Below, piece by piece: positions 1-52,957 of a stretch of 52,957 nt of DNA. The position numbers were made by a program, and so were the translations under genes. The notes under the pieces were generated by a model that did not search any database, was not told where the DNA came from, and worked only from the letters and a program-made list of their open reading frames with translations. Each line of letters starts with the position of its first letter. The first letter of the stretch is position 1. The DNA comes from Dolichospermum sp. ST_sed8. GTDB taxonomy: Bacteria; Cyanobacteriota; Cyanobacteriia; Cyanobacteriales; Nostocaceae. The stretch spans positions 1 to 52,957 of the forward strand of contig JAKOGY010000007.1 in NCBI GenBank assembly GCA_028658405.1, given 5' to 3'.

Positions 1-1
1 A

Positions 2-262
2 TTAAGCCGTCAGGAGATTGAAGCGATGTTTTTAGTCAGTGATATCAAGCAAACAAGGGTATATCAAGAAGCAAGACAAGAGGGAGAGACAAGCTTACTG
101 CTCCGCTTATTATCCAAGCGATTTGGGAAATTAAGCAATAACTATATCGAAACTATCAGTAACCTAACAATAGCGCAACTAGAAGACCTGGGAGAAGCAT
201 TATTAGACTTTGCGAACATTAACGAACTGGAACAATGGCTAAAAGTTCATACAGAATCATAA
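2..262 (+). CDS. C-terminal part of an Rpn-family nuclease / DUF4351 protein, cut by the window edge
   Basis: The reading frame is open from the first bases and has no convincing start, so this is the 3' end of a longer gene. The first visible residues (LSRQEIEAMF) and the end (LLSKRFG, then LEDLGEALLDF and LEQWL) match the DUF4351 tail of the Rpn / PD-(D/E)XK transposase-like proteins common in cyanobacteria. The intact relative at 38256-39173 ends in the same pattern (LENLGEALLDF, LENWL). Rpn proteins are recombination-promoting DNA endonucleases; the catalytic part would lie left of the window, so activity cannot be judged. An ATG at 26 is only an internal methionine. Confidence 0.75.
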   Translation, partial: LSRQEIEAMFLVSDIKQTRVYQEARQEGETSLLLRLLSKRFGKLSNNYIETISNLTIAQLEDLGEALLDFANINELEQWLKVHTES

Positions 263-426
263 ATAATGCACATAAATACCATATTTGATTGAGAATAAAT
301 CATAAAAATCAACATTTATCTCAATCAATAAACCGTAACCAGATTAACAAACGCAGTCTAATATCTTCCCGTAGAGTGGGTTATACTGAAGCTAACCCAC
401 CTGACAATTTTCACATAAAATTGGGA

Positions 427-1875
427 TTAAAGATCCATGTAAGGATCTCTATTGCTAACTTCAAATTCACAGGCTCTAGAAACCACATCTGGGGGTAATT
501 TATCAAAACTAATTAATGGCAAATAATCAGGATTATCTATGAGTTCTTTAGCTAATAAATAACCTGTAATTGTCCAAGTTTGGTATTTCCTAGCTTGTTT
601 ACCAATTAATCTTCCTTTTTTACCATCATAATATTCTGGCCATTCATCTTCACTGAGTCTAGTTTTCGCAATTTCAATGGCTTTTTCTGCTAACTGTGGT
701 TTTTTGGTTTTCACTGCTGCTGCTGCTAACATCCACATTAAAACAGGCCAACTTCCAGCATTATGATATGACCAAGGAATATTTTTAGGATCACATCCTG
801 TCACAACTCGATATTCTTCACCTTGTAAGGCAGGATAACAGATTTTCATGGGCATATCTGCTACTAAATCTTCCCATCTTTTTTCAATCAGAGTCATAAT
901 TGCTTGAGACTGTTCTTCCGTAGATAAATCAGAAATTACAGCCATTAAATTTCCGAGAGTGAAGAACCGAGTATCCATTTGTGATGGTCCAACATTTCCG
1001 GCAAAATAACCACCTTTTTTGGGTAGCCATTTATCTAATTCATAATAAGGCAAAGAGTCTGCATAAATATTGAAAAGATTGACAGCAGCTTTCCCGTATT
1101 CTTCACCTTTGAAACGATAAATTGCATTGAGTCGAGTAATATCTATCCAATAATGTTGACGAATATGTCCACATAATAAAGGTAAGCGGTTATCAATTGC
1201 TTCGACAATATCCTGATTACCTTGACAAATTAGGAGTTCCCGCGCTGCACGTAAAGCCGCAAAAAATAGAACTTGAATTTCTAAAGGATGTCCATAAATA
1301 CCCATGCGTCTATCTATCATACACGCACCATCAGGAACTAATAGTGTTGGGTACATATCAAACCGATTTGCCAAACAAATATCCATAATTAACCTAATTC
1401 CTGTTTGGAATTCCGGTTGATAAGCAAGGGAAGGATCTTTTGTGGCAACTACATAAGCCCGTAATAAAATTAACCACCATAAACAAGAATCAACAGGTGT
1501 GACTCTGGCAATTGCGTGTTCACCGAAATCAGCTTCTAAAAATTCTTCCCCATTGGCAGAAACAACTTTGAAACTGGCTGGAATTAAGCCTCTACCGGGT
1601 TTATAGGCATCTAATGCCTTTTCTTTAGGTTGTAACTTTAATGTTTCCTCTAGGAAATTTTTAACAATGTCTGTTCTGCCTTTAATCAAAAAAATTAAAG
1701 CTGAAGAAACAAAATCTCGGACAAAACATTGGTCATAATTTAGTGCTTCTACTGATGAATCATAAGCTGCTACAGTGCCGACAGGTTGACCTTTGTAATA
1801 GAGAATTGAATTCTCTAATGCTTGCCATGCTTCATTTTCTATATTATTACTTGTCTCTAATTTGTTTAGTTGCAT
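427..1875 (-). CDS. Alkaline/neutral invertase, glycoside hydrolase family 100
   Basis: This enzyme hydrolyses sucrose to glucose and fructose in the cytosol. The 482 residues are the usual size for cyanobacterial GH100 (InvA/InvB of Anabaena are about 470-480). Family hallmarks are YDQCFVRDF (residues 48-55), [11 protein letters not shown] (92-102), [14 protein letters not shown] (186-199) and YHNAGSWP (369-376). By analogy with the Anabaena InvA structure, recalled from memory, Asp188 and Glu413 are the likely acid and base. It has no signal peptide. The start is an ATG. It stands alone, followed by about 700 bp of repeat-rich spacer upstream. In filamentous cyanobacteria such enzymes link sucrose made in vegetative cells to heterocyst metabolism, but I cannot tell from sequence which paralogue this is. 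Confidence 0.93.
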
Positions 1876-2297
1876 TACCAGACTAACTCCATTTAGATAG
1901 TAGATTTGTTGGAAGTAGATGCACCTTTAATTATTCTTTATGCCATTTTCATCATAACTTTGAAATAGCAAATATCAATCCAGTCAAAATACTAAAAATC
2001 CTTGAATATGGCATTGCTGCTAAATATAATGCAGCTTTTTTCATGAGTAAAAATACACGCCCTTATATTTGTAGAATTACCTGACCATAGTATATATACT
2101 TAATCAGAAATTGGCTATTGAGATGACGAAATATATTATTACCCTACAACTTAACAATTTATAACCTTTTTTTAGAATATGCAATATAAACAGTTAAAAA
2201 AAATAAACGCGTATAGAACTTATACACTGTAAAAATTAATCACGGTCAGGGTAAAGCAATGCTCATAGGTGTCAACTTAACGTAAAACCTATTACCC

Positions 2298-2384
2298 GAC
2301 TGGGAATGAATTCCCAGTCTCATAGCCAAAGTTGTCTTTTGATGACTAAATATCCCAAAAATCTTCAGTCTACTTTAGTAGACT
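2298..2384. repeat. Two perfect palindromes inside the MITE-like element
   Basis: Bases 2298-2319 form a 10-bp stem (GACTGGGAAT with its complement, centre GA). Bases 2367-2384 form an 8-bp stem (AGTCTACT / AGTAGACT, centre TT). Both are of the kind dispersed through cyanobacterial genomes. A GACTGGGAA-type arm also occurs at 37497-37506 in another repeat. Confidence 0.7.
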
Positions 2385-2450
2385 TTGGTTATTAGCTCTG
2401 AACTATAGCTTAGTCCACGTTCTGGGCGTGTGTGGAAGCCCAAGGATAGG

Positions 2451-2529
2451 TAGGGGCGTATTGCAATACGCCCCTACTTAAGTATTGCAATACGCCCCTA
2501 CTTAAGTATTGCAATACGCCCCTACTTAA
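2451..2529. repeat. Three tandem 24-bp units, the first forming a perfect 26-bp palindrome
   Basis: The unit (GTATTGCAATACGCCC followed by CTACTTAA) occurs at 2458-2481, 2482-2505 and 2506-2529 without mismatch. With the preceding TAGGGGC the first copy makes a perfect palindrome at 2451-2476 (13-bp arms). The core GGGGCGTATTGCAATACGCC is a familiar dispersed cyanobacterial repeat. Perfect identity of the copies suggests recent expansion. Confidence 0.85.
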
Positions 2530-2570
2530 GTTGACACCAATGAAGCTCTTGCTTTACTCCTACGGACTCA

Positions 2571-4319
2571 CTAAATTCTGTTTAATTGCTGTTGAAACTT
2601 TTGATATGCCTGATTAACTGCTTGCATGGCAGTTTTAGCACTAACAGTAGGGTTAATATCAGGGTGATACAATCTAGCTAATCTCAGATAGGCAAGTTTG
2701 ACATCTTTGGGGTGAGTTTTGGGTTCTACATCTAAAATTTCCCACCATTCCCCAGTTAGGGGTGGTAAATCAGCACTGTTGTGAACTTGTCGCCAAATTT
2801 TGATAGTTCCACCTTTACCACCACTAATAAATAGTTTACCATCTGCACTAAAAACTAGGGGACAAAATCCAGAAAAATTTTCTAATAATTCCCCAGTTTG
2901 AATATGCCAAAGTTTGATAGTGCCATCTTGACTACTACTAGCAATAATTTTACCATCTGGGTGAATAGCCAGAGCAGAAATAGCTGTTAAGTGTGCCTCA
3001 AGGGTATAATTTAATTCCCCAGTATAGAGATTCCAAAATTTAATTATACCATCGGCACTGCCACTAATTAAAGTTTGATGATTGGGAGCGATTCCTAGGT
3101 CACGCTTCGCTATCGCTAATGTATTTACTGCTGCTAAATGTTGGTTAATAATATAACGAGTTTCACCAGTTTGTAAATTCCAAATTCTGATAGTTTTATC
3201 AGCACTACCACTAACAAGAGTTGTATTATCAGAACTAATAGCTATAGATAAAACTGCGTCTGTATGTCCATTTAAAGTGCGTTTAACTATTCCCGTATAG
3301 CTTCCCCAAATTCTGATAGTTTTATCCGTACTAGCACTAACGATAATATTACCATTAGGACTATAAACAACTGCATTGACAAAACCATTATGACTATAGG
3401 GAGAATTTAAATAAGAAAATGTGCGATTATATTTTTTTGTTGCTAATTGCCAACTACTGATTTTTCTATCTACACTACCACTAATTACCTGTTTTCCATC
3501 GGGACTAATAGCGACAGATAACACAGCCTCAGCTTGTCCAGAAAAAGTATATAGCAATTTTCCAGTTTGCAAATTCCATAAATTCATTTGTCTATCATCG
3601 CTACCACTAATCAAAGTATTACCATCAGGATGAATAGCTATTGCATTGACATTACCAAAATGTCCTTTTATCGTTTTTACATATTGCCAATTTTGGGGTA
3701 ATTGATTAGAAATAGATAAAGTTTTTGTTTCAATTTTAGGAGAGTTACTATTTACTTTGCTCTGAAGTTGTTCCAATTCATAATCAATTTCTAAAGCTGC
3801 AAATTTTTGATTAATATCATCACCAGATAAAAATAAATCTAATTCAATAACTGCGGCGTTATAGTTGTCCATTTCTAAAACTTTTGCTTCCATGCGTTCA
3901 AAAAGCTGCATGGGAGTTTCTTGAAATTCTGAATCATCTAATAATTTAGCCACACCATAAGCAGCAAGTCCTAAAACTGCACCAATTCCCGCCATTGGTA
4001 CTGTACCAATCCCAAAAGCTAAACCAATTTTAGGCGCGACAAATCCAATATTACCGATAATACCAGAAACCCCAATACCACCCGCAGCACCTATTCCTAT
4101 TGCCCTAAAAGCTAATGTATCCCCTTCCGTGATTCCTTTGAAAGCACCATAAACAGCAGCACCAATAACCCCACCCGCAGCGGTTACAGAAACAGCACCT
4201 ATTCCCACACCACCGAAACTTCCTGCTAGTCCAATTCCACCAATTGTAGAGGAGATACCCGCGCCTGTTAATGTTCCTGTGGTGATGAATGCTGCACCTG
4301 TTTGGGATGTTGGTTTCAT
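2571..4319 (-). CDS. WD40 seven-blade propeller with a C-terminal J (DnaJ) domain
   Basis: The domains in order are a glycine/alanine-rich hydrophobic N-terminal third (about residues 10-130, like membrane-inserting Gly-zipper segments), a short helical linker, seven WD40 repeats (SGSDDRQMNLW, SGSADKTIRIW and similar), and a J domain at the end with the diagnostic HPD in LARLYHPDINP. J domains stimulate Hsp70 (DnaK) ATPase; WD40 propellers bind proteins. It may therefore be a membrane-tethered adaptor bringing DnaK to a bound partner, which is inference. I chose the ATG at 4319; the frame also opens at a TTG 36 bases upstream, which has no better ribosome site. A dispersed palindromic repeat is inserted in frame at 3088-3116 and adds about nine residues (AKRDLGIAP) inside one blade. 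Confidence 0.88.
   Translation of the reverse strand: MKPTSQTGAAFITTGTLTGAGISSTIGGIGLAGSFGGVGIGAVSVTAAGGVIGAAVYGAFKGITEGDTLAFRAIGIGAAGGIGVSGIIGNIGFVAPKIGLAFGIGTVPMAGIGAVLGLAAYGVAKLLDDSEFQETPMQLFERMEAKVLEMDNYNAAVIELDLFLSGDDINQKFAALEIDYELEQLQSKVNSNSPKIETKTLSISNQLPQNWQYVKTIKGHFGNVNAIAIHPDGNTLISGSDDRQMNLWNLQTGKLLYTFSGQAEAVLSVAISPDGKQVISGSVDRKISSWQLATKKYNRTFSYLNSPYSHNGFVNAVVYSPNGNIIVSASTDKTIRIWGSYTGIVKRTLNGHTDAVLSIAISSDNTTLVSGSADKTIRIWNLQTGETRYIINQHLAAVNTLAIAKRDLGIAPNHQTLISGSADGIIKFWNLYTGELNYTLEAHLTAISALAIHPDGKIIASSSQDGTIKLWHIQTGELLENFSGFCPLVFSADGKLFISGGKGGTIKIWRQVHNSADLPPLTGEWWEILDVEPKTHPKDVKLAYLRLARLYHPDINPTVSAKTAMQAVNQAYQKFQQQLNRI
3088..3116. repeat. 29-bp palindromic repeat inserted in frame in the WD40 gene
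   Basis: On the coding strand it starts GCGATAGCGAAGCG and ends CCTAGGAATCGC. It is the same element as 11751-11780 (one base differs) and close to 9521-9550. It falls inside a WD40 repeat where neighbouring blades read AIHPDGxTLISGS, and supplies extra residues without breaking the frame. Confidence 0.85.
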
Positions 4320-4397
4320 GGGATTGTCAGAGTAATGAAATTTTGTTTCACGCAAAATAAGAGAGATTCATTCAGACTAGAGAGTATTACTTATTCT

Positions 4398-4916
4398 TTA
4401 ATCAGTTCCCCCCCAAGTCCATACGGGATTACCTATTTTCATTCCTTGTTTAAGAACTATTAAGGGATAATTATTAGGATCAAAACCGCCGGCTAAATCA
4501 AGCATAAAATAAACTTTACCTTTAACAAAATGCATCCGTAAATAATTAATATTTCCAGGATATTTTTCGCCATTAATCTTGGTTATTCCCGCAGAAGCAA
4601 AGCATTTTGCATATTTTGGTTTTAATCTCCCTACCCATGTGGTGCTAAAGCTATTATTGGCGCTGATAGAAATATTATTTGCGTATTCACTCAAATTCAC
4701 AGAACCGTCAGTAGCAAAACTACCTTCTTGATAAGGACGGGGAATTTCAGTCACAATAATTTTGTCTGGACAGCTTTGTTTTTGCTCGTTTTCACTATAA
4801 ATTTTGAGTTCTATTTTATTTCCTCCCTTTTGCGCTTGGACGTTTAAGAAGGGGAATAGGAAAAGGAAAATAATGCTTATTCCTATGGTTAAACGCTGGG
4901 TGAAAAGCTTATACAT
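4398..4916 (-). CDS. Small secreted protein of unknown function
   Basis: The 172-residue protein starts at an ATG with a clear Sec-type signal peptide: basic start (MYKLFTQR), a hydrophobic core (IGISIIFLFLFPFL) and an AQA-like cleavage region at about residues 27-30. The mature part is polar, with two cysteines about 60 residues apart that could form a disulfide in the periplasm. I do not recognise a domain. It sits 78 bp behind the WD40-J gene on the same strand and could share its transcript. Confidence 0.7.
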   Translation of the reverse strand: MYKLFTQRLTIGISIIFLFLFPFLNVQAQKGGNKIELKIYSENEQKQSCPDKIIVTEIPRPYQEGSFATDGSVNLSEYANNISISANNSFSTTWVGRLKPKYAKCFASAGITKINGEKYPGNINYLRMHFVKGKVYFMLDLAGGFDPNNYPLIVLKQGMKIGNPVWTWGGTD

Positions 4917-5008
4917 GGCGTTCTGTATTTAATTATACTCAATATAAAATAAAAAGCACTGGACAAAACCAATGCTTAATTACGTAATTAATAAAAGTTG
5001 TTAGTAAT

Positions 5009-5464
5009 TTAAGAACTGGATTTTTTTAACTTTTGTTTTTTCCGGCGTTTCTCTGTGGTGGCTACACCATGTTCTACTGGATAACCAGCTACAGGAATTA
5101 CCTGATATTTTCTGTCTTCTTCTAAACTTTTCAGTTCTGTGTAATCAACCCAGTCAATACAATTAACGGGACAGGTATCTATTGCTTCTTGAATTATTTC
5201 TTCTGTGTCTGCATCTTGACGAATAACACGCGATCGCCCATAATCTTCTTCAATAAAAAAAGTATTTCGGGCAACATGGGCGCAATGTTTACAGCCAATA
5301 CAGGTAATTTCATCAACATAAACGCCTTTTTGCCGCACCAGTCCGCCTAATTCCGGTTCTAACCCAGAACGTTCGGGGACATCTCGGAAAAAACTTCCCA
5401 GTTCTGGTTCTAACCCAGAACGGTGATATTCCTCTTCTTGTGGCGACTGCGGCAAATTAGACAT
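5009..5464 (-). CDS. 4Fe-4S ferredoxin of the Ycf35 operon
   Basis: A soluble electron carrier with one predicted [4Fe-4S] cluster. Cys55, Cys58 and Cys61 (CIGCKHC) plus Cys98 before proline (DTCPVNC) are the ligands; Cys102 is extra. The 151 residues exceed a minimal ferredoxin because of an N-terminal stretch with RSGLEPELG twice (residues 15-23 and 32-40) and a lysine-rich tail. Its ATG overlaps the stop of the upstream ycf35 gene by one base (TAATG), a strong sign of translational coupling. With the DUF2997 gene further up it forms a three-gene unit. Its redox partner is not known to me. Confidence 0.88.
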   Translation of the reverse strand: MSNLPQSPQEEEYHRSGLEPELGSFFRDVPERSGLEPELGGLVRQKGVYVDEITCIGCKHCAHVARNTFFIEEDYGRSRVIRQDADTEEIIQEAIDTCPVNCIDWVDYTELKSLEEDRKYQVIPVAGYPVEHGVATTEKRRKKQKLKKSSS

Positions 5465-5850
5465 TATGCACTCCAGCGTTGTACTACTAGACGAATAGAA
5501 CCATCTTGATTTTGTTGTTGTTCGGCTACTTGGAAGCCAACTTTAGTAGTTTCTTTGACTACTGTTTGATAAGCATAACGTTGAGTTACTTGACGGACAA
5601 ATCCATCTACAGATAGATTTTGTTGCCAATATTGTAAATCTGTAACTAATTCATATTCTTGACCATTCCATCTAAAACCGATATCATACCCGTTTTGCTG
5701 CTCAATTGTGACTTCAGCAGCATGAGTTTGACCACGATAACCGCGCACCTCACGAGGTCCAGGTTTCCAGTCTATTCCCAAGTCGGAAAGGGCATCTTTC
5801 AAGGATTCCAGATTACGGATTTGTGTCTTAATTTGGCTAAAGTGTGACAT
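5464..5850 (-). CDS. ycf35: Ycf35 / DUF1257 family protein
   Basis: The 128 residues match the conserved Ycf35 (DUF1257) family of cyanobacteria and red-algal plastids: start MSHFSQIKTQI, the segment LGIDWKPGPREVRGYRGQ, and a QRYAY segment before the C-terminal strand. The family function is unknown. It lies 39 bp behind a DUF2997 gene and overlaps the start of a ferredoxin gene by one base, so the three products probably act together, perhaps with the ferredoxin feeding electrons to a step involving the other two (inference). Confidence 0.9.
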   Translation of the reverse strand: MSHFSQIKTQIRNLESLKDALSDLGIDWKPGPREVRGYRGQTHAAEVTIEQQNGYDIGFRWNGQEYELVTDLQYWQQNLSVDGFVRQVTQRYAYQTVVKETTKVGFQVAEQQQNQDGSIRLVVQRWSA

Positions 5851-5889
5851 AGTGGTTTGTAATCAATGAACATTAACTAGTTGGAAAAC

Positions 5890-6099
5890 TTACCATTCGC
5901 TGTGGGCGGTTTGTGTATTCGCTATATTCGTTTGTTGCGAGTTAGTGGCGAAAAAATCTGAGGTTGGTTCATGACTCAACACTCTTCCTAGCTGGGCTTC
6001 TATGGCTGCTGTCACTTCAGAACAAGATGCACCGATAATACCGGTGACTTTTTCTTGGACTCGACCATCTGGATAAATGATGAATTCTAATGTTTCCAT
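5890..6099 (-). CDS. DUF2997 family protein
   Basis: A small protein (69 residues from the ATG at 6099) beginning METLEFIIYPDGRVQEKV, typical of DUF2997, followed by a segment with a single Cys (GASCSEVTAAIEAQLG) and a variable tail. A TTG 15 bases upstream extends the frame but is unlikely, since family members begin METLEF. It is first in the operon with ycf35 and the ferredoxin gene. Function is unknown. Confidence 0.85.
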   Translation of the reverse strand: METLEFIIYPDGRVQEKVTGIIGASCSEVTAAIEAQLGRVLSHEPTSDFFATNSQQTNIANTQTAHSEW

Positions 6100-6498
6100 A
6101 GTCAAAAAAGCCAACCTAGATAGTGTGTTTGAACTTTGCTGTTTTACCAGACTTGCTCAAAATTTAGGGGGTAGGAACTTAGATACAAACTTGCCACTTG
6201 TTTCATACTGTTCCACACTTAGGCATATATATTTCATAATTTTTACAAAATTTATTATTTACCTTAGTATTCACATCTATACAATTATAAGTTTCTCTTA
6301 ACCTGATCAAATAGTCAAGGTGAAGACCAAAAATTATCAAGAATATGATTAAATAAAGCTTGTATACAAAATCCCTAGATAGGAATAAAGATCAAAAAAA
6401 TCTTAAATCTATCAAAAAATCTTATCAATATCATTGACTTGAACCAAGTAATTGATTTTATACTGGTGATCAAGTATAATTGTTACTAGTGCTGCATC
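6100..6498. other. Spacer between divergent genes, no gene seen
   Basis: About 400 bp of very AT-rich DNA between the minus-strand DUF2997 operon and the plus-strand amidase gene. It must contain both promoters, but no -10/-35 pair stands out clearly enough to call. No repeat, RNA gene or convincing small ORF was seen. Confidence 0.6.
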
Positions 6499-7464
6499 AT
6501 GAATATTGACAACCATAACAGAAGTCAGGATTCAGGAAGAAGGAGTGAAAGTCTCCTGCTATATGTCTTGTTGGAAAAATTCATTATATATTATATGAGA
6601 TTTAGAGAGTGGGCGACTAGAGTAATACTGATATTTCTGATGTTAGCTACCCTAATTTTGGCTATATTTATGGGGGGTGCGAGAAAACTACACAATCAGA
6701 CGATTGCATCAACTTCAGCAGCTACAACTTGGAATCAATATCTACCAACGCAATTAAAATCATCAGTAACTACACAGCAAAAGAAGCGGAATTTAGTACC
6801 ATCTCCAGTCAAGATTCATAAAATCAATCCTATCTATACAACTACTATTGCTTTTGCTAAGTATAGACCTAATTTTGCACAGGCTAAAGTTGATCCTAGC
6901 AATTATGGCGATCGCTATACCGCAGATGTGAATGGTGTCCCCTTTAATCATCAGCCCATTATTGTCCTTCATGAAACCACCAATTCCACTTCCAGCGCCA
7001 TTAATTTTTTTCAAACACCTCATGATGATGAAAGTGTCCAAGCTAGTTATCACGCCATAATTACCTTAGAGGGACAGGTTATTTATTTAGTTCCCCCAGA
7101 AAAACGCGCTTTTGGGGCTGGTAATTCAGTGTTTAAAGGTGCTAACGGTGTGGAAACTGTGCAGACTAATCCTAATTTACCACCATCTGTGAATAATTTT
7201 GCTTATCATGTATCTCTCGAAACACCTCCTGATGCTTGGGGTAAAAGTGATATCAAAGAACATAGCGGTTACACAGAAGCTCAATATAATTCTTTAGCTT
7301 GGTTAATTGCTCAAAGTCAAGTTTCAGATGATAGAATTACAACCCATGAGGCTGTCGATGTGGGTAACGGCAAAGTTGATCCCTTGAGTTTTGATTTTGA
7401 TAAGTTTTTCCATAAATTGCATTCTTTTCGCCAGTTGGAGACTATTAATAATGCAAAAATGTAA
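6499..7464 (+). CDS. Membrane-anchored N-acetylmuramoyl-L-alanine amidase (Amidase_2 type)
   Basis: It probably cleaves the amide bond between N-acetylmuramic acid and the peptide stem of peptidoglycan. One transmembrane segment at about residues 41-60 anchors it, followed by a polar linker and the catalytic domain (about 135-315). Candidate zinc ligands are His158 (IIVLHETT), His283 (ITTHEAVD) and Asp294 (NGKVDP). Other family features are SYHAIITLEGQVIYLVP and AFGAGNS. Start at the ATG at 6499; a second ATG at codon 33 sits just before the membrane segment and is possible. It is a single gene convergent with ribBA. Confidence 0.87.
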   Translation: MNIDNHNRSQDSGRRSESLLLYVLLEKFIIYYMRFREWATRVILIFLMLATLILAIFMGGARKLHNQTIASTSAATTWNQYLPTQLKSSVTTQQKKRNLVPSPVKIHKINPIYTTTIAFAKYRPNFAQAKVDPSNYGDRYTADVNGVPFNHQPIIVLHETTNSTSSAINFFQTPHDDESVQASYHAIITLEGQVIYLVPPEKRAFGAGNSVFKGANGVETVQTNPNLPPSVNNFAYHVSLETPPDAWGKSDIKEHSGYTEAQYNSLAWLIAQSQVSDDRITTHEAVDVGNGKVDPLSFDFDKFFHKLHSFRQLETINNAKM

Positions 7465-7502
7465 ATAATAATAATTCATTTAAGGTCTTTTTGTTGTTGT
7501 AG

Positions 7503-7521
7503 GGGCGGGGTTTCCCCGCCC
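7503..7521. terminator. GC-rich hairpin between convergent genes
   Basis: An 8-bp perfect stem (GGGCGGGG / CCCCGCCC) with a TTT loop lies between the amidase gene and ribBA, which end towards each other. It may act as a bidirectional terminator, but there is no downstream T run and the sequence also belongs to a dispersed GGGGCGGGGTTTCCCC repeat family. Confidence 0.4.
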
Positions 7522-7605
7522 TCGACAGAAATAATAAACAAAAATCAATAAATAGCTCTAGCATCAAACCAGAGCTATGATCAAAGTCTAAAAATTCAGC
7601 CAATC

Positions 7606-9279
7606 CTACTTACTAAAGCTATAAATGTGCTGAGTCTGCAAGTTATTTTGTAAAGAAGAAGGTAATACACCATCAGAGAAAGTTTGCCTGTCTAACTGTA
7701 CCTGCAAATTACTCAGCGGATCGCTACCCGTTGCAATCAGAAATTCCATTTTCTGAACATAGGGTAAAGTTGCTATTTCATCTAAAATCTGGCAGACTGC
7801 TTGTAGGTAAGGATGACCCTTTTGTTGATACCAATTGGGTTCAGCAATATTAGCTTGGTCAAAACCTAGATGCACAGTTAAAGAGGGTTGATCAAATAAA
7901 GCGATGCCCAAGGGACGGGCTTCTTCCTGTAACAATAAATGCTGGTTTTTCGATAACTGCCGTAATTTTTCTAACCGTTCATAGCGTTCAGTCACGGATT
8001 CTAGTTCATCTTGCCAATGTATTGCTACTGTGACTAGATAAGTTTGTAACAGCATATGCCCCAATTTTTTGGCCTTAGTAGCGAGGTAATAGGAATTGAA
8101 ATCATTGGACTCAATTAACAGTGGTAAACGGTCTACAACGTCTAAGCCATAACCTTTAACACCAGCAATTTTCCGGGGATTATTGGTAATGAGACGAATT
8201 TTTTTGATGCCCAAATCCATGAGAATTTGCGCCCCCATGCCATAATCGCGTAAATCAGCCGGAAACCCTAACCGCTCATTTGCTTCCACTGTATCCAAGC
8301 CCATGTCTTGTAATGAGTAGGCTTTCAGTTTGTTAATTAAGCCTATACCCCGTCCTTCTTGTCGCAGGTAAACAACAACACCTTGACCGGCATTTTCAAT
8401 CATTTTCAATGCGGCTTGTAACTGCATCCGACAATCGCAGCGCAAAGAACCCAAGGCATCACCGGTTAAACATTCCGAGTGCATTCGCACCATCACAGCA
8501 TCGTCTTGGAAATTTGCCGGATCTCCCTTGACAATAGCAACGTGTTCTGTATTATCTAGGGTGTGGCGGTAGCCGTAAATATCAAATTGACCGAATTCGC
8601 TAGGTAGCTTAGTAACGATTTCTCGATATATTAAGCGATCATTTTGGAGACGATAACTGATTAAATCGGCAATGCTAATAATTTTTAAGTGATGATTTTT
8701 AGCATATTCCACTAATTGATGTAACCGCGCCATTGAACCATCAGGGTTTTGAATTTCGCAAATTACCCCGGCTGGATACAGTCCTGCTAGTCTGGATAAG
8801 TCAACTGCGGCTTCCGTATGTCCTGCCCGTTTGAGTACGCCTCCAGCCCTAGCCCGCAGGGGAAAAATATGACCCGGACGGCGTAATTCTTCTGGTTGTG
8901 TGGCTGGGTTAAGGGTGACTTGGATAGTGCGGGCGCGGTCTTCGGCGGAAATGCCGGTGCTAACGCCTAAATGGGGTCCAGCATCAATACTAACAGTGAA
9001 GGCGGTTTGGTTAGTATCTGTGAGTTTGCTGACCATTAATGGTAAGTCTAGTTCATCCAAGCGATCGCCTGTCATTGCCAAACAAATCAGCCCTCTGGCT
9101 TCCACAGCCATGAAGTTGATCATGTCAGGGGTGGCAAATTGAGCAGCACAAATTAAATCGCCTTCATTTTCTCGATTTTCGTCATCTACTACGACGATGA
9201 CACGACCAGCTTTGAGATCGGCCAAAGCGGCATCAATAGAATCAAATTTAAAGGTTTGGGTGGTCTTAGGCTGTGACAC
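7606..9279 (-). CDS. ribBA: Bifunctional DHBP synthase / GTP cyclohydrolase II
   Basis: It supplies both branches of riboflavin synthesis: 3,4-dihydroxy-2-butanone 4-phosphate from ribulose 5-phosphate, and the first GTP ring-opening step. The RibB domain (about 1-205) has DDENRENEGDL (33-42), RPGHIFPLRA and RAGHTEAAVDL. The RibA domain (about 210-405) has zinc cysteines Cys270, Cys281 and Cys283 (SECLTGDALGSLRCDC) and RQEGRGIGL. A further 150 or so residues at the C terminus are typical of cyanobacterial RibBA and of unknown role. The likely start is a GTG, giving MSQPKTT. Confidence 0.96.
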   Translation of the reverse strand: MSQPKTTQTFKFDSIDAALADLKAGRVIVVVDDENRENEGDLICAAQFATPDMINFMAVEARGLICLAMTGDRLDELDLPLMVSKLTDTNQTAFTVSIDAGPHLGVSTGISAEDRARTIQVTLNPATQPEELRRPGHIFPLRARAGGVLKRAGHTEAAVDLSRLAGLYPAGVICEIQNPDGSMARLHQLVEYAKNHHLKIISIADLISYRLQNDRLIYREIVTKLPSEFGQFDIYGYRHTLDNTEHVAIVKGDPANFQDDAVMVRMHSECLTGDALGSLRCDCRMQLQAALKMIENAGQGVVVYLRQEGRGIGLINKLKAYSLQDMGLDTVEANERLGFPADLRDYGMGAQILMDLGIKKIRLITNNPRKIAGVKGYGLDVVDRLPLLIESNDFNSYYLATKAKKLGHMLLQTYLVTVAIHWQDELESVTERYERLEKLRQLSKNQHLLLQEEARPLGIALFDQPSLTVHLGFDQANIAEPNWYQQKGHPYLQAVCQILDEIATLPYVQKMEFLIATGSDPLSNLQVQLDRQTFSDGVLPSSLQNNLQTQHIYSFSK

Positions 9280-9520
9280 AGAAAATTTCCAGCTATAAAC
9301 GTAAAGTTTTTTAACAATTTCTTATTTTAAATTGTAGCTTGTTTGTCGGAATTAGATATTGTATGAGATAACTAAACTTTTGCTTAACAATCAATTAGTT
9401 CATATATACTATAAGTAGTTTTTACTCTCTAAGCTGTGAATTAGTACAACCAAGAAACAATGCTACTAAATTAAGCACGCTTAGAAGATATTGATGAATG
9501 TGTATAATATTTGTTTTATG

Positions 9521-9550
9521 GCGATAGCGAAGCGCTCCGTAGGAATCGCC
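9521..9550. repeat. 30-bp palindromic repeat upstream of the ATPase/DUF4276 pair
   Basis: It starts GCGATAGCGAAGCG and ends GTAGGAATCGCC, nearly palindromic. Copies: 11751-11780 downstream of the same gene pair and 3088-3116 in the WD40 gene. It is preceded by TATAATAT, as is the 11751 copy. The rest of the spacer (9280-9649) shows only AT-rich DNA and the AGGA ribosome site before the ATG at 9650. Confidence 0.85.
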
Positions 9551-9649
9551 TTTTTACTACTTTAAGATCAAAAATAACTGTATAAACCAGTTGTAGCCGC
9601 CGCCGTTAATGATAAGATCAAATCAATATTTGATAATTAGGAAAATTAA

Positions 9650-10882
9650 ATGGAAGGTAAAAGATTTATTCATAAAATTAAATTAACAAACTTTCTTTCC
9701 TATGGAAGTGAGGGAGAAGAAATAGAATTGCAACCGTTAAATGTGTTAATTGGTGCTAACACATCTGGTAAATCTAATCTTATTGAAGCAATGGGAATTT
9801 TAAAAGCGACACCAACAGATTTATCAAAACCATTTCGTGAAGGTGGAGGTATTGATGAGTTTTTATGGAAAGGTACAAAAGAAATTAGTTCTACATCAAA
9901 AAGTATATATCCATTAGCAAAAATTGAGGCTATAGTAGATAACCCTGGCGTTAATCCATTATTATATGAATTAGTATTTTCTAATAATGGTTTAAGACTA
10001 GATTTGATAAATGAAGTAATAGATAATAAATATACATACCCTAGCGATGATATATCGGACATATATGATAACTTCTACTACCGTTATAACAGTGGAAAAC
10101 CAGTTTTAAGACGTTATCAAGGGAAATATGCTGATATAGTACCACACTATGAAATTAATCCAGATAATCTCGTAAAAGATCAGTCAATTTTATCGCAAAG
10201 AAGAGATCCAGAATTATATCCTGAATTATATTATCTGAGTACAGAATTTTATAAAATAGGTTTATATCGTGATTGGCAAATTGGGCGATATTCAGAACCC
10301 CGCAAATCTCAACCTACTGACTTACTTCCACATCCTTTAGAAGAGGATGGAAGTAATTTAGGTCTATTTTTAAATGATTTAAAATCTAAAATAGGTAGTA
10401 GAAAAATTATTGAAAAGCTAAAAAAATTCTATAAACCAGCGGAAGAATTAGATGTAAAAATATATGGTGGTACAGTACAGATAATCATTCGTGAAGAAGG
10501 TTTAATTAAACCAATTCCTGCAACTAGGTTATCTAATGGAACATTGCGATATTTGTTTTTAATGGCTTTACTTTTAGATCCTACTCCACCACCTTTAATT
10601 TGCATTGAAGAACCAGAAATAGGTTTACATCCAGATATTTTACCAACTATTGCTGAAATGTTAATTGAAGCATCTGGGAGAACTCAATTAATTGTTACTA
10701 CTCATTCTGATTCTTTGGTTTCTGCTTTGAGTCAATATCCTGAATCAGTAGTAGTTTGTGAAAGAGATGATACAGGAACTCATTTAAGGAGATTAGAACC
10801 TGATAAACTCAAAGATTGGTTAGAAAATTATACTTTAGGTGATTTATGGCGGATGGGTGAAATAGGGGGAAATAGATGGTAA
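9650..10882 (+). CDS. AAA family ATPase (SMC/OLD-like, AAA_21), first gene of a two-gene module
   Basis: A 410-residue ABC/SMC-type ATPase of the OLD/RecF-like group. The Walker A motif is GANTSGKS (residues 35-42), a signature-like segment is RLSNGTLRYL, Walker B is ICIEEPE (about 317-323) followed by IGLHP, and the switch His352 lies in VTTHSDSL. There is no TOPRIM domain in this protein, unlike classical OLD nucleases. The next gene overlaps its end by 7 bp and has TOPRIM-like motifs, so ATPase and nuclease functions may be split between two chains. The ATG is preceded by TTAGGAAAATTAA. Role in phage defence or DNA repair is inference. Confidence 0.85.
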   Translation: MEGKRFIHKIKLTNFLSYGSEGEEIELQPLNVLIGANTSGKSNLIEAMGILKATPTDLSKPFREGGGIDEFLWKGTKEISSTSKSIYPLAKIEAIVDNPGVNPLLYELVFSNNGLRLDLINEVIDNKYTYPSDDISDIYDNFYYRYNSGKPVLRRYQGKYADIVPHYEINPDNLVKDQSILSQRRDPELYPELYYLSTEFYKIGLYRDWQIGRYSEPRKSQPTDLLPHPLEEDGSNLGLFLNDLKSKIGSRKIIEKLKKFYKPAEELDVKIYGGTVQIIIREEGLIKPIPATRLSNGTLRYLFLMALLLDPTPPPLICIEEPEIGLHPDILPTIAEMLIEASGRTQLIVTTHSDSLVSALSQYPESVVVCERDDTGTHLRRLEPDKLKDWLENYTLGDLWRMGEIGGNRW

Positions 10883-11514
10883 AAAAGATTAGAATTTATA
10901 TAGAAGGTGGTGGAGATAGCATAGGTCAGAAAACTTCACTTCGACAAGGTTTTCGTCAGTTTTTTAAAGAAGAATTAGAAAAGGAAGCAACAATCAAAAT
11001 TAAATGGGATATCAATATCACTATGTGTGGTAAGAGGAGTGATGCTTTCCGTAATTTCAAAAATGCTTTAAAATCTTATCCTGATGCTTTTAATATATTG
11101 CTGGTTGATGCAGAAGCACCTGTGAAAAAAGATTCTCCTTGGGAACATTTAAAATTAAGGGATAATTGGGATAAACCAGCAGGAGTTGATGATGATAATT
11201 GCCATTTGATGGTACAAACAATGGAGGCTTGGTTTATTGCTGATATTGCAAATCTGAAAGAATTTTATGGACAAGGTTTTAAAGAAAATGGTATTCCCAA
11301 AACTGCTAATGTGGAAACTATTGCAAAAGATCATTTAGAACGTATTCTCAAAATTGCCAGTAGTAGAACTATCAAGGGTAAATATCACAAAATCAATCAC
11401 GCCTCTAAACTATTAGAATTGTTAGATGTAACTAAAGTTCGTCATGCTTCTCATTATTGCGATCGCCTTTTTACCACCATAACAGAAATAATTAATCCAC
11501 AAGATCAAAACTAG
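10876..11514 (+). CDS. DUF4276 family protein, TOPRIM-like partner of the ATPase
   Basis: The 212 residues match DUF4276, regularly encoded directly after AAA_21-type ATPases. The start IRIYIEGGGDS holds a conserved acidic residue, LLVDAEAP (about residues 73-80) resembles the DxD/DxE motif of TOPRIM nucleases, and MVQTMEAWFIAD follows. These positions suggest a metal-dependent nuclease fold, though nuclease action is not shown. Its ATG lies within the last codons of the ATPase gene (7-bp overlap) behind an AGGGGGA ribosome site, implying coupled synthesis. Confidence 0.8.
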   Translation: MVKKIRIYIEGGGDSIGQKTSLRQGFRQFFKEELEKEATIKIKWDINITMCGKRSDAFRNFKNALKSYPDAFNILLVDAEAPVKKDSPWEHLKLRDNWDKPAGVDDDNCHLMVQTMEAWFIADIANLKEFYGQGFKENGIPKTANVETIAKDHLERILKIASSRTIKGKYHKINHASKLLELLDVTKVRHASHYCDRLFTTITEIINPQDQN

Positions 11515-11948
11515 CTGTAAGTAGGTGAACAGAAAAATTTAAATGTATGTGCAGAAAAGTAAAATCGCCCAAAACTCTCTTCCTGTTCCCAGTTAAGAGT
11601 TCCCTGTTCCCTTGCCCCAACGACAATTTTTAACGCCAACCTACTTATATCAACCAACTATGAATAAAAGTAAATAAACTTGAAGCCATAGTGCCTAATC
11701 ACCTACACCCGTTCAAATTTATGTAGTATAATATATTTTACGTATTATTTGCGATAGCGAAGCGCGACCTAGGAATCGCCTTATTTATTTCTTTAAAGAT
11801 ATTTTTGATTATAGATACGCTATAAGATACTCTTTGCTATACAATGCAGCGAAAGTTCAATAAAAAATTAAGTCATTAGTAATTAGCAACTAGCTAGACT
11901 ACTGATGATTGATAATAGATAACTAAAAGTGGATAAGGATTTAATATC
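11515..11948. other. Repeat-bearing spacer upstream of argC
   Basis: It contains degenerate GTTCCC-type 7-base repeat units around 11580-11625, the palindromic repeat at 11751-11780, and AT-rich DNA before the AAGGAT ribosome site of argC. No gene was seen. Confidence 0.6.
11751..11780. repeat. 30-bp palindromic repeat downstream of the ATPase/DUF4276 pair
   Basis: A direct-orientation copy of the repeat at 9521-9550, differing only in the middle (GCGACCTAGG in place of GCTCCGTAGG). It is one base different from the copy inside the WD40 gene. Both copies here follow TATAATAT within about 20 bp, so the two flanks of the module share more than the palindrome itself. Confidence 0.85.
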
Positions 11949-13007
11949 ATGGGAAATTTAAGACGCGTACCAGTTGGAATTGTTGGCGCGTCAGGGTATG
12001 GTGGAGTGCAGCTAGTGCGACTGCTGATGGATCATCCTGAAGTAGAACTTGTTTATTTAGGTGGTGAAAGCAGCGCGGGTAAATCCTTTGCTGACCTTTA
12101 CCCACAGTTCGGTAATATAGTAAATTTGCCCATTGAAGCAGTACAACCGGATATTATTGCTAGTCGTTGTGAAGTGGTATTTCTGTCTTTACCCAATGGA
12201 CTGGCTTGCCAAATTGCTCCCCAACTTATAGAAAAAGGTTGTAAGGTACTGGATCTGAGTGCTGATTATCGCTTTGGTGATTTGAAAACTTATACAGATT
12301 GGTATGGTACAGAAAGAAGCGATCGCACCCTAGCAGCTACAGCAGTTTATGGTTTACCAGAATTGTACCGCGATCGCATTGCCGAATCAAATCTGATTGG
12401 CTGTCCCGGTTGCTATCCTACAGCCAGTTTATTGGCACTTTCCCCACTTTTAAAACAAGGTTTAATAGTTCCAGAAACAGCCATTATTGATGCCAAATCC
12501 GGCACATCTGGGGGCGGCAGACAAGCCAAAGTTAACCTGTTATTAGCCGAAGCTGATAACTCCCTGGGTGCTTATAACGTCGGTAGACACCGCCACACGC
12601 CAGAAATTGAGCAGATTTGTAGTGAATTGGCAGGTCATGACGTAAAAATCCAATTTACACCCCACCTCATCCCTATGGTGCGGGGAATTTTAGCCACTGT
12701 GTACGCCACCATGCGCGATCCCGGTTTAGTCCGTGATGACCTCATTACCATCTATAGTGCCTTTTATCGGAATTCTCCTTGGGTGAAAATCTGCAATAGT
12801 GGTACTTACCCTCAAACAAAATGGGCGTGTGGAAGTAACAATTGTTATATCGGCATCGAAGTTGACCCCCGCACAGGGCGCGTTATTGTCATGTCAGCCA
12901 TTGACAACCTGATTAAAGGTCAAGCCGGACAAGCAATTCAATGTATGAACCTGATGCTAGGCTGGGATGAAACCTTGGGATTACCTAAAGTTGGGTTTTA
13001 TCCTTAA
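11949..13007 (+). CDS. argC: N-acetyl-gamma-glutamyl-phosphate reductase
   Basis: The third step of arginine synthesis: NADPH-dependent reduction of N-acetylglutamyl phosphate to the semialdehyde. The 352 residues are full length. The nucleotide-binding loop is [13 protein letters not shown] (10-22), the catalytic Cys155 lies in GCPGCYPTA, and HRHTPEIEQ and HLIPMVRGI are conserved. The start is an ATG with AAGGAT upstream. It is a single gene convergent with eno. Confidence 0.97.
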
Positions 13008-13010
13008 TTT

Positions 13011-14422
<1,412 letters not shown>

Positions 14423-14549
14423 TTACAGTTTACTAATAACCCAATCGTTAGTTTATGTGTTTCTGGGGGAAAATCGGCTGACATTAAAGAAGATTTCCAA
14501 TCGTCACGGGTGATAATGCTCGCTGAGTATGGAAGGAAACATGGAGTTT

Positions 14550-14667
14550 GTCTGAATCAGGATATCCAGGATTAAAGGATTAACAGGATTATTTATTGAT
14601 ACTTTATTTTGTCTGAATCAGGATGCTCAGGATTAAAGGATGTGCAGGATTATTTATTGATACTTTA
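14550..14667. repeat. Two tandem copies of a 61-bp repeat
   Basis: Copies start at 14550 and 14611 with period 61. Each begins GTCTGAATCAGGAT, contains CAGGATTAAAGGAT and ends ATTTATTGATACTTTA; a few bases differ. The TCTGAATCAGGAT...AGGATTAAAGGAT pattern is a widespread dispersed repeat. The surrounding spacer (14378-14689) shows no gene. Confidence 0.85.
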
Positions 14668-14689
14668 CTGATAATGACAGCAGTAATTA

Positions 14690-15043
14690 CTAATCATATT
14701 GAAATAACTCCGGGTATATGCGGTGGTAGGGAACACCAAAAAATAAATTACCTAATTTTGTGGGATGGGCATCCTGCCCGTCCTTGATGATTAGCGGGCA
14801 AGATGCCCGCACTACAAGAAATTGAAAATCAGTCAATTGGATTTTTTGCTGAATATAATCATCTATAGGTAAAGATAAATTCAGCCTACCTTTACTTTGC
14901 TTAATTGCCATCTCCCAAACACTGGCAAAACTTATATATTTGAGATTATTGGTATCTTCAATTAATTCTCTAGCAGTTATACTAATATTTTCATTGCCTG
15001 AGAAAAACCACAAAAGTGTATGAGTATCTAATAAAACTTGCAT
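14690..15043 (-). pseudogene. PIN-domain toxin (VapC type), C-terminal part lost to a repeat insertion
   Basis: The N-terminal part is a typical PIN RNase toxin: MQVLLDTHTLLWFF with Asp6, and SFASVWEMAIKQSKGRLNL with the second acidic residue. After about residue 77 (FQFLVVR) the frame runs through the repeat at 14760-14815 and ends in unrelated sequence. The usual LPLHHRDPFDRxLIAQ segment with further catalytic aspartates is missing. Intact relatives have about 125-130 residues. The gene follows the antitoxin by 2 bp, the normal order for this type II pair. Most likely inactive. Confidence 0.75.
14760..14815. repeat. 56-bp double-hairpin repeat inside the PIN toxin gene
   Basis: It contains the arms GATGGGCATCCTGCCCGTCC and TAGCGGGCAAGATGCCCGC, each self-complementary, separated by TTGATGAT. 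Boundaries are TGTGGGAT and ACTACAAG. GGGCATCTTGCCCGC is a common dispersed cyanobacterial repeat. It interrupts the toxin frame after the fourth conserved block. Confidence 0.8.
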
Positions 15044-15045
15044 GG

Positions 15046-15267
15046 TTAATCTTCAAATTCTTCTAAGGGGGCATCAAAATTATCAGCGATAGAAATGATA
15101 TCTTTATCTGTACCAAATAAAGGAGGACGTTTAGATTTAGATTTCAGTGCTGTTAATTTTAATAAAGGTTGCTGGTTTTCGGTAATAATAATTTCTTCTC
15201 CATTTAATGCCAAATGGAATAATTCTGATATTTGGTTAATTGCCTGTGTAATTTCTATAGAAGACAT
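15046..15267 (-). CDS. Phd/YefM-type antitoxin
   Basis: A 73-residue DNA-binding antitoxin: MSSIEITQAINQISELFHLA forms the N-terminal fold, NGEEIIITENQQPLLKLTAL the conserved Phd core, and an acidic tail (DAPLEEFED) would wrap the toxin. It lies 2 bp upstream of the PIN toxin gene and probably represses its own promoter. As the toxin is broken, this may be an orphan antitoxin. A RelE-type remnant diverges from its start. Confidence 0.85.
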   Translation of the reverse strand: MSSIEITQAINQISELFHLALNGEEIIITENQQPLLKLTALKSKSKRPPLFGTDKDIISIADNFDAPLEEFED

Positions 15268-15272
15268 AGTTA

Positions 15273-15458
15273 GTGATTTTCATGAAATTTTGTAATGATT
15301 ATAGCAGTAATTATTCTAATATAAAAGCCCTGAAAGGTGAATTCTCAGGTTATTATCGTTATCGTGTGGGTGACTATCGAGTTATTTATGAGATTGACGA
15401 TAATTCAAAGCTGGTAACTATTTTGTTGATTGCACATCTAAGTAGAGTTTATGAGTAG
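15273..15458 (+). pseudogene. RelE/ParE-type toxin remnant (C-terminal half)
   Basis: The frame encodes ALKGEFSGYYRYRVGDYRVIYEID and ends LLIAHLSRVYE, the conserved second half of RelE/ParE toxins. The first 40 or so residues expected (helices before the LKGE strand) are absent; the sequence before residue 19 has no family match. It abuts the divergent antitoxin gene by 5 bp, so its own promoter and N terminus were probably lost in a rearrangement. Confidence 0.7.
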
Positions 15459-15482
15459 GAAATTTCAGTGAATAAGAAAAGT

Positions 15483-15520
15483 GATCGCTCTTTTGAAGTG
15501 AATGTGGCTAAAGAGCGATC
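15483..15520. terminator. Hairpin with 11-bp stem between RelE remnant and egtC-like gene
   Basis: GATCGCTCTTT (15483-15493) pairs with AAAGAGCGATC (15510-15520) across a 16-base loop; the second arm overlaps a GCGATCGC HIP1 site. It lies past the ends of two convergent genes and could be a bidirectional terminator, but it has no strong T run. Confidence 0.4.
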
Positions 15521-15638
15521 GCTATTTGTTACATCTACGCTTGGCTTGGGTTAATGGTCGCTTTGATGACCTATTTTCTCCTGTTTTTTCCGCATCCCCC
15601 AAGCCTTAGATGCGCCCTATTGCTATTATTTGTTCTGA

Positions 15639-16397
15639 TTATATACCCATACTGAAAATCAATTTTTCTACTAAAGAATGCCAATCTCCTGAAAATAAAG
15701 GCTCAGAAGCTAAAATGACCGAATTAACCATATTGAGAGCGTTATTCGACCAGTAAAGAGAAGGAGCGGTTGCATTAATGGCAAAACGACAAGCAACTAA
15801 TTGTTGTCCATTACTAACAATAATATTAGCTAATACCTTAATTTTATATGGTTTAGCTAATTTTATTAAAGTATTTAAAGTGTTTTGTAAAGCGGATTCT
15901 AAATTACCGTCTACTAAGGCTAATTCATTGATAAATAAAGCAAAAATATGTTCTGAATCAGTTGTCCCCTCAATTTTTTGATAAATTTCATCAGTTATAT
16001 AATTACGAATTGGTTTATATAAAGTTTGGCGAAAATTTTCAATAAAACCATTATGGGTAAAAAGCAAATTTCCATGGCTAAAAGGTTGACAATTACTTAA
16101 ACTAGTTTCTTGCCCCGGTGTTGCACTACGAATATGGGAGAGAAAACATTTACTTTCAATATATCTAGCGAGATCAGGTAAGTTAGTATCGCTCCAAATC
16201 GGTAAAATATTTTTATAAATAAATGGTTTAGGATCTTTTTGCAAATCATACCAACCAATTCCCACGCCATCAGCATTAACAGACGTAGTAACAGTTTCTT
16301 TAGGTTTATAGCTTTGGATATATAAAGAATGTTCCGGCTGATAAATTAATTTTTCTGGTTGGATGGGAGAACCCATATAAGCTAATAATCGGCACAT
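15639..16397 (-). CDS. egtC: EgtC-type class II glutamine amidotransferase (Ntn hydrolase)
   Basis: In the mycobacterial ergothioneine pathway EgtC removes glutamate from the gamma-glutamyl-hercynyl-cysteine sulfoxide made by EgtB. The protein begins MCRLLAYMG; after Met removal Cys2 is the Ntn nucleophile. LSHIRSAT, CQPFSHGNLLFTHNG and GTTDSEH are class II amidotransferase motifs. Its 252 residues fit EgtC. It is the last gene of the seven-gene minus-strand run, 25 bp behind the DUF427 gene. An EgtB-type gene lies two genes upstream, but no egtD or egtE is in the window, so its substrate might not be the ergothioneine intermediate. Confidence 0.8.
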   Translation of the reverse strand: MCRLLAYMGSPIQPEKLIYQPEHSLYIQSYKPKETVTTSVNADGVGIGWYDLQKDPKPFIYKNILPIWSDTNLPDLARYIESKCFLSHIRSATPGQETSLSNCQPFSHGNLLFTHNGFIENFRQTLYKPIRNYITDEIYQKIEGTTDSEHIFALFINELALVDGNLESALQNTLNTLIKLAKPYKIKVLANIIVSNGQQLVACRFAINATAPSLYWSNNALNMVNSVILASEPLFSGDWHSLVEKLIFSMGI

Positions 16398-16422
16398 AAA
16401 TTTGATTCACAAATAAATAATT

Positions 16423-16917
16423 TTACCAACCTCTCGTACCAGATTCTCCTTTAAAAGGCCCAACAATATCACGGGTAATCCAACCAGCATAAAAATCTCC
16501 TGCTTGTGGTGTAATCTTTTCCCCATCAACATAACAACCATCCATTGGTTGAGGATAGAAACCCAGATGACCTTTTAATTGCTCATAATCTGGAAAAATT
16601 TCTTCATAGTACCAGGCAACATTTAATGCAGTGCGATCGCCTACAGTCAGGTTGTAATAACTAGCCCATCCTTTCCATTCACAATAGGTTTTGCGATCGC
16701 TTTTAGTCAAATATTCCGTCTTAATATCTTGGATAGGAAGATAATAATTCGGCGGATGGCTAGTTTCTAAGGCTCTTTTAGCACAATGGGTATCAGTGAT
16801 GATCTCGCCATTAAATATAATTTGGATATGTTTGGTAGTATCTTCAACTCTTGGAGGTCGAGGATAATCCCAGACAGATTCTTGTCCGGGTTGAGGGGGA
16901 ATAGGTTGGGGTCTCAT
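16423..16917 (-). CDS. DUF427 domain protein
   Basis: The 164 residues match DUF427: VWDYPRPPRVEDTTK at the start, HIQIIFNGEIITDT, the strand pair with DRKTYCEWKGWASYYNL and VAWYYEEIFPDYEQLKGHLGFYP. The fold is a small beta barrel of unknown biochemical role. It lies between the EgtB-type and EgtC-type genes (49 and 25 bp gaps), so it probably works in the same pathway. Confidence 0.87.
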   Translation of the reverse strand: MRPQPIPPQPGQESVWDYPRPPRVEDTTKHIQIIFNGEIITDTHCAKRALETSHPPNYYLPIQDIKTEYLTKSDRKTYCEWKGWASYYNLTVGDRTALNVAWYYEEIFPDYEQLKGHLGFYPQPMDGCYVDGEKITPQAGDFYAGWITRDIVGPFKGESGTRGW

Positions 16918-16966
16918 TAATTTGTGGAATTCTTATTTTCTAGAAATATATAACATTTTTGGGACT

Positions 16967-18259
16967 TTAGACCGTTTCGGCTAAACGAATCCCACTAAAT
17001 TGCCATCGTGTCGCTGGGGAATAAAAATTGCGATAGCTAGAACGGATATGAGATTGAGAAGTGACACACGAACCTCCCCGTAAAACTAAGCGGTTGCACA
17101 TTAATTTTCCATTGTATTCGCCTATTATCCCTGCTTCTAGGCGATAACCTGGATAGGGCTGATGGGTGCTATTTGTCCATTCCCACACATCCCCAAATAG
17201 TTGGTCAGGGGAATCGCTGCCTGTTGCTGGGGTAGGGTGCAAAATTCCAGTTTCTAATAAGTTACCCCGGACTGGAACATTCGCGCTGGCAACTTCCCAT
17301 TCTGCTTCTGTTGGCAACCGTTTTCCTGCCCAGCGAGCATAGGCATCAGCTTCATAAAAGCTAACATGACAAACAGGTTCGTTTTCATTTAAGGGACGCA
17401 TTCCACCTAAAGTCATTAACCACCAATTACCATCAATTTTTTCCCAATATAAGGGGGCTTGCCAATTTTGGGAACGGGCGGCTGTCCAGCCTTCTGAAAG
17501 CCAATAATCGGGATTATTATAACCTCCTGCTTGGATAAACTCTAAATATTTGCCATTGGTGACTAATCGAGAACCAAAACGATATTCTTCTAGGTAAACA
17601 CGATGACGGGGTTGTTCGTTATCAAAGGCAAATCCCTGGCCATTGTTACCAATTTCATACAATTGGGCTGGATAATCTAGCCAATCTAGGGGTTTAACAA
17701 TAGATGCAGCCTTGGGAATAGGTAAATTGGGATTGTAAACCGGACGCAAGGGATTATTGCCAAAGATATGCTTAATATTGGTAAAGAGAAATTCTTGATG
17801 TTGTTGTTCGTGGTTGAGTCCGAGAATAATCAGGGATTCTAATTCTGAGTTTCCGATATTCTCAGCCATTAGTGACTGCATTGCCTCATCTACATAGGCA
17901 CGATAGCGATGGATTTCAGCAACAGTGGGACGGGATAAAGTTCCTCGTTGGGAAGCGGCAACTCTTTCTCCTAATGATTCGTAGTAGGAGTTCAACAAGT
18001 AATCATATTTGGGATGAAAAACCTTGTAGCCTTTGAGGTGAGGAACTAAAATAAAGACTTCAAAAAACCAAGCAGTATGGGCGAGATGCCATTTAAGGGG
18101 ACTGGCATCCGGCATACTTTGAACCACATAATCTTCAATTTCTAGGGGTTGACAAATTTGTTCGCTAGTTTGGCGAACTTGTTGGTATTTATCTCCCAAA
18201 AATAAAGTTTTTGGAGGTTCTGTAGAAAAGATAGTATTTAACATAAAATTTTTAGCCAT
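16967..18259 (-). CDS. egtB: EgtB-type non-heme iron sulfoxide synthase
   Basis: EgtB enzymes join a thiol (Cys or gamma-Glu-Cys) to C2 of the imidazole of N-alpha-trimethylhistidine, using O2. The N-terminal DinB-like domain carries the expected iron ligands His58 (KWHLAHTAWF), His150 and His154 (NHEQQHQEF). The C-terminal formylglycine-generating-enzyme-like domain has RLPTEAEWEVA, FGDVWEWTNS, VLRGGSC and FSGIRLA. The 430 residues are full length. It sits 18 bp behind the SAM methyltransferase gene. EgtD, which makes trimethylhistidine, is not present nearby; either it is elsewhere or this enzyme takes another imidazole or amine from the cluster (inference). Confidence 0.88.
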   Translation of the reverse strand: MAKNFMLNTIFSTEPPKTLFLGDKYQQVRQTSEQICQPLEIEDYVVQSMPDASPLKWHLAHTAWFFEVFILVPHLKGYKVFHPKYDYLLNSYYESLGERVAASQRGTLSRPTVAEIHRYRAYVDEAMQSLMAENIGNSELESLIILGLNHEQQHQEFLFTNIKHIFGNNPLRPVYNPNLPIPKAASIVKPLDWLDYPAQLYEIGNNGQGFAFDNEQPRHRVYLEEYRFGSRLVTNGKYLEFIQAGGYNNPDYWLSEGWTAARSQNWQAPLYWEKIDGNWWLMTLGGMRPLNENEPVCHVSFYEADAYARWAGKRLPTEAEWEVASANVPVRGNLLETGILHPTPATGSDSPDQLFGDVWEWTNSTHQPYPGYRLEAGIIGEYNGKLMCNRLVLRGGSCVTSQSHIRSSYRNFYSPATRWQFSGIRLAETV

Positions 18260-18277
18260 GTAAAACTTTTGTTTAAT

Positions 18278-18901
18278 TCAGAGCGAGATTTGATATACCC
18301 AAGTTTGTAAATAAAGATCAGGTTGTCCTTGAGGTTCAGCCTGATATTTTTCACCCAGTTCGGTTAATTGCCATTTGCCTTGTGTTTCTAAGTCTGTCAT
18401 TTTCTCTTTAAAATCGCTGCTTTCGTAGAAGTCAGGACGCAGGGTAAAAATAATGTATCCTGTTGGTTTAGTAACCCGAATTAGCTCATCAAAAGAACTA
18501 CTGGGAGCGTGTCCATAGGTAAATACGCCACAAGCGGTAACAGCATTAAAAGCATCATTAGGAAAGTCTAAAGGTTCACCTAATATCATTTGGTGTAACT
18601 CTGTGTAAACATTTTTCTTTTGTGCTTCGGCCAGCATTCCTTGAGAAAGGTCTATTCCTATTAAATTAGAATAGCCTTCTTTGTGAAGCGATTGACCCAT
18701 GATACCTGTCCCCACTCCAGCATCTAAAATTTGGGCATTTTTAGGGACATACTTAATAGTTAAATCCACGATAGGTTCGCGCTGAGGACGACCAAAGTTT
18801 TCGGTTAAATCCCGTTCGTAATCTTCAGCCCATTGGTTATAGCGTTGAGCTAATTCTTCATTATTCTGTGAACTATAGACCCATTGAATTTTATCTGACA
18901 T
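18278..18901 (-). CDS. Class I SAM-dependent methyltransferase
   Basis: A 207-residue Rossmann methyltransferase. Motif I is ILDAGVGTG (about residues 58-66), with IGIDLSQGMLAEA after it, then DAFNAVTACGVFTYGHAP and GYIIFTLRPDFY. It resembles the METTL27 (WBSCR27)-like group, with LAQRYNQWAEDYERDL before the SAM fold. It is not EgtD, which is about 320 residues with a different fold arrangement. It lies 26 bp behind the HD gene and 18 bp before the EgtB-type gene. A role in N-methylating the cluster product is attractive but unproven. Confidence 0.85.
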   Translation of the reverse strand: MSDKIQWVYSSQNNEELAQRYNQWAEDYERDLTENFGRPQREPIVDLTIKYVPKNAQILDAGVGTGIMGQSLHKEGYSNLIGIDLSQGMLAEAQKKNVYTELHQMILGEPLDFPNDAFNAVTACGVFTYGHAPSSSFDELIRVTKPTGYIIFTLRPDFYESSDFKEKMTDLETQGKWQLTELGEKYQAEPQGQPDLYLQTWVYQISL

Positions 18902-18927
18902 ATTAATTATTAATTATCAACTTTTAG

Positions 18928-19488
18928 TTAACTGATACATTTTACCTTTTGATCAAACATACTTTCAACCATTGGCACAAAAACTGATAAAGGTAAGGTA
19001 TCATAGTTAGGGTCAAAAGAGATTTGATCCCACATTTTACAGAACCGAATTGTCTGCTCAAAAGCTGGATGTTTTTGAAGTTGTTCACCTTTGTTTTGAT
19101 CTAATGCTACTTGATGTATGTAAGTGTCACTCTGTAATATTCCATGATATTGTACCATCCAGGCGTTTTCTGAAGATATATAGGGGCGTAATATAGCTGC
19201 TGCAAATTCGCCGTGGTTGACAGGAGCTAGAAGTTCACCGATATCATGTAGTAAAGCACAAACAATTGTTTCTTGATCACTGCCATCACGCAATGCTCTG
19301 GTTGCTGTTTGTAGTGAATGCTCTAATTGATCTACACGATAACCCATGTAATGTCCCCGCAAATCAAGAAGGGCTTCAATTATGGATTTTGCTAAACCTT
19401 TTATGTGATCTTCAAAGCAATTATCTATAATTTTCAATTCTTCTTCAGTAGCGAGATCGGCTCTAGTAAAATTGACGATTCTGTTCAT
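18928..19488 (-). CDS. HD-domain protein, PhnZ/TmpB-like candidate di-iron oxygenase
   Basis: The 186 residues align by eye with PhnZ, an HD-fold mixed-valent di-iron oxygenase. MGYRVDQLEHSLQTA matches IGEAINQLEHSLQCA of PhnZ (recalled). All six metal ligands are in place: His57, His81-Asp82 (LLHDIGE), His92 (NHGEF), His115 (VQYHGI) and Asp154 (KMWDQ). Tyr47 matches PhnZ Tyr24, but the substrate-contacting Glu27 of PhnZ is Tyr50 here, so the substrate should differ from hydroxyphosphonates. A plain phosphohydrolase is the alternative. The gene is 26 bp before the methyltransferase gene and 264 bp behind the dioxygenase gene; TmpA/TmpB-type enzyme pairs show the same dioxygenase plus HD pairing. 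Confidence 0.75.
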   Translation of the reverse strand: MNRIVNFTRADLATEEELKIIDNCFEDHIKGLAKSIIEALLDLRGHYMGYRVDQLEHSLQTATRALRDGSDQETIVCALLHDIGELLAPVNHGEFAAAILRPYISSENAWMVQYHGILQSDTYIHQVALDQNKGEQLQKHPAFEQTIRFCKMWDQISFDPNYDTLPLSVFVPMVESMFDQKVKCIS

Positions 19489-19516
19489 TTGAATTTAACT
19501 CCAATTTACAAAAGAA

Positions 19517-19600
19517 GGGAACAGGGAATAGGGAACAGGGAATAGGGAACAGGGAATAGGGAACAGGGAATAGGGAATAGGGAACAGGGAATAGGGAACA
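19517..19600. repeat. Twelve tandem 7-base units (GGGAACA / GGGAATA) inside the cluster
   Basis: 84 bp of alternating GGGAACA and GGGAATA units occupy the 264-bp gap between the dioxygenase and HD genes. Complementary GTTCCCTGTT units recur at about 19721-19743. This is the STRR class also seen at 42103-42142. The expansion probably widened a once short intergenic gap. Confidence 0.9.
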
Positions 19601-19694
19601 GATAAGAAACTAAAGTTTCAGAGTTTAAACCTCAGTCAAAAAAAGATGTTTTTAAAAGATGCGTAGCCTGAAAAAACAGTGTCATTATTTCAAT

Positions 19695-19720
19695 CTCATG
19701 TTTTTAAACATGAGTTTTTT
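19695..19720 (+). terminator. Hairpin plus T6, plus-strand orientation
   Basis: CTCATGTTT pairs with AAACATGAG across TT and is followed by TTTTTT at 19715-19720, the layout of an intrinsic terminator for plus-strand transcripts. Read on the minus strand, the direction of all flanking genes, no U run follows the hairpin, so read-through of the operon is not obviously blocked. Confidence 0.4.
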
Positions 19721-19752
19721 CTGTTCCCTGTTGCCTGTTCCCTTTGAATTAA

Positions 19753-20880
19753 TTATTTGATTGATGCGGATTGAAAGTTTTTCAATCCGTGAAAATAATC
19801 CCACTCAATAAATGCAACTTCTAAGTGTCTGTTTCCTGAACGAGAATCAAATTTTTTCCGTCCATGTAATAATTGGGAATTATCTATAAATAGACAATCT
19901 CCTTTTTGCAGACGATAGTAAGTTTGATAATCAGGATTATTTAAGTATTTTAAAAAGGTATAAAATGCCTCATAGAAAATCTTTGTTTTTTCAAATGGTA
20001 AGTCTATGTCAATATTTTTATGAGAGAAATAAATAGCGGTTACTTCATTTTGATTATTCAATTCTATAATAGGTCTTGTTCGACAAAATAAATAATTCCA
20101 TCTAACAATTAATTGCTTAAACTTTACAGGAGTATTAGTTAATACCTGAAAATAATCAGGATGTACTTTTTTGAAATCTTCTACTAATCGAAGCCCATCA
20201 ACAATGATTGAATCACCACCAGAAACATTATTTTCTACACAATATTGAATTTGAACTACAGGAGGGGCATTGAGATATGTCAAATCTGTATGAGGTGATA
20301 AGCCATGACCTGCTGATGACATTGATAGATCCGAAGCTAAATTCGATGAATTGGGTACGGGTTTTACAGTAGAGAAATTTCCGAATTTAGCCAATTCATA
20401 AATTGGCCCAATGGACAACAGTAAAGATTCTAGGTTTTCCATCGGAACATTTTGCAGTACGACAAAACCTAATTTATTAAGGAGATCACGCCACGTTTTC
20501 TGATTATCTGCACAATAGTTAGGCCATTCTATTTTCCGCGCTTCTAACCACTTTTGATCCCATGTTATCCTCTGGTTAGATAATTCAGGTTTCGGTGTTG
20601 GATCATAGGCATGATCGAGTAACCAAGAGATGGGAAATATACTTTGATGTCCAGATAATTCATCCCAATTAATTAATAGTTGATTATTCTGTAACTGCAC
20701 AGAGAAAGGTTTACTATCAGGGGTAAGATATTCAACATTAGACATTTTCTGTTGAGAACTGGGATCGTAGCATTTAGGACATAAACAATGGTCCCGTAAC
20801 CAAAGGTAATGAAATCGCTGCCCTTGAAGCACTAAAAATGCATCCTGAAGATCAATTATCGGGGATTTGATACTAATCAT
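19753..20880 (-). CDS. Gamma-butyrobetaine-hydroxylase-like Fe(II)/2-oxoglutarate dioxygenase
   Basis: A 375-residue TauD/TfdA-superfamily enzyme with the extra N-terminal zinc domain (DUF971-like) of the BBOX/trimethyllysine hydroxylase family: Cys32, Cys34 and Cys37 in RDHCLCPKC, and His90 in LLDHAYDP. The catalytic domain has the iron triad His197-x-Asp199 (SPHTDLTY) and His339 (LLHGRKKFD); Arg351 (NRHLE) probably binds 2-oxoglutarate. Relatives hydroxylate betaines such as gamma-butyrobetaine (to carnitine) or trimethylaminoethylphosphonate (TmpA). Its ATG is only 9 bp behind the NRPS-PKS stop, so the two are almost certainly co-transcribed and the enzyme is probably a tailoring hydroxylase for the synthase product. 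Confidence 0.87.
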   Translation of the reverse strand: MISIKSPIIDLQDAFLVLQGQRFHYLWLRDHCLCPKCYDPSSQQKMSNVEYLTPDSKPFSVQLQNNQLLINWDELSGHQSIFPISWLLDHAYDPTPKPELSNQRITWDQKWLEARKIEWPNYCADNQKTWRDLLNKLGFVVLQNVPMENLESLLLSIGPIYELAKFGNFSTVKPVPNSSNLASDLSMSSAGHGLSPHTDLTYLNAPPVVQIQYCVENNVSGGDSIIVDGLRLVEDFKKVHPDYFQVLTNTPVKFKQLIVRWNYLFCRTRPIIELNNQNEVTAIYFSHKNIDIDLPFEKTKIFYEAFYTFLKYLNNPDYQTYYRLQKGDCLFIDNSQLLHGRKKFDSRSGNRHLEVAFIEWDYFHGLKNFQSASIK

Positions 20881-20889
20881 ATTGTTGCA

Positions 20890-23800
20890 CTAAAGAAAAT
20901 ACTTTGATAGTTTTTGAGCTAAAAGCTGAACATTTGGTTCTGTCATCATAGTGAAATGATTTCCGTTCACAATTTGGCAATCTAAAGGTTGTCCAGAAAG
21001 CTGATTCCATCCCCAAGTAGGATCTTTTGCAGTCATGGCTGCATCAGGAAGAAAATCATCTTCTGGGTGAACTTCACTAGCTCGCAAGAGGATAATTTGA
21101 TTATTATAACCCGTTTTTGGCACATATTGAATCATTGCTTGTAGATTGGCTTTATAAACTCGGAACAGTCGTTTTAGTTCAGTTTCACCAAACACCAAAT
21201 CTATCTTTTTGAATGCCAAGAATAGAAGGTTTATTTGTTCATCTACACTGAAAGAATCGAGATTTGATGGTAAGTCTAAGGTTTGTGCAAAGGAGCGTTC
21301 AAACATCTTCGCCAGACTGATTATATATTTACTATCATGCCAATGAATGGCATCTTTTTCCTGTTCAGCAACGGGTACTTGAATATCCATAATTGCCAAC
21401 AGGGAAACCTCCTCTCCTTGATTTTGTAACTGGGTGGCAATTTCAAAAGCCACTTTACCTCCAAAGGAATGACCCCCGATAAAATAGGGTCCATGAGGCT
21501 GTATTTGCTGCATTGCTTGGATATGATGGGCGGCAATATCAGCCATGTTTGTGTAGGTTTCTATGTCTTCATCCAAACCGAGCGATCGCAGTCCATAAAA
21601 TGGTTGTTCATTGCCTAGATAACGGGCTAGGGGTTCGAGTTCAAACACATTGCCTAAAATTCCAGGGAGGCAGAAAAAGGGCGGTTTAGTTCCCTGAGAT
21701 TGAATTGTAACTAAGGTGGGATAATAGTTACCATTTGTATTAGATAAGGTTGAAGTTAATTCTTTTAAACCCAAAATCTCACTGGCCAGATAATCCACCA
21801 GAGTTTCTAGGGTTGGATAGTTAAATAGCAGGGTTGATGGCAAATTGCAGCCTAAATTCGTTTGTAGATAACTCCTCAATTCGATCGCCATCAAGGAGTC
21901 TAATCCCAAATCAAACAACCGTTGTCCTAACTTGATCTGCTCCGGTTTCTTCAACCCTAAAGTTTTCCCTACTACTGATCGAACATGAGAAGTTAGCACC
22001 CCTCGACGCGCTGATTTAGGTATTTTCTCTAACTCTAACTGGAATGATATTTTTGATTCGGGTTCTATAGAAACATCTGGCATTAAATATTCATAGAAAG
22101 GAGGCACTTGCTGCAAGGTATTCAGCCATTTTGCCCAATTCGTCATGGGTAACACAGCAACTTGAGTAACATCCTGTGTCATTAATGTGCCAAGCACTTG
22201 AAAACCGTCTGAATAGTCAATAAAATCAATTCCTTGAGCCGCTAATCGCATTTGTTGATCTTGGCTAAGTTTAGCTGCCATTCCCACTTCACTCCAAGCG
22301 CCCCAGTTGATAGCTAGAGTAGATAAACCTAAACTCTCACGGTAATGAGCCAGTGTATCAATGAAAGTATTGGCGGCGATATAGTTTCCTTGTCCCAATA
22401 GTCCTGTAATGGATGCAGCAGAAGAGAAACAAACAAAGAAGTCTAGGGGTAAATCTTTGGTTAAATGATGGAGATTCCAAGAACCTGCCACTTTAGAAGC
22501 CATGACCTTCTCAAATCGTTGCCAAGATTGTTGTTGGAGAGTCCCATCATCTAACACCCCCGCAGCATGAATAATGCCTCGCAGGGGTTGGTGACAAGCT
22601 GTTAATAGGTGAGCAACATCCTCTTGCTGAGAAACATCAGCTTTAACAACTAAAACCTCCGCCCCCTTTTGTGCTAACTGCTGTACCTCCTCCCTGAGAT
22701 TAGGGGAAGATATGCCTTGACGACTGGCTAAAACGAGATGTTTTGCTCCCTGTTCAATCAGCCATTGAGCCGCTTTAATGCCTAAACCGCCTAAACCACC
22801 TGTAATTAAGTAACTACCCTCTCCTTGAACTAAATTTGAGGTTGAGGATGGGGATTCGGGCATAGTCAGAACAACTTTACCAATATGTTTCGCTCCTGCC
22901 ATAAAGCGGAAGGCATCAATGACATTTTCCAGGGGGAATACTTTCATTGGCAAGGGTTTTAGACTACCATCGGCCAAACCGGATAGGAGTTGAGTAAATA
23001 GGGAGGGCAATAAGTCTGGTTTTTTCTGATATTCTTCTCCTAAATCAAAGGCAAAATAAGAGGCATCGGGTCGAAGTTCCTGCACTTTCTGATCGTCCCA
23101 AATATCAATTTTTCCTAGTTCTATAAACCGACCATTTTGGGCGAGTACCTCGAAACTTTTAGGGATAAATTCTTTATTAAAGCTGTTGAGAACGATATCA
23201 ACCCCTTGCCCATCGGTAAGTTGCTTGATTTCTTCAGCAAAGTCCCAGGTGCGGGAGTTCATCAGATGATTAACCCCCATGGCTTTGAGAAAATCCCATT
23301 TTGACGGACTGGCTGTGCCAAAAATTTCTAGTCCTGCTCGTTGTGCCAATTGTACGGCGGCTTGACCTACTCCTCCGGCGGCAGAATGAATTAAAACGCG
23401 ATCGCCCCTTTGAATCTTAGCTAATTCGTGGAGGGCATAGTAAGCGGTTAAAAAGGCGGCAGGAATGGTCGCGGCTTCTGCAAAACTGAAATTTTCGGGT
23501 TTGGGGGCAACTTGAGAGGCAGAAACGGTGACAAAACTGGCTAAACTGCCAGTGGCTAAAGCCATAACGCGATCGCCTATCTGGAAATTAACCACATTTT
23601 TGCCCACAGCCACGATTTCCCCAGCACATTCAAACCCAAAGGGAATCTCACTAGGATTTGTGATGCCGACTTCTTGTTCATAATAGTCTTGGAGCATTCC
23701 CAAGGCATTGAGAACATCTCGGAAATTTAAACCAGCAGCCCGGACTGCAATTTCTACTTCGTTGGCTTGCGGTTGACGGCGTATTAGGGGGGCTAATGCT

Positions 23801-26800
23801 AAATTTTCTAAAATGCCGTAGTTGTCTATTTTCAACCGCACGGGAGTCGTCGCCAGTTGGGGATTTATTTTGGTTTGAGGATTAAATTGCTTGAGCCGAG
23901 GAACATAGCGGATTCCTTGACGATAGGCGATTTGGTCTTCATAATCATCAGCAAACAATAATTCATCTAGGATTATTTCCACAGATGATATAGTTTCTGC
24001 TGCTGATGGATCTAGGTCTAAACGCAGACATCGCAGTTCGGGATATTCGAGGGAAATGGCTTGACCTAAACCCCATAAAGGACTCTGTTGCACCTGTAAT
24101 GGGGCTGAACCGATCGCTCTTGAGCCTTGGGTAATTAGGCACAAGCGGGGGGCTATTCTCGCCTCTGAGAGTGCCTGAACTAGATGTAAGGAACTACCAG
24201 AACCCAGAAGTTGCGATCGCTCTAAGGCAACCAGAGAACAGTCTGACATTGGTTCAATTCCCCACAGATGCACCACTCCCTGCAATGGAAAGGGGTGATC
24301 TTTTAGTAATTGTTGAAACTGTTCAGGCTTTGCTGGATTAATTTGATAGTATTCTGCAATAAAGTTCTGTTTTGATGCTAATTTTTGATAATGGGCATCG
24401 GCAATAACCAAGGTACAGCGATGTCCTTGCTCAAAAAGATGACGGGCTAAATTCTCACCCATTCCCTGAGTATCAGCCAAAATTAACCAATAACCAGTTT
24501 TGCTTCCTTGAGTTCGGGATATCTTATCAGTTGGTTGCCAAACCACTTCATATAAGTGATTTTCTAAATTTGAGCGACGATTAAACTGGGTTTGATGAGC
24601 TTGTCGCATAGATAACCCAGAAACCCCGGCGACTAAATTACCCTCGTCGTCGAAGAGATTGACTTCCACCTTTAAGGTTTCGCTTTCAGGAGTTTTTCCC
24701 TCCACAAGTCTTACATAACTCCACAAATGACGACTCGGCGGATGATCAACCCGTAACTGGTCTAAAATGACAGGTAAATAAGTCCCTTTTGGTAAAATCT
24801 CCCCTAAAATATGCAGACTGGCATCGAGAATTGCGGGATGTAATTGATATTTCTCCCAGTCTTGCCAAACCATTTCAGGGACTCGAATCCGACCAAGTAT
24901 CGCCCCCTCACCTTTCCAGAGTTGTTCTACCCCTTGAAAACTTGCTCCAAAGTCAATATGCTGCGATCGCCTTCCTTGATAAAATGTTTCGCCAGATATC
25001 TGTTCACTACATTGTTGTTGCCAAGTTGCTAACTCAAATTTCCAGGGTTGAGAGTCTACTTTCTTAGATAGCAAAATTTGACCGCAAACATGGCGGATCC
25101 AAGTTATTTTTTGAGTTTTTTCCGTGGTCGAAACGAGACTAAAAATCTCAAATCCATAGATATTTGTCCCTTTAGGCTTCAATACCAATTGTAGGCTGTT
25201 GAGTTCTTCTTTCTCTGCCGACAGAACTAGCGGCTGTTCAATAAATACTTCTTCTAAGATGAGATTTTTCCCTGGGAACGCCTTTTTCCCGGCAGCTAAG
25301 GCCATTTCTAAATAAGCTGTTAAAGGAACAATGGCCTGATCAAAAATCCGATGATCAGCCAAATAGGTCAAATTGGACAAATGTTGACTGATTTCTCCTG
25401 AGAAACGAATTTCCTCAGTTCCAGCTAACTGCAACTGTTGACCGAGTAAGGGATGGCTGTCAGTGGTGATGGATGAAGTATAACCCTCAATTTTCTTAGG
25501 TTCGAGCCAATGGCGTTGTCGTTCAAAAGGATAGGTCGGTAAATGTTCTCGACGACGGGGGTAATCTTGATCAAAACCTAACCAGTTAACCGCAATACCT
25601 TGCAAATAGAGTTGGGACAAACTGCTTAAGAGTTGTTGCCAGTCATCTTGAGGCGATTTTAAACTCGGCAACCATAACCCCTCATGGTCGGGTAAACATT
25701 GACGACCCATCCCCAATAAAACAGGTTTGGGACCAATTTCTAGCCAAATATCTATATTCTGCTCCTGCAAACTCTCCATCCCCTCAGCAAATCGTACAGG
25801 TTGGTAAATATGACGACACCAATAATCAGCCGTCGTCACTTCTGTGCTGGCGATTTGACCTGTAACATTGGAAACTAAGGGAATTTTAGGGACAGAAAAG
25901 CTGATTTCTTGGGCAATGCGTTTAAAATCTGCCAGTATCGGCTTCATTAACGGTGAGTGGAAAGCATGGGAAACAGTTAATGGCTTAATTTTGATTCCCT
26001 TCCCTTCTAAGTCATCACAGATCAGCTTAATGATCTCACTTTTACCAGAAATGACCACACTTTCGGAGGTATTAATCGCAGCTAGGGAAACCGATTCAGA
26101 GTAGGGGGCAACTATTGGGCGAATTTCCTCCTCAGCAGCCAATAATGCCACCATTTTTCCGTCTTGGGGCAAAGTCTGCATCAACCTTCCCCTTTCGGCG
26201 ATCAATTTCAATCCATCTTCCAGACTGAAAACTCCTGCCACACAAGCGGCTACATATTCCCCTACACTATGACCAATTACAAAATCAGGTTCAATGCCCC
26301 AAGATTTCCACAACTCAAACAAAGCATATTCTAGGGCAAATAAAGCAGGTTGAGTGTACGCAGTTTCATGGATTAACTCATCCCCCGTTGACTCCTGAAA
26401 ATTCTGCCCGGAATGGGGATATAACACCTCAATTAACGGTTTTTTCAGGTAGGAGCGCAGAATTTCGTCACAGTGATCAAGGGTTTGGCGAAATGTTGGC
26501 TGAGTTTTGTAGAGTTGGTATCCCATTCCTAGATATTGAGAACCTTGACCAGTGAAAAGAAAAGCAATTTTTGAGGATTGGTCTTGACTTTTAACCACAT
26601 TTGTGGAAATTTGCTCAAAATCTGCCAATTGTTCCCGTAAATGTCCTTTAGATTCAGCTAAAACTGTCAAACGATGGTCAAAGTGCTTGCGTCCGGTATT
26701 GGCAGTAAAACAAATATCAGCTAAAAGTGTCTCTCTATCTGCATCCAAATAACCGAGATAACGCTGTGTCAATTCTCGCAAAGCCGATGGTGTTTTCGCG

Positions 26801-29800
26801 GATAGGGTCAAAATCTGACAATAACGCTCATTTAATGCCTCCTTGGTTTTTAGGGGTGCTTCTTCTAACACTAAATGAACATTTGTTCCCCCCATTCCAA
26901 ATGAACTTACCCCTGCACGACGAGGACGCTCTTTCGTTTTCCAGGGGGATAGTTGGGTATTAACGAAAAAGGGACTATTTTCAAAATCAATGTGGGGATT
27001 TGGCTTTTTAAAGTGCAGACTAGCAGGAATTTGTTGATATTTCAGGGCTAATACGGTTTTAATCAGTCCAGCAATGCCGGCTGCATTAGCTAGATGTCCT
27101 ATATTTGTTTTCACAGATCCAATGGCACAATAACCATTTCCTGGGCTGGTTTCTCGAAATGCTTGGGTTAATCCAGCAATTTCAATGGGATCTCCTAAAT
27201 TAGTTCCCGTACCGTGGGTTTCTATATAATCAATGGTGCTGGCATCAACTCCTGCTTTTGCTAATGCTTGGGATACAACTGATGCTTGAGCTTCCAGATT
27301 GGGTGCAGCATAACTTACTTTCTGCCAACCATCATTATTAACGGATGAACCTTTAATTACTGCATAGATATGATCATGATCAGCGATCGCATCAGCCAAT
27401 CTTTTTAAAACAACAATTCCCGCACCATTCCCAAATACTGCACCTTCCGCATCAGCATCAAAGGCTTTACAATGACCGTCTGGGGAAAATATGCCATTGT
27501 TTTGGGCTATATATCCTGTTTTTTGAGGAACTCGAATTGATACTCCTCCCGCTAAAGCCAGTTCACATTCTCCCCTGAGTAAGCTATTAATTGCTTGATG
27601 AACTGCCACCAGAGAGGTAGAGCAAGCCGTTTGAATATTAATACTCGGACCTGTAAGATTAAGTTTATAAGAAACCCTTGTCGGTAAAAAGTCTTTTTCC
27701 TGTCCCATCGTTAGCTGCACATCAGCCATAGTTTCCAGAAAGGAACGATTATAGGCATTAATGTGGGGATAGACATTATTAATAAAATAAGTATTCATCC
27801 CTGCACCCCCATAGACTGCAACGCATCCTGGATAACTCTGGGGATTATAACCAGCATCTTCTAAAGCTTCCCAAGCACATTCTAAAAAGATTCGCTGTTG
27901 CGGATCGAGAATTTCGGCTTCTTTTGGGCTATAGCCGAAGAAATCAGCGTCAAAATACTCAATATCATCTAAAATCCCCCCAGCTTTCACATAATTAGGG
28001 TGATTGAGCCAATCAGGATTATTCGGGTTCAATTCTGGATTATCAAAAAAGTCAATAGATTCGATGCCATGACAAAGATTATCCCAAAATATTTGCATAT
28101 TTTTCGCCCCTGGAAAACGCCCCGCCATACCGATAATAGCAATTGATTCTGTGGGAATTGGTGCTAGTTTTTGTTGATATTTATTAGGGGATTTTTCAGT
28201 TTTATCTTGTTCTAAATATTCCGTTAAACTGCTAATAGTTGGATATTGAAATAGTTTGACAACGGGAATATCAAGATTTAGTCTTTGTTTAAGTTGCCGA
28301 TTCAATTGAATTAGGAGTAAAGAATTGCCTCCTAATTCAAAAAAGTTATCTTGAGTCCCAACTATTTCTAACTGTAATAAATCTTGCCAAATTTCTGCAA
28401 TCTTTTTTTCTAGTTCCTTAGTCGCCAAAACTAATGTTGTCTTTAATTCTGGTCGTTTCTTTTCTGGTTTAGGTAAGGCTTGGCGATTTATTTTTCCATT
28501 GGCATTTAAGGGCATTTTTTCCAACGTCACCCAAGTTGTCGGTATCATATATTCGGGTAAACGAGATTTTAAATACTCTCTTAGTTTGGGTTCTAATTGT
28601 CTAGCAATCTTGCTATGTAAAGGATTATTTGTATATTCTTGATAGGATAGATTCTGGATTTTTCCATGCTGTTGTAAATTGGTCTTACCTCCAATATTCT
28701 TGGGTTTAAAAGTAAGATGATAACAAGCTTTCAATTCAGACCAATGAATGATGATTTTTCCATCAACTTCTATCCCCAAATTCCACCAGTCTTCAGGTTC
28801 AATTCCCTTAACTTCTATTGATTCTATTTTTTTCCTTAATTCTTGGACATTTTCGATACTTTTATCTGTGATTAAATCTAACAAATAAATTTCTTTTATT
28901 AACCGAGGATTGGGAATATTTTTGATTTCTATAACTTCGTTTTTGTTGTCTAAAATTAGCTTTTTAACTGATTGAAAATCTAAACTATTTTGTTGCCAGT
29001 CTAAGCAATAAGTTGGATTAAGAATCACATTATTTTGATTAACGTGCAAAAATACATCATAACGAAACTTACTTAATTCATTATGATAACGACCTCGTTT
29101 TAACTGTATTTCGACACAACTAATCTTAGGTAAACATTCCTGTAAAGCTAAGAAGAAATCAGGAGAAATAACTAAATCTTCCTCATTTCTGATTCTAGTT
29201 TGAATTCGTTGACGTAGCTGTTCTATTGATAAATTATCATCAGCTTGATGTAATTGTACCGAAGTATGGAAAACCTCTAATAAATCTCGATTACGGATAT
29301 CCCCAACAAAAACAAAACCCGAATCCGAAATAACATTTACTGCTTTCTCCAAAACCTCAAATAAATAATCTCCGCTAGGAAAATGTTGGGTAACGGAATT
29401 AATTACTACTCCATCAAAAGAATGATTTTCAATTCCACTGAAATTACTCGCTTCTCTTTGAGACAATTTAACCTGATTTTGATCACATTTTATAGCATTA
29501 AGATGACGATCAATATAATCTAAAGCTTCCTGAGAAATATCCGTTCCTAAATATAAATCACAAACAGGTCCGATCCTAAACAGTAACATACCTGTACCGC
29601 AACCTAATTCTAAAACACGCTGAGGATTTTGACTTAAGATGCGATCGCTTGTTTGTTTCACCCAATCTTGCATTTCCGCTTCAGGAATCGCTTTTCCGTC
29701 ATAACTATTATTCCAACCGATTAAATTTAAAGTAGGATCACCAACGTCATTCGACTGACTATAAATAGCATTATCAACTTCTTGCCATTGTGCAACTTGT

Positions 29801-31251
29801 TCTTTTTGTACTTCTTCATCTATGTCATTCTTAGGAACAACATAAGCGACCAAACGTTTATCTCCTAAATCTTCAGTTAAGGCAATAATCGCTACTTGAT
29901 TTACTTGGGGATGTTGACTTAAAACAGCTTCAATTTCCCCTAATTCCAGACGAAAACCTCGAATTTTAACTTGATTATCCACCCGATCTATAAATTCAAT
30001 ATTGCCATCAGGTAAATACTTCGCCAAATCTCCCGTTTTATAGATAAACTCTTGAGTCTTATTTTGACTCCCTACAAAAGGATTTACAATAAACTTTTCT
30101 CTCGTTAATTCAGGACGATGCAAATACCCCTTAGTAATTCCCAAACCACCGATACAAATTTCGCCAATACTCCCCATCGAAACTGGCTTGAAATCAGAAT
30201 CTAAAATATATATTTGACTATTACTTATAGCACGACCAATGGGAACTTTAGCATAAGAATCTTCAGATTGACATTGATAAACTGTACTCCATACAGTTGC
30301 TTCAGTAGGACCATATTCATTATAAAGAGATGTATTACTAAGATTATTATAATGAAGAGTAACTAAATCTAGAGGACAAACTTCCCCCGCAACAATAACA
30401 ACCTGTAAACTAGCCAGTTTATGGGAATCATCTTGAGTTAATAACAATTTCCACAAAGAAGGCAAACATAACAAATGAGAGATATTATGCTGACTAATTA
30501 AATCAATTATATCTAATGGATTTGTTTGAAAATTAGACAATGGTAACAATAATTTCCCACCAACACACAATGTCCAAAAAATCCCAGCAACTGAACTATC
30601 AAAACCAAATGAAGATAACAATAAATAACTATTTAACGATTCTTGATAATAATTAATTCTAGCTTGAGTAGAATGGATTAGATTACCATGAGTTACCATA
30701 ACTCCTTTAGGTTTACCTGTAGAACCTGATGTGTATATAATATAAGCCAGGGTTTCCGAGGTGGTAATATTAACTATATTTTCAGTTTTTTGACATTCAA
30801 TATTTTTCCAGTCTGTATCTAAACAAATTATTTCCCCATCATATTCCAAAAAATTATCAACTAGCTTTTTTTGAGTTAACAAAATCTTGATTCTTGAATC
30901 CCCTATCATATATGATAAACGTTCCAAGGGATAGCTTGGATCTAATGGCACATAAGCACCACTCGCTTTAAGAATACCTAATATTCCCACTATCATTTCC
31001 AAAGACCGTTCCACGCAAATTCCCACCAAAAATTCAGCTTTTGTTGTTTGATATATCGAATAAACCTTCCTTTGTTCTGATCGTAAATAATCTGCTAATT
31101 GATTAGCTTTTTGATCAAGTTCTTGATAAGTTAATTGGTCTTGTCCAAAAACTACTGCTATTGCTTCTGGTGTTTTTGCGACCTGTTTTTCAAATAACTG
31201 ATGAATGCTACTAATGTGTGACACAGTATGATTACCTTTTATACTCAACAA
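20890..31251 (-). CDS. Hybrid NRPS-PKS, A-nMT-PCP-KS-AT-DH-ER-KR-ACP-TE
   Basis: One 3453-residue protein forms a complete two-module line. Domains: adenylation (about 14-480, end at 900-925; YTSGSTGKPKG at 173-183), N-methyltransferase inserted before A10 (about 500-740; VLELGCGTG 546-554), PCP (Ser977), KS (Cys1210, His1346, His1386), AT (Ser1662; HAFH 1762-1765, malonyl type), DH (His1967, Asp2143), KR structural part, ER (AAGGVGQAAVQ near 2625), KR (GGLGGLG 2818-2824, Tyr2957, LDD 2900-2902), ACP (Ser3119) and TE (Ser3262, Asp3289, His3432). There is no condensation domain, so the A module loads the chain. All catalytic residues checked are present. Expected product: an N-methyl gamma-amino acid, possibly a lactam. 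The A-pocket reads D-S-A-C-I-A-E-V-W-K; substrate unassigned. The start is a TTG with GAGG 10 bases upstream; a GTG at 31224 is the alternative. Confidence 0.95.
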   Translation of the reverse strand: MLSIKGNHTVSHISSIHQLFEKQVAKTPEAIAVVFGQDQLTYQELDQKANQLADYLRSEQRKVYSIYQTTKAEFLVGICVERSLEMIVGILGILKASGAYVPLDPSYPLERLSYMIGDSRIKILLTQKKLVDNFLEYDGEIICLDTDWKNIECQKTENIVNITTSETLAYIIYTSGSTGKPKGVMVTHGNLIHSTQARINYYQESLNSYLLLSSFGFDSSVAGIFWTLCVGGKLLLPLSNFQTNPLDIIDLISQHNISHLLCLPSLWKLLLTQDDSHKLASLQVVIVAGEVCPLDLVTLHYNNLSNTSLYNEYGPTEATVWSTVYQCQSEDSYAKVPIGRAISNSQIYILDSDFKPVSMGSIGEICIGGLGITKGYLHRPELTREKFIVNPFVGSQNKTQEFIYKTGDLAKYLPDGNIEFIDRVDNQVKIRGFRLELGEIEAVLSQHPQVNQVAIIALTEDLGDKRLVAYVVPKNDIDEEVQKEQVAQWQEVDNAIYSQSNDVGDPTLNLIGWNNSYDGKAIPEAEMQDWVKQTSDRILSQNPQRVLELGCGTGMLLFRIGPVCDLYLGTDISQEALDYIDRHLNAIKCDQNQVKLSQREASNFSGIENHSFDGVVINSVTQHFPSGDYLFEVLEKAVNVISDSGFVFVGDIRNRDLLEVFHTSVQLHQADDNLSIEQLRQRIQTRIRNEEDLVISPDFFLALQECLPKISCVEIQLKRGRYHNELSKFRYDVFLHVNQNNVILNPTYCLDWQQNSLDFQSVKKLILDNKNEVIEIKNIPNPRLIKEIYLLDLITDKSIENVQELRKKIESIEVKGIEPEDWWNLGIEVDGKIIIHWSELKACYHLTFKPKNIGGKTNLQQHGKIQNLSYQEYTNNPLHSKIARQLEPKLREYLKSRLPEYMIPTTWVTLEKMPLNANGKINRQALPKPEKKRPELKTTLVLATKELEKKIAEIWQDLLQLEIVGTQDNFFELGGNSLLLIQLNRQLKQRLNLDIPVVKLFQYPTISSLTEYLEQDKTEKSPNKYQQKLAPIPTESIAIIGMAGRFPGAKNMQIFWDNLCHGIESIDFFDNPELNPNNPDWLNHPNYVKAGGILDDIEYFDADFFGYSPKEAEILDPQQRIFLECAWEALEDAGYNPQSYPGCVAVYGGAGMNTYFINNVYPHINAYNRSFLETMADVQLTMGQEKDFLPTRVSYKLNLTGPSINIQTACSTSLVAVHQAINSLLRGECELALAGGVSIRVPQKTGYIAQNNGIFSPDGHCKAFDADAEGAVFGNGAGIVVLKRLADAIADHDHIYAVIKGSSVNNDGWQKVSYAAPNLEAQASVVSQALAKAGVDASTIDYIETHGTGTNLGDPIEIAGLTQAFRETSPGNGYCAIGSVKTNIGHLANAAGIAGLIKTVLALKYQQIPASLHFKKPNPHIDFENSPFFVNTQLSPWKTKERPRRAGVSSFGMGGTNVHLVLEEAPLKTKEALNERYCQILTLSAKTPSALRELTQRYLGYLDADRETLLADICFTANTGRKHFDHRLTVLAESKGHLREQLADFEQISTNVVKSQDQSSKIAFLFTGQGSQYLGMGYQLYKTQPTFRQTLDHCDEILRSYLKKPLIEVLYPHSGQNFQESTGDELIHETAYTQPALFALEYALFELWKSWGIEPDFVIGHSVGEYVAACVAGVFSLEDGLKLIAERGRLMQTLPQDGKMVALLAAEEEIRPIVAPYSESVSLAAINTSESVVISGKSEIIKLICDDLEGKGIKIKPLTVSHAFHSPLMKPILADFKRIAQEISFSVPKIPLVSNVTGQIASTEVTTADYWCRHIYQPVRFAEGMESLQEQNIDIWLEIGPKPVLLGMGRQCLPDHEGLWLPSLKSPQDDWQQLLSSLSQLYLQGIAVNWLGFDQDYPRRREHLPTYPFERQRHWLEPKKIEGYTSSITTDSHPLLGQQLQLAGTEEIRFSGEISQHLSNLTYLADHRIFDQAIVPLTAYLEMALAAGKKAFPGKNLILEEVFIEQPLVLSAEKEELNSLQLVLKPKGTNIYGFEIFSLVSTTEKTQKITWIRHVCGQILLSKKVDSQPWKFELATWQQQCSEQISGETFYQGRRSQHIDFGASFQGVEQLWKGEGAILGRIRVPEMVWQDWEKYQLHPAILDASLHILGEILPKGTYLPVILDQLRVDHPPSRHLWSYVRLVEGKTPESETLKVEVNLFDDEGNLVAGVSGLSMRQAHQTQFNRRSNLENHLYEVVWQPTDKISRTQGSKTGYWLILADTQGMGENLARHLFEQGHRCTLVIADAHYQKLASKQNFIAEYYQINPAKPEQFQQLLKDHPFPLQGVVHLWGIEPMSDCSLVALERSQLLGSGSSLHLVQALSEARIAPRLCLITQGSRAIGSAPLQVQQSPLWGLGQAISLEYPELRCLRLDLDPSAAETISSVEIILDELLFADDYEDQIAYRQGIRYVPRLKQFNPQTKINPQLATTPVRLKIDNYGILENLALAPLIRRQPQANEVEIAVRAAGLNFRDVLNALGMLQDYYEQEVGITNPSEIPFGFECAGEIVAVGKNVVNFQIGDRVMALATGSLASFVTVSASQVAPKPENFSFAEAATIPAAFLTAYYALHELAKIQRGDRVLIHSAAGGVGQAAVQLAQRAGLEIFGTASPSKWDFLKAMGVNHLMNSRTWDFAEEIKQLTDGQGVDIVLNSFNKEFIPKSFEVLAQNGRFIELGKIDIWDDQKVQELRPDASYFAFDLGEEYQKKPDLLPSLFTQLLSGLADGSLKPLPMKVFPLENVIDAFRFMAGAKHIGKVVLTMPESPSSTSNLVQGEGSYLITGGLGGLGIKAAQWLIEQGAKHLVLASRQGISSPNLREEVQQLAQKGAEVLVVKADVSQQEDVAHLLTACHQPLRGIIHAAGVLDDGTLQQQSWQRFEKVMASKVAGSWNLHHLTKDLPLDFFVCFSSAASITGLLGQGNYIAANTFIDTLAHYRESLGLSTLAINWGAWSEVGMAAKLSQDQQMRLAAQGIDFIDYSDGFQVLGTLMTQDVTQVAVLPMTNWAKWLNTLQQVPPFYEYLMPDVSIEPESKISFQLELEKIPKSARRGVLTSHVRSVVGKTLGLKKPEQIKLGQRLFDLGLDSLMAIELRSYLQTNLGCNLPSTLLFNYPTLETLVDYLASEILGLKELTSTLSNTNGNYYPTLVTIQSQGTKPPFFCLPGILGNVFELEPLARYLGNEQPFYGLRSLGLDEDIETYTNMADIAAHHIQAMQQIQPHGPYFIGGHSFGGKVAFEIATQLQNQGEEVSLLAIMDIQVPVAEQEKDAIHWHDSKYIISLAKMFERSFAQTLDLPSNLDSFSVDEQINLLFLAFKKIDLVFGETELKRLFRVYKANLQAMIQYVPKTGYNNQIILLRASEVHPEDDFLPDAAMTAKDPTWGWNQLSGQPLDCQIVNGNHFTMMTEPNVQLLAQKLSKYFL

Positions 31252-31256
31252 AACAT

Positions 31257-31264
31257 AATTTCCT
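31257..31264 (-). promoter_or_regulatory. Ribosome binding site of the NRPS-PKS gene, with an out-of-frame ATG
   Basis: Reading the minus strand, GAGGAAATTATG places an ATG (31256-31254) at ideal distance, but that ATG runs into TGA after three codons. The synthase frame instead opens at TTG (31251), 10 bases after GAGG. Either a weak TTG start is used or one base was gained or lost here. Confidence 0.5.
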
Positions 31265-31485
31265 CAAACCAATGAACACATTAGAGAAAGAATTCTAATT
31301 ACTTTACTCCAAAACGATGGCAGGACACAACAAGAAATTTCTAAATTTTTAGGTTGTTCCCCTAAAAGTTACTGTCGTGTAAGTAAGCTTAACGGGTGAC
31401 AAGGCGGTTGAAGATGAGATGTGGCAATAATTTGAGAAAATAAGGGGGTAAAAAAATAGGGATAAGGAAGCCCCCAAAGCAAAAA

Positions 31486-31602
31486 ATGTTACCACAATCA
31501 TATCAAACAATTTTCCGCAAGCATTTGAGTGAACAGCAGTATTTGACACTAAAAATCTTGTTGCTATTAATACAGGCTTATAGTTACTTATACTTGCTAT
31601 AA
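31486..31602 (+). pseudogene. IS transposase N-terminal remnant (IS4-like)
   Basis: A 38-codon frame starting MLPQSYQTIFRKHLSEQQYL, then a hydrophobic ILLLLIQAY segment, resembles the opening of IS4-family transposases from cyanobacteria (recognised from memory). It stops at TAA after 38 codons and no continuation follows. The upstream stretch from about 31345 probably belongs to the left end of the same element. The rest of the 31252-31718 spacer shows nothing. Confidence 0.5.
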
Positions 31603-31718
31603 TTATGATTTAGTATGCCTTATAAATTAGTAGTAAGTAATACTACATCAATATACTTAGTAGTTAGTCACAATTACTTCTGGTATTTTCCCTCTTTTAT
31701 GAGTTTGAGAATTTATAA

Positions 31719-32297
31719 CTACCAAATTTTCCCCATATTCAAAACAAACCCAGGTAAAACAGGATCACAATTAACAGTGTCAGGATTTTCTAAACATTCC
31801 TCTATTTGTCCAGGACGATAAATATAAACTCGGCGATTTTTGCGGTCAATTAATAAACCTAATTGTATTTCTGGTTCTTGCATATATTCTTGCATTTTCT
31901 CTTTTAAAGGCTGCAAATTATCAGAAGATGATCTTAATTCAATCACAAAATCAGGACAAATAGGAGCAAACTTTTCTTGTTGTGCTGATGTAAGTTTATT
32001 CCACCTTGATAATTTTATCCAAGAAGCATCAGGAGAACGTTTTGCACCTGTAGAAAGTGTAAATCCTGTGCTTGATGAAAATGCTATTCCTGTTCCATCT
32101 TCATCTGTCCAATTCATTAATTGTTGGATGATTCTACCTTCTCTATTTCCTGTTTCTGAACCTGCGGGTGACATAATTGATATATCTCCAAATTGATTTC
32201 TCTCAATGCGTAAATCACGATTTAGTTGACAAAATTCAAAAAACTGATCATCTGTCATTGATGATGGCATTTGTAACATTAAGGGAGATGAAAGCAT
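31719..32297 (-). CDS. Uma2 family endonuclease, third tandem copy
   Basis: A 192-residue PD-(D/E)XK-fold protein of the Uma2/DUF820 family, hugely expanded in cyanobacteria. RSPDASWIK and CPDFVIELRS carry the acidic active-site residues and LGLLIDRKNRRVYIYRPGQ follows. Biological role is unknown; a nuclease activity is assumed from the fold. It is about nine-tenths identical to the copy just upstream (32323-32901), with differences concentrated in residues 54-75. Confidence 0.88.
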   Translation of the reverse strand: MLSSPLMLQMPSSMTDDQFFEFCQLNRDLRIERNQFGDISIMSPAGSETGNREGRIIQQLMNWTDEDGTGIAFSSSTGFTLSTGAKRSPDASWIKLSRWNKLTSAQQEKFAPICPDFVIELRSSSDNLQPLKEKMQEYMQEPEIQLGLLIDRKNRRVYIYRPGQIEECLENPDTVNCDPVLPGFVLNMGKIW

Positions 32298-32322
32298 AAT
32301 GATTTCCTTCCATTTATTTGGT

Positions 32323-32901
32323 TTACCAAATTTTACTCATATTCAAAACAAACCCAGGTAAAACAGGATCACAATTAACAGTATCAGGATTTTCCAAACA
32401 TTCCTCTATTTGTCCAGGACGATAAATATAAACTCGGCGATTTTTGCGGTCAATTAATAAACCTAATTTTATTTCTGGTTCTTGCATATATTCCTGCATT
32501 TTCTCTTTTAAAGGCTGCAAATTATCAGAAAATGACCTTAATTCAATCACAAAATCAGGACAAATAGGAGCAAACTTTTTTTGTTGTGCTGATATAAGTT
32601 TATTCCATCTTGCTAACTTTATCCAGGAAGCATCAGGAGAGCGTATTGCACCTGTGGAAAGTGTAAATCCCGCACTGGAGGAAAAGCCAATTCCTGTACC
32701 ATTTTCATCTGACCAAACTGCTAACTGTCCAATAATATGAAATTCTCGATTTCCTGTTTCTGAACCCGCAGGTGACATAATTGATATATCTCCAAATTGA
32801 TTTCTCTCAATGCGTAAATCACGGTTTTCTTGACAGAAATCAAAAAACTGATCATCTGTCATTGATGATGGCATTTGTAATATTAAGGGAGATGAAAGCA
32901 T
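32323..32901 (-). CDS. Uma2 family endonuclease, second tandem copy
   Basis: 192 residues with the same motifs as its neighbours: RSPDASWIK, PDFVIELRS and IDRKNRRVYIYRP. It lies 25 bp from each flanking copy, and the short spacers are themselves similar (GTTTACCAAATTTT before each downstream copy), so the duplicated unit includes the intergenic sequence. The central variable segment reads FHIIGQLAVWSDENGTG in this copy. Confidence 0.88.
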   Translation of the reverse strand: MLSSPLILQMPSSMTDDQFFDFCQENRDLRIERNQFGDISIMSPAGSETGNREFHIIGQLAVWSDENGTGIGFSSSAGFTLSTGAIRSPDASWIKLARWNKLISAQQKKFAPICPDFVIELRSFSDNLQPLKEKMQEYMQEPEIKLGLLIDRKNRRVYIYRPGQIEECLENPDTVNCDPVLPGFVLNMSKIW

Positions 32902-32926
32902 AATAATTTCCTTGGATTGATTTTGT

Positions 32927-33511
32927 TTACCAAATTTTCCCCATATTCAAAACAAACCCAGTTAAAACAGGTTCACAATTAACAGTGTCAGGATTTTCCA
33001 AACATTCTTCTGGTTGTCCAGGACGATAAACATAAACTCGACGATTTTTGCGATCAATTAATAAACCTAATTGTATGCCTGGTTCTTGCATATATTCCTG
33101 CATTTTATCTTTTAAAGGCTGCAAATTATCAGAAGCTGACCTTAACTCGATGACAAAATCAGGACAAATAGGAGCAAACTTTTTTTGTTGCTTTGGTGTG
33201 AGTTGATTCCATCTTGATAACTTTATCCAGGAAGCATCAGGAGAACGTTTCGCACCTGTAGAAAGTGTAAATCCTGTGCTAGAGTCAAAGCAAATACCTG
33301 TGTTATCTTTTTCTGACCACACATATAACTGTCCAGCTAAGTTAAAATTACGATTTCCTGTTTCTGAACCTGCGGGTGACATAATTGATATATCTCCAAA
33401 TTGATTTCTCTCAATGCGTAATTCCCGGTTTTCTTGACAGAATTCAAAAAAATGTTCATCTGTCATTAGCATTGATGAGGGAAAATGTAATATCAAAGGT
33501 GATGAAATCAT
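32927..33511 (-). CDS. Uma2 family endonuclease, first tandem copy
   Basis: The most divergent of three paralogues. I start it at the ATG at 33511 (MISSPLILHFPSS), which aligns with the other copies and has GGAGG just upstream; an ATG 15 bases earlier overlaps that ribosome site. It has a 2-residue insertion after SSM and the variable segment NFNLAGQLYVWSEKDNTG. Active-site blocks RSPDASWIK and PDFVIELRS are intact. Probably first gene of the three-gene transcript. Confidence 0.88.
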   Translation of the reverse strand: MISSPLILHFPSSMLMTDEHFFEFCQENRELRIERNQFGDISIMSPAGSETGNRNFNLAGQLYVWSEKDNTGICFDSSTGFTLSTGAKRSPDASWIKLSRWNQLTPKQQKKFAPICPDFVIELRSASDNLQPLKDKMQEYMQEPGIQLGLLIDRKNRRVYVYRPGQPEECLENPDTVNCEPVLTGFVLNMGKIW

Positions 33512-33681
33512 GGTTATTTCCTCCATCTGAAATTAGAATCAATTTTATCACAAACTATAGCTGAAGTTAGTTAATATAGAATTACCAACGATTGAGCAAT
33601 CATCAGCAGAATTAAACGCAGCCTTCGAGAAAATTCCCTATCAGAGATAAAATATAGAAATTGAATCAAGGATAAATAAAT

Positions 33682-34074
33682 ATGCGATTATTACACACCA
33701 TGCTACGGGTAGGTAACTTAGAAGAGTCTTTGAAATTTTACTGTGAAGTTCTGGAAATGAAGTTACTTCGACGGAAAGATTACCCAACGGGAGAATTTAC
33801 CCTGGCTTTTGTCGGTTATGGAGAAGAAAGTGATCACTCAGTTTTAGAACTCACCCACAACTGGGGCGTAGAAAAGTATGATTTAGGTAATGCCTATGGT
33901 CATATCGCTTTGGGTGTGGATGATATTTACGCTACCTGTGAGACTATTAAACAACTGGGTGGTAAAGTAGTTCGAGAACCGGGACCAATGAAACATGGTT
34001 CAACCGTAATAGCTTTCGTGGAAGATCCAGATGGTTATAAAGTTGAATTGATTCAATTGAAAACTCCAGAATAG
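33682..34074 (+). CDS. gloA: Lactoylglutathione lyase (glyoxalase I)
   Basis: Converts the hemithioacetal of methylglyoxal and glutathione to lactoylglutathione, detoxifying methylglyoxal. The 130 residues are standard. [20 protein letters not shown] opens the first beta-alpha-beta unit with metal-binding His5; [19 protein letters not shown] and [13 protein letters not shown] give the remaining metal sites. The start is an ATG; clpB follows 93 bp downstream. Confidence 0.96.
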
Positions 34075-34167
34075 TTGAGGGTAGAGGGTAGGAAGAGAAC
34101 TTCTTTACCCATTACCCAATTCCCCCCCTAAACTTAAATTACAAGTCTAAAATCTAAAATTTTACAA

Positions 34168-36786
34168 ATGCAGCCTACAGATCCTGATAAATTTACTGAT
34201 ACAGCCTGGGAAGCGGTAACAAAATCCCAAGACGTGGTTCGTGCTTATAAACAACAACAGTTAGAAGTTGAACATTTAATCCTCGCTCTTTTAGAAGAAC
34301 CTACCAGCCTAGCTACAGCCATTCTCACCCGTGCGGGAGTTGATTCTGTCCGGTTCAAACAACAACTAGAGGCTTTTACCCAACGTCAACCCAAGGTTGG
34401 TAAAAGTGATCAACTTTACCTGGGGCGGAATTTAGATTTACTCTTAGATAAAGCCGATGAAATTAGAACCAAAATGAGAGAAGAGGAGATTTCAGAAGGG
34501 CATATAATTTTAGCGTTTGGTAATGATGAACGGGTTGGTAGAAGGTTATTCAAAAGCTTGAATATAGATATTGCTCAGGTAGAACTTGGGGTTAAATCTG
34601 TTCGCGCTACTCCTCAAATCAAAGCATCACAAAAAGCAGAAGCGGATGTGCAAGAGGAAGCTTTAAAAAGATTTGGACGAGATTTGACAGAACAAGCAAA
34701 AGCAGGAAAATTAGATCCAGTTATTGGGAGAGATGATGAAATTCGCCGAGTAATTCAGGTTTTGTCTCGACGTAGCAAAAATAACCCTGTTTTAATTGGT
34801 GAGCCGGGAGTTGGGAAAACTGCGATCGCTGAGGCATTAGCACAAAGAATGGTAAATGGTGATGTTCCTGAGTCTTTGAAGAATCGCCAATTAATCTCTT
34901 TAGATATCGGTAGCCTGATTGCTGGCGCAAAATATAGAGGTGAATTTGAAGACCGTTTAAAAAATGTCCTCCGTGAAGTTACGGAATCGAATGGGCAAGT
35001 AGTCCTCTTTATTGATGAACTACATACTGTTGTTGGGGCTGGTTCCAATCAACAAGGTTCAATGGATGCGGGTAACTTACTCAAACCAATGTTAGCGCGA
35101 GGTGAATTGCGTTGTATTGGTGCAACTACCTTAGATGAATATCGCAAATTTATTGAAAAAGATGCGGCTCTTGAAAGAAGATTTCAACAAGTATATGTAG
35201 ATCAACCAACTGTAGAAAATACAATTTCGATTTTGCGAGGTTTAAAAGAACGTTATGAAGTACATCATAATGTGAAAATTTCTGATTCCGCTTTAGTTGC
35301 TGCGGCAACCTTATCAGCGCGTTATATTGCTGATAGGTTTCTACCAGACAAAGCGATAGACTTGGTAGACGAAGCCGCAGCGAAATTAAAAATGGAGATT
35401 ACATCTAAACCTGCGGAATTAGAAACTATTGACAGGCGTTTGATGCAGTTAGAAATGGAAAAGCTGTCATTATCTGGAGAAGAACAGAGTATTTCTCCAA
35501 CCAAAGAACGATTAGAACGGATTCAGGCAGAAATTGCCAGTTTAACAGTTAAACAGCAAATATTTAATGAACAATGGCAAGGGGAAAAGCAGATTTTAGA
35601 ATCTATTAGCAGTTTAAATAAAGAAGAAGACGCACTGCGGGTACAAATTGAACAAGCAGAACGGGACTATGATTTAAACAAAGCTGCTCAACTCAAGTTT
35701 GGTAAATTAGAGGGAGTGCAGAGAGAACGAGAAGTTAAAGAAGCGCAACTATTACAAATGCAAAGCCAAGGTTCTACCCTGCTGCGCGAGCAAGTCACAG
35801 AAGCCGATATTGCCGAAATCGTGGCTAAATGGACAGGAATCCCCGTAAATCGGCTTTTGGCATCAGAACGGCAGAAATTACTACAACTAGAAAGTCATTT
35901 ACATGAACGGGTAATTGGTCAAGAAGAAGCCGTTTCTGCCGTCTCTGCCGCGATTCGTCGCGCCCGTGCAGGGATGAAAGACCCCTCTCGACCTATTGGT
36001 TCATTCTTGTTTATGGGACCAACTGGCGTAGGTAAAACCGAACTCGCTCGCGCCTTAGCTCAGTTTCTCTTTGATTCTGATGATGCTTTGGTGCGTTTGG
36101 ATATGTCCGAATATATGGAGAAACATTCTGTTTCCCGTCTTGTCGGTGCGCCTCCCGGATATGTGGGTTATGAAGAAGGGGGACAACTTTCGGAAGCCAT
36201 TCGCAGACATCCTTACTCGGTTGTGCTTTTAGATGAAGTGGAAAAAGCTCACCCTGATGTATTTAATATTTTGCTGCAAGTCTTAGATGATGGTAGAGTT
36301 ACTGATTCTCAAGGTAGAGCCGTAGATTTCCGAAATACCGTCATAGTAATGACTAGCAACATCGGCAGTGAACATATTTTGGATGTAGCTGGTGATGATT
36401 CCAAGTATGATTTGATGCGAAATAGAGTTATGGAAGGTTTGCGAAGTCACTTCCGTCCCGAATTTCTGAACCGCATTGATGATTTGATTCTTTTCCACAC
36501 TCTTAACCGTTCAGAAATGGGACATATTATCCGTATTCAACTGAAACGGGTGGAAAATCTCCTCAAAGAACAGAAAATCTCTTTCGAGATATCTCAAGCC
36601 GCTTGTGAACATCTTGTGGAAGCTGGCTATGATCCTGTTTACGGCGCACGTCCATTAAAACGGTCTATTCAGCGAGAGGTAGAAAATCCTCTGGCTACCA
36701 AGTTACTGGAAAATACTTTTGTTTCTGGTGATACTATTATCATTGATAAAGTTGAAACTGGGTTAAGTTTTAGTAAAAAACCTTAA
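34168..36786 (+). CDS. clpB: ATP-dependent chaperone ClpB
   Basis: A hexameric disaggregase that works with DnaK to rescue aggregated proteins. The 872 residues are full length: N domain (1-145), AAA-1 with GEPGVGKT (about 211-218) and LFIDELHT, coiled-coil M domain (about 410-530), AAA-2 with GPTGVGKT (about 617-624) and [16 protein letters not shown], and the C-terminal domain. The M domain separates it from ClpC/ClpA. Cyanobacteria have two ClpBs; which one this is cannot be settled here. No CIRCE element was seen upstream. Confidence 0.96.
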
Positions 36787-36818
36787 ATGAATTGTTAATA
36801 ATCAAATAGGAGTTTTAC

Positions 36819-37451
36819 ATGGAATTGATTTCTTCATTAGGAATTACAAGTTCGCAATATCTTTCCAAGGAGAGATTTATTAGTTATCATCATCAGTCAC
36901 GGTTATTGTTTTCATTAGGTAACGAAGTTAAAAATGTCCTAGAAATTGGGATTTTTAATTCCTTATTCACAGAAATACTCAGACAAAGTAACTATAACGT
37001 AACCACTGCTGACATTGATCCCAACCTGAAACCAGATATAATTTTGAATTTGACGGAGGATTTTACATTACCAAAAGATAAGTTTGATGCAATTGTTCTA
37101 TTTCAGGTACTAGAACATTTTCCTTATCAAAAATCAGAATTAGCATTGCAAAAACTCGCCACATTCACTAAGAAATATTTAGTGATTTCTATTCCCAATA
37201 CTACTCACTATCTGTCATTACAAATCAAAACTTCCTTTTTATTGAAAGCCAGAAATTTACTTTTTAAAATACCACTATTTTGGAGTACAACTCCACTTTG
37301 TGATGAACACTATTGGGAAATGGGATTGAAAGGATATCCTAAAAAGAGGATTTTAGAATCTGTTGCTAAAGCTGGTTTGAGTGTGAAGGAAGAATATATT
37401 GATCCTACTTTTCCATATCACTACTTTTTGATTTTAGAGAAAAATAAATAA
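36819..37451 (+). CDS. Class I SAM-dependent methyltransferase, substrate unknown
   Basis: A 210-residue protein with a SAM-binding fold: VLEIGIFNSLFTEIL (motif I, about 40-54), TTADIDPNLKPDI (motif II), DAIVLFQVLEHFPY, and YLVISIPNTTHYL. The C-terminal half has a hydrophobic, basic stretch (KTSFLLKARNLLFKIPLFW) that might touch a membrane. The gene follows clpB by 32 bp with a good AGGAG site and may be co-transcribed. Confidence 0.8.
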   Translation: MELISSLGITSSQYLSKERFISYHHQSRLLFSLGNEVKNVLEIGIFNSLFTEILRQSNYNVTTADIDPNLKPDIILNLTEDFTLPKDKFDAIVLFQVLEHFPYQKSELALQKLATFTKKYLVISIPNTTHYLSLQIKTSFLLKARNLLFKIPLFWSTTPLCDEHYWEMGLKGYPKKRILESVAKAGLSVKEEYIDPTFPYHYFLILEKNK

Positions 37452-37480
37452 CAAGTTCTTCCCAGATTAATTACCAGTAT

Positions 37481-37588
37481 CTCGTTCCCAGTCTCTGACT
37501 GGGAATGCTATCATTAAGGCTAGTGCCTCTGCTGTTATGGAAGTCGGAGACTTCTAGAATTCATTCCTATACAGAGTATGGGAACGAG
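37481..37588. repeat. 108-bp dispersed repeat with inverted ends
   Basis: Ends CTCGTTCCCA (37481-37490) and TGGGAACGAG (37579-37588) are perfect complements. Inside are CCCAGTCTCTGACTGGG and GAAGTCGGAGACTTC palindromes. Such CTCGTTCCCAGTC repeats are common in Nostocales spacers. Confidence 0.8.
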
Positions 37589-37633
37589 AAATAAGGACAT
37601 TAAGCAATATTAAAATTAGTGAGTAGAAAAATT

Positions 37634-38248
37634 ATGCCAAGAGCAAATATTATTAATCCAGATCAGTCTTATACTTTTGCTGATTATTTTAAACTTAACT
37701 TTGCCCCACAAGATATTCTGGCTTATTTTGGTGTTTCTATGCAACGTCGCTCTTTAAAATTGCCTCACTCTCATCATACTCTTGATCGTTTACATGATTT
37801 AAAAACACGCATTGAAGAAAGTTTACCTCGTTTGACTTTAACTAGTGAAATAGCACGACGAGAATTTCTTATTGCTCCCGTCTTAACGGATATATTACAT
37901 TATACTCAAGCTACTCTTAATGTTGAATATCCTATTGTTGTTAACAATCAATTAAAAGGTTCTCTAGATTATTTATTGCAGAATGATCAAGTTTTTCTGG
38001 TCATTGAAGCTAAAAATGAAGACTTAGAAAAAGGCTTTTTACAATTGTCTATTGAATTAATTGCTCTTGACCAATGGATTGAATCAACAGAAAATATCTT
38101 ACACGGTGCAGTTTCTACGGGTAATATCTGGCAGTTTGGACAATTTGATCGTCAGTCTCGTATAGTGACACAAGACCTTGATTTATATCGTGTTCCAGCG
38201 GATTTGGCGGATCTTTTGCTAGTTTTAATGAAAATTCTGCAATCTTAG
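37634..38248 (+). CDS. Conserved hypothetical protein, possible PD-(D/E)XK nuclease fold
   Basis: A protein of 204 residues from the ATG at 37634; a GTG 15 bases earlier also opens the frame. The centre reads LKGSLDYLLQNDQVFLVIEAKNEDLEKGFLQL, where the Asp of GSLDY and the E-x-K of VIEAKNE have the spacing of a PD-(D/E)XK nuclease core. The N-terminal part (NPDQSYTFADYFKL) is shared with cyanobacterial hypothetical proteins. It is convergent with an Rpn-type nuclease gene 7 bp away. Function unknown. Confidence 0.7.
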   Translation: MPRANIINPDQSYTFADYFKLNFAPQDILAYFGVSMQRRSLKLPHSHHTLDRLHDLKTRIEESLPRLTLTSEIARREFLIAPVLTDILHYTQATLNVEYPIVVNNQLKGSLDYLLQNDQVFLVIEAKNEDLEKGFLQLSIELIALDQWIESTENILHGAVSTGNIWQFGQFDRQSRIVTQDLDLYRVPADLADLLLVLMKILQS

Positions 38249-38255
38249 AGGGTGT

Positions 38256-39173
38256 TTATTTCTGTTCCTTTAACCAATTTTCCAAATCTGTAACTTCTGA
38301 AAAGTCTAATAATGCTTCTCCTAAATTCTCTAGTTGTTCCACAGATAAAGATTTAATTCGTTCAATTAATGATGCTTCAACCTCACTAAATCGGCGATTA
38401 ATGAGACGCATAACTAGACGTTCTTCTCCTTCTTGTAGTCCTTGCTGTAGTCCTTGCTGTAGTCCTTCTTGTATAGCTTGTTCTCTATCTTGTTGGTAAT
38501 ATGGGGTTAAACGCATAATCAACTCCTTATCTTCTGGGTCTGAACTGTTATTAATATTTAAAGTTTTTTGGAGGTTGTAAACTAATCCTATGGTAACTTT
38601 TTGGAAAGGATAGTTACTTGGTAATGTTTTTAATTCATCAATTGCTTGTTTTTGGACTGTTTCTCGTCCCAATAGTCTTAACCAGAGGGTTTCAGGAGTA
38701 CGTGGCAATTGATGAATGACGACAATTGCTGTATTCAAGTAATCTGCTAAAAAGTATATTCCTGCTGGCCAATGGCTGTTTTCTGTCGCTCTAAATCCCA
38801 ATAATAGGGTTTGTGAAGCTGTGGGTGTAAGAATCCATAACTTTGTTGCTTCTATTAAAGCTTTAGGATTTTTGTTACGTTTGGCTTCTCGTTGTGATGC
38901 ACCTCTTACTTCTAATAATTTTAACAGACAATCACAGATTTCTTCTTTGGAGGCTGGATTGCGATAGGGTTCAAAGATAGCGGGTGTTGTTATTAGTTTA
39001 CCTAACAATCCTAATATTTCGATGTCGGCTGTTTTTGGGTTTGTAGGCGAAAACAATACATCTATTTCTCTGATTTCTCCAGCTAGATTACTGGGTGCTT
39101 CGACTGTTCCAAAAGGTGTGAGTAGTTCCTCTAAATAGTCTTTGGCAAATTGGTCATGGATAAAACGGGTCAT
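38256..39173 (-). CDS. Rpn family recombination-promoting nuclease / DUF4351 protein
   Basis: A full-length 305-residue member. The N terminus MTRFIHDQFAKDYLEELL, followed by REIDVLFSP and ADIEILGLLGK, is the PD-(D/E)XK-like catalytic region. A Gln/Gly-rich hinge (EGLQQGLQQGLQEGEERL) encoded by a short tandem repeat precedes the DUF4351 tail (LENLGEALLDF). Rpn proteins are DNA endonucleases that promote RecA-independent recombination. The partial gene at the left window edge is a paralogue. Confidence 0.85.
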   Translation of the reverse strand: MTRFIHDQFAKDYLEELLTPFGTVEAPSNLAGEIREIDVLFSPTNPKTADIEILGLLGKLITTPAIFEPYRNPASKEEICDCLLKLLEVRGASQREAKRNKNPKALIEATKLWILTPTASQTLLLGFRATENSHWPAGIYFLADYLNTAIVVIHQLPRTPETLWLRLLGRETVQKQAIDELKTLPSNYPFQKVTIGLVYNLQKTLNINNSSDPEDKELIMRLTPYYQQDREQAIQEGLQQGLQQGLQEGEERLVMRLINRRFSEVEASLIERIKSLSVEQLENLGEALLDFSEVTDLENWLKEQK

Positions 39174-39733
39174 TCAATTTTGGATTTTAGATTGATTCCA
39201 CAGATAGTATAAATTGAGTAGACGGAAGAAAACCTAACATTTTCGGATTCTTGTTGAATGCCCTTTATCGTTTAACCTATTACAGCGATTTTCAATCATA
39301 TAAGGTACATCTTAGCCCCCTCATCGCTTGCGGGGAGGGGTTTGATGACAATTTGCTATAATTTACAAGATAGTTCTTCCTTATCAATTTTATGATAACA
39401 GATTTTAAATCATTTGTCAAGTATTTTGTTCTCTTATTTTGGCGACGCGATTGAAGTTGCTAACCATCTGATTCAACCAAATTGATGACCTCTCGTACTT
39501 TAGACATCTTGTAGAAATTAAATATGCGTAGTCTGAAACCCTTGTAGGGACAATTCATGAATTGTCTCTACATTCTTTTTCACCAGATGTCTTTTCATCA
39601 TAAATTTAAATCCTCACAGATGGTAGTGTAATCCGAATCATAATCAGCAGGTATTCTTGACCCCAAAAGCGATAAAATCACGGGAAATTGATTTTCACAA
39701 ATTATCTAAAGCAAATAAAACCGACGGATAAAT
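39174..39733. other. Repeat-bearing spacer upstream of htpG
   Basis: 560 bp with no gene. Short dispersed repeats are visible: TTAGCCCCCTCATCGCTTGC near 39313, and a 28-bp near-perfect palindrome at 39544-39571 (GTAGGGACAATTC / GAATTGTCTCTAC) of the same outer form as those at 41733 and 52511. The htpG promoter should lie near the right end but no clear box is visible. Confidence 0.6.
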
Positions 39734-41701
39734 ATGTTAGAACAAGGCAACATCAGTATTCATACTGATAATATTTTCCCAATTATCAAGAAGTCTCTCT
39801 ACTCAGATCATCAAATCTTCTTGCGGGAACTGGTATCCAACGCGGTAGACGCTATTCAAAAGTTAAACATGGTATCCCGCGCTGGGGAATACAATGGTGA
39901 AATTGGCGAATCAGAAATTACAATTAGTATTGATAAGGACAATAAAACCCTTTCCATTACTGATAATGGCATTGGTATGACAGCAGAGGAAGTAAAAAAA
40001 TATATTAACCAAGTTGCTTTCTCTAGTGCTGAAGAATTTATTAATAAGTATGAAGGTAAGGCAGATCAACCTATTATCGGTCATTTCGGTTTGGGTTTTT
40101 ACTCCTCCTTTATGGTGGCAAAACAAGTAGAAATTGATACTTTATCTTACCAAGAAGGCGCACAAGCTGTCCGTTGGAGTTGTGATGGTTCGCCTAAATT
40201 TATCTTAGATGAATCTCCTCGTACCAGTCGTGGAACTACGATTATCCTCACTTTAGAAGGGGAAGAAGAAGAGTTTTTAGAACCAGCACGAATTAAGAAT
40301 CTTGTCAAGACTTATTGCGATTTCATGTCAGTTCCCATTAAGATGGATGGGGAAGTTTTAAATAAACAAAAAGCTGCATGGCGTGAATCTCCCCATAATC
40401 TCAAAGAAGAAGATTATTTAGAGTTTTATCGCTACTTATATCCTTTCCAAGAAGAACCCCTGTTATGGGTGCATTTGAATACAGATTATCCCTTTGTGAT
40501 TAATGGGATTTTGTATTTTCCCAAAATGCGTCCTGATGTAGATGTTACCAAAGGACAAATTAAGTTATTCTGCAATCAGGTGTTTGTCAGTGATAACTGT
40601 GAGGAAATTATTCCCCAGTTTTTAATGCCCATGCGGGGGGTAATTGATAGCACTGATATACCTTTGAACGTTTCTCGAAGTGCATTACAAGGCGATCGCA
40701 CTATTAAGAGAATTGGCGATTATATTGCCAAAAAAGTCGGCGATAGACTTAAAGAATTATACCGCGATAACCGCGAACAATACGTAACTGCTTGGAAAGA
40801 CTTGGGAACATTTGTCAAATTTGGCGTTCTCAATGATGACAAATTCAAAAAACAAGTTGAAGATATCATCATCTTCCGCAGCACAGCCAAATTAGAAGCC
40901 CCAGCAGCCGAAACCGCAGCCGTTGAAGTCCAATCTGCCGAAGGTGACGCGTGGCAAGATGTTACGCCCACTAGTGCTACTAGCATCCCCTATACCACCC
41001 TCAAAGAATACCTAGAACGTAACAAAGAACGTCACGAAAATAAGGTATTTTACAGCACTGATGCAGCTAGTCAAGCCACTTATATTGAACTCCACAAAAA
41101 TCAAGGTTTGGAAGTCCTATTTATGGACTCCTTCATTGATACCCACTTCATTAACTTCCTAGAACAAGAATATCGGGATGTGAAGTTTACACGGGTAGAC
41201 TCTGACCTTGACAATACCCTCCTCGATGACAAAACTAGCGAAATTGTTGACCCCACCACCAACAAGACCAAAGGAGAAGTCATTAAAGAACTATTTGAGA
41301 AAGCCCTCAACAAGCCAAAACTCAGCATCCGCACTGAATCCTTGAAATCAGATGACCCTCAAGGAACACCACCTGCAATGGTATTATTACCTGAGTTTCT
41401 GCGCCGGATGCGGGAAATGAGTGCCATGATGCAGCAGCAAAACGTTGAATTTCCTGAAGATCATATTTTACTGATCAATACTGCTCATCCCTTAATTCAA
41501 AACCTGGTTAATCTCAGTCAGGGTAGTATTATCCAAGGCAATGGTGAATCAACATCTAGTCAGCTAGTTAATATGATGTGTCAGCACGTTTATGATTTGG
41601 CGCTGATCTCTCAAAAGGGATTTGATGCAGACGGAATGAAATCTTTTGTAGAACGTTCCAATGATGTACTCACTAAGCTAACAGAACAAGTCAGCAAATA
41701 A
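39734..41701 (+). CDS. htpG: Molecular chaperone HtpG (Hsp90)
   Basis: The cyanobacterial Hsp90, an ATP-driven dimeric chaperone needed under heat and light stress. The 655 residues are normal. The GHKL ATPase domain has LRELVSNAVDAIQKL, SITDNGIGM and IGHFGLGFYSSFMV; the middle domain has the arginine-containing FPLNVSRSALQGDR-like block (IPLNVSRSALQ); a C-terminal dimer domain follows. The start is an ATG. The gene stands alone, followed by a 30-bp palindrome. Confidence 0.97.
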   Translation: MLEQGNISIHTDNIFPIIKKSLYSDHQIFLRELVSNAVDAIQKLNMVSRAGEYNGEIGESEITISIDKDNKTLSITDNGIGMTAEEVKKYINQVAFSSAEEFINKYEGKADQPIIGHFGLGFYSSFMVAKQVEIDTLSYQEGAQAVRWSCDGSPKFILDESPRTSRGTTIILTLEGEEEEFLEPARIKNLVKTYCDFMSVPIKMDGEVLNKQKAAWRESPHNLKEEDYLEFYRYLYPFQEEPLLWVHLNTDYPFVINGILYFPKMRPDVDVTKGQIKLFCNQVFVSDNCEEIIPQFLMPMRGVIDSTDIPLNVSRSALQGDRTIKRIGDYIAKKVGDRLKELYRDNREQYVTAWKDLGTFVKFGVLNDDKFKKQVEDIIIFRSTAKLEAPAAETAAVEVQSAEGDAWQDVTPTSATSIPYTTLKEYLERNKERHENKVFYSTDAASQATYIELHKNQGLEVLFMDSFIDTHFINFLEQEYRDVKFTRVDSDLDNTLLDDKTSEIVDPTTNKTKGEVIKELFEKALNKPKLSIRTESLKSDDPQGTPPAMVLLPEFLRRMREMSAMMQQQNVEFPEDHILLINTAHPLIQNLVNLSQGSIIQGNGESTSSQLVNMMCQHVYDLALISQKGFDADGMKSFVERSNDVLTKLTEQVSK

Positions 41702-41732
41702 AAATCACTCTTTATCATCTTAGATCAAAGAA

Positions 41733-41762
41733 TGTAGAGACGTTCCATGGAACGTCTCTACA
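41733..41762. repeat. Perfect 30-bp palindrome downstream of htpG
   Basis: Arms TGTAGAGACGTTCCA and TGGAACGTCTCTACA, a perfect palindrome. An identical copy is at 52511-52540, and a partial tandem of one arm follows that copy. It lies 32 bp past the htpG stop and may also serve as a terminator stem, though no T run follows. Confidence 0.9.
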
Positions 41763-41813
41763 TTAAAATCTGTCCCCAATCACCAATCCCTGTCAATCTA
41801 GCCTTTGAGCAGA

Positions 41814-41852
41814 TATAATAGGAAGGTTGTCTTTAAATAACACTCTAGGAGA
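41814..41852 (+). promoter_or_regulatory. Putative -10 box and ribosome site of rpmB
   Basis: TATAAT at 41814-41819 is a perfect -10 box 42 bp before the ATG; the expected -35 position (41791-41796, TGTCAA) is weak. AGGAGA at 41847-41852 is a good ribosome site 8 bases before the start. Confidence 0.5.
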
Positions 41853-41860
41853 TATTTATT

Positions 41861-42097
41861 ATGTCCCGTCGTTGTCAATTAACTGGTAAAAAAGCTAATA
41901 ATGCTTGTTCCGTCTCCCACTCCAACCGTCACACCAACCGTCTACAACACGTTAATCTGCAAAGCAAGCGGATTTGGTGGGCTGCTGGGAACCGTTGGGT
42001 AAAATTGAAACTTTCTACCAAAGCCATCAAAACCTTAGAATTCAAAGGTTTAGACGCAATGGCAAAAGAAGCAGGAATCAACCTCAATCATTACTAA
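41861..42097 (+). CDS. rpmB: 50S ribosomal protein L28
   Basis: The 78-residue large-subunit protein begins [21 protein letters not shown], the L28 signature, with [10 protein letters not shown] and a C-terminal [12 protein letters not shown]. Length is standard. It is a single gene with its own likely promoter. Confidence 0.97.
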
Positions 42098-42102
42098 ATA
42101 GT

Positions 42103-42241
42103 AGGGAATAGGGAACAGGGAATAGGGAATAGGGAACAGGGGGAAGAAAAGACCTTTGATATTGATTATTATACTTTTTTCTTCCTGACTGGGCGCAGGT
42201 CTTGACTGGGCGCTCACTGGGCGCAGGCCCTGCGCCCCTAC
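42103..42241. repeat. 7-base GGGAATA/GGGAACA repeats followed by GGGCGC repeats
   Basis: About six STRR units lie at 42103-42142, the same class as in the biosynthetic cluster at 19517. From about 42188 to 42241 ACTGGGCGC units recur, including the palindrome GCGCAGGCCCTGCGC (42221-42235). Both lie between the convergent rpmB and phosphoesterase genes. Confidence 0.8.
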
Positions 42242-42253
42242 TGACTCCTTTTA

Positions 42254-43153
42254 TTAAATATTATTTAACTTAATTACACCCTGATCAAAAACGCGGTTAT
42301 TAGTACCAATTCCATTTACTTCCATTCTATCTGCATAGACATTGTAAGCTGCAAAACTCAAATCACTGGTTGAATATTCTGTCCATTGAGAACGGCCAAC
42401 AGGACGATTACCAGCGCCAGCACCACAGATTAAATAGGTAGTGCCATTAATAGCGCGAGTCCGTTCATAATTATGTTCATGACCATTGATATAAAGTTGG
42501 ACATTGTATTTTTCAAACAAAGGAGTAAAGGTTTTAATAAAACTTGCATTACTCCCATATTGACCAGATGAATAAATGGGATGATGACCAAATACAACTT
42601 TCCAAGGTGCTTTACTCATACTTAATTCCTTCTCTAACCAAATTAACTGATTCTTCCAATCAGCATTACCATTAGTATCTAAAGCAAAAAACTGGACTTT
42701 ATTTTGAGTAAAGGTGTAATAACGTCCCTGCATATTCAAGCCAGGATATTTAAGTTGATTAACGCCATTATCAGTGCGAATATCATGATTACCTAAACAA
42801 GCATGAAACTTGACACCATTTTTTAATAAAGGTTGATAGGGACGTTCAAAAACGTCATTAATTTTCTCAATTTCGCCATTATTATAGATATTATCACCAG
42901 CTAAAACTACTAAATTGTAGGGATTTTGCTGATGATAAAAATTCATAGCATTAGCTACACCATATTGGCCTTTTGTCCCAGTTCCTGTATCAGCAACGGA
43001 GACAAAACGCAATAATAAATCTTTTTTAACTGGGTTAGCTGCTGTTGCAGTTTCTATGAGAGAATTTGTATTTGATAATTTCCCACTCAGAAATCCAGTT
43101 GCTATGGTACTGATTCCACCTAAAAGTAAAAATTGACGGCGTTTAATATTCAT
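42254..43153 (-). CDS. Tat-exported calcineurin-like metallophosphoesterase
   Basis: The 299-residue protein starts MNIKRRQFLLLGGISTIATGFL, a twin-arginine signal, so it is folded before export. Dinuclear metal-site blocks are present: SVADTGTG, LAGDNIYN, LGNHDI, VFGHHPIYSSG and NGHEHNYER. The order is that of purple-acid-phosphatase-like or tartrate-resistant acid phosphatases. Its likely job is phosphate release outside the cytoplasm; the substrate is unknown. Confidence 0.9.
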   Translation of the reverse strand: MNIKRRQFLLLGGISTIATGFLSGKLSNTNSLIETATAANPVKKDLLLRFVSVADTGTGTKGQYGVANAMNFYHQQNPYNLVVLAGDNIYNNGEIEKINDVFERPYQPLLKNGVKFHACLGNHDIRTDNGVNQLKYPGLNMQGRYYTFTQNKVQFFALDTNGNADWKNQLIWLEKELSMSKAPWKVVFGHHPIYSSGQYGSNASFIKTFTPLFEKYNVQLYINGHEHNYERTRAINGTTYLICGAGAGNRPVGRSQWTEYSTSDLSFAAYNVYADRMEVNGIGTNNRVFDQGVIKLNNI

Positions 43154-43208
43154 CTTTTAATTTTGAATTGTTAAGTATTTTTGATTCGCTAATCTGGGTA
43201 AAAGTTCC

Positions 43209-44048
43209 ATGTCACCAGACAAACGCAGAAAACCAATAAATGAACCCCCGTCTACACTCTATCAAAAAAATCAACCAATTTGGAAAAGGACATTTATCCA
43301 AATTTTGCGGGGAACGATTGGTGTTTTAGAAACTACAGTAGTCAAACTAGAGACAGAAATACCTGGTGATAATCAGAACAAAACTAATTTTTTATCGCGT
43401 TGGGATGGATTTTTAAGGACATTCCGCTTATTTTTACCATCAAATATATCTAACAATGTGTCAGATACGGTTTTGACAGGAATTTTTGCAGTAATTTTTG
43501 TGGTGACAATAGGGATAACTACATTTATGTTTATTCCTAAATCTGCTGAAGTGGCAACTGTTCCCCCATTAGAAGAAGTTATTCCACCAATTCCAGTTAT
43601 AGAACCAGAACCCATTCCCACTCCAGTTATAGAACCAGAACCCATTCCCACTCCAGTTGTAGAAGCAGAACCCATTCCCACTCCAGTTGTAGAAGCAGAA
43701 CCCACTCCAACTCCAGTTGTAGAATTAACACCAGAACAAACTTTATTAGCAGCAATTGAAAATCAGTTTTCAGACATTAGTATTGCTGTTAAGAATACGA
43801 AAGACAAAAATATTGTTTCTCAACTGATAAAACCTATCAATGCTAATTTTCGTACTAGCGATTTAACTTTAAAAATTAATGATATTTGGGATAAATTGGA
43901 AAAATCGCAACAAGATAAACTAGCTGCGGAAATATTACAACGTTCTCAAGAACTTAATTTTATCCATTTAGAAGTTGTTGATTTTCAAGAGAAATTAATT
44001 GCTCGTAGTCCAGTGGTGGGTAATAAAATGATTATCTTAAAACGGTAA
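43209..44048 (+). CDS. Single-pass membrane protein with a Pro/Glu decapeptide repeat
   Basis: I do not recognise this 279-residue protein. A basic cytoplasmic N-terminal part (1-87) is followed by one membrane segment (about 88-109), then four ten-residue repeats (IEPEPIPTPV, twice, and VEAEPIPTPV-like, twice; about 131-170), and a C-terminal domain of about 100 residues. The repeats are perfect enough at DNA level (30-bp period, about 43590-43710) to be prone to length change. The stiff Pro-rich rod probably carries the C-terminal domain through the periplasmic wall. It is divergent from the phosphoesterase gene. Confidence 0.75.
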   Translation: MSPDKRRKPINEPPSTLYQKNQPIWKRTFIQILRGTIGVLETTVVKLETEIPGDNQNKTNFLSRWDGFLRTFRLFLPSNISNNVSDTVLTGIFAVIFVVTIGITTFMFIPKSAEVATVPPLEEVIPPIPVIEPEPIPTPVIEPEPIPTPVVEAEPIPTPVVEAEPTPTPVVELTPEQTLLAAIENQFSDISIAVKNTKDKNIVSQLIKPINANFRTSDLTLKINDIWDKLEKSQQDKLAAEILQRSQELNFIHLEVVDFQEKLIARSPVVGNKMIILKR

Positions 44049-44083
44049 TATTCGAGATATAGGCTTAAATCTGTGGTTAGCAC

Positions 44084-44161
44084 GTAGGGTGCGTTAGCAT
44101 CAGCGTAACGCACCGTTGATTGAGTTTAAGGTGCGTTACGGCTATGCCTAAGGCACCCTAC
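44084..44161. repeat. 78-bp dispersed repeat with GTAGGGTGC ends
   Basis: Ends GTAGGGTGC and GCACCCTAC are complementary (CACCCTAC pairs with GTAGGGTG), and the interior holds GGTGCGTTAC and GTAACGCACC arms. It lies just past the end of the 43209 gene and is a common cyanobacterial repeat family. Confidence 0.8.
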
Positions 44162-44191
44162 AAATATTTTAATTTTTCAGCCTCTCGGAAA

Positions 44192-44815
44192 TTAACTTAA
44201 TTCTAATAAACCTTGATAACCTGTAACAATACGATTACCATCTTTGAGAATATGGACTTCAATTTGATCACTAGCCCAAGTAATTTTATCTGCAAATTCT
44301 GGGTTAAAGATATTGACGTTTTGATTACTAGAAGAAACGGGAGAATCAGGAGAATTAATTGCTAGAGATTTGACAAAAGGACCATCAATCAAAATATCTA
44401 ATTCTGCTAATAATTCTTTTGCACCTGGAGGTGCAGAATTAGATTGTAATTGCTGGAGTGTAAAACCAGTAAAAGACATGACATTTAATCCCGCTGCTTT
44501 TAACTTTTTAGCTAAAATTGTTAATGCGGGTGCTTGCCAAAATGGTTCACCACCGGAAAAAGTTACACCCGTATTCAGGGGATTTTTGAGAATACTTTCC
44601 GCTAGGGTATCAATAGCAACTAAATCATTAATCTCAAATGCCCAAGAGTCGGGATTAAAGCAACCAGAACACTCGCGGTTACAACCTTGCACCCAAACAA
44701 CGGCGCGACAACCGGGTCCATTAACTTCTGATTGGTCAACATAACCCATAATATTAAGATAGCCGGGGGGGATATCAGCGAGTCCTAGTGATGGGTTCAT
44801 GGGTCTGGTTTCCAT
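44192..44815 (-). CDS. NrdG-like radical SAM activating protein
   Basis: A small 207-residue radical SAM protein: the cluster cysteines are in CNRECSGC (CX3CX2C), followed by GVTFSGGEPFWQ (SAM-contacting GGE) and LDILIDGPFV. This pattern is that of NrdG, the activase that forms the glycyl radical of anaerobic ribonucleotide reductase. NrdD is not in the window, and cyanobacterial relatives of this group may activate other enzymes, so I leave the symbol blank. The start is an ATG. Confidence 0.8.
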   Translation of the reverse strand: METRPMNPSLGLADIPPGYLNIMGYVDQSEVNGPGCRAVVWVQGCNRECSGCFNPDSWAFEINDLVAIDTLAESILKNPLNTGVTFSGGEPFWQAPALTILAKKLKAAGLNVMSFTGFTLQQLQSNSAPPGAKELLAELDILIDGPFVKSLAINSPDSPVSSSNQNVNIFNPEFADKITWASDQIEVHILKDGNRIVTGYQGLLELS

Positions 44816-44984
44816 CTCTTGTCAACTCCTTTTTAACTTTTCCTATTACTTGTTAATATAGCGAGACTATTGAAAGGTGTGGAGAAAGAAAATATAAGCT
44901 TTTTTAAAATTTTGGCTATTTTGTGTAATTAACCTTAGAACATTTTGTACCTGGTAAACCCAAATACGTATATTAAGTATAATC

Positions 44985-45743
44985 TTAACCTGAATAAGAA
45001 ATATTCATAAGATGTCGTTCTGCACCTGCACCTAAAACCCAGCGAATAGTTGTAAAAAACGGATGCCAATTGTCTGTACCATCACCAAAATATTCTGCTG
45101 CAATTTCTTCTTCTAGATCATTTATATCAATTGTCTCATCATCAAGTTCTTTATTGATTTCGTCAATTACAACTAATCGTTGATCTTTCAATCGTTGAAC
45201 ATTAAGTTCTAGGTTATTAATAGTAAATTGAACATTTTCTATAGGAATACCAGACTTTTCACAAGCGTCTTCATCAGGTCTAATTTCACCATCTTTACTA
45301 CTGAATTTAAATAGACGTAATGTTGGTAAATTGAGAGGATTTAATAATCGACCATCAGGGATGAACCCATGCTTTGCTGCACCACAGCAAGGAAAATTAT
45401 TCGGAGGTCGTGAGTTTCTTATACTATCATCTTCACCAGGAATTTCTACGTTTTGCAGTCCACCTTGACAGATAGCCATCATATTTAGCCAATCTAGATC
45501 ATGATTTTTCTCTGAAGTTGATGTGTGACAGGGTATAAAGTGTTCAACTGATCTATCTCTTTCATGTAGATTTATTTCGCAATAAGCACAAAGTCCTTTT
45601 TGATCAGATACTAAAGTATCACGAATTGCATTTAAAATTTCTTTATTCCTTTTTAAATTCTTCCATCGTTTAAATTGAGAAGAAAATCGCTCTCTATAGT
45701 TTTTCAGTTTCTCTGGTTCTGGGGATTTAAGAACGTTTTTCAC
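44985..45743 (-). CDS. ptuB: HNH endonuclease of a Septu-like pair (PtuB type)
   Basis: A 252-residue HNH nuclease like the TIGR02646 'retron-associated' family. Zinc and catalytic elements: GLCAYCE, RSVEHFIPCH, DLDWLNMMAICQGG and CCGAAKHG. The start is GTG, overlapping the stop of the ATPase gene by 4 bases (GTGA), so the two are translationally coupled. In Septu, PtuA (ATPase) and PtuB (HNH) form a complex that degrades DNA during phage infection. No reverse transcriptase or retron RNA was seen, so Septu fits better than a retron. Confidence 0.8.
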   Translation of the reverse strand: MKNVLKSPEPEKLKNYRERFSSQFKRWKNLKRNKEILNAIRDTLVSDQKGLCAYCEINLHERDRSVEHFIPCHTSTSEKNHDLDWLNMMAICQGGLQNVEIPGEDDSIRNSRPPNNFPCCGAAKHGFIPDGRLLNPLNLPTLRLFKFSSKDGEIRPDEDACEKSGIPIENVQFTINNLELNVQRLKDQRLVVIDEINKELDDETIDINDLEEEIAAEYFGDGTDNWHPFFTTIRWVLGAGAERHLMNISYSG

Positions 45744-47047
45744 ACTGCATTCCTCCGTTCTAAGCGGCGGATTTGCATATCTGCTCTAGTCATATCTGGA
45801 TCATAAGATTCCCAATCTTGTAATTCTTTTCTAAGGCGTTTTGCTTCCTCTAATTGACCATTATCAATTGCTTCAAAAAGCTGTGTCAATGTTCTTGATT
45901 CTTCTGTATCTGGTCTTAAATCACTCAATCCTAAAACATATCTGACAATATCTGAACTTTTCATTCCCCTGGTAGGTGATGGACATTCCTTAATTTGATA
46001 ATCTTCTAATATCTTCACCTGATTTTGTTTAACTGTTGTTACAACTTCAGGACTGTGAGTAGTGGCGATAATTTGAGTGTTGGGAAATACCTTTTTTAAA
46101 TCAGGAATAATCTTTTGTTGCCAAGTTGGATGTAAATGCAAATCTAACTCATCAATCATCAAAATTGCTTCTGCTGCTAACGGGTTTTCCATGTGTGGGT
46201 TTGCTTGAGCTAAACGCCGTGCAAAATCCATTACTAACGCTAACATATGGCGATAACCTGCACTTAATTGACTGAGTAAAAATTCTCTTTTTTCTCCTGT
46301 TTCCATTTCCCACTCAACCATTAAATTGGCAGATACAATCTGCGAGAAATAAACATGAGTATTTGGTGCAATAATACTAGAAATAGCATTTCGTACTCGC
46401 TTTAAATCAGGAAGTTCAAGATTAATATTTCCCTTTTCTTTTGCCTCTCTCAATTCTTGAAACTCACGCACAAAAAACCAATTAGCCATATCTGTGAAAC
46501 TACTTGTTGCATCAAGGGCATGATTTAGTGAAGTAAACCTATTAAGAGACTGAGGTGAAACATTTTTAACATAGGCAATATCGTTTAAATGGCGATTGCC
46601 TTTATAATAAGCTAGGACAGAAAATTCATCTATTCTATAGCGCATTGCAGAATAAAGCTGCTTTGTTCCTTCTTGTGAAATAGACGAAGATGAGACACTT
46701 ACTTTTATCCTTTCGTCGTCATTGTCAGCAGGTGGTTTTTTGTAAACAATTGTCCAATCTGGAAAACCTGTAGCTGATACAGTGAACTCTGCCTGATTTC
46801 CTCGTTCATTATCCTTTTTTTGGGCTGGCAAATCTCTTTGCAAAACAGGTGAAGCTTCTCGATATTTTTTGCCTGCAATTTGTTGAATTTGAACCACATA
46901 AGGATACATTGCCGCAGCAATACCATCCAATAACGCACTTTTACCTGATCCATTATTGCCAACAAAAATATTGATATCGGGATCTAAATTAACTTCCAAA
47001 TGCTCGAAGCACCGGAAGTCTTTAATAATAACTTTTTGAATGTGCAT
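45740..47047 (-). CDS. ptuA: AAA ATPase of a Septu-like pair (PtuA type)
   Basis: A 435-residue RecF/SMC-like ATPase: MHIQKVIIKDFRCFEHLEV, Walker A GNNGSGKS (30-37), signature-like LLSQLSAGYRHML, Walker B AILMIDELDLHLHP and switch ATTHSPEVV. It directly precedes and overlaps the HNH gene, the Septu order. It starts 17 bp behind a pentapeptide-repeat gene that itself follows ccmP by 11 bp, so the pair may be read from a housekeeping promoter. Confidence 0.83.
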   Translation of the reverse strand: MHIQKVIIKDFRCFEHLEVNLDPDINIFVGNNGSGKSALLDGIAAAMYPYVVQIQQIAGKKYREASPVLQRDLPAQKKDNERGNQAEFTVSATGFPDWTIVYKKPPADNDDERIKVSVSSSSISQEGTKQLYSAMRYRIDEFSVLAYYKGNRHLNDIAYVKNVSPQSLNRFTSLNHALDATSSFTDMANWFFVREFQELREAKEKGNINLELPDLKRVRNAISSIIAPNTHVYFSQIVSANLMVEWEMETGEKREFLLSQLSAGYRHMLALVMDFARRLAQANPHMENPLAAEAILMIDELDLHLHPTWQQKIIPDLKKVFPNTQIIATTHSPEVVTTVKQNQVKILEDYQIKECPSPTRGMKSSDIVRYVLGLSDLRPDTEESRTLTQLFEAIDNGQLEEAKRLRKELQDWESYDPDMTRADMQIRRLERRNAV

Positions 47048-47064
47048 TGATTTATTTTACCTAC

Positions 47065-47844
47065 TTAATCTTTTTCCAAAATTGTCCCTTTTAGATTTGC
47101 TCCCTGAAAATTTGTACCTCTAATAGTCGCACCTTGCAAATTTGCTCCTGCTAAATTCGCACCTTTCAAATTTGCCCAACTTAAATCAGCATTTGTTAAA
47201 TTGGCTTCTGTCAAATTAGCTTTAGATAAAAATGCGTTTCCTAAATGAGCTTTACTTAAATTAGCTTTATGTAAATTGGCTTGATAAAGTTGAGCAGTCA
47301 TTAATTCGGCTTCATATAAATTCGCTTCACTCAAATTAGCAGTAATTAAATTAGCTGCCATTAAAGTTGCAAAACTGAGATTACTGCGAATAAGTTGGGC
47401 TGCTGCTAAATCCGCATCTTTTAAATTAGCATTTTGAAAATCTGTACCAATTAAATTTGCATCGTTAATCACAGCATTTTCCAGATTTGCATCACTAAAA
47501 TCAGCACCAATAAAGTTTCCAAAACTTAAATTGGCTTGTGTCAAGATTGCACCACTCAAATTAGCAATGCTCAAGTTAGCTTTACTCAAGTTAGCTTCAA
47601 TTAATTTAGCTTGATAAAAAATAGCATTACTAAGATTAGCATGACTAAAATTAGTTCGCACTAATAAAGCGTGAGCTAAATTGACTTTATTCAAATTTAC
47701 TTCTTGGAGATTTGCCCCTCGGAGGTTTTCTCCTAGTAGATTTGCACCGCTAAGATCAATTTCAATTTGGGGATTTTTCTTTCTCCATTCTATCCAAATA
47801 ACCGCACCTGCTCGCAATAAATTAAGATGTTGTTGGTTTGCCAT
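47065..47844 (-). CDS. Pentapeptide repeat protein
   Basis: After about 25 N-terminal residues (MANQQHLNLLRAGAVIWIEW) nearly the whole protein to residue 255 is A(N/D)LxX pentapeptide repeats, such as LSGANLLGENLRGANLQ, forming a right-handed square beta helix. There is no signal peptide or partner domain. Such proteins can mimic DNA or act as scaffolds; none of this is provable here. It sits between ccmP and the Septu-like pair on one strand. Confidence 0.9.
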   Translation of the reverse strand: MANQQHLNLLRAGAVIWIEWRKKNPQIEIDLSGANLLGENLRGANLQEVNLNKVNLAHALLVRTNFSHANLSNAIFYQAKLIEANLSKANLSIANLSGAILTQANLSFGNFIGADFSDANLENAVINDANLIGTDFQNANLKDADLAAAQLIRSNLSFATLMAANLITANLSEANLYEAELMTAQLYQANLHKANLSKAHLGNAFLSKANLTEANLTNADLSWANLKGANLAGANLQGATIRGTNFQGANLKGTILEKD

Positions 47845-47855
47845 TTTTTGCTCCT

Positions 47856-48497
47856 TTATTCGTTCCGCTTACCTTGAGGATTTTCTCTTCCTGGTGAATT
47901 TTCAATTGCGGCTAAAGCTCCCGCTGCTCCTGCTAAAATATCTTGTTCTGCTCCACCTAAATAAAGTCGGCCAAAACTACCGACAGCTTGAACTTCGAGA
48001 ATATTAATTTGCGCGGCTTTTTCCGCTTCATTGGCTGCTAATGCAGCATAAGCCGCTGGTTCAACTTCTAATACATAAAGGGTTTGTCCTGCTAATAGGA
48101 GTTGTCCCCGACGACTACGATTAATTAGTTGGGTTTGGTAAGCATCAATATTGCGGATAACTTGGCTAGAAATTACCCGCGGTTTGAGACATTCCTCTTT
48201 TTTCACACCTAAAAAGGCCAAAATAGCATCTCCAGCGGCTCGTGTTTCCCCTTGAGAGCCAGAATGTATTTCTAAAAGTCCGTATAACCGTTCTACTACT
48301 TGCACTCCAGGACGGACAGAAGCGGATTTCAGAGCTACATCCGTAATTCTGTTGATTTCGATACCAGGGGAAATTTCAATCCATAGGGATGTGTCCCCCG
48401 GTAATGGTAAGAACCCCTGGGCTACTGTTCCCATGTATGCGGCGTGTTGAGGTTGCAGATTGTCTAGAAATACGAAGCTGCGTAATTCTATACCCAA
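47856..48497 (-). CDS. ccmP: Carboxysome shell protein CcmP (tandem BMC domains)
   Basis: A trimeric shell protein with two fused BMC domains whose double-layer pore probably gates metabolites such as RuBP or 3-PGA. The 213 residues and [76 protein letters not shown] and [10 protein letters not shown] match CcmP of beta-cyanobacteria. The start is TTG with GGAGAA 8 bases upstream and MGIELR conserved, so I keep it. Confidence 0.93.
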
Positions 48498-48602
48498 GGT
48501 CTTAATTCTCCAATAAACGTTAATTAACCCTAGCGATTAGAAATCGCAGAACCATACAAACGAAGTCAACATACGCTGACTCAAAGAAAACGTAGTATTT
48601 CC

Positions 48603-48632
48603 AACCCACGCAGGTGGGTTTTGTCTGTGTAG
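48603..48632. repeat. Dispersed hairpin repeat between ccmP and flv3
   Basis: AACCCAC (48603-48609) pairs with GTGGGTT (48614-48620), followed by TTGTCTGTGTAG. This hairpin and neighbouring sequence (about 48540-48670) match a repeat family I recall from Nostoc-type spacers. The rest of the 48498-48829 spacer is AT-rich, with the promoters of both divergent genes presumably inside it. Confidence 0.6.
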
Positions 48633-48829
48633 CTGTGACTTCCAGTTGCCTAGTGCAATATATGAGTTTACCGTGAAAGTGGTCAGTTATCAATTATCAA
48701 TTAATTACTGCATCTATTATTACAAGTTTAATTTTCCGAAATATAGTTTTTATTACAGCTTTAAAAAAGAATAATAGCGAGAATGGGTGGCAGAAGAAAT
48801 GATTGTTTATTTATTTACTCTCAGACATA

Positions 48830-50548
48830 ATGGTAGCTATCTCAGAGAATATTCAGAACCGATTAACTATACAAACTGTAGAAATTGCCCCTAACACCAC
48901 CGCGATTCGTTCTCTTGATTGGGATCGAGATCGTTTTGATATTGAATTTGGTTTACAAAATGGTACAACCTATAATTCATATTTAATTAGAGGTGAACAA
49001 ACAGTTTTAATTGATACTTCTCACCAGAAGTTTCGTGACCTGTATTTAGAGACTCTCAAGGGTTTAGTTAATCCTAAGACTATTGATTATATAATTGTTA
49101 GCCATACTGAACCTGATCATAGTGGCTTGGTAGAAGATGTTTTACAGTTAGCTCCACGAGCCACAGTTTTAGCTTCCAAAGTAGCTTTGCAATTTTTAGA
49201 AGGTTTGGTACATGAACCTTTTTCTAAGCGAATTGTCAAAAGTGGCGATCGCATAAAAATTGGTAAAGAACATGAAATGGAATTTGTCAGTGCGCCAAAT
49301 TTACACTGGCCTGATACTATTTTCAGTTTTGATCGCAAAACCCAAATCCTCTACACTTGTGATGCGTTCGGAATGCACTTCTGTGATGATCGCACTTTCG
49401 ACGAAGACTTAGAAGCAATTGAAGCTGATTTTCGCTTTTATTATGATTGTTTAATGGGTCCAAATGCTCGTTCTTTGCTGAATGCAATGAAGAGAATGGG
49501 TGAACTTGGCGAAATTAAAATTATTGCCAATGGACATGGACCATTACTGCATCATAATTTAGATATCCTCAGAGAATGTTATCACAATTGGAGTCAAAAA
49601 CAAGCGAAAACAGAAACTACTGTAGGTTTGTTTTATGTCTCTGGTTATGGACATAGTGATAAATTAGGACACGCAATTGGTGATGGTTTGCAAAAAGCTG
49701 GTATCGGTGTAGAAGTATTGGATCTTAACACCGCAGACAGTCAAGAAATTCAAGAATTAGCTGGGAGAGCATCTGGTTTAATTGTGGGGATGCCTTCGAC
49801 AAGTGCAATTAAAGCTCAAGCTGCTATTAGTTCCTTATTAGCTGTTGCTAAAAATAAACAAGTAGTTGGTTTATTTGAATCCTATGGTGGAGATGATGAA
49901 CCTATTGATACTCTCAGACGCAAATTTATTGATTTAGGTATTAAGGAAGCTTTCCCGGCTATTCGCATTAAGGATACTCCCACAGATTTCACCTATCAAC
50001 AATTTGTAGAAGCTGGAAATGGCTTAGGACAATTATTAGTCCGAGAACGCAATATTAAACAAATCAAATCTCTCGACGTGAACATGGAAAAAGCGTTGGG
50101 AAGAATTAGTAATGGTTTGTATATTGTCACTGCAAAAAAAGGTGATATTAGCGGTGCAATGATCGCTTCTTGGGTAACACAAGCCAGTTTACAGCCTTTA
50201 GGTTTTACCATTGCTGTAGCTAAAGATCGCGCTCTTGATAATTTATTACAAGTAGGCGATCGCTTTGTTCTTAATGTATTAGAAGAAGGCAACTATCAAG
50301 ACCTAAAAAAGCATTTTCTCAAACGTTTAAATCCTGGTGCTGATAGATTTGCAGACGTAAAAAACCAAACTGCTAAAAATGGTTCACCCATTCTCACCGA
50401 TGCACTCGCATACATGGAATGTGAAGTAATTAATAGTATGGAATGTAGTGATCACTGGATTTTATATTGCTTAGTTGAAGAAGGAAAAGTTTCCAAACCC
50501 GATGGAATTACCGCAGTTCGTCATCGCAAAGTCGGAAATTACTATTAA
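48830..50548 (+). CDS. flv3: Flavodiiron protein Flv3
   Basis: Reduces O2 to water with NAD(P)H or ferredoxin electrons, without making reactive oxygen. It has a beta-lactamase-like di-iron domain, flavodoxin domain and C-terminal flavin reductase domain, the cyanobacterial three-domain form. Di-iron ligands are intact (HTEPDHSG, NLHWPD, CDAFGMHFC, NGHGPL), the mark of the Flv3 type. The start is the ATG at 48830 (MVAISENIQN); a TTG 27 bases upstream extends the frame without support. Flv1 follows 147 bp downstream of the stop. In Anabaena 7120 the heterocyst pair flv3B-flv1B is adjacent in this order, so I suspect a heterocyst role protecting nitrogenase. Confidence 0.93.
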   Translation: MVAISENIQNRLTIQTVEIAPNTTAIRSLDWDRDRFDIEFGLQNGTTYNSYLIRGEQTVLIDTSHQKFRDLYLETLKGLVNPKTIDYIIVSHTEPDHSGLVEDVLQLAPRATVLASKVALQFLEGLVHEPFSKRIVKSGDRIKIGKEHEMEFVSAPNLHWPDTIFSFDRKTQILYTCDAFGMHFCDDRTFDEDLEAIEADFRFYYDCLMGPNARSLLNAMKRMGELGEIKIIANGHGPLLHHNLDILRECYHNWSQKQAKTETTVGLFYVSGYGHSDKLGHAIGDGLQKAGIGVEVLDLNTADSQEIQELAGRASGLIVGMPSTSAIKAQAAISSLLAVAKNKQVVGLFESYGGDDEPIDTLRRKFIDLGIKEAFPAIRIKDTPTDFTYQQFVEAGNGLGQLLVRERNIKQIKSLDVNMEKALGRISNGLYIVTAKKGDISGAMIASWVTQASLQPLGFTIAVAKDRALDNLLQVGDRFVLNVLEEGNYQDLKKHFLKRLNPGADRFADVKNQTAKNGSPILTDALAYMECEVINSMECSDHWILYCLVEEGKVSKPDGITAVRHRKVGNYY

Positions 50549-50665
50549 TTGGTAATTGGTAATTGGTAATTGGTAATTGGTAATTGGTAATTGGTAATTA
50601 CCCCCTTATCTATCTGTTCCCTATTCCCTATTACCCATTACCCATTACCCATTACCTATTCCCTA
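50549..50665. repeat. Seven perfect TTGGTAA units and a complementary array between flv3 and flv1
   Basis: TTGGTAA occurs seven times without mismatch at 50549-50597, starting right after the flv3 stop. From about 50617 to 50665 complementary CCCATTA and TCCCTAT units follow. The two arrays could pair as RNA between the cistrons. Confidence 0.9.
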
Positions 50666-50695
50666 ATTGTTAACTAACCATCTTTGATAATTACT

Positions 50696-52492
50696 ATGAC
50701 ACTTCCAGATTCATTTTCTAACGTTGTTGAATCCGCTAAGAATTGGGTTTCTCAAGTGTTTTCACCGCAACAAGTAGCCATGAGTGATTCTCGTCCACGG
50801 GATGTACAAATTCTACCTATTGCTACTAACACTAAAGTATTAAGATCACGGAGTAAATCACGTCTAAGATTTGAAATTGAATATGCACTGGAACGGGGAA
50901 CCACATCCAATTGCTATTTAATAGAATCTGATAAAACTGCATTAATAGATCCTCCAGCGGAAGGATTTACAGAAATTTACACAGAAGCATTGCAGAAAAC
51001 GATCAATGTTGAAAAGTTAGATTATGTGATTTTGGGACATTTTAATCCCAATCGGATTCCTACCTTAAAAGCAATTTTAGCAATTGCACCACAAATTACC
51101 TTTGTTTGTTCTCTTCCCGCTGCTAATAATTTACGTGCAGCTTTTACAGATCAAGATATCAAAGTTTTAGTCATGCGGGGGAAAGAAACCCTAGATTTAG
51201 GTAAAGGTCATGTTTTGAAATTCTTACCTACTCCTAGTCCTCGCTGGCCAGAAGCACTTTGTACTTATGACCAAAAAACCCAAATTCTCTTTACAGATAA
51301 ACTGTTCGGCGCTCATCTTTGTGGGGAAGAAGTATTTGATGATCATTGGGAAACCTTCAAAGAAGACCAACGTTATTACTTTAATTGTCTCATGGCTCCC
51401 CATGCAACTCACGTGGAATCAGCTTTGGAGAAAATCTCTGATTTACAGGTGAGAATGTATGCTGTCGGTCATGGACCATTAGTCCGCACCAGTTTAATTG
51501 AACTCACAAAATCCTATAGTGAGTGGAGTCGCGCTCAAAAAGATCGAGAAATATCTGTAGCACTACTCTACGCTTCAGCTTATGGCAATACTGCAACTTT
51601 AGCACAAGCAATGGCGTTAGGATTAACCAAAGGTGGCGTTGCGGTTAGATCTGTCAACTGTGAATTTGCGACCGCTGACGAAATCCGTGCCAGCTTAGAA
51701 CAAGCAGATGGTTTTATAATTGGGACTCCTACCATTGGCGGTCACGCACCTACGCCTATTCATACCGCTTTAGGTATTGTTCTCTCTATAGGTGATAATA
51801 CCAAACCTGTGGGAGTATTTGGTTCTTACGGTTGGAGTGGTGAAGCTTTAGACTTGGTAGAATGTAAACTCCGAGATGCTGGATATCGTTTTGGTTTTGA
51901 TACCTTGAAGGTGAAGTTTAAACCAGATGATGTCACCCTCAAATATTGCGAAGAAGTCGGTACAGATTTTGCTCAAAGTTTAAGAAAGGCAAAAAAAGTG
52001 CGTGTTCCTCAGCAAGCTTCAACTCCTACAGAACAAGCTGTCGGCCGGATTATTGGTTCTGTTTGTGTGATTAGTGCCAAACAGGGAGAATTTTCTACAG
52101 GAATGATGGGGACTTGGGTATCTCAAGCTACTTTTAATCCACCGGGAATTACTGTAGCGATCGCTAAAGATCGAGCAGTTGAATCTCTATTATATCCTGG
52201 TGGAAAATTTGTCTTGAATGTCCTCGCTGAAGGTGTTCACGTGGAATATATGAAACATTTCCGCAAGAGTTTCCAACCCGGAGAAGATAGATTTGCTAAC
52301 TTCCCAAAAGCAGAAGCAGACAATGGTTGTACAGTTTTAACCGAAGCTTGTGCATATCTAGAATGTTTAGTCCAGCAGCGGCTAGAATGTGGCGATCATT
52401 GGGTGATATATGCAACTGTAGATAATGGTAAATTACTCAAGCCTGATGCTATAACTGCTATTAACCACCGGAAAACAGGTTCATACTATTAA
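50696..52492 (+). CDS. flv1: Flavodiiron protein Flv1
   Basis: Partner of Flv3 in O2 photoreduction, needed together with it in vivo. It has the same three-domain layout, but the di-iron site is changed: HFNPNR replaces HTEPDH, SPRWPE replaces NLHWPD, TDKLFG replaces CDAFGM. Loss of these ligands is diagnostic of the Flv1 class. Start at the ATG at 50696 (MTLPDSF); a TTG 12 bases earlier also opens the frame. Adjacent to flv3, with an STRR array between. Confidence 0.93.
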   Translation: MTLPDSFSNVVESAKNWVSQVFSPQQVAMSDSRPRDVQILPIATNTKVLRSRSKSRLRFEIEYALERGTTSNCYLIESDKTALIDPPAEGFTEIYTEALQKTINVEKLDYVILGHFNPNRIPTLKAILAIAPQITFVCSLPAANNLRAAFTDQDIKVLVMRGKETLDLGKGHVLKFLPTPSPRWPEALCTYDQKTQILFTDKLFGAHLCGEEVFDDHWETFKEDQRYYFNCLMAPHATHVESALEKISDLQVRMYAVGHGPLVRTSLIELTKSYSEWSRAQKDREISVALLYASAYGNTATLAQAMALGLTKGGVAVRSVNCEFATADEIRASLEQADGFIIGTPTIGGHAPTPIHTALGIVLSIGDNTKPVGVFGSYGWSGEALDLVECKLRDAGYRFGFDTLKVKFKPDDVTLKYCEEVGTDFAQSLRKAKKVRVPQQASTPTEQAVGRIIGSVCVISAKQGEFSTGMMGTWVSQATFNPPGITVAIAKDRAVESLLYPGGKFVLNVLAEGVHVEYMKHFRKSFQPGEDRFANFPKAEADNGCTVLTEACAYLECLVQQRLECGDHWVIYATVDNGKLLKPDAITAINHRKTGSYY

Positions 52493-52510
52493 ACATCTGG
52501 ATCTAAAGGA

Positions 52511-52564
52511 TGTAGAGACGTTCCATGGAACGTCTCTACAAAAGAACGTCTCTACAAAAGAACG
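52511..52564. repeat. 30-bp palindrome with two extra half-units at the break of the kinase gene
   Basis: 52511-52540 is identical to the palindrome at 41733-41762 (arms TGTAGAGACGTTCCA / TGGAACGTCTCTACA). It is followed by AAAGAACGTCTCTACA and a further AAAGAACGT, partial copies. The kinase homology ends at the last partial copy, so the repeat is directly at the breakpoint. Confidence 0.88.
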
Positions 52565-52925
52565 TGCCAGTACCTTCAAACTCTTGTTCGCGGTGCAGAC
52601 GTTGGAATACTCCAAAGAGATTATCGGCATACTGCATATCAAAGCCTGACCCATTATCTCTGATAAAGTACACTCCTTCATTATCCATAATTTCATAACC
52701 GACTTGAATATAAGCAACAGGTTGATAACTGGTATATTTGATGGCATTTGATAATAGGTTAATCCAGACTTGTGTGAGTAGGGAAAGATCACCTTGACAA
52801 ATTGGTAATTCAGCGATCGCAAATTCAATTTCTCGTCCAGATTGTTCTGAACTTAAATCACTCAGTACCTGTTGAATTAACTCATTGAGAAAAATTGGCT
52901 GTTTGACCGAAATGACGGGACACAA
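52536..52925 (-). pseudogene. Sensor histidine kinase fragment (HATPase domain), broken at both ends
   Basis: The frame encodes most of the ATP-binding domain of a phytochrome-type sensor kinase: LNELIQQVLSDL, the N box WINLLSNAIKYTS, G1 VYFIRDNGSGFD and FGVFQRLHREQEFEGTG. Right after GTG, where IGLATVQRI is expected, the sequence turns into the repeat at 52511-52564. Upstream of about 52915 it runs into the hairpin repeat at the window edge, so the HisKA and sensor parts are missing. Non-functional as seen. Confidence 0.8.
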
Positions 52926-52957
52926 GCCCCGTCCTTCTAGGACGGCTTTTCTTGATT
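52916..52957. repeat. Hairpin repeat at the right window edge, possible IS end
   Basis: CCGTCCT and AGGACGG pair across a 3-base loop (52937-52953), preceded by GACGGGACACAAGCC. Sequences of this form are often seen at ends of IS200/IS605-type elements in cyanobacteria (from memory). It adjoins the broken N-terminal side of the kinase fragment. The element itself, if present, would lie outside the window. Confidence 0.45.

Follow-up and report, generated by a model that had tools for sequence, protein, structure and literature searches.

The gene row analyzed here raises the question of what could be made by an assembly-line synthetase encoded together with iron oxygenases, a methyltransferase and ergothioneine-type proteins. 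The row lies in a contig of Dolichospermum sp. ST_sed8 (GCA_028658405.1, JAKOGY010000007.1), of which a stretch of 52,957 nucleotides, referred to as the window, was analyzed. Seven intact ORFs, all on the minus strand, span positions 15639–31251, as had been read from the letters alone (the sequence-only reading). The spacing of mostly 9–49 bp given in that reading is true of five of the six gaps (9, 264, 26, 18, 49 and 25 bp from the synthetase to EgtC), the exception being the 264 bp between the TauD-family and HD-domain genes. Its family assignments were confirmed with Pfam and NCBIfam for six of the proteins; for the HD protein the profile match was partial and below cut-off, and the likeness to TmpB and PhnZ came from an AlphaFold (AF2) model.

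Below the EgtC gene, a gap of 595 bp is followed by a PIN-domain gene, and above the synthetase lie three tandem Uma2-family genes (31719–33526, minus strand). These look like the natural borders of the cluster. No tRNAs and no Rfam families over the gathering score were found in the window, and a promoter and terminator scan gave no excess over shuffles (69 versus 62.4, sd 7.0; 12 versus 15.6, sd 4.3). Elsewhere in the window, an AAA_21 ATPase and DUF4276 gene pair (9650–11514, plus strand) matches the PADLOC candidate defence models HEC-01A and HEC-01B (564 and 280 bits), and an AAA_15 ATPase gene adjoins a long pentapeptide-repeat gene (45740–47844, minus strand).

In the reading favoured here, to which we give a probability of roughly 0.6, the cluster makes an N-methylated gamma-amino acid that derives from histidine and bears sulfur of the ergothioneine type. 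The first gene (20890–31251, minus strand; 3453 aa, TTG start as called) encodes a hybrid NRPS-PKS, assigned from its Pfam domains, amino acid code and active-site motifs. The domain order is A-nMT-PCP-KS-AT-DH-ER-KR-ACP-TE, with no condensation domain detected by Pfam, so that an A-PCP module is joined to KS-AT-ACP plus a release domain, the arrangement expected of a hybrid NRPS-PKS. The active-site motifs are present, including those of the KR, DH and ER domains, and the AT is of the malonyl type (HAFH). Judging from this domain order, the A domain would load histidine, the nMT domain would methylate the alpha-nitrogen, KS-AT would add one malonyl unit that KR-DH-ER would reduce fully, and the TE should release 4-(methylamino)-5-(imidazol-4-yl)pentanoic acid.

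The A domain code, read in ten columns after alignment with two homologues, is DSALIAEVWK and matches a published histidine string. The columns were chosen so that the A domain of a Moorena-clade genome (G406) reads DILQLGMIWK, and the window domain was then read there; the glycine reading of G406 is therefore by construction and is no independent control. Only position 278 depends on the choice of columns, being L or C according to which motif proline is the anchor. The alternative anchor gives DSACIAEVWK, which keeps nine of the ten letters of the histidine string, nine of the ten positions being independent of the choice. In a survey of 2051 A domains, DSALIAEVWK is named in the paragraph on histidine, which lists four signatures for 14 histidine-activating domains, and DILQLGMIWK is given as a glycine string (PMC12283262). 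By its code, the window A domain should load histidine. Because only 14 of the 2051 surveyed domains activate this amino acid, it is unlikely that a histidine A domain came to lie next to EgtB by chance. The code therefore ties the synthetase to EgtB, as it provides an imidazole on which EgtB could act; the known substrate of EgtB is trimethyl-histidine.

The second gene (19753–20880, minus strand) encodes an Fe(II)/2-oxoglutarate dioxygenase of the TauD family resembling TmpA and gamma-butyrobetaine hydroxylase (PF02668, with GBBH-like_N PF06155), which would hydroxylate the chain, probably at the site used by BBOX. Its nearest solved structure is TmpA (6npb, 162.7 bits), followed by human BBOX1 (131.9 bits), both named for quaternary ammonium substrates, and the iron triad H-D-H is kept in all eight aligned proteins. 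As in carnitine biosynthesis, the predicted substrate is a gamma-amino acid. Unlike gamma-butyrobetaine hydroxylase itself, the window protein scored below the NCBIfam cut-off for BBOX (TIGR02409, 216.0 versus 414.75), and it was also below those for TmpA (222.7 versus 400) and trimethyllysine dioxygenase. The aromatic cage of BBOX, which we take to be Y177/W181/Y194/Y366, corresponds to F/S/M/F in the window protein, i.e. two of the four aromatics, and to Y, S, L and Y in the proteins of G406 and Moorena sp. SIO3H5. Among the eight aligned proteins the full four-position set was found only in BBOX1 and TmpA. The alignment indicates that the cage is remodelled across the whole window/Moorena group, so that a trimethylammonium substrate for this enzyme is uncertain.

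The third gene (18928–19488, minus strand) encodes an HD-domain protein with the predicted fold of PhnZ/TmpB-like mixed-valent diiron oxygenases, which would catalyze some further oxidation. The Phn-HD, TmpB and PhnZ profiles (TIGR03276/NF049941) matched residues 37–93 only and far below cut-off (best 50.0 versus 214.6; TmpB equivalog 42.9 versus 300). The ten best solved-structure matches of the AF2 model, which was built from four sequences with a mean pLDDT of 69.8 and is poor in the first 30 residues, are TmpB and PhnZ. Residues H57, H81 and D82 align with the PhnZ ligands H34/H58/D59 and are invariant in four aligned sequences, as are H92, H115 and D154. If, as we assume, a PhnZ/MIOX-type diiron oxygenase has six metal ligands, the latter three are proposed as the remaining ones. 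When a collection of contigs was scanned with the HD alignment, 80 of 128 relatives were retained, most of them from uncultured Alphaproteobacteria. Since 78 of these 80 had no TauD protein of the window type (E ≤ 1e-5) in the available flank, some flanks being short, the scan tells little of the function of the HD protein; the same collection gave no matches to the TauD protein alone. The role of the HD protein is the weakest part of the pathway account.

TmpA/TmpB and PhnY/PhnZ are oxygenase pairs of phosphonate catabolism, and the cluster likewise places a BBOX-family Fe/2OG enzyme next to a protein of TmpB/PhnZ fold. If the two proteins acted as TmpA and TmpB do, the chain would be hydroxylated and then oxidatively cleaved to a shortened acid. 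The fold matches of the HD model, TmpA as the nearest relative of the TauD protein, and the order TauD then HD, which is shared by the window, a Moorena genome (G358), Moorena sp. SIO3H5 and G406, all point in this direction. It would, however, be wasteful to cut a chain that has just been built, and the short, low-scoring profile match of the HD protein argues against a TmpB function. Both proteins differ from the phosphonate pairs in falling below the NCBIfam cut-offs and in being tied to an assembly line. Cleavage is considered rather unlikely, and it is compatible with the favoured route up to the last step.

The fourth gene (18278–18901, minus strand) encodes a small SAM methyltransferase (MT; PF08241), probably an amine N-methyltransferase, which would add further N-methyl groups to give the dimethyl form or the betaine. 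The protein is 57% identical to an MT encoded beside TauD in G406, and homologues at E ≤ 1e-25 occur in 8 of 386 cyanobacterial genomes, the source genome included. Neighbourhoods were inspected for some of these matches. The MT relative in G406:C3 adjoins an Orn/Lys/Arg-type decarboxylase with TauD, that in G211:C43 a PLP decarboxylase, and that in G318:C25 an aspartate decarboxylase, the MT and TauD copies at the last locus both being broken by in-frame stops. The theme shared by these loci, an amine source beside a methyltransferase, supports, without proving, the assignment of the window protein as an amine N-methyltransferase. At G211:C43 (L267) an octopine-dehydrogenase-like protein is also encoded beside the MT relative and the decarboxylase, and this locus is perhaps another small betaine pathway. 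At G318:C25 (L023 155–3099) the decarboxylase gene sits between the stop-carrying TauD and MT copies, and the locus reads as a decaying small pathway.

The neighbours of the MT relatives also bear on the release step. In an acyl chain bound to the TE, a secondary gamma-amine is able to close a ring, and the TE might thus form a gamma-lactam (5-imidazolylmethyl-N-methylpyrrolidinone), in which case tailoring would act on the ring and no betaine would arise. The reduced cage of the TauD protein is in line with such a product. The decarboxylases found beside MT relatives, however, are expected to make open-chain amines, and the quaternary ammonium substrates for which TmpA and BBOX1 are named also argue for an open chain. 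Lactam formation is considered very improbable.

A related set of genes in G406 (contig C5) consists of a synthetase, MT, sulfotransferase, SDR, second MT, TauD, HD and a CmcI-like methyltransferase. The synthetase domains are 45% (A), 48% (nMT), 67% (KS), 65% (AT), 53% (KR), 61% (ACP) and 55% (TE) identical to those of the window, and the single proteins 49% (TauD) and 55% (HD). Unlike the window synthetase, that of G406 has the glycine code, a partial C domain and no match to the window DH or ER, and its locus has the extra MT, sulfotransferase, SDR and CmcI-like genes and no EgtB, DUF427 or EgtC in the 34 kb examined. The domain comparison therefore indicates a similar machine that uses a different starter and reduces to a different level. 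With glycine and a KR only, the Moorena-clade synthetase would be suited to making a 3-hydroxy-4-(methylamino)butanoate of the carnitine type. From the TE onward, the gene order of G406 is repeated in Moorena sp. SIO3H5, where the A domain falls outside the stretch examined, and the similarity of the two loci is such that they are counted as one lineage.

In G358, a related synthetase is accompanied by a sulfotransferase-like gene, TauD and HD. The A domain code of this synthetase, VLWTWTYTIK, is without Asp235, and the domain should therefore not take an ordinary amino acid. Two TauD genes and, by eye, nadA/nadB/nadC-like genes lie nearby (L019/L020), and the starter is possibly of a pyridine type.

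Strong homologues of TauD (E < 1e-40) were found in three of the 386 cyanobacterial genomes (the source genome, G000, together with G358 and G318), and 12 more had weak matches only. Full-length HD homologues were detected in four (G000, G358, G336 and G165); those of G336 and G165 have none of the remaining genes of the set as neighbours. At E ≤ 1e-20, TauD is present in 8 of the 20 genomes of the family of G358. Among ten TauD places there, a PKS is near three (L208, L210, where TauD lies at the contig end, and L214), an MT near three (L208, L217 and L220) and HD near one (L208).

Chance adjacency of the first four genes was rejected because they recur in G406; this does not extend to the sulfur genes. 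Since a Moorena-clade genome has synthetase, MT, TauD and HD genes and no EgtB, DUF427 or EgtC nearby, the first four genes seem to form a cassette that recurs with variations, and the sulfur block looks like an addition found in the source genome alone. The sequence-only reading had proposed a methylated gamma-amino acid, and a coherent path to such an N-methylated product gains from this recurrence in G406 (and in the SIO3H5 stretch) and from the histidine-type A domain. Conserved co-occurrence of all seven families, which that reading named as a check, was not found elsewhere in the genomes searched. The genes of the first half of the cluster occur together in G406 and are variable over the ten TauD places. 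The EgtB-DUF427-EgtC half, whose absence beside the synthetase and dioxygenase in related genomes had been named as a sign of chance neighbours, is not conserved, as G406 has the first four genes without it. As this block accompanies the other four genes in the source genome only, it is without comparative support.

The fifth gene (16967–18259, minus strand) encodes a type II, Chloracidobacterium-like EgtB sulfoxide synthase (TIGR03440, 568.7 bits; cut-off 360), which probably forms an imidazole C-S bond. It is 56% identical to the Chloracidobacterium enzyme EgtB_Cth, and the Tyr93/Tyr94 pair and the putative histidine ligands are kept. Compared with 14 reference enzymes, 115 of 126 near-invariant positions are kept, so that the protein may still take hercynine. 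The 11 changes include F90L and R103A, near Tyr93/Tyr94 in the sequence, and F416Y, and are compatible with an altered substrate. The seventh gene (15639–16397, minus strand) encodes a class II glutamine amidotransferase family protein of the EgtC type (TIGR03442, 285.6 bits; cut-off 218.65), a probable gamma-glutamyl hydrolase that begins MCRLLAY and has the N-terminal cysteine. In the favoured route, EgtB would link the imidazole to cysteine or gamma-glutamylcysteine as a sulfoxide, EgtC would remove glutamate, and DUF427 or an unlinked lyase would finish the thiol. The Chloracidobacterium EgtB is described as preferring cysteine in passages of two papers (PMC10903977, PMC11993508). With such a preference EgtC would have no obvious job; finding EgtC in the cluster favours gamma-glutamylcysteine as the sulfur donor, and the EgtB type favours cysteine.

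Type II EgtB (E ≤ 1e-60) is present in 43 of the 386 genomes, the source genome included. In 13 of the 42 other loci examined, EgtD is adjacent in 12 and DUF427 in two, and no match to EgtC, synthetase, TauD, HD or MT was found in these 13. Within the genus, the source is the only one of 16 genomes with type II EgtB, no match among the other 15 exceeding 99.7 bits. EgtC homologues (E ≤ 1e-20) occur in 65 of the 386 genomes and, in 17 of 19 loci examined, adjoin a different EgtB type that is 28–33% identical to the window protein. Type II EgtB and EgtC are found together in the source genome alone, compared with 7.2 genomes expected if independent (P = 0.0024 without correction for kinship, certainly a contributing factor). 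The sulfur block by itself in unrelated places, which the sequence-only reading had also regarded as evidence of chance adjacency, was not found; its EgtB and EgtC types have the separate neighbours just described.

EgtD (PF10017) is absent from the cluster, the sole match in the genome being on another contig (G000:C222), and the PLP-dependent C-S lyase EgtE was not detected among the seven genes with Pfam and NCBIfam. At G000:C222 the genome carries a separate egtB-egtD-DUF427 locus, and the window EgtB is therefore not its only one. The idea that the window holds the sole housekeeping ergothioneine locus was rejected on this ground. Compared with ergothioneine biosynthesis, the window appears to hold a second, mixed set, in which a type II EgtB without EgtD is combined with EgtC and a DUF427 paralogue, and which differs further in having a histidine-coded NRPS-PKS in the same gene row.

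The DUF427 protein (sixth gene, 16423–16917, minus strand; PF04248) is 58% identical to its paralogue at G000:C222 (L062 12037–12531). DUF427 genes were found near egtB-egtD (stretches of ≤ 8 kb) in 8 of 13 other loci of the genus (L222–L233), which cover 13 of the 15 other genomes. C79 and C128 are invariant in ten aligned sequences, and a fold search (E ≤ 0.001) returned only four chains of 3djm, itself an uncharacterised DUF427 protein. The recurrent tie to egtB-egtD suggests that DUF427 is a candidate ergothioneine-related protein and hints at a family function. That it takes the missing lyase step is a guess from its neighbourhood.

The main rival of the favoured reading divides the cluster into two units: the synthetase, MT, TauD and HD would make a histidine-derived gamma-amino acid betaine, and EgtB, DUF427 and EgtC would only boost or vary the production of ergothioneine from hercynine that EgtD, encoded elsewhere, provides. 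The occurrence of the first unit without the second in G406, the near-invariant positions kept in EgtB, the egtD gene on another contig and the lack of a second example of the joined cluster are all consistent with this division. It is opposed by the histidine code of the synthetase, by the gap of only 18 bp between MT and EgtB on the same strand, by the egtB that the genome already has beside egtD, and by the absence of EgtD from a block whose EgtB type has EgtD alongside in 12 of 13 loci. Two independent units are regarded as unlikely.

Under the favoured reading, an uncleaved chain would yield a bis-homologue of ergothioneine, for which an [M+H]+ of 258.127 was computed (274.122 for the hydroxylated form). 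A wider proposal, held tentatively and at somewhat short of even odds, has three parts. Histidine would be N-methylated and extended by two carbons on the assembly line, and an EgtB turned to a new purpose would thiolate its imidazole, the result being bis-homo-ergothioneine whose chain resembles carnitine. The synthetase would belong to a wider cyanobacterial NRPS-PKS class, of which no description was found, whose members start from various amino acids and make betaines of gamma-amino acids. DUF427 would be a partner of EgtB chemistry that has been overlooked.

The C-S chemistry of the ergothioneine type has known substrates in histidine and its methylated derivatives, and every enzyme family of the cluster except DUF427 is already known in function. 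Searches of the open-licence part of PubMed Central, judged by title and abstract, showed no cluster of this kind, and no paper joining DUF427 and ergothioneine was found in the open-licence literature. As far as searched, a histidine assembly line joined to ergothioneine-type sulfur insertion has not been described there.

For the cyanobacteria, the loci compared here point to a swappable gene set, in which an amine source is accompanied by an N-methyltransferase, a BBOX-like dioxygenase or both, and at times by an HD protein. If the enzymes of the window work as their sequences suggest, the product in Dolichospermum sp. ST_sed8 would be an extended analogue of the antioxidant ergothioneine. 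A polyketide-extending synthetase would then supply a sulfoxide synthase with its substrate, and this would be a route to new redox-active thiols.
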